The translations under genes were made by a program, and so were the position numbers. This document shows positions 1 to 40,370 of a stretch of DNA of 40,370 nucleotides, piece by piece. The notes under the pieces are model-generated. The model was given only the letters and a program-made list of their open reading frames with translations, was not told where the DNA came from and made no database searches. Origin of the DNA: a virus; the IMG/VR virus record IMGVR_UViG_3300007276_000104, positions 1 through 40,370 of that record; one strand, 5' to 3'. Positions within the stretch are counted from its first letter, which is position 1, and every line of letters begins with the position of its first letter.

Positions 1-1
1 A

Positions 2-112
2 AGCCAATATAGTGATGATATGCTAAGAGTTATAGAAGCATCAAAAAGTGTTTTAGAATTATCTAAACAAATTGAAAAATACATTAATGAGTTGGGTGAA
101 AATGTTGCCTAA
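2..112 (+). CDS. C-terminal end of an unidentified plus-strand gene (5' partial)
   Basis: An open frame enters from the left edge and ends at TAA (110-112), giving 36 visible residues. They form a charged, probably helical or coiled-coil tail with heptad-like Leu/Ile spacing (LRVIEAS, VLELSKQIEKYI). It is followed after 24 bases by another small gene on the same strand and is assigned to the operon that runs towards the terminator at 501-537. The product cannot be identified from this fragment. Confidence 0.5.
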   Translation, partial: SQYSDDMLRVIEASKSVLELSKQIEKYINELGENVA

Positions 113-136
113 CTTTGAACTACCAAAACAATAGAT

Positions 137-283
137 ATGAAAGCAAATGTAAAAATTAAAAAAATAGAAAACAAACCAGATTATTATGAGTTGGAAATTA
201 AAACTTATAAAAATACATTAAAAGGTACTTTTGAACGTAGTGAGTTGAGAGAAATAATAGGAGTTATCGACAATGCAATATAA
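137..283 (+). CDS. Small hypothetical protein (48 aa)
   Basis: ATG at 137 to TAA at 281-283 encodes 48 residues, rich in Lys, Glu and Ile, with no membrane segment or recognisable motif. The 3' end overlaps the start of the next gene by 11 bases, a typical arrangement of co-translated small phage genes, which supports it being real despite its size. It belongs to a plus-strand operon that converges on the minus-strand late genes. Function unknown; tiny accessory or early proteins are common in such operons. Confidence 0.5.
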   Translation: MKANVKIKKIENKPDYYELEIKTYKNTLKGTFERSELREIIGVIDNAI

Positions 284-455
284 CATTAAAGTCGCTTATG
301 ACTGTCATTCGGATAATTATGATGTAAACAAAGAATCACTATTTATAGCTTATATTCATAAAACAACATATACAGGAAAAAGAGTACTTATATATGAAAA
401 ATCAAGGTCACCAGTAGTGGCTAAAAATAAATTACTTAGATTGATAGGTAATTGA
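273..455 (+). CDS. Small hypothetical protein (60 aa)
   Basis: This 60-residue basic, aromatic-rich protein starts at ATG 273, inside the end of the preceding 48-residue gene, and ends at TGA 453-455. No domain is recognised. It is the last gene of the plus-strand operon: an intrinsic terminator follows 45 bases downstream. The TGA stop, together with TAG and TAA stops elsewhere in the window, argues against use of an alternative code here. Function unknown; probably an early or accessory phage protein. Confidence 0.55.
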   Translation: MQYNIKVAYDCHSDNYDVNKESLFIAYIHKTTYTGKRVLIYEKSRSPVVAKNKLLRLIGN

Positions 456-500
456 AAATATTAATTTTTGTGATTTGAAATTAATGTTTATGTTAGGTAG

Positions 501-537
501 AAGCCCTTATCAGTTAATTCGGATAAGGGCTTTTTTT
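501..537 (+). terminator. Intrinsic terminator ending the plus-strand operon
   Basis: A perfect 11-bp stem (501-511 pairing with 522-532) with a 10-base loop and a GC-rich AGCCC/GGGCT core is followed directly by seven T residues (531-537), then another T-run at 543-550. The T-tract lies on the plus-strand 3' side, so it terminates the small genes at 2-455. The minus-strand late operon also ends here (stop at 562) but would read the hairpin without a following U-tract. It marks the convergent junction between two transcription units. Confidence 0.85.
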
Positions 538-561
538 ATAGCTTTTTTTTACCTAAATACG

Positions 562-3500
562 CTACATATTCATAGTACGTAAGAAATCTAATGATTGTCT
601 AAAATCTTCAGTATTTTTGAATCTTGGCAACAATCTTTTAGACTTATGATATAATTTTAGATCACCTTTATAGGGGCCAACTTTATATCTATCGCCCCAA
701 CTCCATGGTGTCATGTAATTCATTGTCTTGAATATCTGTTTAAGGTTACCTACAGCAGCCGTTGGTGTTTGTGCAATCTTAAATGCTTCAATAGGATTAG
801 CAAAAGTTGTAAGTTCAGACATTTGCCTTCTTAATAAATAAGTTAAAAATATATCTTCATCATCAATATCTCCATCACCTTCCATTATGCCAAAAGCTAA
901 AACAACTGCAGTCATTAATGCTACATCCGTCATAGTTTTTCTTACACCAGCTCTTTGTTTAGGAGTAAGTTCTTTCCATGATTTAGCAACACTAATACCA
1001 TCTTCTCTTGCGTCAGAAACTACTTTTGCTAAAAATCTAACGGTTGATACATAATATCCTTCCATATATTCTTTTTGATCCGCAGAATAAAATTCATCAG
1101 CTTCAGCCAACTCTTTGTCTGCAGGTTTAAATGAATTAGTAACTCCTCGAAATCTTCTTAAGTATCCAGGTATCATCCATTTTCTTAAAAAGAATCCCAT
1201 TTTACCTAACATATATCTCTGAGCATGAGCTTGAATATCATTAGTATATTGTCCGTGTAATTCATCAACCTTACTTCTTATTAAATTACGCGTTTCTAAA
1301 AGAATCAATTCCTGTCCTCCACCAGTTGTAAATGATGTGTTTTGAACTGCAGGATCTAATACCATTTCTTTACCACCTTGAGCATTAGTTTTAAAAGTAA
1401 TCATATCGACTAAACTTGCAGCCTTAGATTTAGATACAGTTGGTTGTCCATTAATATCTATCCAAGTACCTTTATCATTTTGAACTTTAATGCTACTTAA
1501 TATTGCATACATTACCTTACCTTGCATCATATGCTCTCCAATATTTGCTATTGGACGTAAAGTATCTTGATTCATTAGCCCTTCTATTCTAGATCCTTCT
1601 TCAAAATTATTCTTAAGATAACCTGGCCCCATTGTATTAAAATTAGACATAAGTAAATTAGTCTTAGACTTAGCAACATTAGCACCCATATCATTCATAA
1701 TATTTTTTAAATCAAAATTATAGAGCTGTTGTGCTTTCCTATAATCGCGTAAATTATATAAATCACCTCCAACAGCTTCAATTAAATTTGAAAATGTACC
1801 AGTAGTTGAATTCACAATACTGTTAGCATAATTAAATACAAGAGACACACTACCAAAGTATTTTAAAGCAGTTTTAGCTACTTGCTGTGTTTCAACAATT
1901 TTATTTCCAATTTTTATTTCAGGAGCTTTTTTAGTTGTAATGCTATATAATCTATTTTCTAATACAGATAATGCTTTTGTGTACTCTGCAGATTTAGTTC
2001 CAGACTCCCATAGAGGTAGTTTTGTTTGAGCATCAATTTTTTGTCTGCCTCTACCATCTAATACAGGATATTTCTTATTAGCCATTACCTCAGTTAACAC
2101 CAGTAATGTAGATTCAATTGCTTTTTTCTCTTCAAAATTCTTACCCATAATCGAATGTAGTAATCCTATTGTATGTAAATCATAAGACTGGTCAGACTCT
2201 TTTAATTTAGCTCTATACGGAGAAGGTAATCTTAATGTCTCGCCTTCTTTAAAATTTGTATAAGTTTCAGTATCAAAATCATCTTCTTGAGCTTCAATCA
2301 TTCTACTTATTGCATTTTTACTCATAGTTTTTATAGATTGTCCCTCAGCAATTCTTGAAGATGTTGTCTTCATTACTCCAGGTAATCTCATAAACTCTAC
2401 ACTCTTATATTTTTCAATTATAGAGTCTTTTTTATCATACATTGCATCAGTAATCCTGTTGTTTTGTTTTAGCCTTTGAAGTTCAGCAAATCTAATTGGA
2501 TCATTACTCCTTAATTCTTCGTATCTTTCATCTTTCCATTTATCAGTAGGCAAAGTTCTTTTTACCCTTTTACCATCAATAGTTTCAATTTTAGTATTAG
2601 TATTTGTATCTTTCCAGTGAGAATATTCACTACGAGCAATAGCTTCATTCATTGATATTGTCATTCTTTTGCCATTAGACATTTTAAATGAAACATGTTC
2701 AGCTCTTTCTCCAGACTTTAAATTTTTATGACCTTCTACAACAATTTGTCTTGCACCTTGTATAACAAGTTTTCTTTCAATAGGCTTACCAGTTTTAGTG
2801 CTAACAACATTTGAATTATAAAAGAACGCTGAATCACCTTCTGCATTTATATCTTTTTTAATTACATTGACATCTTTATATTTTTCATCATAAATCTCTT
2901 GGTCACTCATCTCGCGGGCCATTTGATTTTTTTCTTCTATAAACTCTGGCTTATATTCTCCAGTATAATACGAAGTTCCATCTTTAGAAACTACTATCAT
3001 TCCTTTATACTTTTTCCTCATGTCTCTACCCTTAGCATGCTCTCTAAATTTTTTATTAGCAGCATCTTCATTGGTAGCTTCTTCAGTTGCAAATTTCTCT
3101 ATATTTTGAGAAGCTTGATCTAACATTCTTGAAATTACTTGAAGATCTTTAGCTTTCATCTCCTTCTCAGATAAAAGTTGCATAGATAACTTACTCATTC
3201 TAGTTAATGAAGTTTCAGCTCTTTCTGTTGCTTTTTCTAATTTAATTCTTTCAATTTCATCTTTATTGGCTTGCATTTCTTGAATAATATACTCTCCTAA
3301 TTGCATCGGTGGTTTACTACCAACAGCAGTTAATTCTTCGTAAGTATTTTTAAATCCAAGCTTAGCAGACTCTTCAGTTTCAGTATCATGTTTAGCTAAT
3401 AATTCAGCGTAATGTTTTCTTGAGTTTTTAAGTAACTTAGCGTCTATTTCTTTACGTACACCATTAAGCTCTATAAGAAGATTTCTCATTGTTTTAAGTT

Positions 3501-4647
3501 CACCATCATCTAACTTAACAGTGTCTTTTAATTCTTCTAATAAACCTTGAAGTTCCTCTAATACATTAAATGATGCACTCCAGTTATAAGCTTTTCTTAA
3601 AGCGTTATTATCTAAAACACCTTCAGTCTCTCTTCTATCAATTTCCTTCTTCATAAAATGTAACTCTCTACGTGCCCAATTTAAGTATCTTACAAATCCA
3701 AACTTTTTATCAGACTCTTCATATTTTTGAAGTTTTTCTTGTAAATCCTTAATAGAAGATAATCTAGTTACTTTACCCGCTTTTATATTTTTACGTTCCC
3801 TTTTTTTAGCAGATTCAGTAGTTTTTATTTGACTCTTATATACTTTAGTAATAACACCTAATAGTTTATTGTATCCTTTTTCCATTCTAGCTTCCAAGGT
3901 ATCCATATCCTCTTCAGTCTTAGTTTTCTTAGATTGAGAAGTTGACAAATTTAAAGGTCTTAACTCTTGAGCAATCTCTTCTATTTGTGTAGCATTTATA
4001 TCTTTCACCTTATTGTTTAGCAATTCTTTTGAAAGGCTTTCAATCTCATTTCTTTCTAATCCTAATACTCTTTTAAGATAATCTGATAACCATGCCATAA
4101 AAGATTCCCATTTACTCTGATTCTCTCCATCAGCCCATATTTCTGAGCCTTCTCTTCCAATAGCTGTCACAAGTATTTCTTTATGAAGCATACTTTCAGA
4201 TAAATCTGGATACAGAGATTCAACTTCTGCCCACAAATCTGTATCGCGAAGTTGATCTAGTGCTCTTTGAAGTCTTTTATTTTTCAGACCACCAGGGAAA
4301 GAATCAATAAATACATGTCCGAATTCATGTATTGCAGTAGTTTTAAATAACTGATTAGGATTAATTAAAATTACAGGTTTTCCCGCAGCTTTAGTTCTTG
4401 GGTCATTACGACCAAGTAATCTTGAACTTTCAATGTTATCATCATATATGACCTCAACATTCATAGTTTTCTTTAAAGCATCCACTTTTCTTTCAAAAGT
4501 ATTTCTATCTTCTGCTTCATAATCAGAACCTTCTCTTTCTTCTTGAGCTTTATACGCTTCAATAATTTTAGGATCTGATGCTAGTGCTTGAATAAGTTGT
4601 TTCTCATTCAATTCACTACCTTTATATAAATATGTTTTACAACTCAT
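562..4647 (-). CDS. Giant virion cargo protein with N-terminal zincin metallopeptidase motif (1361 aa)
   Basis: This is the last gene of the late operon, 6 bases after the RNA polymerase gene; it ends with TAG. Residues 107-111 read HEFGH, an HExxH zinc-binding motif, preceded by a hydrophobic strand (PVILINP, 91-97) and followed about 46 residues later by LHKEILVTAIG, where Glu157 could be the third ligand as in gluzincins. From about residue 230 to 550 the protein is highly charged and probably coiled coil. The C-terminal half has no recognised domain apart from a short hydrophobic stretch near residues 1235-1250. Zincin-like domains have been described in large proteins next to the crAss-like virion polymerase. 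By size and position I infer a packaged, injected protein whose peptidase may process virion proteins or a host target. The catalytic role is inferred; the motif is seen. Confidence 0.75.
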   Translation of the reverse strand: MSCKTYLYKGSELNEKQLIQALASDPKIIEAYKAQEEREGSDYEAEDRNTFERKVDALKKTMNVEVIYDDNIESSRLLGRNDPRTKAAGKPVILINPNQLFKTTAIHEFGHVFIDSFPGGLKNKRLQRALDQLRDTDLWAEVESLYPDLSESMLHKEILVTAIGREGSEIWADGENQSKWESFMAWLSDYLKRVLGLERNEIESLSKELLNNKVKDINATQIEEIAQELRPLNLSTSQSKKTKTEEDMDTLEARMEKGYNKLLGVITKVYKSQIKTTESAKKRERKNIKAGKVTRLSSIKDLQEKLQKYEESDKKFGFVRYLNWARRELHFMKKEIDRRETEGVLDNNALRKAYNWSASFNVLEELQGLLEELKDTVKLDDGELKTMRNLLIELNGVRKEIDAKLLKNSRKHYAELLAKHDTETEESAKLGFKNTYEELTAVGSKPPMQLGEYIIQEMQANKDEIERIKLEKATERAETSLTRMSKLSMQLLSEKEMKAKDLQVISRMLDQASQNIEKFATEEATNEDAANKKFREHAKGRDMRKKYKGMIVVSKDGTSYYTGEYKPEFIEEKNQMAREMSDQEIYDEKYKDVNVIKKDINAEGDSAFFYNSNVVSTKTGKPIERKLVIQGARQIVVEGHKNLKSGERAEHVSFKMSNGKRMTISMNEAIARSEYSHWKDTNTNTKIETIDGKRVKRTLPTDKWKDERYEELRSNDPIRFAELQRLKQNNRITDAMYDKKDSIIEKYKSVEFMRLPGVMKTTSSRIAEGQSIKTMSKNAISRMIEAQEDDFDTETYTNFKEGETLRLPSPYRAKLKESDQSYDLHTIGLLHSIMGKNFEEKKAIESTLLVLTEVMANKKYPVLDGRGRQKIDAQTKLPLWESGTKSAEYTKALSVLENRLYSITTKKAPEIKIGNKIVETQQVAKTALKYFGSVSLVFNYANSIVNSTTGTFSNLIEAVGGDLYNLRDYRKAQQLYNFDLKNIMNDMGANVAKSKTNLLMSNFNTMGPGYLKNNFEEGSRIEGLMNQDTLRPIANIGEHMMQGKVMYAILSSIKVQNDKGTWIDINGQPTVSKSKAASLVDMITFKTNAQGGKEMVLDPAVQNTSFTTGGGQELILLETRNLIRSKVDELHGQYTNDIQAHAQRYMLGKMGFFLRKWMIPGYLRRFRGVTNSFKPADKELAEADEFYSADQKEYMEGYYVSTVRFLAKVVSDAREDGISVAKSWKELTPKQRAGVRKTMTDVALMTAVVLAFGIMEGDGDIDDEDIFLTYLLRRQMSELTTFANPIEAFKIAQTPTAAVGNLKQIFKTMNYMTPWSWGDRYKVGPYKGDLKLYHKSKRLLPRFKNTEDFRQSLDFLRTMNM

Positions 4648-4653
4648 AATATT

Positions 4654-7600
4654 TTATTTACATTGAATATTTTTATCTTCAATAATTTGTGTTAAATTGT
4701 CGCTTATTAATTGAATATCACTAGACTTTTGCTCTAAATAAGCATCATTCATGATTTCATCAAATTTTCTACCATTATTATCTATAAATGTTTCTTCTGA
4801 TTGCATGATACTATTAACACCTTCTTGAATCTTAACTTGAACTAATGGTGATGGGTTATTTTCAGAAACCATAGACTCAGTTATTTTCTGTTCTTTAGAA
4901 TATTCAAAACTTTTAAATTTACCTTTTGTAGATCCTAATTCAAATGTTCTTTTATAAACTGGCACTTCCATATTTTTACCTTCAGAATCTAATCTTCTTA
5001 CTGTTCCTACTTGCTCATATAAAAAATTATCAACTTTAGTCCACCCAGTTTGAGGATTATATGTAGCTATTCTTCCATTAACAAATTTAGGAAAAAATCT
5101 TGCATTTTTATCCACAGAACCAAATTCTTGTGATTTATTTAGTGCAGGCTTATATATAAATACATTCCTGTTACCTTTTAAGGTTTCCATTTTAGATACA
5201 TTAAGTGTTTTAACTATCTTAGGATTGTTTTTACTATGTCTTTGAAATTGTTCAACAAAATTATCATCAGTTGGCATCTCGTCAGCTTCTTTAATTGCAT
5301 CTCTAATTTCACCACTAATATCAAAATCTTTTAATATCTGGTGCGGAATATAGGAGAAGAATTGAGAAAGGTTGTTTTGGAATCCTGAACTTAAAAATGC
5401 ATATTTTACTAGATCTATTGCTAGTTCTTTATCAGGATGCATATTTTCATTATCTAATTTTCCATCTTTTTTATATAATTGTTTATTATATAAATCCATC
5501 CATCCTCTGTAAATTTGATTCTCATAATACGTTGGCTTATTTTTATTGTTAATACCAAGATACTTTTTATCTTTCCAAGTGCTAATCTCTAATTCTTCTA
5601 ATAAATAATTACGCTCTGCTTTACCTTCTGCAATAGCCAATTGTCTTTCCATTACTTGACTAGGAATACTTAAAGTGCCTTTATCTTTATTATCTTCAGT
5701 TAATTTTTTAAAGTTTTTGTTATTATCTTTAAATAATGTAGTCCCAGACATAATGTATGAGTAAAATGCACCATCAATAGCTTTACCTAATCTTGCGTCA
5801 GTAAGTAAATCTCCATTTGCTGTTTGAAAAGAAACAGTATTGTATGTGTCAATTGCTCCTTGAGTCCCAGATAAAAATAAATTAGACGACATAACTACAT
5901 CTTTAACAAATTCTAATGTATTTTCAGCATATGTACCTAACATAGTGCCCATGAATTTAGTTTCATAGTTTTGAATATTACCGTCTTCTTTTATTTTCTT
6001 TATCTTATTTTCATTAACCATTCTGTCTACATTAGATCCACCGGCACCTGCAGTATCAGACTTAGCGGCTATTACTGAGTCCCCGAATATCCTTCCCTGC
6101 TCTTGTAAAAATGACCAAGCTTTAAGTATTTCATAGTCTAAATCCCTGTCTCTTTCACCTTCAGTTTTAATATTTTTCTCTAATGCTGAAGTAGATAACC
6201 CTGCAACAGTTGCTCCAGATACATTTGCTGGTATTGGGGCAAAGCCATAGTTTACACGAATTTGGTCTAACGCGGAGCCTTTACCTATATTACCCTCATT
6301 ATCTTTAAGCATAATATCTTCAGCGGTAATACTCATTTGCTCTCTTTGTAAATCAACTAATTCTTTTAAAATTGGCTGACCTATAAATCTATTAACCCAT
6401 TTCATATCTGCACCTGCTCTTAATAACATAAATGTTACATTAGCTGTTACAGAATTATGATTTGCTCGAGCAATATATGGATCCTTGGCAATATCAACAT
6501 ATGCATTTAAGAATGCAGATAAATTATCAGCAATAGAATGAATATCTGTTGTTTCAGAATCAAAGAATGTAATAAACTTCTTCTTTCCTTTCTCCCCCGT
6601 TTCTTCTCTCTTGTTACCAACTCCAAGCCATCTATTAAGTTTAACATCTAACATTTGATTCATTACATGGTCAACCAGATGATTTGCAGTCTGACCTACA
6701 CCCATTTTTCCTGATAAATATTCACTTTTAGTTTCTAGTTGAGTAAGTGGAGAAAATAACTCCATATTCTTCATTTCAACTGCTGGAAACAATCCTCCTT
6801 TTAATTTTCCATCTTTTCCTTTAGTTCCTACAATGTCATCTTTTAATTGAGCACCATCAATTGACCTCATCATTGCGTCATAGGTTAATGGAGAGTTTAA
6901 TACAGCCTTGTATTGAGCCACAAGTTCATTCTGTGCTAACAACTTTTCTAATTGAGCCTCATAGTTCTCTTGGTCTTTAATCTCTGCTCTAAGTATCTCT
7001 TTTTGTGAAGCATTCTCTGATAACTTAGTTATTTTTTTAGGAAGTAAATGAGAATTTTCTCTTGTAAGTTTTGTTAGTTTCATGATTTCTGGATCATAAA
7101 CTAAAGTGTTTTGCATGGCAAATAACTTATCAATATCAAAATCACTACCAGTTTTAGCGGGTAGTCCATCATATACTATTATACTATCTCCAACTCCAGG
7201 AGGCAATACACCAACAATCTCTAAATAATCATTAGAAGACATCCCTTGATTAGGAATCCTATAAGTTATCATTTCAAGAGCTGATGGATCTAATAACGCC
7301 ATAGCAGAATTAATATCTTTACCTTCTAATTTAATTTTATGTTTTTTAAGAAGCTTCATTGCTTGAGTGTGAGTAATGAAAGCTTGCCCTGGTAATACTT
7401 TTCCTTTCTCAATACGAGGAGGTAGTAATCCTTTACCGTTATAATTTTTAGATACTATTGTAATTCCAGAATCTTCACCAATAGTTTCTAGTCCAAATGG
7501 AGATACTTGAATAAAACTTCCACCTTCAGTAGAAATTTTAGTCATCTTTCTATTCATTATGGACATAAAGATACTCTCAACTTTACCTTTAATTTGAGGT

Positions 7601-10600
7601 ATAGCATCTAACGGCATTTGTTTACGTAACGCGTCTAATACATTTTCATTACCACCTCTATCTTCAAACTCTCTAATAAGAGCATTGTAAATATACTGTT
7701 CGTCAGTAATGATGTTATTTTCATCAATACCGAATTCTCTTTTTATATCTTCTTTTCCTAAGTTTGATAACTTGGATACAGTTTCGTGTATCCTAGTTGC
7801 AAGATCTTTACCTTTTATTTTCTTACCGTTTAATTCATAATCTTTAGTCATTTGAAGTCCCTCAAAAATATTCTTTTGAATTTGAGATCCAACGTTAGTA
7901 TCATGCATTAATTTAATTGGTAAATCTTGCTGTAATTTCCATCCCCTGTTATTTAATATAACAGGATTTAACTTAATGTCAGCTTCAGGCAATAATTCAG
8001 TGGTTCCGTCTTTGTGAATAGACGTAGGTTCAACAGCCCCTACCTTAATTCCATCAATAGTAACTACTTCATGAATTTCTAAATGTCCTTCTTTATCACC
8101 ATATGGTTTACCAGTCTCAGGATTCTGAGTCATTTTATTGTATATGACCTGCATAGGGGTACCTTTAACTAGTTCAGGTATCAATACAGCTTGAGAGTAT
8201 TTTAAATACACTGGGCGACCCTCATTAATTTCAAAGTACACACCTTTTAATGGCTGAGCTGCTAATTTCATTTCTGAAGGAGACATAGATTCTCCTGATT
8301 TCATTTTAGAATACACCTTATCATGTTGTGGCCCCCATTGTCCAAGCTTTTGTTTAAGAAATCTCCATCTACGAGGAGTTATCCATGCTTGAGCATCAGT
8401 AGTATTGACTCTTTCATACGCCTTAGCAATAGATTTATCTTTAACAGAGTTTCTAATCTTGTCAACATATTGAGATGCAACTTCAACACCATTAATAGTA
8501 GCTTGATTAAATCTTAGTGCATCACCATTTTCTAATCTTAATTGTAATCCATCAGTATATGTAGCAGGAATACGTTTAATTAAATCTGCATTATTTTTAT
8601 AGTAAGCTGGATCTCCAGAAAATAATTTAGTATATTCTACTGAAGCTATTAATCCATTCATGAAATAATCTCCTGCAAGAGCTACCATATCATTTTTATA
8701 ATGTTTAAGTAACTTTTCACTAATATTATCTATTTTTTTTAGCTTATTAACATGCTCATTAACTCTATCAGATAAATCAGCTTCAATAAATTTACGAACT
8801 ATTTCCTCTTGCTTAGATGACATACCTTCGTATTTGTCACTTTCAAAGGTTTTACCATATATAGCTTTTCTTAATTCTGCATATTTAGGATCTGTATTAT
8901 CTTTACTAAATTCAGGAAATATTTGAGACTTTAATCCATTGCCATTTTCTCCATGATAATGTACAACTTTCTGAATATTTTTATCTGAATTCTCACGGTT
9001 AACTCTTTTCATCCTGTTATATTCATCGAGGAAGTAGCCAAATGAGACATCGACAGCTTTGGGTGAAATATATGTCTCACCATTATCCATAGCTTGAATG
9101 CTAGATTTGAATACATCAAAACCTTCCAGTAAAATTCTTCTTGATTTATCTGCAGCAATTATAGTAGGAAACATAGACTTATCGGATTTACTTAAAATTC
9201 CGTTAAGCATCTGTACCAAATTTGCATTAATTTGGTCATTTGTTGTAATTGAGGTGTTTTCGACACCATCATTTTTACCTTTTGACTTAAATGATGAGTC
9301 TAATCCTGCTTTTAAGTTATTAAGTCTATTTTCTATTGCATTATTTCTTTCTTCTGTGCTTTCTGTAACATCTAATGCTAATAAATGTGAAATCCATTTT
9401 GAATTATGTTTTCCTTTATCCATTAACATTTTTTCTAAACCAGATATATCTTTCTTCCACTCATTAATCTTGTTAGAAATATATGTAGGATTGGACACAG
9501 TATATCCTGACTTACCTTGATTAAGTAATACAGAACTATCACTCATATCAGTCATTCTAAATGCAACAGCTTCTGCAAATGCTTTAGTAAATGATTCTTG
9601 ATTAAATACATTTTCAAAAGAACCAGCTTCATTTGTAAATTGATATCCTTCGCTTAGGATACCATTCTTTGTACCAAGCATATACCCAATAGCTTTATAA
9701 AGACCATCAATTGTCTGTGGAATTTTTTTATCACCACCATTCATGATTATCATTGTATTCACATCATCAGCAGTAATATCAGTTGCTCCTAATCTTTCAA
9801 GTATTCCAACTATATCAACTGCAGCTTTTCCACCTGCATCATAAATAGCATCTTTATATGCTTCAGACTCTCTATTAGTTCCTGCTAATTGAAGATTTGA
9901 AGTCCATTTTTTATATCCAGTTCTTGTATCTTTAAGTATTTGTGCTAATACCCCTCTTTCTCTATCAGCTAATTTACCATTTTCACCAATAAATCTAGCA
10001 ACAAATCCATTATTCCATTTATTAGTAATTTGACTTTGTCTACTATTTGTAGATGTCGCGTTGATTACAGTATATTCACCTCCATCAACTTGTGTTACGA
10101 AGTAATTTAAATTAGTCTTGCTAAATGCTTGAACAAATTCAGTTATTTTATTAATATTTTTATCAGCAATATATCCGTCTAAAGTATCTAACAAATCATG
10201 CATCCACATTTTAGTATCTTGAAGTTCAAAAATTTTATCATACATTACATCGAATATATCAACAACATTTTCACCATGACCATAACCAACTTCATCAACT
10301 AATATTTTATTTAATGTATTCCATACATCATCAAACTTAGCAAAAGATGGGACTTCTAAAAAAGCATCTTCAACAGGAACAGAAACTTCATTACCATTCT
10401 CGTCTTTAGCAAATACTCTTTCTTCAATTTGAGAAAGCATAATTTTAGTATTAGCAGTTGCAGAATCTTTAGAATTAGTTTCAAAAGATTCTTTGATATT
10501 AACTCCACCACCTTTTTCTTCTTCAGTTACCTCAGTAATTGTATTGCCCTCAGCGTCAGTAATTCTTTCGCGTACTTTTATTCCTAAAGCTGATATAGAA

Positions 10601-11157
10601 GATATTAATTCATTTCTAAAATCATCTTTATTTTTTTCTACTAATGCTATGCGATCAAGTAATACAGCTTCATTATCTCTTCCTTTAATATCTTCTCTAT
10701 AATTACTTATAGTTCTGTCTATTGATTCAGCAATTCTTTTGTTTTCTAAATCAGAAGCGTCCCAATCATTAAAAGATTTTTTGCCTCCTTCACGTATAAA
10801 ATTATACAAAAGGTGGTTAGTAACTAGTTCTACTTCTTGTGCAGTAAATTCGGAGAATTTATATTTGTCAATATAATCTCTATCTCCATTTTTGTCAGTG
10901 AAGAACCACATATTTGTGGTTAAGTCTTGTTTAAGAAGTGGCTCACCATTAGTTTTTAATAATCCTACTTTTGGTAAATTCTTCTTGTTTGAGTTTTTGT
11001 AATTATATTCCCAGTCTCCAAACCTTTTCATGAAAGAAGGGCCAATGACTTTTGCGTAAGCAATTTCAGCAGCCTGTTCATCTTGAAATATTTCTTTGAG
11101 CTGATCATACAATTCGGATTTTTTCCCATTTGCGATGTTCAGTACATTACATTCCAT
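4654..11157 (-). CDS. Single-chain virion RNA polymerase, crAss-like (phi14:2 gp66 type, 2167 aa)
   Basis: The protein contains DFDID at residues 1339-1343 (7129-7143) in the context AKTGSDFDIDKLFAMQ, the metal-binding catalytic loop of the double-psi beta-barrel polymerases. The characterised homologue is gp66 of Cellulophaga phage phi14:2, about 2,180 residues, related to eukaryotic RNAi polymerases of the QDE-1 type and to cellular beta/beta' subunits. The size and the position of the motif agree closely. A conserved-looking segment near residues 1080-1100 (PIKLMHD...VGSQIQKN) probably belongs to the first barrel. The N-terminal ~900 residues are unrecognised and helical. Known for the family: it is packaged, injected and transcribes early genes. 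The gene sits between two giant cargo genes, 16 bases after the upstream one. Assignment is strong; promoter specificity cannot be read from sequence. Confidence 0.93.
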   Translation of the reverse strand: MECNVLNIANGKKSELYDQLKEIFQDEQAAEIAYAKVIGPSFMKRFGDWEYNYKNSNKKNLPKVGLLKTNGEPLLKQDLTTNMWFFTDKNGDRDYIDKYKFSEFTAQEVELVTNHLLYNFIREGGKKSFNDWDASDLENKRIAESIDRTISNYREDIKGRDNEAVLLDRIALVEKNKDDFRNELISSISALGIKVRERITDAEGNTITEVTEEEKGGGVNIKESFETNSKDSATANTKIMLSQIEERVFAKDENGNEVSVPVEDAFLEVPSFAKFDDVWNTLNKILVDEVGYGHGENVVDIFDVMYDKIFELQDTKMWMHDLLDTLDGYIADKNINKITEFVQAFSKTNLNYFVTQVDGGEYTVINATSTNSRQSQITNKWNNGFVARFIGENGKLADRERGVLAQILKDTRTGYKKWTSNLQLAGTNRESEAYKDAIYDAGGKAAVDIVGILERLGATDITADDVNTMIIMNGGDKKIPQTIDGLYKAIGYMLGTKNGILSEGYQFTNEAGSFENVFNQESFTKAFAEAVAFRMTDMSDSSVLLNQGKSGYTVSNPTYISNKINEWKKDISGLEKMLMDKGKHNSKWISHLLALDVTESTEERNNAIENRLNNLKAGLDSSFKSKGKNDGVENTSITTNDQINANLVQMLNGILSKSDKSMFPTIIAADKSRRILLEGFDVFKSSIQAMDNGETYISPKAVDVSFGYFLDEYNRMKRVNRENSDKNIQKVVHYHGENGNGLKSQIFPEFSKDNTDPKYAELRKAIYGKTFESDKYEGMSSKQEEIVRKFIEADLSDRVNEHVNKLKKIDNISEKLLKHYKNDMVALAGDYFMNGLIASVEYTKLFSGDPAYYKNNADLIKRIPATYTDGLQLRLENGDALRFNQATINGVEVASQYVDKIRNSVKDKSIAKAYERVNTTDAQAWITPRRWRFLKQKLGQWGPQHDKVYSKMKSGESMSPSEMKLAAQPLKGVYFEINEGRPVYLKYSQAVLIPELVKGTPMQVIYNKMTQNPETGKPYGDKEGHLEIHEVVTIDGIKVGAVEPTSIHKDGTTELLPEADIKLNPVILNNRGWKLQQDLPIKLMHDTNVGSQIQKNIFEGLQMTKDYELNGKKIKGKDLATRIHETVSKLSNLGKEDIKREFGIDENNIITDEQYIYNALIREFEDRGGNENVLDALRKQMPLDAIPQIKGKVESIFMSIMNRKMTKISTEGGSFIQVSPFGLETIGEDSGITIVSKNYNGKGLLPPRIEKGKVLPGQAFITHTQAMKLLKKHKIKLEGKDINSAMALLDPSALEMITYRIPNQGMSSNDYLEIVGVLPPGVGDSIIVYDGLPAKTGSDFDIDKLFAMQNTLVYDPEIMKLTKLTRENSHLLPKKITKLSENASQKEILRAEIKDQENYEAQLEKLLAQNELVAQYKAVLNSPLTYDAMMRSIDGAQLKDDIVGTKGKDGKLKGGLFPAVEMKNMELFSPLTQLETKSEYLSGKMGVGQTANHLVDHVMNQMLDVKLNRWLGVGNKREETGEKGKKKFITFFDSETTDIHSIADNLSAFLNAYVDIAKDPYIARANHNSVTANVTFMLLRAGADMKWVNRFIGQPILKELVDLQREQMSITAEDIMLKDNEGNIGKGSALDQIRVNYGFAPIPANVSGATVAGLSTSALEKNIKTEGERDRDLDYEILKAWSFLQEQGRIFGDSVIAAKSDTAGAGGSNVDRMVNENKIKKIKEDGNIQNYETKFMGTMLGTYAENTLEFVKDVVMSSNLFLSGTQGAIDTYNTVSFQTANGDLLTDARLGKAIDGAFYSYIMSGTTLFKDNNKNFKKLTEDNKDKGTLSIPSQVMERQLAIAEGKAERNYLLEELEISTWKDKKYLGINNKNKPTYYENQIYRGWMDLYNKQLYKKDGKLDNENMHPDKELAIDLVKYAFLSSGFQNNLSQFFSYIPHQILKDFDISGEIRDAIKEADEMPTDDNFVEQFQRHSKNNPKIVKTLNVSKMETLKGNRNVFIYKPALNKSQEFGSVDKNARFFPKFVNGRIATYNPQTGWTKVDNFLYEQVGTVRRLDSEGKNMEVPVYKRTFELGSTKGKFKSFEYSKEQKITESMVSENNPSPLVQVKIQEGVNSIMQSEETFIDNNGRKFDEIMNDAYLEQKSSDIQLISDNLTQIIEDKNIQCK

Positions 11158-11173
11158 TATATATGTGTATTAA

Positions 11174-14100
11174 TTATTTTTTACATTTAGGCTGTTTTTT
11201 GTCATCTTCTTTTTTAACAGCATTGTCATTTTGAACTTTAGTGTTATTAGGTTTTGCACTATTTGTTGATCCATCACCAACACTTTTTCTTCTAGTTCTA
11301 ATTTTTCTTACTTTAGACGAAGGTATATCTTTTTTAGCAGGTGTGCTAATTTTAGTATCATCAACTTTTGAGGATTTTAAAGTAAAACCTGATCCTTCGT
11401 TATCCGCGTCAAAAAGGTATTGGTTATTTTCACGCTTCAATCTTACCTTTCCTACTTTCTCACTTCTATCAAGAATTTCATATTCCAAACCAGTGTCTTC
11501 ATGTATAACTACATCTCCGTCATTAAACTCAGATAGAGGTTTTGGTTCTGGAGACTGTTTCTCGATAGCAATAGCAACCTTAGCTCTTTCATCTTGTCTA
11601 AACTGAGGCATTTTTCTTTGTTCAGCGGTTAAGCTTTTCCACCAATCAATAGAATCTTTTACAGTATATAAAGCAGGTTTAGTTACACCAGACATATCTG
11701 GTGCTTTTGTATTTTCAAGAGTAATTTTATTTACAACTTTCATTGCAACATTTTTATCAATAGCAGGTGCAGGCTTGCCTAACGCTGTTATTTCTTTACC
11801 ATCCCATACATAAAATTTACCTGGAAATTGTTTTTTAAGCTCAGCATTAATTTTCATTCTTAATCCAGCGTCATCATCTGTAATAAGACTATCAGGACTA
11901 ACAGTTGCTGTGTCAACAACAGTTTTAACCACCTCTCCTTTTTTAACTTTAACTGGTTTAGCAGGAACTTTACTGTCAACAGGCTTAGCATATATCTGAA
12001 CTCTTCTTCTTTGTCTTCCAGATTCTTGACCACCAGCAGCTTCATATTGCTCAATAGTTTCAGTATCAAATTCAGGTGCACCAATTACTACGTTAGTATT
12101 AATAATTCTGTTGTCCATAACAAAATCTCTATACCCTGGATAATCTTTAGTGTTATTCCACATGTTAAGATTAAACTGTCTTCTTTTTGTATCTCTTAAG
12201 AAATCGACTAATTCTTGTCTTTTAGAAACTCTATTATCTGGTTTTATATGATTGCCTTTATCACCAAAATACAAATTAATACCACTCATATATAATTGTG
12301 ATGTTAATCCTTCAGTTTTTTGACTAACATATACAAACATGTTAATTATATCTTTAAGTTCCGGATCACCTTTAAGAAATTCAACTTCAGGCTTTAATTC
12401 AGTACGAATTCTTTCTTGTAATTCAGGGTCTGTTAATGATAAAGGTGTTGATAAATTATATTTCTTTTTACCTTTCTTTTCATTAGGCACAGCAATGTCA
12501 ATTAAAATATCAGCTAAAGTCTCAGCCTGTTCATTAGTATTCTTAAGGAAATTTAATCTAACAGGAAATGGTGTACCATCAGCTTTTCTTAATAAAACAA
12601 ATAATCCACCTCTATAAGGCATAGGTTTGCCATCCTCATCTTTTACAGAAAATTCTGTTGCTTCAAATCCTTGAGATCTTACAGGTTTTCCACCAACTCT
12701 AGTTGCGTCATATAATTCTCCATCAATATTTGAATAAGCTATATGAGGAGTCTTTTTGCTGTCTTTAACTTGCTTTAAATCCTTAATACTATTTTCCGCT
12801 ACCACTCCATTCTCATCTACTTGTGTTTGAAGTTGGCCCCCTGAAGTATGTTTTATCTCAGAAGAAACAACTTCTCCACGAAATAATCCATCTATAATAT
12901 TTTTTCTTTCAGTAACATAATTCTCTTCATATCTTTTTTTGTCAATATCAGGAGCAGTATTTGCTGGTTTTTCTGGCAAATGACTAAAAATACCATTCCC
13001 ATCTCCTATAAATACTTGTACAGGAAAGTGATCATAAACACTTTGAGGTATTTCAGATTTTTTAGCTTGAGCAGTTTTAAAATCTCTATATGCTTTTTTA
13101 GCCCTATCGGTGCCATATTTAATAAACTTTTGATCTACTTCATATCTTACTTTAGTTCCAATCTTAGAAGATCCATCTTTAATCCAATCTCTATAAGCTT
13201 TGTTAGTAACATTATTAGCATCAAGAAATGCAATACTTTTACCATTATTAATTTTAGTTTCTAATGCTTCTTCTTGCTTTTCCTGAACCTCTTCTTCGAA
13301 CCAAGCTTCTTCTTCTCTATGCTCATCTTCTAATGCTTCTTCAACAGGAACAACAACATTATTAGCTGGAGTTTTAATGTTTGCATTTTTAGATTGAGTT
13401 TTAGTCTTTAATTCTTTTTCAGCTTCCTCAGAAGCCTCTGTTGCTAAAGCCTCTTCTTCTTCTTTTTGTAGAGCAGCTATTCTTTCACCTAATTGTTTTA
13501 ATACAGTATCTTTCTCACTCTTTTTTGAGTATCCAGTCACATCACCCTTTTCAACTCTTGACTTAAATTTTTCAAGTAAAGCTTTGTCAGTAGTATTATT
13601 AATCATTTGAGCAGTTTGCTTATTAATTAATGCTTTCTGAAATTCTTTATCATTCAATCTTGTCAATTGCATGGTATTTTCAGTAATAGCATCATTAAGT
13701 TCTAATTGCTCTAAATATCCATCAGCTATTTCAAATTGAGTATCTTCATTATATACTTTTCCAGCTCTTCTATTTCCTTCTTTTTCATCAGATGTTAATC
13801 CTCCTTTAACTGGCTTACTTAATTCTTTAACTTCTTTTTCTAATTGAGATAAATCATAATTATGATTTTTAATTATTTCAGATTTAAGTGCCCTGCTCTC
13901 TTTATCTACTGCAGTTTCTAAAGCCTCAGTTTGTCTTCTTATAGCTTCTTTTGTAGCAAGTATTTTAGACTGAACATCTTTTCTTTTCATATATCTATCA
14001 GTTGGTTTTCTGATAGCATCATGCTTAATATCTTTTATTCTTTTTTCTTGCTCTTGTTTAGATTTTGTAATTCTTTCAGAGTGTTTGTTGTTTTCATATT

Positions 14101-15769
14101 CAATACGAGACATAGCTTTTACTATGTTGGCATCAGTATTTTTATTCTTAGCTTTATTTAAGTTTTTATAATGAATTTCTTTTACCTCTTCTGCAATTTT
14201 AAGTGCACGGTCAGCTCCTTCTTTAGCAAGTTCTGAGTTCCACTCGTATCCATTATCTTTTTGAAATTGCTCTTGCTCTTCAGCAGTCATTTCAGGGCCA
14301 TTTTTAATAGCACTCATAACCATTTCTAAGTTATCGCTATCAATACCATCAAGAACCATTTCTAAAATGATTTCATCTTGAGCCATTTCTATTTCTCTTT
14401 CAGTTCCATTTACATCTGCTTGATTTTTTTGGATTTGTAGAGCTGCTAATACCTTATTTCTATCGCCTAATGCTGTATTAAAATTTTCTGATGCACTAGC
14501 TTCAAATTCTTTTTTATCTTTAGATTTAAACGCGTCATTTACTTTTGGCCCTACTGCTTGAAATACAGATCCACCTAATCCACCAAATAGCATTGATGTC
14601 TTAGTCTCATCAGAACTCATTATTTCAGATAATTGATTATCGTACTCTTCTTTAGAAATTAAACCTGCACGTAATTCAGTTCCTAGTTTAGCTTTAGATG
14701 ATATATAACTTTGATATCCTTCTTCACCAGCTTCAGATAAAAATGTGCCAGCTATTGCTCCAGCTTTTTTAGCCCATTGTGGTACATCAAGACTAGTAGT
14801 AAGTTTCCTTGCTACCTCCATTTGTCTTGTTACTGGATTAAATACTTTACCGATTGATAAATATTGAACCATATCTTGAGCTAACATTGCCCAACCATGC
14901 TTATAGTTTTCAGAAGCTCCTTCTGCAGCACTTAATCTAGCTTCTTCATCTGTAAATAATTTATTTGTCTTTGGATTAATCTCTGTTAACCTAGTATTGT
15001 ATATATCTTCAAATGTACCAGAAGCTTCCATTGTATTTTCAATGTGTCTTGATACAACTGCTTGTGTAATGCCTTCAGTCATCCATTCAGCCTGAATACC
15101 CATTTTCTTAGATATATCAAATGCTTCTTTAGATATTTCTCTTCCTAATTTTTTGCCAACACCTCTACCAGCTCGTCCAGCAATTTTACTAACACCACGA
15201 CCAAGCATACCTAATCCTTTAGTTGCTGCCATAGACGGCAACATCATAGATAAAGTAGAAGCAACAGAAACAGAGTTTTTAAACCAGTATCCTGAATCTA
15301 ATAAATTCATTTCTCCTGGTGTCTTTTCATATATTTGTGTAGCATCTTGCGTACCTTCTCTTATAGACTTACCTATATCAGAAAACCAGTTAGCAAATTC
15401 TTTTTCATCACCAGATACAAGATTAGCCATTCCTTCCCAATCTAATAGATATCCAACACCTTCGATAGTTCCACCAACAATTTCACCAACAACAGCTTGA
15501 GTAATAGCATTACCCAACTGGTCAGTCCATGGTTGTAATTCAGCTCTTCTAGTATTTAATCCTCCTTGAATTTCATCAATAGTGGCTCCGTCATCCCATT
15601 GAGAATCACCTAATCCTGAATCACCAACATTAACCCTTCTATTCCAATCAGCATTTTTTCCCGGATCACTTGGTAATACACTATTGAATTCTTCTTCAGA
15701 AAATAAATTACCTTCAGGATTATCTACTATGTCTAAACTACCGTCTAGTAAGTCATCTAATTCATCCAT
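11174..15769 (-). CDS. Giant virion cargo/ejection protein (1531 aa)
   Basis: This very large protein starts with an acidic region, followed by Ala/Gly-rich, partly hydrophobic helices at about residues 86-110 and 165-205 (ending in the basic Gly-rich run RGVSKIAGRAGRGVGKKLG). A further Ala/Gly segment (AKKAGAIAGTFLSEAGEEGY) lies near residue 340. Residues ~480-860 are strongly charged and predicted coiled coil. A small beta-rich module occurs late (SEFNDGDVVIHEDTGLEYEI), and the extreme C-terminus is Lys-rich. It follows the 664-residue gene with a single base between stop and start (TAA-A-ATG), so the two are translated together. Gene order matches the crAss-like block of large capsid cargo proteins ahead of the virion polymerase. 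I recognise no enzyme motif; a membrane-interacting ejection role is inferred from the amphipathic segments. Confidence 0.7.
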   Translation of the reverse strand: MDELDDLLDGSLDIVDNPEGNLFSEEEFNSVLPSDPGKNADWNRRVNVGDSGLGDSQWDDGATIDEIQGGLNTRRAELQPWTDQLGNAITQAVVGEIVGGTIEGVGYLLDWEGMANLVSGDEKEFANWFSDIGKSIREGTQDATQIYEKTPGEMNLLDSGYWFKNSVSVASTLSMMLPSMAATKGLGMLGRGVSKIAGRAGRGVGKKLGREISKEAFDISKKMGIQAEWMTEGITQAVVSRHIENTMEASGTFEDIYNTRLTEINPKTNKLFTDEEARLSAAEGASENYKHGWAMLAQDMVQYLSIGKVFNPVTRQMEVARKLTTSLDVPQWAKKAGAIAGTFLSEAGEEGYQSYISSKAKLGTELRAGLISKEEYDNQLSEIMSSDETKTSMLFGGLGGSVFQAVGPKVNDAFKSKDKKEFEASASENFNTALGDRNKVLAALQIQKNQADVNGTEREIEMAQDEIILEMVLDGIDSDNLEMVMSAIKNGPEMTAEEQEQFQKDNGYEWNSELAKEGADRALKIAEEVKEIHYKNLNKAKNKNTDANIVKAMSRIEYENNKHSERITKSKQEQEKRIKDIKHDAIRKPTDRYMKRKDVQSKILATKEAIRRQTEALETAVDKESRALKSEIIKNHNYDLSQLEKEVKELSKPVKGGLTSDEKEGNRRAGKVYNEDTQFEIADGYLEQLELNDAITENTMQLTRLNDKEFQKALINKQTAQMINNTTDKALLEKFKSRVEKGDVTGYSKKSEKDTVLKQLGERIAALQKEEEEALATEASEEAEKELKTKTQSKNANIKTPANNVVVPVEEALEDEHREEEAWFEEEVQEKQEEALETKINNGKSIAFLDANNVTNKAYRDWIKDGSSKIGTKVRYEVDQKFIKYGTDRAKKAYRDFKTAQAKKSEIPQSVYDHFPVQVFIGDGNGIFSHLPEKPANTAPDIDKKRYEENYVTERKNIIDGLFRGEVVSSEIKHTSGGQLQTQVDENGVVAENSIKDLKQVKDSKKTPHIAYSNIDGELYDATRVGGKPVRSQGFEATEFSVKDEDGKPMPYRGGLFVLLRKADGTPFPVRLNFLKNTNEQAETLADILIDIAVPNEKKGKKKYNLSTPLSLTDPELQERIRTELKPEVEFLKGDPELKDIINMFVYVSQKTEGLTSQLYMSGINLYFGDKGNHIKPDNRVSKRQELVDFLRDTKRRQFNLNMWNNTKDYPGYRDFVMDNRIINTNVVIGAPEFDTETIEQYEAAGGQESGRQRRRVQIYAKPVDSKVPAKPVKVKKGEVVKTVVDTATVSPDSLITDDDAGLRMKINAELKKQFPGKFYVWDGKEITALGKPAPAIDKNVAMKVVNKITLENTKAPDMSGVTKPALYTVKDSIDWWKSLTAEQRKMPQFRQDERAKVAIAIEKQSPEPKPLSEFNDGDVVIHEDTGLEYEILDRSEKVGKVRLKRENNQYLFDADNEGSGFTLKSSKVDDTKISTPAKKDIPSSKVRKIRTRRKSVGDGSTNSAKPNNTKVQNDNAVKKEDDKKQPKCKK

Positions 15770-15770
15770 T

Positions 15771-17765
15771 TTATTGGTTTTTTTGAGATTTACCTAATAC
15801 TTGTTTTGAGTTAGCAATTTGATCATAATGACTTGTTACTTTATTAATACTTCTTTGCATCTCATCATCATACATTAATTTATATACTTTAGGCAAAACT
15901 GGTGTTCCATCATCATTAAGTGCTATTTGTATAGCACCACTTCCAGGAACTCTTTGAAAGTTTAATTGGTCTATTTCTTCTTTAGAATACTCTGTTTCAC
16001 TTCTAATTGTAGCAGCTTCGTAAGTTTTGGTTTGTGGATTAAGTTCAGTAACAACCATTTCATTTACAGGTATTCCTGATGCAGAACGAATCATATGTTT
16101 ATTATAATTTTTCCCACTCTTAATAGCCTCATTCATTCTTGATATAGAACCAAGCAATTGTCTAGGATGACCATCATTTTGAACATACACTATTGGAGTA
16201 TCACCTTTATCATATTTTCCAGTATTTTCATCTATTTCAATCTGAACTACAAATGCACCAGGCATTTCAATATGTCCTGGGGCAAATCCAAGAACTTTTC
16301 CTTTTCTCATTAAAGAATTAAATTGATCTAGCTCTAAGCCCATTTGACTAGCAACTACATCTTTAGCTCCTATTTCTTTTCCTGCTATTTTCATAGTTTT
16401 TTGAGCAAAAGAACCGTTTGTATCTCCATCTCCTAATAAATCTTCACCTAATGCTACAAATGTATTATTTGGGTTAGAAGGTTTAATGACTTTAGACATT
16501 GTTTTCTCAGCCTTTAAAGCACCATTTTTATATATATCATAAACTTCTTTATCAGTATAAGGTAAATTAGTTTCTGGGTTTATTGAGCTTAATACAGGAT
16601 TAGCTTTTCTTAATGAGTCTAAACTTTCTTTTAATTCTGCAACTTCTTTATTTTCTTTTTCATATGACTTATTTGCCATATCAAAAGTTGCTAATTCCTT
16701 ATTTTTTTCTTTCCAAGGTATTGGAAGATTTTTAATTAATTCTCTATCTTTTTTAATTCTATCTTCTCTTTCTTTATCATATTGTGGAGAGACATCTCTC
16801 AATTGACCACTAGTAAACAATACATTTGCTCTTTCTTCACTAGGTAAATTAAATGCTTCATTCCAAATACCATCTTGATATGTTATATCAATAGTATCCC
16901 ATTGTTGAGAAGGATCTATCATACCTTTTGTTGGATCTAAAGATGTTGGTTGAGGTTGCATTCCTGATGGTAATAAAGTAGATTTTTCATTAATATCTTT
17001 ACGTTGAAATACATTACCTGCAGATTGAGCAGATTTCATTATCTCTTCTTCTGCATTAGCAATACCTAATCTTTCCATTTCTTGAGCATAAGCCATTAAA
17101 TCTTGATCACCTTTTAAAGCTTGAGCAATAACTTTTTCTATATGCTCAGCAGGTAATGTTTTATGAATATAACTACCGTCTCTATAATATCCATTTTCAT
17201 CAACCTGAAGTCCTGTAGCTTTAGCAATCTCCTGTGGTGTCATTTTAGACGCAATATCTCTACCGCGTTGCATTATATCAATATGAGCTGCACCAACATA
17301 GTCTTGATACTGTCCGCCTTCAGTAACACCTTTATATTGTGTTAATGCTTCTTGAAGTCCTAATCTTTTTTGGTCAGCAGTTAAATCTTTACGATTCATT
17401 ATGTTTTTCTCATTCTCCTTATATTGATTATATGCGGCAGCAGCCTGACCTGTTTTACCTTCTAAACTTAATTCATTAGTCTTTCTATTACGTAAGCCTT
17501 TTACTCTATTAATTAAGTTTCTATCAACTCCACTATTCATTAGTTGATCTGATAAACTTCCTGCTTCTTTTTTAAACGCACCAATTTGTCCAGATACGTA
17601 ATCTTTATCTGGGCCTAATGCTTGAGATTCTAGTGCTGCAAATTCATCTAATGCCAATTGTGCTTGGTCATCTTGCTGTTGCTTAGCTAGAGGCACCATC
17701 ATTATCTCGTCAAGAGATAAGGGTTTAAAAGATGAAGTAGTAATATCTGGTGTTATTCCTGCCAT
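15771..17765 (-). CDS. Internal virion (cargo) protein, helical (664 aa)
   Basis: The N-terminus (SSFKPLSLDEIMMVPLAKQ, residues 11-29) resembles a leader seen on internal structural proteins of many Bacteroidota phages. It is followed by a Gln/Ala/Lys-rich helical region (about 30-250), a charged linker near 330-390, and a more globular beta-containing C-terminal part (about 430-660). There is no membrane segment or enzyme motif. It lies between the glycine-zipper protein and the 1531-residue cargo protein in one operon with short gaps. A role as a cargo or core protein, analogous to T7 internal core proteins, follows from position and composition, not from a diagnostic domain. Confidence 0.7.
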   Translation of the reverse strand: MAGITPDITTSSFKPLSLDEIMMVPLAKQQQDDQAQLALDEFAALESQALGPDKDYVSGQIGAFKKEAGSLSDQLMNSGVDRNLINRVKGLRNRKTNELSLEGKTGQAAAAYNQYKENEKNIMNRKDLTADQKRLGLQEALTQYKGVTEGGQYQDYVGAAHIDIMQRGRDIASKMTPQEIAKATGLQVDENGYYRDGSYIHKTLPAEHIEKVIAQALKGDQDLMAYAQEMERLGIANAEEEIMKSAQSAGNVFQRKDINEKSTLLPSGMQPQPTSLDPTKGMIDPSQQWDTIDITYQDGIWNEAFNLPSEERANVLFTSGQLRDVSPQYDKEREDRIKKDRELIKNLPIPWKEKNKELATFDMANKSYEKENKEVAELKESLDSLRKANPVLSSINPETNLPYTDKEVYDIYKNGALKAEKTMSKVIKPSNPNNTFVALGEDLLGDGDTNGSFAQKTMKIAGKEIGAKDVVASQMGLELDQFNSLMRKGKVLGFAPGHIEMPGAFVVQIEIDENTGKYDKGDTPIVYVQNDGHPRQLLGSISRMNEAIKSGKNYNKHMIRSASGIPVNEMVVTELNPQTKTYEAATIRSETEYSKEEIDQLNFQRVPGSGAIQIALNDDGTPVLPKVYKLMYDDEMQRSINKVTSHYDQIANSKQVLGKSQKNQ

Positions 17766-17783
17766 GATGTAAATATATTAATT

Positions 17784-19367
17784 TTATACTGTTCTTGCTG
17801 CTTTTCTTGCTGCTTTTTTTCTTTTCTCTGAATCTAAATGTTGTCCTTGTGCTCCGTATGATAATCCCATTAATTCAGGATATCTTTTAAACAACTCTTC
17901 TCTGCCTACTCCTCCAAGATCATTTCCTAGTTGAGAAAGTAATTTAGATTTATTAGTTTGATAGCCTGCATCTAATTGCAAATTAGTCATTTTTTCAGTA
18001 TTAGACTGATTTAAATTAGCTTGGTCAACACTTAAATTAAATTGTTGTCCTGCTCTTTTTTCTTGTCTATTCTCTGCACCTGCTGATTGATAAGCCTGTG
18101 ATTGAGCTTTTTGTCCCTGTAATTGAGATGCCAATAAATTAGCTCGAGCTGAAGATCCTGAACCACCAGTAGAGCTTAATATTGCATCGCGGTTATTTAA
18201 TACACCTTTTTGTACTGTATTTTGCAATCCTTTCTCATCAACTAATTGCTCATTATACCTGTTACCTAATCTATCAAATCCAGCCTGTTCTGGTTTTTTA
18301 AGATTAGCAAGCTGAGCTAAATTCATTGCTGCGGGAGCATATCTTAATAATTCTGTAGGATTAAACTTAACATCACTACTAAAATCAGGATTAGCAGGAT
18401 TCATTCTGTTATTTAAGTCATCACCGATATTATCAACATTCTTTTGAAAATACTCTTCTTGTAGTTTTTTATCTGTAAATTCATTATTTCTAACTGAATC
18501 ACTAAGAGGGTTTGATTTAAGATAATTTTGTATTGATGGTTCAGTCTTTTCTTCTAAACCTGTATTAGCTAACCAGCCTCTAGTACCTAATGGATTTTTT
18601 GGATCTTCTACACCTTTACCTTGAAATTCAACTGGATTTTGCCACATACGTCCAGTATCCTTATAATGCTTATATTCTTTTAAAAATTGTTCTGAATCTT
18701 TAATTGGATCACCACCATCAGCATACATATTGCCTCCTTTCTTATAACTATTAGTTGAAGCGTTATGTTGATATAAATCATTGTTATAGTCAGCTTCTTG
18801 AGCATCTTTTTGTTTCCTTGCTCCGCCAACTAATCCAGCAACTCCACCAACTACACCTCCAATAGCAGCACCCCATGGGCCAAATGACATTCCTGCTTGA
18901 GCACCTGCCATAGCACCAGAAGCTGCACTAGCACCTTTAGACGGTACATCTGGAGCAGCAGTCTTACCACTTGTGTCAATTCCTGTATCACCAAAAGCCA
19001 TATTAGCAAGACCTAATGCTCCAGTTGCTGCACCCATATATCCTCCTACACCTGGCCCCCCTGTTCCTACTTGGGGAATATCGCCCCCATTGTTAAGTTG
19101 GTTTGACGCAGGCTCAGAGCCTAAAGGCTCTGCACCATTTTCAGCGTCGGCTGAAAATTTTGCCGCCTGCTGAGGTTTAGTTCTTGCTTCTTGAATAGAC
19201 TTAACGTGTTCTTGAGCTTGTTTTAATCTACCTTGTAGTTCATTTAGAGTAGCAATATCTTCAGGACTATTTCTTCCTTCAAATCTTTTAGCTATTAATG
19301 CACTAGCCTCTGAGAATGATTTCCCTTTTAAGAAAGCTGGTAAATTGAATTTTTTAATTATGTCCAT
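17784..19367 (-). CDS. Glycine-zipper ejection-type virion protein (527 aa)
   Basis: An N-terminal charged helix (about 1-65) leads into an Ala/Gly-rich low-complexity region (about 95-182). Its core, residues 150-182, is a hydrophobic glycine zipper (GPWGAAIGGVVGGVAGLVGG) capped by Arg/Lys. The rest is polar, Asn/Gln-rich and helical with a Lys-rich end. Glycine zippers of this kind occur in phage ejection proteins that insert in the host envelope, as in T7 gp14-like proteins. Ten bases separate it from the upstream lysozyme-like gene and 18 from the downstream gene. The motif KKGGNMYADGGD (about 208-219) is of a type often seen in Bacteroidota phage virion proteins. Function inferred: a pore- or channel-forming cargo protein for DNA and polymerase delivery. 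Confidence 0.7.
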   Translation of the reverse strand: MDIIKKFNLPAFLKGKSFSEASALIAKRFEGRNSPEDIATLNELQGRLKQAQEHVKSIQEARTKPQQAAKFSADAENGAEPLGSEPASNQLNNGGDIPQVGTGGPGVGGYMGAATGALGLANMAFGDTGIDTSGKTAAPDVPSKGASAASGAMAGAQAGMSFGPWGAAIGGVVGGVAGLVGGARKQKDAQEADYNNDLYQHNASTNSYKKGGNMYADGGDPIKDSEQFLKEYKHYKDTGRMWQNPVEFQGKGVEDPKNPLGTRGWLANTGLEEKTEPSIQNYLKSNPLSDSVRNNEFTDKKLQEEYFQKNVDNIGDDLNNRMNPANPDFSSDVKFNPTELLRYAPAAMNLAQLANLKKPEQAGFDRLGNRYNEQLVDEKGLQNTVQKGVLNNRDAILSSTGGSGSSARANLLASQLQGQKAQSQAYQSAGAENRQEKRAGQQFNLSVDQANLNQSNTEKMTNLQLDAGYQTNKSKLLSQLGNDLGGVGREELFKRYPELMGLSYGAQGQHLDSEKRKKAARKAARTV

Positions 19368-19377
19368 AATATTATTT

Positions 19378-21090
19378 TTATGCTAGTCTGTAATCTTCTA
19401 TTGACTGTGGTTTATTAACTGAAGCTAATGTATTTAATGCCTCTACTATTTTATCGTTGTCAAATGTTTTGTAAAAGTTTTCATCACCAAGTTTTTTACT
19501 TTTAACTCTTCTTTTTAACTCTTCAACATTTATTTGTTCACCAGGTTTAATACCTAATTTTTCTCTAAACTCAGCAAAGTTACCATAAGCTTCATGTGGT
19601 TTCTTCATATAGTCTTTTACGTTATTAAATACATTCTTATCTTTTTGACGATAAGGATTGCCTAAAATATTTAATAAGTTTTCTCCTTGAGCAGCATCAA
19701 ACATAGATGCGTGTACTCTTTCATGAGTTTCAACACCTGCTTTATTTTGATAAGCTGAAGGAAGATTTATTTTATTACCCTTTGAATCATAAGATGCTTT
19801 AGAGTCTTTTACAGTATTTCCTTCAACTATGTCTGGAGATAATCCTCGTAATATCATATTATCAATATCTTCATCAGATAATTGAGTTTGCTCTTTCATT
19901 TTATTTCTAGTCCAAGGGTCATTATATCTATTTAAGAATTCATTAGAACCTTCATTTTTAGTAGCTAAATCAAAATTAACATTATCATCTTTTTTAGTAG
20001 TGACAGTGTTCTCATACATAAACTGTTCTCTTACATCAGGAACATCAAATGTTTCAGAAGAAGTTGTATAGTTATATCCAGGTTCTGATTTAGTAAATTG
20101 TAATGGTTTCTTTTTTGGGTCAACACCTCCTATTGGAATTATTGGATCATTATTTGGAGGATCTGTTAAATCACCACCTTCAGCAAATACATTCTCTTTT
20201 TTACCATCATCACTAATATAGGTGCCATCTAACGAGAAAGAATTGGAAAAAATATAATCGTCCCACTTAGTTTCTCCTTCTTCAACGAGATTAGGTTTAC
20301 CATTTGCTCCTGTTCCTTGAGGAATACCACCATTAGGATTCTCTTCATGTGAACCACCTCCTTCAAATATATTAACTAATTCATTTGCACCACCTGTTCC
20401 GCCAGTCATTTGACCACCATTCTTAAACTCATTTATAAAATCAAGTCCACTAGAATCTTGTGGTAAGTTTTCTTTTAGATTAACTTTAGTGATACCCTGT
20501 TGATTCATTATTCTTGGCTTTGCAACATTTGTAGCATCCACCTGAACTTGATTCATGCCCTTTTCACTATAGTCATTAGTTTTAGTTTCTTTTGGTATGT
20601 TATTTTCTGAATTATATCTATCAAAATGCTTTCTAAACTTCTTCACGTATTCTCCTGCTGTTGCATTTACTCTACCAGGAACTTTAAATGTATTAGGGTT
20701 TCTTAAATATTTACGCGTATTACCGGGGCCTAAAAAATGTATTAACGCTGTTAAATCACTAACATCGTGATTAGAACCAAACTCTTGCTTTAATTTTTTA
20801 GCATAATTTACTCCATAAGTATATCCAGAGAGTTTTCCACCTAAAGCTTTATCCATAATACGTTCTTGAAGATTTGTATTATTCATAAAGTCTCTTTTAG
20901 AAACCCCTTTCATATCAGGATCTCTTTTTATAAGCTCATAAAGAAAATGATATTTGCCTGCGGCAGAAGAATTTGGATTATCTAAATATTTTCCACCAGA
21001 AGACTCAATCATACTTATAGCATGTTTGTAAGCTTTTGAATTAAAACTACTGCTTTTTTTCTTATCCTTATCTTTATCTTCTATTTCCAA
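19378..21090 (-). CDS. Virion lysozyme/transglycosylase-like protein with C-terminal zincin motif (570 aa)
   Basis: After a Lys/Asp-rich start, residues 21-52 carry a goose-lysozyme/SLT-type signature: Glu29 in AISMIESSGG followed by SSAAGKYHF, the pattern of a muramidase or lytic transglycosylase active site. The middle (about 220-310) is Gly/Asn-rich and contains a segment (GGSHEENPNGGIPQGTG, then NLVEEGE) that recurs in Bacteroidota phage virion proteins. The C-terminal part contains THERVH (His456, Glu457, His460), an HExxH zincin motif, with HEAYGNFAEFREKLG from 499 giving a possible third ligand, Glu500. The start ATG overlaps the upstream gene by 10 bases. I infer local cell-wall opening during injection; whether the second domain cleaves protein or peptidoglycan stems is unknown. 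Confidence 0.82.
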   Translation of the reverse strand: MEIEDKDKDKKKSSSFNSKAYKHAISMIESSGGKYLDNPNSSAAGKYHFLYELIKRDPDMKGVSKRDFMNNTNLQERIMDKALGGKLSGYTYGVNYAKKLKQEFGSNHDVSDLTALIHFLGPGNTRKYLRNPNTFKVPGRVNATAGEYVKKFRKHFDRYNSENNIPKETKTNDYSEKGMNQVQVDATNVAKPRIMNQQGITKVNLKENLPQDSSGLDFINEFKNGGQMTGGTGGANELVNIFEGGGSHEENPNGGIPQGTGANGKPNLVEEGETKWDDYIFSNSFSLDGTYISDDGKKENVFAEGGDLTDPPNNDPIIPIGGVDPKKKPLQFTKSEPGYNYTTSSETFDVPDVREQFMYENTVTTKKDDNVNFDLATKNEGSNEFLNRYNDPWTRNKMKEQTQLSDEDIDNMILRGLSPDIVEGNTVKDSKASYDSKGNKINLPSAYQNKAGVETHERVHASMFDAAQGENLLNILGNPYRQKDKNVFNNVKDYMKKPHEAYGNFAEFREKLGIKPGEQINVEELKRRVKSKKLGDENFYKTFDNDKIVEALNTLASVNKPQSIEDYRLA

Positions 21091-21827
21091 GGTTTTATTT
21101 TTTGATGCTTTAACGTTAATACATAAGATAATGTTCCGTATCCTACCTTAAATGTTCTCCATCCTCTCCATATTCTAATGCCTAATATTTTATAATCGAC
21201 AATTTTTGTTTGACTATATCTAAACATTAGTTTGTTTTTTCCTTTTGCATAGAACCAAATATAACCAGTTCCTATAATTGAAGTTTCATAAGAAATAAAA
21301 TCTCCTTTATTAACTTGCCATTTATCTTCCCATGGAAACTTAGGTATATATTTTAATCCAGAGTCAACAACCCATATTCCATCTTGAGAAAGTTTTGTTT
21401 TATAAGATGATAAATTAAGAGTAAATTCATGATTTATTTTCCATAAATCATCTATAACAGTGGTTACTCTATCTATGTTATTATTACCAACTTCTGCAGG
21501 TGTAGAATCTACTAAGAATTTACTTCTTTTAAAATTCCATACAGAATTTCTTGTATGCCAGTTCCACGCTATCCAAAAGTTTTCTTTTTTAGAATTTGGG
21601 TTACCTCCTTTTTCAATTATATAAGAAGAGTAATCTGGTGCCCAACCTTCTTTAGCTTCTCTCTCATCATCCATCCATATCCAAAACCAACTATCTTTAC
21701 CTTTATGTCTAAATAGCCAAGCAAAGTTAAACATTAACCATGCAGTAGAAAAACCAAAAGCTCCTACTAATACGGAGCCTTTGACAAAATTCCAAATACT
21801 TTTAATTTGTTCTTTATTATAACGCAT
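21081..21827 (-). CDS. Membrane-anchored aromatic-rich protein, DUF7338-like (248 aa)
   Basis: One hydrophobic segment lies near the N-terminus (about 16-38, SVLVGAFGFSTAWLMFNFAWL). It is followed by a Trp-rich region with WFWIWMDDE and later WHTRNSVWNF, a spacing I associate with the phage family DUF7338 (function unknown). The C-terminal half is beta-rich with many Trp/Tyr/Lys. It is the first gene after the muzzle gene and overlaps the lysozyme-like gene by 10 bases. A host-type promoter ends only 4 bases before the ATG, so its own transcript would be leaderless. It could be an envelope protein made by the infected cell rather than a virion part; the family call is tentative. Confidence 0.6.
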   Translation of the reverse strand: MRYNKEQIKSIWNFVKGSVLVGAFGFSTAWLMFNFAWLFRHKGKDSWFWIWMDDEREAKEGWAPDYSSYIIEKGGNPNSKKENFWIAWNWHTRNSVWNFKRSKFLVDSTPAEVGNNNIDRVTTVIDDLWKINHEFTLNLSSYKTKLSQDGIWVVDSGLKYIPKFPWEDKWQVNKGDFISYETSIIGTGYIWFYAKGKNKLMFRYSQTKIVDYKILGIRIWRGWRTFKVGYGTLSYVLTLKHQKIKPWK

Positions 21828-21831
21828 AATA

Positions 21832-21862
21832 CAAATATATGAAAACTAACGTATCTTGTCAA
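21832..21862 (-). promoter_or_regulatory. Bacteroidota-type promoter (-33 TTG, -7 TATATTTG)
   Basis: On the minus strand TTGACA (21862-21857) is followed, 20 bases after the TTG, by TATATTTG (21839-21832). This matches the Bacteroidota sigma consensus TTG-N19-21-TAnnTTTG exactly. Only 4 bases separate the -7 element from the ATG at 21827, so transcription should start at or next to the start codon. The promoter would let host RNA polymerase transcribe the injection/cargo block separately from the upstream capsid genes. Confidence 0.72.
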
Positions 21863-21873
21863 TATTTTGTATC

Positions 21874-21895
21874 ACACACAATTAGTGTTGTGTGT
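21874..21895 (-). other. Short inverted repeat across the end of the muzzle gene
   Basis: An 8-bp perfect stem (21874-21881 with 21888-21895, ACACACAA/TTGTGTGT) encloses a 6-base loop and spans the muzzle stop codon. No U-tract follows in the minus direction, so it is not a convincing terminator. It lies 12 bases upstream of the -33 element of the next promoter and might be a weak stop, an mRNA 3' end stabiliser or an operator. Confidence 0.4.
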
Positions 21896-24800
21896 AGAAT
21901 ATTGTTATGTCATGTAAGATTAATTTCTTGCCATCAGGGTTATTAAATGTGAATTCAGCAAACCCCCAAGTACTACGAACTCTATCGCGAGAACTAGATT
22001 GACGAGGGAAGTTTATTTTCCAATTTCTAAATTTCTTCCACATATTTTGTCTCATTACCAGATTGACCTTTCCTGAGTCTTGATAATCATTATAAACTCT
22101 CACTTGAGTTAATCCTTGATTTGGTAGCTCTATTCCATTTTTGGTAAGCTCTAGTTTAAATGAAGCACTATTAAGTATAATTTCATTTCCTGCAGGAGCA
22201 ACATGTAATGTAATTGAACTATCGAATAACTCACCATAGAAACTATTAGCATTGCCTTTAAAGTGTTCCCATAATGATGTGCAAGAAGAGTTTGTAGAAA
22301 CTAATACAGACCCCTTGTTTATATACCAAGCAGGAACGTAATCATAGAAACTAATAAAAGCACTAACCTTTTCATTGAATCCTAATGTAAAGCTATCAGT
22401 TGACTGTACGAAAGAAAAGTAAACATCTGAGTTTACAGGGTTATATCCTAATGATACTCCTGTGCCTAATACAGCATTATCATTTATTAATTCATCGTAG
22501 TTAATTCTGTTTAATAATTCATGATGGAATCCGTGTGCATCAGAAAGTCTGCCTACTTTAGCACCGTCGAATACCATAATACCTCTATTTATTAAATCAA
22601 TAAAATAGAATGCATTTTCTGCAGTTACAACACCCCATTTATTTAAGCATCCAGTAGTTGTGCTTTTATAATGATAATCATGTAGTATTCCTCCAGTACC
22701 AAGCTCTATACCGATTGCATCATCCGCTTGAACTTGAACTCGAGGATTAATAGCAATATGAGCTACTGCAGTATCTTGTAAACAAAATATTTCATCATTT
22801 AAATTTACAACTGCATTAATAGGCCCAAATTTACCATCTAAATCCATAGTTTCATTTTCAAGGAAATCTGTCCAAGAATCAATAAACTCACCTGGAATTT
22901 TTACTTTAGAAGCTATTAATCTGCCGTCAAACTCTTGTATTTTTTTAATCTTAGATCCTAAGCCAACAGACTTAAGTAATGTAGGTTGTTGAGAATACAC
23001 TGTATTATATTGTTGGTATTCTTCATATTTTGGTTGCCATCTATTATCCCAACTACCAATTGATAAATCATTTCTACTTTTTAAATCAACAGTTGTTTCA
23101 ACTTTTATAGAAACTATTTCAGATACAATTTGATAATCTACATCTTGAATTTCAGTATTATCTTTAACTAACTTAGTAAAGGTAAATGTATTTACAAATG
23201 TATCACCCGGAGAATCTATAAATACAGAATTTGTTGCAATCTTAGTAAACTCTCCTATTTCTATATAAGCAGCATTAGATTTAGATTCAAATGACATACC
23301 TCCATATAGGCCACCCAAATATAATAGATAATCTTCTTTTACAAATTCAGCAATAAGAACACCATTAGTAGCTCCAGTTAATGCTGCAGAGTGTATTTGC
23401 TCAATACTTCTACGAGAATCTATTGGAGCACTTGAAAGGTCGTCCCCTTCAGCAAATGTTATACACTTAGCACCAATAGTGTTACATCCTTTAATTCTTT
23501 GTTCTGCATCATTATTTACAGCTTCTGTATCAACCCAATTATCCATTCTCATGCTTTTTAGGTTGTTAGCGTATCTTAATTTAAAATCATTATTGTATGC
23601 TGTAAAGTCTGCACCTTCCTGAGTTAATTCAGGAGATCCGTATATATCATAATCTGTTCTACCAGTTGCAGGATTAAAATCACCAGTAAATTGTCTATAA
23701 ACTTGATGTGTAGCATGTTCATTTTTTGAGTTAACTGGCCCGAAAAATCCTTGATCTGATAAATTATTAGGACTTCCACTTAAAGTTACAGGATTAACAC
23801 CTGGACTAGCACTGGTAATTCCGTTTAAAAACTTAACTTCTTCAATACTTACTGATGTCAGTGGGTTAGTTTCAGTTGACCAATTGGCTATATAATCTTG
23901 CTCCATCAAACCCAATACTCTTAACTTGTAGCTAGAATCAATTGGGTTGTTTCTAAATAAAACTTCTGGACTAAAGAATTGCATTAATCTATTATGCTGA
24001 AAATTTTGTGCCCTATGATCTTTTGTAGATGAAGGAGCAAATCCTTCTGTCTTATTGCTTCTTGTTTCTGTACCATTAGCTGTACTTTCTGTAGCTAAAG
24101 ACCAGTAATCTTTACATTCGTTAAAAGGAACCACTCTTTCGAAGGTTCTTACCATAGATGGAAGAATATCAGATTCATTTGAATTCACCGCGTTCTTTCT
24201 TGATTGTAGTGTAGAAAACTTTTCTCTATGAACATAATTTGCTATCATAGGATTAATAAATCCTTGAGCAAATATAGTTTGATCAACTAAGGTTCTGTCA
24301 GCTCTTAATATTTTATAGCCAACAGGTTTATCATCTTCAGTTGCAAAATTATTTGAATCATTAAACCATACATAAAATTCAGCAGTTAATGTAACGCGTA
24401 ATTGATTATAATTGCCTTGTAAGTTTCCTTCAGGTGCACGTAAATCCATTACCCAAGAAGGGTCAGATTCTTGACCTCTTCTATTGTAAAACTTTATTCC
24501 TAATCTATAAAGCTCTCTATCTTTTAAAAATTGTAAATCTTCAGCCTCAGAGTCTGTTAATGTTGATTGAACAACCTCTACTTCCACATACTTCCCCGTT
24601 GCACCTAAAGTTGTGCCATCGTCTTGAAATTTATAATCATCGTAATTTTTATTAATAGCATCATGAGAAGGCGGTAATATAAAATCAGGGCCTGTTATAG
24701 TAGATGAATTTCCTAATACATTATCCGATGAGCCTAAATAAGCATTGTCTAATACTTGACAAGTTGATCCAGAGTTAAATGAATAAGCTCTGGTATCTAA

Positions 24801-25937
24801 ATCAACTTCAAATTTACTTGAAGTAATATTTATTGGAAATAATCTGTTGTCTTTTGTTGCAATATGTTTTGGAACAATTGGGTCTGAACCAAGAAATATA
24901 AATGCTTCTAACGATATATTAGTTTGACTAGAATCATCATCAGTAATTAACATAGAATTATAATCATCTATTTGTTTATCTGCTACAATTTTTATTTCAG
25001 GATCTTGATTTAATGATGTGTACTTTATTGAATACAATTTTATATTAGTAAATTTTTCATCAATACTTGGTATATTAACTTGAACTGATTTACCAAGAAT
25101 TTCATTTACTGCACCACCTCCTAGTCCATTTCCTTTGTCAATAGAAATTAATTCTGATGCAGGAGATATGGTTGTTTGAGCACCATTTAAAATATAAAGT
25201 CCATACGCATATTGAATCATACCTGAAGTATGTGATCCGCCAGATACAACACCATTAATTATTGGTTGAGATAACGTAAATGTTGATACTGTGTCAATTG
25301 AACTTGAACTTAAGTCAATTAAGTTTTCTCTATCACCATTTGCTATACTTTGTCTTAAATTTAAAAACCTAAGTTGATGTTTACCATCAACAAAATATAT
25401 TTTCTGTATAACTGAATTTTCATAATTAAATAATATTTGAACTAAATTTTGAGTCGATAAACCTAAATCACCCATATACAGTAAATTTAAATCAAATTCA
25501 CCATCATTTAAATTTGTTAATTCCCAAAAACAATCCCATCCGTTATTATCTGTAGTAACAATTAGTGCAGAATCTCTAAGCTCTTTAGTACCTATAATAA
25601 TTTGCTGTCCTGAAGTTTTAGACACTGGAGCAGCAGTAGTATCAACATAAGTTTCTTCTAATTCACATCTAGGTATTACATTTGTTTTAGTAGAATAAGT
25701 GAGGCTTTTAGTAGTCGTGCCAACAACATATTCTATTCTAGTATCTTCAAAATTAAATACTGGAGTAGGAACAGAAAAAACCAGTTCATTACCGGCTTCA
25801 TTTGTAACTGCAAAAGAACTCTTTTGATCAGTTGCTAATATTCTGATATTCTTGGCATCAAAGTACTTATCATTTTGGAGATCACTCGCCAAATCTTTTG
25901 ACATTCCTTTGTACGTAGCCTCATGTTTCTTTATCAT
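21882..25937 (-). CDS. Muzzle/tail nozzle protein, crAss-like (1351 aa)
   Basis: The N-terminus (YKGMSKDLASDL..., then YFDAKNIRI and VTNEAGN) resembles the start of the large crAss-like muzzle (tail stabilisation) proteins, which form the distal part of the short tail and relate to the P22 gp10/T7 gp12 nozzle family. The whole length is beta-rich with many Gly, Asn, Ser and Thr and no membrane or coiled-coil segment, as expected for a propeller-like nozzle. It follows the ring protein gene with a single base between stop and start and is the usual last gene of the ring-muzzle set. Its length is in the range expected for crAss-like muzzle proteins. Family call is good; the exact position in the tail is inferred from homologues. 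Confidence 0.82.
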   Translation of the reverse strand: MIKKHEATYKGMSKDLASDLQNDKYFDAKNIRILATDQKSSFAVTNEAGNELVFSVPTPVFNFEDTRIEYVVGTTTKSLTYSTKTNVIPRCELEETYVDTTAAPVSKTSGQQIIIGTKELRDSALIVTTDNNGWDCFWELTNLNDGEFDLNLLYMGDLGLSTQNLVQILFNYENSVIQKIYFVDGKHQLRFLNLRQSIANGDRENLIDLSSSSIDTVSTFTLSQPIINGVVSGGSHTSGMIQYAYGLYILNGAQTTISPASELISIDKGNGLGGGAVNEILGKSVQVNIPSIDEKFTNIKLYSIKYTSLNQDPEIKIVADKQIDDYNSMLITDDDSSQTNISLEAFIFLGSDPIVPKHIATKDNRLFPINITSSKFEVDLDTRAYSFNSGSTCQVLDNAYLGSSDNVLGNSSTITGPDFILPPSHDAINKNYDDYKFQDDGTTLGATGKYVEVEVVQSTLTDSEAEDLQFLKDRELYRLGIKFYNRRGQESDPSWVMDLRAPEGNLQGNYNQLRVTLTAEFYVWFNDSNNFATEDDKPVGYKILRADRTLVDQTIFAQGFINPMIANYVHREKFSTLQSRKNAVNSNESDILPSMVRTFERVVPFNECKDYWSLATESTANGTETRSNKTEGFAPSSTKDHRAQNFQHNRLMQFFSPEVLFRNNPIDSSYKLRVLGLMEQDYIANWSTETNPLTSVSIEEVKFLNGITSASPGVNPVTLSGSPNNLSDQGFFGPVNSKNEHATHQVYRQFTGDFNPATGRTDYDIYGSPELTQEGADFTAYNNDFKLRYANNLKSMRMDNWVDTEAVNNDAEQRIKGCNTIGAKCITFAEGDDLSSAPIDSRRSIEQIHSAALTGATNGVLIAEFVKEDYLLYLGGLYGGMSFESKSNAAYIEIGEFTKIATNSVFIDSPGDTFVNTFTFTKLVKDNTEIQDVDYQIVSEIVSIKVETTVDLKSRNDLSIGSWDNRWQPKYEEYQQYNTVYSQQPTLLKSVGLGSKIKKIQEFDGRLIASKVKIPGEFIDSWTDFLENETMDLDGKFGPINAVVNLNDEIFCLQDTAVAHIAINPRVQVQADDAIGIELGTGGILHDYHYKSTTTGCLNKWGVVTAENAFYFIDLINRGIMVFDGAKVGRLSDAHGFHHELLNRINYDELINDNAVLGTGVSLGYNPVNSDVYFSFVQSTDSFTLGFNEKVSAFISFYDYVPAWYINKGSVLVSTNSSCTSLWEHFKGNANSFYGELFDSSITLHVAPAGNEIILNSASFKLELTKNGIELPNQGLTQVRVYNDYQDSGKVNLVMRQNMWKKFRNWKINFPRQSSSRDRVRSTWGFAEFTFNNPDGKKLILHDITIFYTQH

Positions 25938-25938
25938 C

Positions 25939-26649
25939 TTAATTGACTCTCATTTGTTCCTGTTGTCCTAAGAATTCAAATCTTCTTTTAAATTCAGTAG
26001 TACTTGGAAGTATTTGTGTAATCATGTTTGTTAACGTTTCCATCTCATCTGCACTAGGTAATTTGAGATTGGCATCTGCTTGTGCTACATTAAAACAATA
26101 ATCAGTTTCAGCTTTATTAAGCTTTCTATCTGATAACATGTCCATATCATTCAAAATGTCATACCATCTATATTTTATATAACTTTCAACACATCTTAAT
26201 AATGTTTCATTATCTAATACAAGTGGATAGCACTCTTCATCTGTTGCAATAGCTTTATAAATTACATTGATTGATCCTTTTTCGAAATTTACAGTAACAT
26301 ACTTACTGTTTAATCCATATGTATAATCCTTTCTAGTGGGTAACTTATTACCTACATGAAAGAATTCTTGAGATATATCTTCAGTAGCAGTCAATGGAAT
26401 TGGCTCAGCACCTAAATCAGTTCTAGCTATTCCATCAATTTTAATCATATCAACAGGCTTAAGTGCCCTGTAATTGACAACATTTAATCCTTCTCTTCGC
26501 GTAACAAATATGGAAGGAGCTTCAAGTAATCTTAATACTTGTATTGCATTATCTACAATAAATTCATAGCTTAAATCCTTCATTAAAGGATTTCTCATAA
26601 GTCTATCAGCTACCATTTTTATACTTACTAAATTGCTTGTACTTGCCAT
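25939..26649 (-). CDS. crAss-like tail ring protein (P22 gp4-like adaptor type, 236 aa)
   Basis: The opening VSIKMVADRLMRNPLMKDLSYEFIVDNAIQVLRLLEAPSIF has the pattern of crAss-like ring proteins: a short amphipathic helix, 'NPLMKDL', then a helix leading to a beta-rich middle (NYRALKPVDMIKI). The C-terminal third is helical. Such proteins stack between portal and muzzle in the crAss-like tail barrel and are placed with the P22 gp4 adaptor group. It sits directly before the muzzle gene, as in other crAss-like genomes, 6 bases after the 174-residue gene. Assignment rests on the N-terminal pattern and context. Confidence 0.78.
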   Translation of the reverse strand: MASTSNLVSIKMVADRLMRNPLMKDLSYEFIVDNAIQVLRLLEAPSIFVTRREGLNVVNYRALKPVDMIKIDGIARTDLGAEPIPLTATEDISQEFFHVGNKLPTRKDYTYGLNSKYVTVNFEKGSINVIYKAIATDEECYPLVLDNETLLRCVESYIKYRWYDILNDMDMLSDRKLNKAETDYCFNVAQADANLKLPSADEMETLTNMITQILPSTTEFKRRFEFLGQQEQMRVN

Positions 26650-26655
26650 GTTATT

Positions 26656-27180
26656 TTATTTTAAGAATGCATCAATACGTCCTGCAAATATAGACCTTGA
26701 TAACTGTCGTTTCAAATCTCTATTAAAACGAAACTTATAAATGCTTTTATTTTTAAAGTTTGCTTTAGATCTTTTATAGAATATTCTGAAAGTATAACCG
26801 TCAGTATGTTCATTTGTGTATCTAATTTTTGTTTTTTTTAATCTAGCTGATTCATTTTCATCCCATAATGCTCTTGTAGCTTTCCAATTGACAGGAAGAT
26901 TATTTATGATTTTTCCTTCATCATCTATTTTTACTTCACACTTTACTTTACGTAATTCAACTTTCCCTATTTTAAAAGGGAAAAAATACTCAGCTCCTTT
27001 TGTAGATATCCTATCTCTTACGTGTCCATTAAATTCTCTTAGTATTTTTCCGTAAGTGGCTCTGGATACTAATTCTTTCATTTTAGGATCAGAAGAAAAA
27101 TGCTTATAAAAATCACCGCTACCGTAATCAGTTTTTATTCTGTGTATTCTAGTGTCACTATTGTCTGTCATCAGTAGCAT
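26656..27180 (-). CDS. Small basic virion-associated protein between ring genes (174 aa)
   Basis: A Lys/Arg-rich soluble protein with an early GDFYKHF segment, a central beta-rich region (KGAEYFFPFKIGKVELRKVKC) and a basic C-terminus. No named domain is recognised, but a small basic protein in this position between ring genes is usual in crAss-like genomes. The start overlaps the upstream gene by 23 bases if ATG 27180 is used; ATG 27171 (overlap 14) is an alternative and neither has a clear Shine-Dalgarno site. Basic charge and location suggest contact with DNA or with the portal/ring interface; this is inference. Confidence 0.65.
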   Translation of the reverse strand: MLLMTDNSDTRIHRIKTDYGSGDFYKHFSSDPKMKELVSRATYGKILREFNGHVRDRISTKGAEYFFPFKIGKVELRKVKCEVKIDDEGKIINNLPVNWKATRALWDENESARLKKTKIRYTNEHTDGYTFRIFYKRSKANFKNKSIYKFRFNRDLKRQLSRSIFAGRIDAFLK

Positions 27181-27832
27181 TATTAATTACATCACCTGGT
27201 ATTGCAAGTGATCTTGTTAAATCTTTCATTACTAAATCAACAACAACATCTGCCATAGCACCTTCAATTGGATAGTCAATATCCCATACATCAATAGACA
27301 TGTCAGTTTCATTACACATAAGCTCATTTGCTATATCAGGTTGCTCGTAAACATCAGTGACCTTTATACTCTTAAGGAATCTGTGTTTATTGTCCTTAGA
27401 GATAAGATATAGCCTTCCATCAAAATCAACAGCACAATAAGTTAAGTGTTGTGTAAACTTATTTTCAAATAAATAAGGAACTCTTTCAATAGCAACTATA
27501 TTTAATTCAATTACTGTACTATCAGATTTACGTACATTAAGCGGGCCTTCTTTTCCCTTTATCTTTATAGATTTAGGTAATGATACTGATGTGGCTAATA
27601 TTTTTCCACCACAGGAATAACCACTAACTTTATCGACTAATTCTAAACCAATACAAAGTTCTTGCTTAATATCAATAGGCATATGCCATCCTTTGTTTGC
27701 ATACTGCTGTTTTAATAACATTGCTCTTTTTGTATCTATTAGACTAGAAACTAATTCTTCAGTAATTTTAGTATCATCACTAAACACTTTTAGTTTCTCA
27801 AAAACTGTATAGATGATTTCTCTTTTAGTCAT
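27158..27832 (-). CDS. crAss-like tail ring protein (224 aa)
   Basis: The N-terminal REIIYTVFEKLKVFSDDTK, then ITEELVSSLIDTKRAMLLKQQY, matches the recurrent crAss-like ring protein start: helix, SDD turn, helix ending in (L/I)LKQ(R/Q)Y. A beta-rich central domain follows, and an acidic segment ends in helices near 195-215. Such proteins form one dodecameric ring of the tail barrel below the portal. It lies between the metallophosphoesterase (8-base gap) and the small basic gene. Good family confidence; which ring it forms cannot be decided from sequence. Confidence 0.8.
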   Translation of the reverse strand: MTKREIIYTVFEKLKVFSDDTKITEELVSSLIDTKRAMLLKQQYANKGWHMPIDIKQELCIGLELVDKVSGYSCGGKILATSVSLPKSIKIKGKEGPLNVRKSDSTVIELNIVAIERVPYLFENKFTQHLTYCAVDFDGRLYLISKDNKHRFLKSIKVTDVYEQPDIANELMCNETDMSIDVWDIDYPIEGAMADVVVDLVMKDLTRSLAIPGDVINNATDDRQ

Positions 27833-27840
27833 TGTTCTTA

Positions 27841-28905
27841 TTAATATAATCTACCACCAAACCAAAATGTACCATCTTGATTAACGTAGATTTGTGTTAT
27901 GTTACTTCTTCCTTGGTCATCAATCATATTGATTACAAAACCATTTGCCCACTGAGCTTTCATTGGTCTTGGAGCATAATTAAATGCTGCCGAATTATAA
28001 TCTGCACATCCACCAATATTAAATGCAGACATGTTTCCTTCTCTGTAATTTTGTATTCTGTGAGTATGTACATAAGCACAAGATACTCTTAATTTATCTA
28101 AATGAGCTTTAGCATTATGAATGCTAAAATATATTCCATGGAATATTTGAAAATCGTTACCTAATACAAAATAATCTTGTGACCACTTATTCTTTACTTG
28201 ATAACCTCTTTCTTCTAACAACATACCTTCCATTGGAGAAAGTAAAGGTGTTTTTGCATTATTCATGTCCTTCATCCACCTGTTGTGTCTGTCTTCATGA
28301 TTACCATACAAGTAAGTCTTCCAAACTCCATCAGGTAAATTTTGCTCGAATAAATCTAATTCTTCATTACAAGCGTCATATTCCATATTAAGAGTTAATC
28401 CAGGTACTGCTGTGAATTTTCTATTATCATGACTTGATAAAGTATTCATATCAGCAAAGTCGCCCATTAAATGAAATCCCTTTATATTATATTTATAATC
28501 ACGCATTAAGTTTCTAATACCAGTATGTAGTCTTTTGTTATGAAAAGGAACATGATTACACCCTAGTAATATATGCATTCCAACTTGGTCTTGTATAGAA
28601 GGATTTTTTGCAAATCTTGGTTCTCTTCTTTTCCTTAGAGTTGGTGCAAAAGGTGTATTTTCTAACTTTTCTTTATTTGCTTCAACGTGATCTCTAAAAT
28701 CTTCAACTACATCTCTTGATAATAACGGCTTACTCTTTTGATGTTTTACTTCATTTTTAACTTCTTTTTTAGCTTTTCTTATTAATTCAATTGGAAATAT
28801 TCTATTCTCATGATTAAACAATGCATGAGCACATCTTTCGTTTCCTTTTTTTAAATAACCTTTTTTATTTCTAAGAAAACCTTTAATAATATCTAAATCT
28901 TGCAT
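27841..28905 (-). CDS. Calcineurin-like metallophosphoesterase with altered first metal motif (354 aa)
   Basis: The metallophosphoesterase motifs are present in order. Motif I region: GCNHVPFHN (115-123). Motif II: MGDFADMNTLSSH with Asp149/Asp152. Motif III: GNHED (201-205). Then FHG (255-257) and VHTHR (279-283). In motif I the usual Asp of DxH is Cys116, while His118 is kept, so one metal site is altered. The first ~100 residues are basic and helical with GYLKKGNERCAHAL, suggesting a small HTH-like or DNA-binding region. It lies among tail ring genes but has its own host-type promoter and a ~33-base leader. It could be a nuclease or a phosphatase/phosphodiesterase; the substrate cannot be told. 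It may act in the infected cell rather than in the virion. Confidence 0.85.
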   Translation of the reverse strand: MQDLDIIKGFLRNKKGYLKKGNERCAHALFNHENRIFPIELIRKAKKEVKNEVKHQKSKPLLSRDVVEDFRDHVEANKEKLENTPFAPTLRKRREPRFAKNPSIQDQVGMHILLGCNHVPFHNKRLHTGIRNLMRDYKYNIKGFHLMGDFADMNTLSSHDNRKFTAVPGLTLNMEYDACNEELDLFEQNLPDGVWKTYLYGNHEDRHNRWMKDMNNAKTPLLSPMEGMLLEERGYQVKNKWSQDYFVLGNDFQIFHGIYFSIHNAKAHLDKLRVSCAYVHTHRIQNYREGNMSAFNIGGCADYNSAAFNYAPRPMKAQWANGFVINMIDDQGRSNITQIYVNQDGTFWFGGRLY

Positions 28906-28938
28906 TTATTATTTTTTAGTTAAAATATTGCTTAATAA

Positions 28939-28969
28939 CAAATATAGTTAAAACAATGATGTCAGCCAA
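28939..28969 (-). promoter_or_regulatory. Bacteroidota-type promoter (-33 TTG, -7 TATATTTG) before the phosphoesterase
   Basis: On the minus strand TTG (28969-28967) is followed after exactly 20 bases by TATATTTG (28946-28939), the same element and spacing as the promoter before 21827. It lies in the 92-base gap upstream of the gene starting at 28905, so the transcript would have a leader of roughly 30 bases. A second TATATTTG copy overlaps the -33 (28974-28967) but has no TTG at the right distance. Confidence 0.72.
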
Positions 28970-28997
28970 ATATATGTATCATCAACTTTAGTTATAG

Positions 28998-29387
28998 TTA
29001 ACAAAATAACTGTGAATGATAATGATTAATAGTTGCTGTATCAAGCAATGCTCCTCCCTCAGAATCATATAGTCTAGCTACAACAGTAGTTAGTTGACTA
29101 TTTAATATTTCATCAGGAGATACAAATCCATTTATAGAAAATTCCCATTGCCAATTTTGAGTGTTATCAATTGCTATTCCATTTGTAAATACTCCTACTG
29201 GAGAAGTTTGATTAATAGTACAATTAACCGGTATATCAAATTCAATCCAAGCTGTAGTTAATGTTTTAGCTGAAAACCTCCATGTATTATCACATGGTTC
29301 ACTTGTAAGTGAAGTGCTTGTAACTTTTCCGTCACCTGGCTCTCCACTAGGAGCTTCTGATAATATTTGTATAGTTATTGTTCCCAT
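28998..29387 (-). CDS. Small beta-rich appendage-type protein (129 aa)
   Basis: A 129-residue protein with alternating hydrophobic/polar beta pattern, several Trp (TWRFSAKTL, NWQWEF) and three Cys, with no membrane segment. It starts one base after the stop of the cadherin-like repeat protein upstream and is the last gene of the surface/appendage set before the phosphoesterase promoter. No family is recognised. An Ig-like or carbohydrate-contacting virion accessory is plausible from composition and neighbours. Confidence 0.6.
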   Translation of the reverse strand: MGTITIQILSEAPSGEPGDGKVTSTSLTSEPCDNTWRFSAKTLTTAWIEFDIPVNCTINQTSPVGVFTNGIAIDNTQNWQWEFSINGFVSPDEILNSQLTTVVARLYDSEGGALLDTATINHYHSQLFC

Positions 29388-29388
29388 A

Positions 29389-30114
29389 TTATTCTGTATG
29401 TATTCCAGAGCCTGAATCAGCTACTGAAAAATCAAATGATAAATTTTGTAATGTTGTAACTCCTAAATCTGGTACATAAACTAAATATCCTGCAGCAATT
29501 TCTGCAACAGTCATTTCTTGACCAACAATAACGTTAGTTCCATTAAATACAAGATTACCATTTGTAGGAAGACTCAATACTTTCACCAATGAAGCTGGGT
29601 CACCTTCTGGATCAACATAAGCAGGTGTAGTTCCAGATGTAAAATCAGCCACTGTAAATGTTTTAGATTCTCCATAAGGAAGTACAAATGTATTATCTCC
29701 AACTACGCTTGGAGGTAAATTTATAGCTTCTGCAATTGACATCGTAATTATCCCTGTAGACAATCCGCTTAATGAATTAGACCCTATATCTGCAGCGTCA
29801 AATTGAAATGTAAAATTTCCATCACCTGCACTTATATAGGTGAAATTCCCTGTTGATATTTGTCCTGAAGTTATTTGTTGCCCTAATACAACGTCAATTC
29901 CATTTAATTGTAAGGTTCCTGTAGAAGGCAATGTTAATATCTTTATTAAAGATAAAGCATCATCTTCTGGATCCGAATAAACTGGAGTTGTTTCAGTTGT
30001 GAAATTGGCTAAAGTAAATGCATGTGTTGTACCAAACGCAATATTTATTGTATTAGCACCTATTTGAGTTGGCCTCCCATTTTGAAGACCACTATTGGTT
30101 ATCGTATATAACAT
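29389..30114 (-). CDS. Two-repeat cadherin-like virion surface protein (241 aa)
   Basis: The protein is two copies of one domain. Residues 11-130 and 132-241 align at a thread such as TTPVYSDPEDDALSLIKIL versus TTPAYVDPEGDPASLVKVL, followed by LPSTGTLQLNG versus LPTNGNLVFNG and then a (V/I)xxGQ(Q/E)(I/M)T turn. The DPE-D/G-D acidic loop and beta-sandwich pattern are those of Ca-binding cadherin-like repeats, used in phage and bacterial adhesins. The upstream gene carries two more copies. It begins 15 bases after that gene. A decorative head/tail fibre or host-binding role is inferred; no signal peptide is present, as expected for a virion part. Confidence 0.72.
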   Translation of the reverse strand: MLYTITNSGLQNGRPTQIGANTINIAFGTTHAFTLANFTTETTPVYSDPEDDALSLIKILTLPSTGTLQLNGIDVVLGQQITSGQISTGNFTYISAGDGNFTFQFDAADIGSNSLSGLSTGIITMSIAEAINLPPSVVGDNTFVLPYGESKTFTVADFTSGTTPAYVDPEGDPASLVKVLSLPTNGNLVFNGTNVIVGQEMTVAEIAAGYLVYVPDLGVTTLQNLSFDFSVADSGSGIHTE

Positions 30115-30807
30115 TATTTATCTTTTAAATTATTGTACCCAAATCATTGAGCCTGTATCTCTAACACTAGCATTAAAAGAATCAGTTGTTATTCCATTAG
30201 CATCTGGTGCTGTATGGTAAAATGCTCCTGAATTTAATTCTGCCGCTGTTATAATTTGTCCTTCAACAACTTCTACACCTAAATAATAGTATGTTCCAAC
30301 ATTTGCTGTTGATACTTCATCTATTCTTATTGCGTCTAAGTCATTTGCCTCTGGATCAAAGTATGGTGCTATTGCTTCTGTAGTAAAGTCTGCAACAGTA
30401 AATACTGTTGTCACTCTATTTCCTGCGTATTGTGCTCTGTCTCCCACTGTTGCTGGCTCATTTGCTAATGTTATTGCTTCTACTGTTATATTCATACTTA
30501 CTACATTAGATTCTAATGGTAATTGAGAATCTGAATCATATGCACTATAATTAAATGATACAGAGTATCCAGTGTCAACATCTCTAGTATATGTTAATAA
30601 AGTAGGATCAGGATATAATGTTCCTAATGATACTAAACTTCCATTATATTTTAATGTTCCTTGAACTGGTAACACCTTAATAACAAATCCACTTGCAGGC
30701 TGTCCTGAATCATCAGTAAATCCAGAAAGTAAATCCGCATAAGAAAATGTATAAACAGTATTAGGATCTGTTAATGTAACAGAACCTCCAGTTAATACCG
30801 GTGCTTC
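29392..30807 (-). repeat. Four tandem cadherin-like domain repeats over two genes
   Basis: Four protein-level copies of about 110 residues occupy 30807-30472, 30465-30133, 30084-29725 and 29721-29392. The first two form the C-terminal two thirds of the 319-residue protein and the last two the whole 241-residue protein. The first copy is the most divergent; the third and fourth are the most alike. Shared landmarks are (F/Y)(S/T)xADF/L, a DPE/DD acidic loop, (L/V)Px(Q/T/N)GxL, and a GQ-(I/M)T turn. Confidence 0.7.
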
Positions 30808-31089
30808 ATTTCCATTTGTTCCGATAGGTATTTCAGGTATAGTTATAGTGCTATCAATATAGCTAGGTACTGCTTGCTTTTCTAAACATATAAAAGGATT
30901 CTCTCTTTGTAATTGAGCAACCATTTTATCAAGCCTTTGAAGAGTCGCGTATGTTTGTGCGTAACAAGAGTATTTATATATAAGTTTAAGAAGATGTATT
31001 TCATCTGTATTAGCCTCACCATAATGCTCTAATCTTGCTGTAATTTTATTTACAGAAGTAATAAATATTCTAGCATCTTTATTTTCCAT
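30130..31089 (-). CDS. Virion appendage protein: helical N-terminus plus two cadherin-like repeats (319 aa)
   Basis: The start chosen is ATG 31089, whose A overlaps the last base of the upstream TAA (TAATG), a translational coupling arrangement; an in-frame ATG 21 bases upstream is less likely. Residues 1-75 are helical with YSCYAQTYATLQRLDKMVAQL. Residues 95-206 and 209-319 are two cadherin-like repeats (SYADLLSGFTDDSG; VADFTTEAIAPYFDPEAND). The helical part may bind the CxxC protein encoded just upstream, or anchor the repeats to the virion. A projecting fibre or host-contact protein is inferred. Confidence 0.7.
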   Translation of the reverse strand: MENKDARIFITSVNKITARLEHYGEANTDEIHLLKLIYKYSCYAQTYATLQRLDKMVAQLQRENPFICLEKQAVPSYIDSTITIPEIPIGTNGNEAPVLTGGSVTLTDPNTVYTFSYADLLSGFTDDSGQPASGFVIKVLPVQGTLKYNGSLVSLGTLYPDPTLLTYTRDVDTGYSVSFNYSAYDSDSQLPLESNVVSMNITVEAITLANEPATVGDRAQYAGNRVTTVFTVADFTTEAIAPYFDPEANDLDAIRIDEVSTANVGTYYYLGVEVVEGQIITAAELNSGAFYHTAPDANGITTDSFNASVRDTGSMIWVQ

Positions 31090-31667
31090 TATACCGTTGT
31101 TAAGATACAATCAATAACTCCTACTGAAACTATATTACCTGCAGACGAAACGACAGGTTCTATGTCACCACAAGCATCACAATCAGAAGTTTCGATAGTA
31201 ATAATTAAATTGTTAAGGTTTGTAATAGCGTCTTGGAATCTTCCTAATATTAACGCATTTTTTGTAGCTTCTAAATACAAATCAAATAATAATGCATTTT
31301 GAAAGTTTCCATTACAACTTAAGCAAGATAAATCTATATTTGCTATAAGTTTTGCTTGAACTACATAATATTGTGTAAGGTTGAATGTGGCAGTTATTAA
31401 TGCTTCAGGTTCACTTGTGGTAATCTGAGCAAAATATATACCAGTAAAAGATGTAAGCCCAGCATCTTCTGCTGTAATTGTAATACTTTCTGTTTCTGAA
31501 ATACCCGCTAATAAACTTGTTAAGTCAATAGATTGAGCAGGATCTTTATATGTTTCATCCGTCCATAGCAATAACTCTGTGACAGTTTGTCCAACAGTTA
31601 CATTTACATCCAGGTCAATGGTTGCAAGATCACTCGCTACCAAAAATTTTGTTACATTTATAGACAT
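31089..31667 (-). CDS. Virion-associated protein with paired CxxC motifs (192 aa)
   Basis: The N-terminal ~100 residues are beta-rich and polar. A helical region (about 122-160) is bracketed by SCLSC (Cys115, Cys118) and CDAC (Cys163, Cys166), a geometry suited to one zinc site or to disulphides. Proteins like this occur next to repeat-type surface proteins in Bacteroidota phages, but I know no assigned function. It is the first gene after the intrinsic terminator at 31695-31729 and is coupled to the downstream repeat protein by a TAATG overlap. Structural/connector role inferred from context. Confidence 0.6.
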   Translation of the reverse strand: MSINVTKFLVASDLATIDLDVNVTVGQTVTELLLWTDETYKDPAQSIDLTSLLAGISETESITITAEDAGLTSFTGIYFAQITTSEPEALITATFNLTQYYVVQAKLIANIDLSCLSCNGNFQNALLFDLYLEATKNALILGRFQDAITNLNNLIITIETSDCDACGDIEPVVSSAGNIVSVGVIDCILTTV

Positions 31668-31694
31668 TTATTTTATTCTAAATTAATTAATAAA

Positions 31695-31729
31695 AAAAGG
31701 GACTGGGAAATAAGCTTCCAGTCCCTTTT
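31695..31729 (-). terminator. Intrinsic terminator after the 321-residue structural gene
   Basis: A 12-bp stem (AAAAGGGACTGG at 695-706 with CCAGTCCCTTTT at 718-729, plus 31000) closes an 11-base loop. In the minus direction the stem ends in a run of seven U residues. It lies 24 bases after the stop at 31753 and 28 bases before the start at 31667, so it separates the capsid-side transcript from the appendage genes. Some T-richness on the other side may make it bidirectional. Confidence 0.9.
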
Positions 31730-31752
31730 GTTTTTAAGTTTCTAAACTAACT

Positions 31753-32718
31753 TTATACTGTTGGCAAGGCATCTACTGAGCCTGCACCTAATATAGTATT
31801 AAGGTCTGCGATAAGACTGTTAGATACTGTGTTACCTGCTAAGTTAGTAAACGGCATAACAATAGTTAATCCTTTTTTAGATTTCTTAGCTTCATCACGT
31901 CCTTCATCAAAATAAGCTATTTCAACGATATTGTAAGTTCCACTTTTAGCAGATACTAAATCTGGACCAACAATATTATGTGGATAACCTGAAGTTCTGT
32001 AAGTGTCTCCTCTTTCTCCTAGTAAGAAATATTCCATTTCAACTACTTGATGTCCTGTTCCTACACCTGCACTAAATGGAGTTGTAACTGTAACAGTTGG
32101 ATAAGTAGACGCAGAAATATCAACACTAAAGTTATCGTAAACTTTAATTTTTTTGTCTCCGTCAAAACTAGCATCATCTAATTTCCCAGTAACTACTAAT
32201 GCGGCTGTAGCCCCAGTACCAGTTTTTGTGAAAGTAAAGCTAGGATTAGTAGATGCTGTTGCACCAACTTCTCTTGAAAAATTACGATTCAATGATGCAA
32301 TAAGACCATCAACAATGGCTTCTTGATCATCACCAGTTACTGCTTTGTAGTAACCTTGTTTTAAGTAAGTATCTTCAGGAGATAAAGAACCATGTCCTTG
32401 AATCTCAATATTTACAGTGTACAAGCTGTTTAAATCAACAGTTAAAGAAGAAATTGTAACTACTTTAGGAGTTGCAGCGGCATAATTAAATGACTTTGAA
32501 CTTACTACATTATCAGGTTTGATGGTATCACTAGAGATAATGTTTCCTAGTGCATCCTTTTGGTATAGTTTAAAAGCTTCACCAGCAGCCACGGCAGCAC
32601 CGTCAGCTCCTAAGAGTACTAAACTATTGGCAGATCCTGCTTTTAAAGCAGCTAAATCCGCAACGTCTGCTGTACCTACGTACATGTGTCTAACTTGGTT
32701 TTGACCAGCTAATCCCAT
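31753..32718 (-). CDS. Conserved abundant virion protein, auxiliary capsid or tube-like (321 aa)
   Basis: The protein has three landmarks of a family found close to the capsid gene in crAss-like and other Bacteroidota phages: an N-terminal QVRHMYV, a mid-region SDTIKPDNV followed by a beta-rich stretch, and LNRNFSREV near residue 150, then EMEYFLLGERGDTYR in the second half. The residue use is Ala/Gly/Thr-rich with no membrane segment. It has its own 98-base upstream gap and is followed by a strong terminator, which suggests high and separately set expression, as for an abundant decoration or tube-like component. I cannot decide between these roles. Confidence 0.7.
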   Translation of the reverse strand: MGLAGQNQVRHMYVGTADVADLAALKAGSANSLVLLGADGAAVAAGEAFKLYQKDALGNIISSDTIKPDNVVSSKSFNYAAATPKVVTISSLTVDLNSLYTVNIEIQGHGSLSPEDTYLKQGYYKAVTGDDQEAIVDGLIASLNRNFSREVGATASTNPSFTFTKTGTGATAALVVTGKLDDASFDGDKKIKVYDNFSVDISASTYPTVTVTTPFSAGVGTGHQVVEMEYFLLGERGDTYRTSGYPHNIVGPDLVSAKSGTYNIVEIAYFDEGRDEAKKSKKGLTIVMPFTNLAGNTVSNSLIADLNTILGAGSVDALPTV

Positions 32719-32752
32719 AATAAAAATTGTTTTTAATTAATAAAATTGTTTA

Positions 32753-32787
32753 TGATACTGTTTTGTAAATGTATGAAGATAGTATCA
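32753..32787 (-). other. Inverted repeat in the leader of the 321-residue gene
   Basis: Perfect 7-bp arms TGATACT (32753-32759) and AGTATCA (32781-32787) flank a 21-base AT-rich spacer in the 98-base gap. In the mRNA this may be a weak hairpin ahead of the start codon at 32718, or a protein-binding dyad. No TAnnTTTG element is present here (nearest is a TTGATTTG), so no promoter is called. Confidence 0.35.
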
Positions 32788-32816
32788 AATCAACAAACAT
32801 TTTTTAATAATATATT

Positions 32817-33554
32817 TTAAACTCTTGAATCTAGTTGCATTCTTGATTGTAAAGTTCCATCTCTATAATCTAATACAGCATTTTCAACAGCTATATTTAT
32901 AATGTCTCGGTGAGCTAACGGGGCCAACTTACATGTTGCCACTGCTGTCTTACCTTCAATAGTTAATCCTAATCCTGCAACATCATCTGATAATGTTAAA
33001 TCTCCAACAATTATTGGAGAAGGATATGAAATGTATCTAACGTTGTATCGAGATAATTCGTATTCTGATACTATCTCAACAGTAGTCTTAGAATTTTGTT
33101 TAGATAAATCTATTCTCCAAACTTTATTTCTATTAGGTTTTCTAAATGGATTGTTTTTGCTCAACATAAACTCATCATGAGTTGTTGGTATTACTGGAAC
33201 AATTTTCCCATCTACCTTGCCTAATGAATCTGATAAAGTCGCAGTTTCTAATACAATATACATTGCTGAGTTACTTAACTCATAGAAAACAGATTCACTC
33301 ACAAGTCCCCTTGTCGATGCTACTTGTGAGCTTATCTTTTCATCCTTAACTAATTCGTTTAATACTCTTCTAGCTTTTTCATTCTTTTCAAATGAAATAG
33401 TAGGATCTTTTAATGCATCATAATTAAATTTTACATATTGCTCTTGAGCAACTGTAAGATAAGAACTTATTTCAAAAGTATCTAAACCAGGTGCTCCTTC
33501 AAGGGCATTGTTATACCTGAGATTAAACTCTTCTTTTAATTCTGGTGCAGTCAT
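32817..33554 (-). CDS. crAss-like structural protein, ring/portal-proximal type (245 aa)
   Basis: The N-terminus LKEEFNLRYNNALEGAPGL, followed by TFEISSYLTVAQEQYVK, matches a conserved crAss-like pattern (YNN..., APGL, E-S-x-LT-x-AQE). A central beta-rich region includes VWRIDLS and RYNVRYISYPSP, and the C-terminal helix runs through HRDIINIAVENAVLDYRDG. The last segment resembles the end of head-tail connector proteins. It starts 6 bases after the 293-residue gene. I infer a ring at or near the portal; exact location is not decidable here. Confidence 0.75.
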   Translation of the reverse strand: MTAPELKEEFNLRYNNALEGAPGLDTFEISSYLTVAQEQYVKFNYDALKDPTISFEKNEKARRVLNELVKDEKISSQVASTRGLVSESVFYELSNSAMYIVLETATLSDSLGKVDGKIVPVIPTTHDEFMLSKNNPFRKPNRNKVWRIDLSKQNSKTTVEIVSEYELSRYNVRYISYPSPIIVGDLTLSDDVAGLGLTIEGKTAVATCKLAPLAHRDIINIAVENAVLDYRDGTLQSRMQLDSRV

Positions 33555-33560
33555 TTAATC

Positions 33561-34442
33561 TTACTTTAAACTATTTTTAAGTTTTGCTTCTAATGCTAAT
33601 CTCATTTCTTGACCCAAGTTACTTGCTAAGTATTTAGCAGCAACATCTAAGTATGGAGTATCTCCATCAGAAATAGGCTCATCATCTAAAGTATAAAACT
33701 TTTTATCTACTTTATTTACAGCTCCAAATTCAAGACAAGTTTCTAATAAAACTTTTTGTTTTAGATACTCATCACCCATTATAGAGCATAATAAACTTGG
33801 GTTCTTTTCAAGTTCTTTATGTAATTCAGATTGTAAGAAATCAAGCTTATTAGACCTGTTAGTATTTCTACCTAAATTTCTTAAAGTATAACGTAATACT
33901 TCTTTATTATCTTCATACTTAACATATAATTTATATGCTGTAACTTTGTTCCCTACTTTTCCAAGCTCTTTAGCCATTTGTTCAGAGGCTGAAGTAAGCA
34001 CCCACCTGTTAGTAGCTCTATGCTTAACTTCGTCTAAATTATTTGCTACAATCGGGCAAGCTTTTAATACTTTATATTTGATAAAATCATAAGGATCAGA
34101 AATGTCTAATTTTAATTCATCTTTTCCTAAATATATAGGTAATATACCCATATCATAAGCTGCTCCACCTTCTTTCCAGAATGTTCCATAAATAGAAAGG
34201 TCTACACCTTTTAATATATGTTCTAATCCTTCTTTCTCTACATTAGTAAGAAGATTTTTCATCTTACCATTATCCATTGTTGGTGCCGGTATTCCAACTT
34301 CTGCACCATTCAGTAATCCGCCATAAGCAACATGCTTTATGTCTTTAATCCCATTAGTTTCCTTTGAGATGAATTTTACTGTTACTATTTTGTCTTCTAA
34401 GAAATCAGTTCTTACTGTTTCTTCTTTAGCTTTTGTAGCCAT
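33561..34442 (-). CDS. Conserved virion or assembly protein downstream of the capsid gene (293 aa)
   Basis: A soluble protein with a Lys/Glu-rich N-terminus and a beta-rich first third including VTVKFISKET and GGLLNGAEVGIPAP. A long mostly helical middle follows (DPYDFIKYKVLKACPIVANN; AKELGKVGNKVTAYKLYV), then a helical C-terminus. A protein of this type follows the major capsid gene in several crAss-like genomes, but I know no function. Its start lies 137 bases after the capsid stop, across a strong hairpin. Upstream of the ATG an AAGGAAGGAAG tract lies about 27 bases away, too far for a standard ribosome-binding site. Confidence 0.65.
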   Translation of the reverse strand: MATKAKEETVRTDFLEDKIVTVKFISKETNGIKDIKHVAYGGLLNGAEVGIPAPTMDNGKMKNLLTNVEKEGLEHILKGVDLSIYGTFWKEGGAAYDMGILPIYLGKDELKLDISDPYDFIKYKVLKACPIVANNLDEVKHRATNRWVLTSASEQMAKELGKVGNKVTAYKLYVKYEDNKEVLRYTLRNLGRNTNRSNKLDFLQSELHKELEKNPSLLCSIMGDEYLKQKVLLETCLEFGAVNKVDKKFYTLDDEPISDGDTPYLDVAAKYLASNLGQEMRLALEAKLKNSLK

Positions 34443-34525
34443 AATTTTAACTTATTTTTAATGATTCTTCCTTCCTTATTTTTGAGGTGATTATGGCTCA
34501 CCATCCTAAAGCCCTTATTCTAAGA

Positions 34526-34564
34526 GTAACATTTACCCTCGTCGAACAAACGAGGGTAAGTTAC
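34526..34564 (-). other. Long stable hairpin between capsid gene and next gene
   Basis: The stem pairs TTACCCTCG (34533-34541) with CGAGGGTAA (34551-34559), extended by GTAAC/GTTAC (34526-34530 with 34560-34564) with a 2-base bulge: 14 bp in all, 9-base loop. It begins 16 bases after the capsid stop. No U-tract follows on the minus strand, so it is probably not an efficient intrinsic terminator. It may protect the capsid mRNA 3' end, mark a processing site, or lower read-through to later genes. A second small dyad (GGTGA/TCACC) follows in the same gap. Confidence 0.75.
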
Positions 34565-34579
34565 AATTCTATTTATCTA

Positions 34580-36079
34580 TTACGCTAATACGTAAGGTAT
34601 GATAGAAGCAGTTCTTGATGCGTCATACACAACAACACCTAATTGGCACCATTTTGTAATTGTACCAGAATCTTCTAAAGTACCCATATTACCGTTATTT
34701 ACAGCTCCTGTGAAAGGATTTCTGAAGCCCCATTGGTAACCTCTAATTTCCTCAGCACCTTTAACTTGTACTTTCTGAATGTTTGGCTCTTCTGGAGTAC
34801 CAACATAGAAAATGTCAAATCTGTAAGACTCAGCTACACCACTAGATCCAGGGATCTTGATTGTGTTACGGATCTTGTCATCATAGAAATCATCAACTTC
34901 TAATTTAACAGTCACACCGTTTGGAGCCATATATTCTGTGAATTGGAATCCAGCAGACATTGCATTGCTATGTAATTCAGAGCTAGTTTTCATAACAGTC
35001 GCAGGGTTAGTACCTGGAGTTGACATGTTAGTTGACCATCCTGAAACATCATTCAATACAGCTTTATGGAATTCAGCAGCACCTCTTTCTCCTGTACGAA
35101 GAATAAATACTCTACTACCAAATCCTAATTTTCCTTCTGATAATCCGAAAAGGATTTCTTCAAGTAACTCAATAGAGAACTCGTTATAGAAGTAAGTATT
35201 AGATTGTTCCATTTGTTCGCGGATACCAGAACCAATTTTGATACTTCTTCCAGAAACATCTTTATTATGGTATTGTCCATCTGCAGTACGGTTAGTTTTA
35301 CCATACATTAAGAATTTGTTTTTGTAAAGAGAAAATTCTTGCTCTACTAACCAATCCTCATATAATGCTAATGCACCAAACACTTTTTTGTTACCAGCTT
35401 TGTCAATAACAGGAATACCCATTACAACTTGCTTATTTGTAGCATCACCAGGTAATTTATGGTCGATACGAATAGTAGTTAACTCACCTCTCATAGAAAC
35501 TGGAGTTACTCTACGAACACCACCAACTTCTCTTGAAAGACCTTTACCTACTGGAGCAAATTCTTCAGAGAATTTTTTACCAGCTAGTAATTCAGAACCA
35601 GGAATACCTGATCTGTCTGAACCTGCTATTTCACAAGTATAAGTCCATTGAGTACCTGCTGGAAATCCATCATCTAATACTTTAATTGGATATACTTCAT
35701 TTTTCTCACCAACGATGATTTCTCCTTTGAAGAACCATTGCTCTCCAAACGTTAGTTGAAATTCTTGACCGCCTTCACCGATATTTACATCAGCAACGTC
35801 AACTACTCCTCCGTTAAAAACTGCTTCCACTAATGGAATGTTTCTACGAGAACTACCAATAAGTTCCCAATAGAACTCATTGTCATTTTCTACCATTTTT
35901 GTCTCAAACTTGGCCAACATATTCTCTAAGGATTTACCTCTATGAATAGCAAGCAATTTGATCATGGCATCATTAATTTTTGTTGGAGATGTCTTCCAGA
36001 TAGCACCAAGAGTGTTCTCAGGATTAATCATGCCAGCAAAAGCTTTTGCGTCAGTTACTTGGAACCTACCTAATTGCAT
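34580..36079 (-). CDS. Major capsid protein, crAss-like HK97 fold (499 aa)
   Basis: At 499 residues it matches the usual crAss-like capsid protein size (about 490-500). The N-terminus (GRFQVTDAKAFAGMINPENTLGAIWKTSP) is an N-arm-like region, followed by a mixed alpha/beta body with GVRRVTPVSMRGELTTIRIDHKLPGD and a C-terminal section ending in CQLGVVVYDASRTASIIPYVLA. It lies directly after an acidic scaffold-like gene (61-base gap), and codon use appears less AT-biased than in its neighbours, consistent with high expression. The HK97 fold is known for the crAss-like family; the assignment rests on size, position and overall sequence feel rather than one diagnostic motif. Confidence 0.83.
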   Translation of the reverse strand: MQLGRFQVTDAKAFAGMINPENTLGAIWKTSPTKINDAMIKLLAIHRGKSLENMLAKFETKMVENDNEFYWELIGSSRRNIPLVEAVFNGGVVDVADVNIGEGGQEFQLTFGEQWFFKGEIIVGEKNEVYPIKVLDDGFPAGTQWTYTCEIAGSDRSGIPGSELLAGKKFSEEFAPVGKGLSREVGGVRRVTPVSMRGELTTIRIDHKLPGDATNKQVVMGIPVIDKAGNKKVFGALALYEDWLVEQEFSLYKNKFLMYGKTNRTADGQYHNKDVSGRSIKIGSGIREQMEQSNTYFYNEFSIELLEEILFGLSEGKLGFGSRVFILRTGERGAAEFHKAVLNDVSGWSTNMSTPGTNPATVMKTSSELHSNAMSAGFQFTEYMAPNGVTVKLEVDDFYDDKIRNTIKIPGSSGVAESYRFDIFYVGTPEEPNIQKVQVKGAEEIRGYQWGFRNPFTGAVNNGNMGTLEDSGTITKWCQLGVVVYDASRTASIIPYVLA

Positions 36080-36140
36080 AATTTAATTGTTTTTGCGTGT
36101 CCATTTATTTTTTAGACACAAGTGTTAATAAAGTTGTTTT

Positions 36141-37280
36141 TTATTCTATTTCCAAATCTTTAAGATCTTGAAGTTTAAAATTAGAATCATTGTCACTAAG
36201 ATTAGTATCAACGGTTCCTTCTTCTGTAAATTTCGTTCCTCTTAATAAATTTTCAATATTATTAGTGATCTTACTTTCAGCTTTCTGTCCAAATACACTA
36301 AAATCTTTAAGACCATCTGTTAGGAAAAACAAAGCTTCTAATTTAATTCGTGATCCAATCGGATCAGCTTTTTGAGCTTTTACAAATGCATTTTCTTTGT
36401 TACCTAAATCAGTTGTAATTTGATTGTATAACTCATCTTTTTGAGAATCTGTTAATGCAATACCTGGAACTACTTCTGGGGTAGTAGAGATATAAGTCTT
36501 AATGTCAGTAAGACTATCTTTCTCTTTTTGCTTCGCGTCATCAATAATCTTCTGTAAAGAAGTTTCTTCTGATTTTATAATACTCGCTACAGCAAATTCT
36601 GCATCCTCTATGTCTGTTCCAGCATCAATGCTACGTTGAGCTAAAGCTTTTGCTCTGTCCTCTCCATATCCCTTCTCTATAAAATCTTGAGCAATAGCTG
36701 TACGTCTAAACTCAATATTTTTGTCATCTTTAATATACTCAGGCGTAACAGCCTTAAGTTTATCAATAGTTTCAATCTTTTCAGCAACCTCTGCTATAGG
36801 TGCTCCAACATTTTTAGCATCTTCAATCTGTTTCTGTCTATCAGTCAGTTGTGAATCTACTTGTTTTTTAATTGCAGCATTTAAATCTTCTAAAGATTTA
36901 ATTGCCGTTACATCTTCAAGTTCAGGTAAAACACCTTTGGTTTTGAATTCGGCAGCTAAGTTCGAATAAAGCTGTTCAGTCTCATTCAGTTTAGGAGAGG
37001 AAGAATCGCTACCTTCTTTTCCGTCAGCAGTTTTACCTGCCTGAACTTGAGATTTATCTTTATCCTGATTAGCTACGCTCTCTGGATCCTTTTTAGGATC
37101 CTCACCATCAGTTGTTTTTTTCTCATCACCTTTTGCATTAGCAGGTTTTGGTGCACCTTTTTCTTCTGCAGGTGGATTAGTTCCTGCTTTTTCTTTAGTA
37201 TCTTGCTCTCCAGTTTTGTCATCAAATAATACAATTCCGCTAGTGTCAAAATCTAAATCTCCTAGATTTAATTCTTCCAT
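36141..37280 (-). CDS. Acidic scaffold-like protein upstream of capsid gene (379 aa)
   Basis: Residues 1-100 are low-complexity and rich in Asp, Glu, Lys, Gly and Pro. The rest is strongly helical with heptad-like runs (NETEQLYSNLAAEFKTKG; LEDLNAAIKKQVDSQLTDRQ; ASIIKSEETSLQKIIDDAK), ending in an acidic tail. An acidic coiled-coil protein immediately before the major capsid gene is the usual form of a capsid scaffold. No protease motif is seen in it. It has a TAGATTTG -7-like element upstream (37315-37308). Function inferred from composition and position. Confidence 0.72.
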   Translation of the reverse strand: MEELNLGDLDFDTSGIVLFDDKTGEQDTKEKAGTNPPAEEKGAPKPANAKGDEKKTTDGEDPKKDPESVANQDKDKSQVQAGKTADGKEGSDSSSPKLNETEQLYSNLAAEFKTKGVLPELEDVTAIKSLEDLNAAIKKQVDSQLTDRQKQIEDAKNVGAPIAEVAEKIETIDKLKAVTPEYIKDDKNIEFRRTAIAQDFIEKGYGEDRAKALAQRSIDAGTDIEDAEFAVASIIKSEETSLQKIIDDAKQKEKDSLTDIKTYISTTPEVVPGIALTDSQKDELYNQITTDLGNKENAFVKAQKADPIGSRIKLEALFFLTDGLKDFSVFGQKAESKITNNIENLLRGTKFTEEGTVDTNLSDNDSNFKLQDLKDLEIE

Positions 37281-37307
37281 CTTAAATAATTTTAATTTCT
37301 CCTGTTA

Positions 37308-37315
37308 CAAATCTA
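37308..37315 (-). promoter_or_regulatory. Possible -7 element TAGATTTG before the scaffold-like gene
   Basis: TAGATTTG matches TAnnTTTG and lies 27 bases before the ATG at 37280, with AGGAG just downstream as a likely ribosome-binding site. No TTG occurs 19-21 bases upstream, so the -33 half is missing. It may be a weak or activator-dependent promoter for scaffold and capsid genes, or chance in AT-rich DNA. Confidence 0.4.
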
Positions 37316-37359
37316 CACAATTACTGCAAAAAAGTCTATTCAGTATTATAGCTAAAGTA

Positions 37360-38004
37360 TTACTTAATTATCTTAAATGAATGGTTGTATCCAAGTGTAA
37401 TTCTTTTCTCTGTATCAAATCCAAATGAAAATATATTACCTTTTTTACCTTGAATCCCAAGGTTTAATTCTAATAAAGGTTTTGTTTGACTAATAGGATC
37501 CATTGGCATAGAAAGTTTTATACCTGGTAATAATGTTAATTTAGGATGTCTGTACTCTATTTTAGGCTTAACTACTATTGTATCAGATTTAATTTTGTAA
37601 TCTACTTTGTATTCAAGTAATCTTCCTCTTGTTAAAAACTCACCATCTATTTTGATATCTTTGTTGTCTATTAAATTTCCATTCCAAGTATTTAATGATA
37701 TGCTTTCAAGAAATAAATTTTTTGCTTTTAAACTGTCATTATCTTTAATGGCTTTTTCATAGTCTGCTTTATATATTGAGTCAACTACAATTTCTTTTTT
37801 TTGTGGTTGAGATTTTCCTGGAACTTTTACTTCGATATAAACTGTATCAGGAATAGAAGCCTCAACTTCCTTCTCTACTTCCCCAATCTTTTCGTCAGTT
37901 ATTATTACTATATCTTCAATTTCTTCATTATCAATATGAAAATATGATAAAATTCCTACCAATACTAATAATACAATTATAATGTAATTTTTAGTCTTAT
38001 CCAT
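37360..38004 (-). CDS. Spanin-like inner-membrane-anchored protein (214 aa)
   Basis: Residues 1-6 are positively charged, 7-24 form a single hydrophobic segment (YIIIVLLVLVGILSYFHI), and the rest should lie in the periplasm. A charged, helical region spans about 60-100 (DYEKAIKDNDSLKAKN). The C-terminal ~60 residues have alternating beta strands, ending GFDTEKRITLGYNHSFKI, like an outer-membrane hairpin. It is the third gene of the holin-DUF5675 cassette and overlaps the DUF5675 gene by 8 bases (ATGGATAA). An inner-membrane anchor, periplasmic linker and distal beta end fit a spanin that disrupts the outer membrane, but no lipobox or partner gene is seen. Moderate confidence. Confidence 0.6.
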   Translation of the reverse strand: MDKTKNYIIIVLLVLVGILSYFHIDNEEIEDIVIITDEKIGEVEKEVEASIPDTVYIEVKVPGKSQPQKKEIVVDSIYKADYEKAIKDNDSLKAKNLFLESISLNTWNGNLIDNKDIKIDGEFLTRGRLLEYKVDYKIKSDTIVVKPKIEYRHPKLTLLPGIKLSMPMDPISQTKPLLELNLGIQGKKGNIFSFGFDTEKRITLGYNHSFKIIK

Positions 38005-38416
38005 TTATTTGATTTTTAATAATTACCTTAAATTCATTAGATAATATTTTATTAAGAAGTGTCATTGTTGGGCCACTACTCGTAACATCCATATATCCAT
38101 CAGAATTAAGATCAACTAAACTTTGTCCAGGAAGTAAACACCCTAAAGTATCTCCATTATAATTTCCTACATGTATAAGAATATAAGATCTATTTGGCAC
38201 ATTTAAGATGTGAAAGTGATCTTTATGTTTTTCAGAAAATCTTTTAACACAATCATATTCACCTTCAGGTATTCTTGAAATTCTTTTTTGATTTTGTTTA
38301 TCAGGGAGTTCAAGCATGAATCCTTGAGCAACCTCAAAGTCTCTGTCGTCAAACACAATGAACTTTGAGATAGTCTGCTTTTCATCTTCATCTATCCTGA
38401 TGATTTCAATTCTCAT
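37997..38416 (-). CDS. DUF5675 family protein in lysis cassette (139 aa)
   Basis: The start is taken at ATG 38416, 7 bases after the holin stop; a longer in-frame start at 38524 would run 100 bases into the holin gene and give a non-conserved basic leader. The motif order RIPEGEY (48-54), HFHILNVPNRSYILIHVGN (67-85) and DTLGCLLPG (89-97) is that of DUF5675 (PF18925), common beside phage holins of Bacteroidota. His82 and Cys93 within IHVGN...DTLGC resemble the His/Cys arrangement of YkuD L,D-transpeptidases (HG...SxGC). There is no signal peptide. A peptidoglycan-cleaving lysis role is inferred. Confidence 0.8.
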   Translation of the reverse strand: MRIEIIRIDEDEKQTISKFIVFDDRDFEVAQGFMLELPDKQNQKRISRIPEGEYDCVKRFSEKHKDHFHILNVPNRSYILIHVGNYNGDTLGCLLPGQSLVDLNSDGYMDVTSSGPTMTLLNKILSNEFKVIIKNQING

Positions 38417-38423
38417 CTTATTT

Positions 38424-38924
38424 TTATTTTCCTTTTTTGGTAAGGATATCTCTGATTGTTTTTGGCAAGAAAACAATAATTTTCTTGAGAATATTATTTC
38501 CACTAACAGCCTCCATATTTTCATAAATACTATATATTTCTACCATACAAGCTAATGCAACTGCAATTTCAGATAAAGTATAATTACCACCCATTAATTG
38601 AAAATTAGATACCTTAAGCACAAGACTATCTATAACGATAAATGCAATTATACCTAAACAATATTCATATGTTTTTCTCCATGTAGCTCTTAATCCGGCA
38701 GATTGTATTGATTGCCAAAACTTTTCATTTGTCAAACTTATTTTTACATCTTTTATGAATAAACTTTTTCTTATTCCTGTAAGCATGTCAATCATAATAA
38801 TAATACCTAAAGCTAATAATATCTGCCTCATGTTAAATAGTGTGGTTAAAATTAATGAGACAGAAGATATCGCTACAACCTTTTTAGCTGTCAAGTTTTG
38901 GATTAAACTGATATATGATTTCAT
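38424..38924 (-). CDS. Phage holin (166 aa)
   Basis: Four hydrophobic segments are visible (about 14-30, 34-52, 88-104 and 116-134). The sequence IIIMIDMLTGIRKSL and the later LRATWRKTYEYCLGIIAFI, then ACMVEIYSIYENME, match the Phage_holin_4 type of toxin-secretion/lysis holins (PF05105-like), in which a conserved Asp-x-x-x-Gly turn follows the second helix and a Glu-x-x-Ser-x-x-Glu-Asn segment follows the last. The C-terminus is basic (LTKKGK). It is the first gene of a three-gene lysis cassette and has a TATATTTG element upstream. It would permeabilise the inner membrane at the end of infection. Confidence 0.85.
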   Translation of the reverse strand: MKSYISLIQNLTAKKVVAISSVSLILTTLFNMRQILLALGIIIMIDMLTGIRKSLFIKDVKISLTNEKFWQSIQSAGLRATWRKTYEYCLGIIAFIVIDSLVLKVSNFQLMGGNYTLSEIAVALACMVEIYSIYENMEAVSGNNILKKIIVFLPKTIRDILTKKGK

Positions 38925-38945
38925 AAAATGATGTGTTTGACATTA

Positions 38946-38953
38946 CAAATATA
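38946..38953 (-). promoter_or_regulatory. Possible -7 element TATATTTG before the holin
   Basis: TATATTTG, identical to the -7 elements of the two stronger promoters, lies 21 bases before the ATG at 38924, in a 124-base gap. No TTG occurs 19-21 bases upstream; the region instead has a long A-run in mRNA sense. Overlapping it is a dyad (ATATAC/GTATAT at 38949-38954 and 38962-38967). A regulated or weak promoter for the lysis genes is possible. Confidence 0.45.
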
Positions 38954-39048
38954 CGTTAAGTGTATATTTTTTTTATTATTAATATTATAGCTATATAGTA
39001 ATTTTAACTGTGGTTTTACCGTAATTAAATCACCATATAGCTTTACTT

Positions 39049-39225
39049 TTACTCTTCTTTTTTAGGCTTAGGGATTCGAGGAGAATCATCTTCATTTTCA
39101 GTGTCCCCATTTCCACCAGTAGCTCCACCAGATCCTTTTATACCTTTTTTTGTTATTTGTTTGTATCCTAAATAAAGGATTCCTAGCATAACTGCTACAA
39201 AAATAATAATCATTAGTGTGTTCAT
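39049..39225 (-). CDS. Small single-pass membrane protein (58 aa)
   Basis: ATG 39225 to TAA 39049 encodes 58 residues: a short N-terminus, one hydrophobic segment of about 18 residues (MIIIFVAVMLGILYLGY, 5-21), a basic stretch (KQITKKGIKG), a Gly-rich linker and a charged Lys/Glu/Pro tail. It starts 21 bases after the 81-residue gene and lies just before the holin gap. The topology (membrane helix followed by positive residues, polar tail) is typical of tiny phage membrane proteins such as pinholins, antiholins or lysis accessories; none can be chosen on sequence alone. Confidence 0.6.
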   Translation of the reverse strand: MNTLMIIIFVAVMLGILYLGYKQITKKGIKGSGGATGGNGDTENEDDSPRIPKPKKEE

Positions 39226-39246
39226 AATTTATTTAATTAAGTTAAT

Positions 39247-39492
39247 TTATTCAGTTATTGATGTTTGATCTATTGAGTTAGTGGCTATTTGAGTTCTATA
39301 CCTCATTACTTTATTTTTTATAACCTCTTTTAGTTGCCTATCAAATTCTTCATTAGCAAACTGAGCTTTAGTTTGAGGATTAGGAATCTGTGCCCCTGTT
39401 TCAACATCCCAAACTTCGTCTTGATAATCTACGCCAAATACCTCTATAAGTTCTGGAACATAAGCATCTTTAATTATAATTTCTTTTATCAT
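39247..39492 (-). CDS. Small hypothetical protein (81 aa)
   Basis: An 81-residue soluble protein with a likely strand-helix start (IKEIIIKDAYVPELIEVFG) and the segment NPQTKAQFANEEFDRQLKEVI, a pattern shared by many small phage proteins of unknown role that sit near tail or fibre genes. It is 19 bases from the upstream gene. I can assign no function; a chaperone- or fibre-associated role is only suggested by position. Confidence 0.55.
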   Translation of the reverse strand: MIKEIIIKDAYVPELIEVFGVDYQDEVWDVETGAQIPNPQTKAQFANEEFDRQLKEVIKNKVMRYRTQIATNSIDQTSITE

Positions 39493-39511
39493 GATTTTAT
39501 TTATTTATTTA

Positions 39512-39877
39512 TTAACATACACCTACAGCATCTATTATACCGTCAGTGCCTATTTGTATTCTACCTATACCGTACTTAAACCAAAGTCCTCCCCCATTAT
39601 ATGTAGTGGTAAGACCAATTTCATTATACACTGTATCACCTACGCCTAAAGGTATTTCAGCACTATCAGCATATTTTGTAACATTTGCAGTTTGTCCACA
39701 AGCTGTAGTAGTGTTAGCACTTCCTGTACTAATTGATACTGCAGTGCCTGTTACAGGTTCTACTACATCATTACCATTAATTATTTGTCCATCTACAAAA
39801 TTTTTTCCATTTATACTATTTTGTAGTGGATTCCCAAATAGAGGTTCTATTCCGTTTATTGTTCCTAAATCTGCCAT
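39512..39877 (-). CDS. Small virion accessory protein near fibre gene (121 aa)
   Basis: A 121-residue protein, Asn/Gly/Thr-rich and beta-patterned. It ends in a compact section (TVYNEIGLTTTYNGGGLWFKYG, then IGRIQIGTDGIIDAVGVC) resembling C-terminal beta modules of Bacteroidota phage fibre-like proteins. It begins 6 bases after the partial fibre-like gene upstream. A fibre or appendage component is inferred; no named domain recognised. Confidence 0.55.
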   Translation of the reverse strand: MADLGTINGIEPLFGNPLQNSINGKNFVDGQIINGNDVVEPVTGTAVSISTGSANTTTACGQTANVTKYADSAEIPLGVGDTVYNEIGLTTTYNGGGLWFKYGIGRIQIGTDGIIDAVGVC

Positions 39878-39883
39878 ATTATA

Positions 39884-40370
39884 TTATACTGGACTTGGGT
39901 TTTGAATCCAAGTATTATCTGGTCTAAAATACACAACATTTGCTGCTACTTTATATCCTAGCACTCTAACTATATCATCATTACCAGTAGGAGCTGTAGT
40001 TATAAAATTTCCAGGAGTATTACTTAAATATAATGGAACACCTAAACTTAATCCTGAATATGCTGTATTATATATTGCTCCTTTTAATAATATTCCATTT
40101 GTTGCTGCTGATGTACCCAAAGCTACACCTATTAATTGTCTAGCAGTAGTAAAATCAGCATCAGCTATAGTCCATGTGCCTGCAGTAGAAAGATACACTA
40201 CATCTCCTGCTACAAATGTTGCACTACCACCCCAATATACTATTTCTCCATTAGCTCCTGCTGAAGTTGGTAAACTAGTACCTTGTAAGTTTTCAATTTT
40301 ATCATATACATCATTTTTAGTTGGAACTTCATTACTACCATTCCATCCACTTCCATATGTTTCTGCAGGA
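39884..40370 (-). CDS. C-terminal part of a tail/head fibre-like protein (5' partial)
   Basis: The frame is open from the right edge to TAA at 39884. A GTG at 40198 is inside the coding frame and is not the real start, because the translation continues upstream without a stop and with clearly coding sequence (GSGWNGSNEVPTKNDVYDK, then IENLQGTSLPTSAGANGEIV). The segment VPTKNDVYDKIENL is the usual linker motif of phage fibre proteins. The C-terminal ~110 residues (VYLSTAGTWTIADADFT; LGVALGTSA; VRVLGYKVAANVVYFRPDNTW) match a recurring phage fibre/decoration module. At least 161 residues lie in this window. It is likely a virion fibre or capsid decoration subunit. Confidence 0.7.
   Translation of the reverse strand, partial: PAETYGSGWNGSNEVPTKNDVYDKIENLQGTSLPTSAGANGEIVYWGGSATFVAGDVVYLSTAGTWTIADADFTTARQLIGVALGTSAATNGILLKGAIYNTAYSGLSLGVPLYLSNTPGNFITTAPTGNDDIVRVLGYKVAANVVYFRPDNTWIQNPSPV

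Follow-up and report, generated by a model that had tools for sequence, protein, structure and literature searches.

The DNA analyzed here, referred to as the window, comprises the 40,370 nucleotides of IMG/VR virus record IMGVR_UViG_3300007276_000104, and it raises the question of what is encoded by its 2,167-residue open reading frame at positions 4654–11157, when the product would act, and which DNA it would read. A first-pass annotation had assigned the frame to a single-chain virion RNA polymerase of the phi14:2 gp66 type, citing its length, a DFDID motif at residues 1339–1343, and a setting between giant cargo genes. These features are borne out. The frame starts with ATG, contains zero internal stops, and lies on the minus strand, which the annotation had not given; it is flanked by reading frames of 1,361 residues (562–4647, minus) and 1,531 residues (11174–15769, minus). 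DFDID, a catalytic (metal-binding) motif of the DFDxD form, is encoded at 7143–7129 (minus), the only place in the contig that matches its degenerate codon pattern GAYTTYGAYATHGAY, and it is unchanged across seven aligned full-length homologues.

In a phmmer search of all PDB chains, the sole match was 6vr4_A, the virion-packaged RNA polymerase of phi14:2 (E 2.6e-218, residues 2–2027 in two stretches), and a tblastn search of 50,697 phage records returned phi14:2 as the top match, with 30.6% identity at 94% coverage. Because of these two results, the similarity lies beyond chance. The tblastn matches extended to 136 records, mostly from crAss-like phages. Identity to phi14:2 gp66 is about 31–34%, and the C-terminal ~130 residues of the window polymerase do not align with it. 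Relatives at 58–79% identity occur at six IMG/VR loci, a profile search recovered 34 relatives, and a tree built on the polymerase core pairs the window protein with that of locus L003 (91% identity) within a 13-member clade, apart from phi14:2. At the level of sequence, the window polymerase is confirmed as a further member of the known gp66 family and a full-length homologue.

The first-pass annotation had also expected a double-psi β-barrel fold to be predicted around residues 1080–1400, and structure prediction did not contradict this. An AlphaFold model of residues 818–1620 (6298–8706, minus), built from 22 sequences, reached a pLDDT of 74.6 and a pTM of 0.73 and was matched by Foldseek to the polymerase core of 6vr4 (E 6.2e-49, query-normalised TM 0.69). 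Far weaker matches were obtained to phage P32 gp64 RNAP, cellular β′ chains, and the plant RNA-dependent RNA polymerase RDR2 of maize, and the best matches among viral models were crassvirus proteins. The predicted core is of the gp66 type, with two double-psi barrels on one chain, the barrel topology being read off the 6vr4 match. A 2021 Nature paper on gp66 reportedly describes a cleft-blocking (self-inhibited) domain. Searches of Pfam and PHROGs with the polymerase both returned zero matches, which would be in line with a structural or ejection protein devoid of polymerase function, in which DFDID and the size are coincidental. The near-whole-length homology to 6vr4 and phi14:2, the invariant DFDID, and the model match to 6vr4 contradict that reading, to which we assign a negligible probability.

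Variant forms of the polymerase were seen among the relatives. At L050 (~1584–16377), two overlapping reading frames (3256 and 1681 residues, stop to stop) take the place of the single chain, the break lying shortly ahead of the region with DFDID, an arrangement that recalls separate β and β′ chains; no intron family was found at the split. Inserts ahead of the DFDID region, at about the same point, are present in L036 (residues ~1292–1410) and L032 (~1266–1433), the L036 insert resembling a NADAR/DUF1768 domain. Longer polymerase frames of 3521–4732 residues are present in L029, L031, L043, L041, L042, and L048. The L029 frame carries a gp65-like HExxH motif, so that the gp65-like protein and the polymerase look fused, and L041, L042, and L048 have a long N-terminal extension of the polymerase.

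The window is a fragment of a larger genome, its relatives measuring ~100 kb, and Pfam searches identified muzzle, ring, capsid, and cargo genes of crassvirus type in it, including those for the muzzle protein (21882–25937, minus; crAss_MUZ, 6.8e-205) and the major capsid protein (34580–36079, minus; Crass_capsid, 2.4e-157). The capsid protein shares 46–50% identity with Steigviridae and less than 31% with the other crassviruses compared. The crassvirus structural and cargo proteins, together with a capsid protein closest to Steigviridae, mark the window phage as a crassvirus of Steigviridae type (Crassvirales). The gene order of the window is that of phi14:2 g065–g074, and the polymerase gene takes sixth place in a late-strand cargo operon, within a transcription gene block that includes gp65-like and gp67-like neighbours. 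All operon genes lie on the minus strand. The first is a 248-residue reading frame of unknown function (21081–21827), followed by crassvirus cargo protein 1 of the crAss001 gp45/phi14:2 g070 type (19378–21090, 570 residues; Pfam crAss_CARG1, 9.1e-19; PDB 7qog_M, which is crAss001 gp45, 1.9e-9), a g069-like internal virion protein (17784–19367, 527 residues; 46.9% identity over 179 residues to phi14:2; phrog_6056, internal virion protein), and a g068-like virion protein (15771–17765, 664 residues; E 2e-22 to phi14:2). The 1,531-residue flanking frame encodes a virion protein at the gp67 position, assigned by gene order and a weak match (22% over 399 residues, E 3e-11), and the 1,361-residue frame encodes a homologue of phi14:2 gp65, an RNA polymerase associated protein (28% identity over ~716 residues, E 1e-81).

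HExxH motifs were observed in two of these proteins. The gp65-like protein has the zinc-peptidase-like HEFGH at residue 107, near its N-terminus; HEF[GA]H is kept in ten relatives' loci, and phi14:2 gp65 has HEIMH. Cargo protein 1 has HERVH at residue 456, HExxH is also present in L003 and L007, and phi14:2 g070 contains two HExxH motifs.

At the head of the cargo operon, a pattern scan located a strong host-type (Bacteroidetes −33/−7) promoter of the form TTGAC-N18-TATATTTG (21862–21832, minus), which ends four bases ahead of the ATG of the first reading frame. A site of the same form occupies the same place in phi14:2 and in the related contigs G001, G002, and G003. Across the window, the late strand carries 7 copies of the full −33/−7 pattern where 2.7 are expected, and the late blocks of phi14:2 and G003, like that of the window, show a modest sense-strand excess; early blocks contain 0–1 sites each, with no excess found there. 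This excess was not taken as proof on its own. In our reading, the operon would be transcribed by the host polymerase late in infection, which agrees with rifampicin data (PMC10136315). Between the convergent early and late blocks, a hairpin with a T-run (502–537, plus) is a likely terminator, judging by its sequence.

A model can be proposed in which the virion RNA polymerase (vRNAP) would be made late from the 21-kb cargo operon headed by the host-type promoter, packed together with its gp65-like and gp67-like partners and cargo protein 1, and injected with the DNA, after which the early genes would be transcribed, as has been shown for phi14:2. As a further step, the vRNAP would start at a small hairpin element that heads the early block and lies outside the window contig. 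We infer packaging in virions from homologues detected by mass spectrometry, namely phi14:2 g065–g070, for which the record annotation states detection by MS/MS proteomics, and crAss001 gp47, gp49, and gp50 (PMC10172136). In phi14:2, gp66 is a virion component, and it transcribes the early genes in vivo in a rifampicin-resistant manner (PMC7886860, PMC10136315, PMC8375218). The product of the window gene is very probably the catalytic chain of a crassvirus vRNAP from the phi14:2 gp66 lineage, made late, packed, injected, and used for early transcription.

Instead of being injected cargo, an active polymerase of this family might do most of its work in the infection cycle that produces it, for example in late transcription; crAss001 gp49/gp50 are transcribed in the middle phase, and same-cycle action has been suggested for them (PMC8375218). 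That role is very improbable here: the window gene belongs to the late cargo operon and lies on the late strand, an arrangement shared with phi14:2, whose corresponding product carries a virion-protein annotation, and the head of the operon bears the host-type promoter. For the injected enzyme, the first-pass annotation had proposed that early transcription would begin before any host factor is used. This is too strong, in that the virion RNAP of coliphage N4 requires host gyrase and SSB (PMC4496689); by analogy, the window polymerase may receive host-factor help of such a kind, which is compatible with all results.

Among characterized enzymes, phi14:2 gp66 (PDB 6vr4) resembles the window polymerase in being a single chain with DFDID and a similar length (2180 versus 2167 residues), and in lying between gp65 and gp67 neighbours on a late strand oriented convergently to the early block. 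It belongs to another lineage, however, whereas the window protein clades with IMG/VR contigs. The gp49/gp50/gp47 proteins of crAss001 likewise form a Steigviridae virion polymerase set, with a DFDVD motif in the catalytic frame and accompanied by cargo protein 1, but two of the three polymerase genes are on the early/middle strand, whereas all are in the late operon of the window. Phage P23-45 has another virion RNAP with homology to the cellular enzymes (PMC10770324); unlike the window polymerase, it is fused to the tape measure protein of a long-tailed phage.

The promoter had been described as unknown for this phage, which still holds for the window contig; in relatives, a candidate element has now been found. 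Because the early region is missing from the contig, the promoter read by the vRNAP is not in the window, and the promoter proposal rests on relatives. Exact k-mer enrichment in the early regions of phi14:2, G001, and G002 yielded no long repeated promoter word. A shared element was first spotted by eye in the late/early divergent gap of genomes that contain the early region, as a C/T-rich motif and a short covarying hairpin at fixed spacing, pointing into the early genes. The pyrimidine-rich box, with the environmental-phage consensus CCCCACTCTTTTT, is followed at an offset of 33–38 in most sites by a stem of 4–7 bp, mostly GGG(G)x/x′(C)CCC, with a loop of 3–5 nt and a variable loop-closing pair (A-T, T-A, G-C, or C-G). 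The hairpin loops resisted alignment with MAFFT, and a script that recombines the hairpin halves served as the covariation test: a stem of at least 4 bp is formed in 22 of 24 sites, whereas the 500 recombinations averaged 13.4 such sites and never exceeded 18. In G009 and in the first sites of G008 and G010, no clean stem stands at its usual position.

The specificity of the element was assessed with matrices. With a first matrix of eight sites, the tested genome being left out, the phi14:2 site was the best match on the 49-kb sense strand (25.1 versus 8.8 for the next separate site), and the G007 site was likewise best; G010 ranked third, and G009 failed. A pattern scan of IMG/VR gave 25 matches, a vRNAP is encoded by two of the contigs newly found, each of ~100 kb, and the element occupies the divergent gap, facing the early genes, in G017, G033, G015, G022, and G023. 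When the matrix was derived solely from marine/environmental sites, the corresponding site took first place on sequence in crAss001, cr128_1, and G013; DAC15, cr106, and cr112 depended on the hairpin term, and cr126 and cr111 failed. In the final test, which used 17 training sites, left out the tested genome, and combined sequence and hairpin scores, all ten complete gut Steigviridae genomes had their genome-wide best match in the expected gap, as did none of five other crassviruses. In each of the ten genomes, the element was on the strand opposite to the capsid gene and the reversed-sequence control scored lower. These leave-one-out numbers represent strong support rather than a formal probability, because the hairpin weight was hand-chosen, four of the ten genomes also contributed training sites when not tested, and the ten include close relatives (crAss001, cr112, cr128, and cr85).

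Sites are located at ~97995–98062 in the phi14:2 record, 182–137 (minus) in crAss001 (MH675552), 1845–1800 (minus) in DAC15, and 4335 (plus) in cr128_1. Scans for the element drew a blank in p-crAssphage, cr55_1, cr118_1, cr50_1, and FPSV-S29. It was likewise not detected in the window, G001, G002, or G003, four contigs that, from their gene layout, do not appear to reach the divergent gap; G001 ends within a T-rich stretch just ahead of it.

The hairpin element is a candidate, still unproven, promoter of the vRNAP that would be N4-like by convergence. The analogy is a natural one, because the N4 polymerase, although unrelated in fold, reads small GC-rich hairpins extruded by host gyrase. Both enzymes belong to phages for which a virion-injected polymerase is known or proposed; the early promoters of N4 are GC-rich hairpins, at which the virion RNAP needs host gyrase for hairpin extrusion as well as SSB (PMC4496689), and the candidate hairpin heading the crassvirus early genes is mostly GC-rich. 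In contrast, N4 vRNAP is a T7-like enzyme, and hairpin binding by the crassvirus enzyme is hypothetical. With confidence a little short of even, we propose that the Steigviridae element is the promoter of the single-chain vRNAP and that crassvirus and N4 virion polymerases independently came to read small DNA hairpins.

Two other functions have to be weighed against a promoter. The exact direct terminal repeat annotated for DAC15 (1–1842) ends inside the element, as might be the case for a packaging or genome-end signal such as a terminase site; an end signal needs only one copy, however, and G008 has four and G010 two, placed before different early reading frames in the same orientation, which makes this function unlikely. 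The position of the hairpin, 21–228 nt ahead of the first early ATG, would also suit a regulatory RNA that forms a structured 5′ leader on the early mRNA, with an unrelated promoter upstream. This we judge to be quite unlikely, given that Rfam contains zero matching families, the only other common feature seen upstream is a T-rich stretch, and two genomes leave just 21 nt between stem and ATG.

In the literature searched, which did not extend to the 2021 Nature paper on gp66, no promoter of any crassvirus virion polymerase is named. A precise, family-wide candidate makes the promoter question directly testable with the phi14:2 enzyme, for which in vitro activity has already been reported. If correct, the promoter assignment would account for the selection of early genes by an injected enzyme and would add an instance of convergence with N4. 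With the polymerase itself, a family represented by one solved structure gains a well-supported clade that is known from environmental contigs only; the promoter candidate is a by-product that matters more.

For the window phage, the element is predicted to be present in the missing part of the genome, since G008, which carries four copies, is a member of the same 13-member clade (as L036 in the polymerase tree). Elsewhere in the early block, tmRNA-like and tRNA-like intergenic sequences were noticed by eye in the phi14:2 gap before g006 and in the early stretch of G009.
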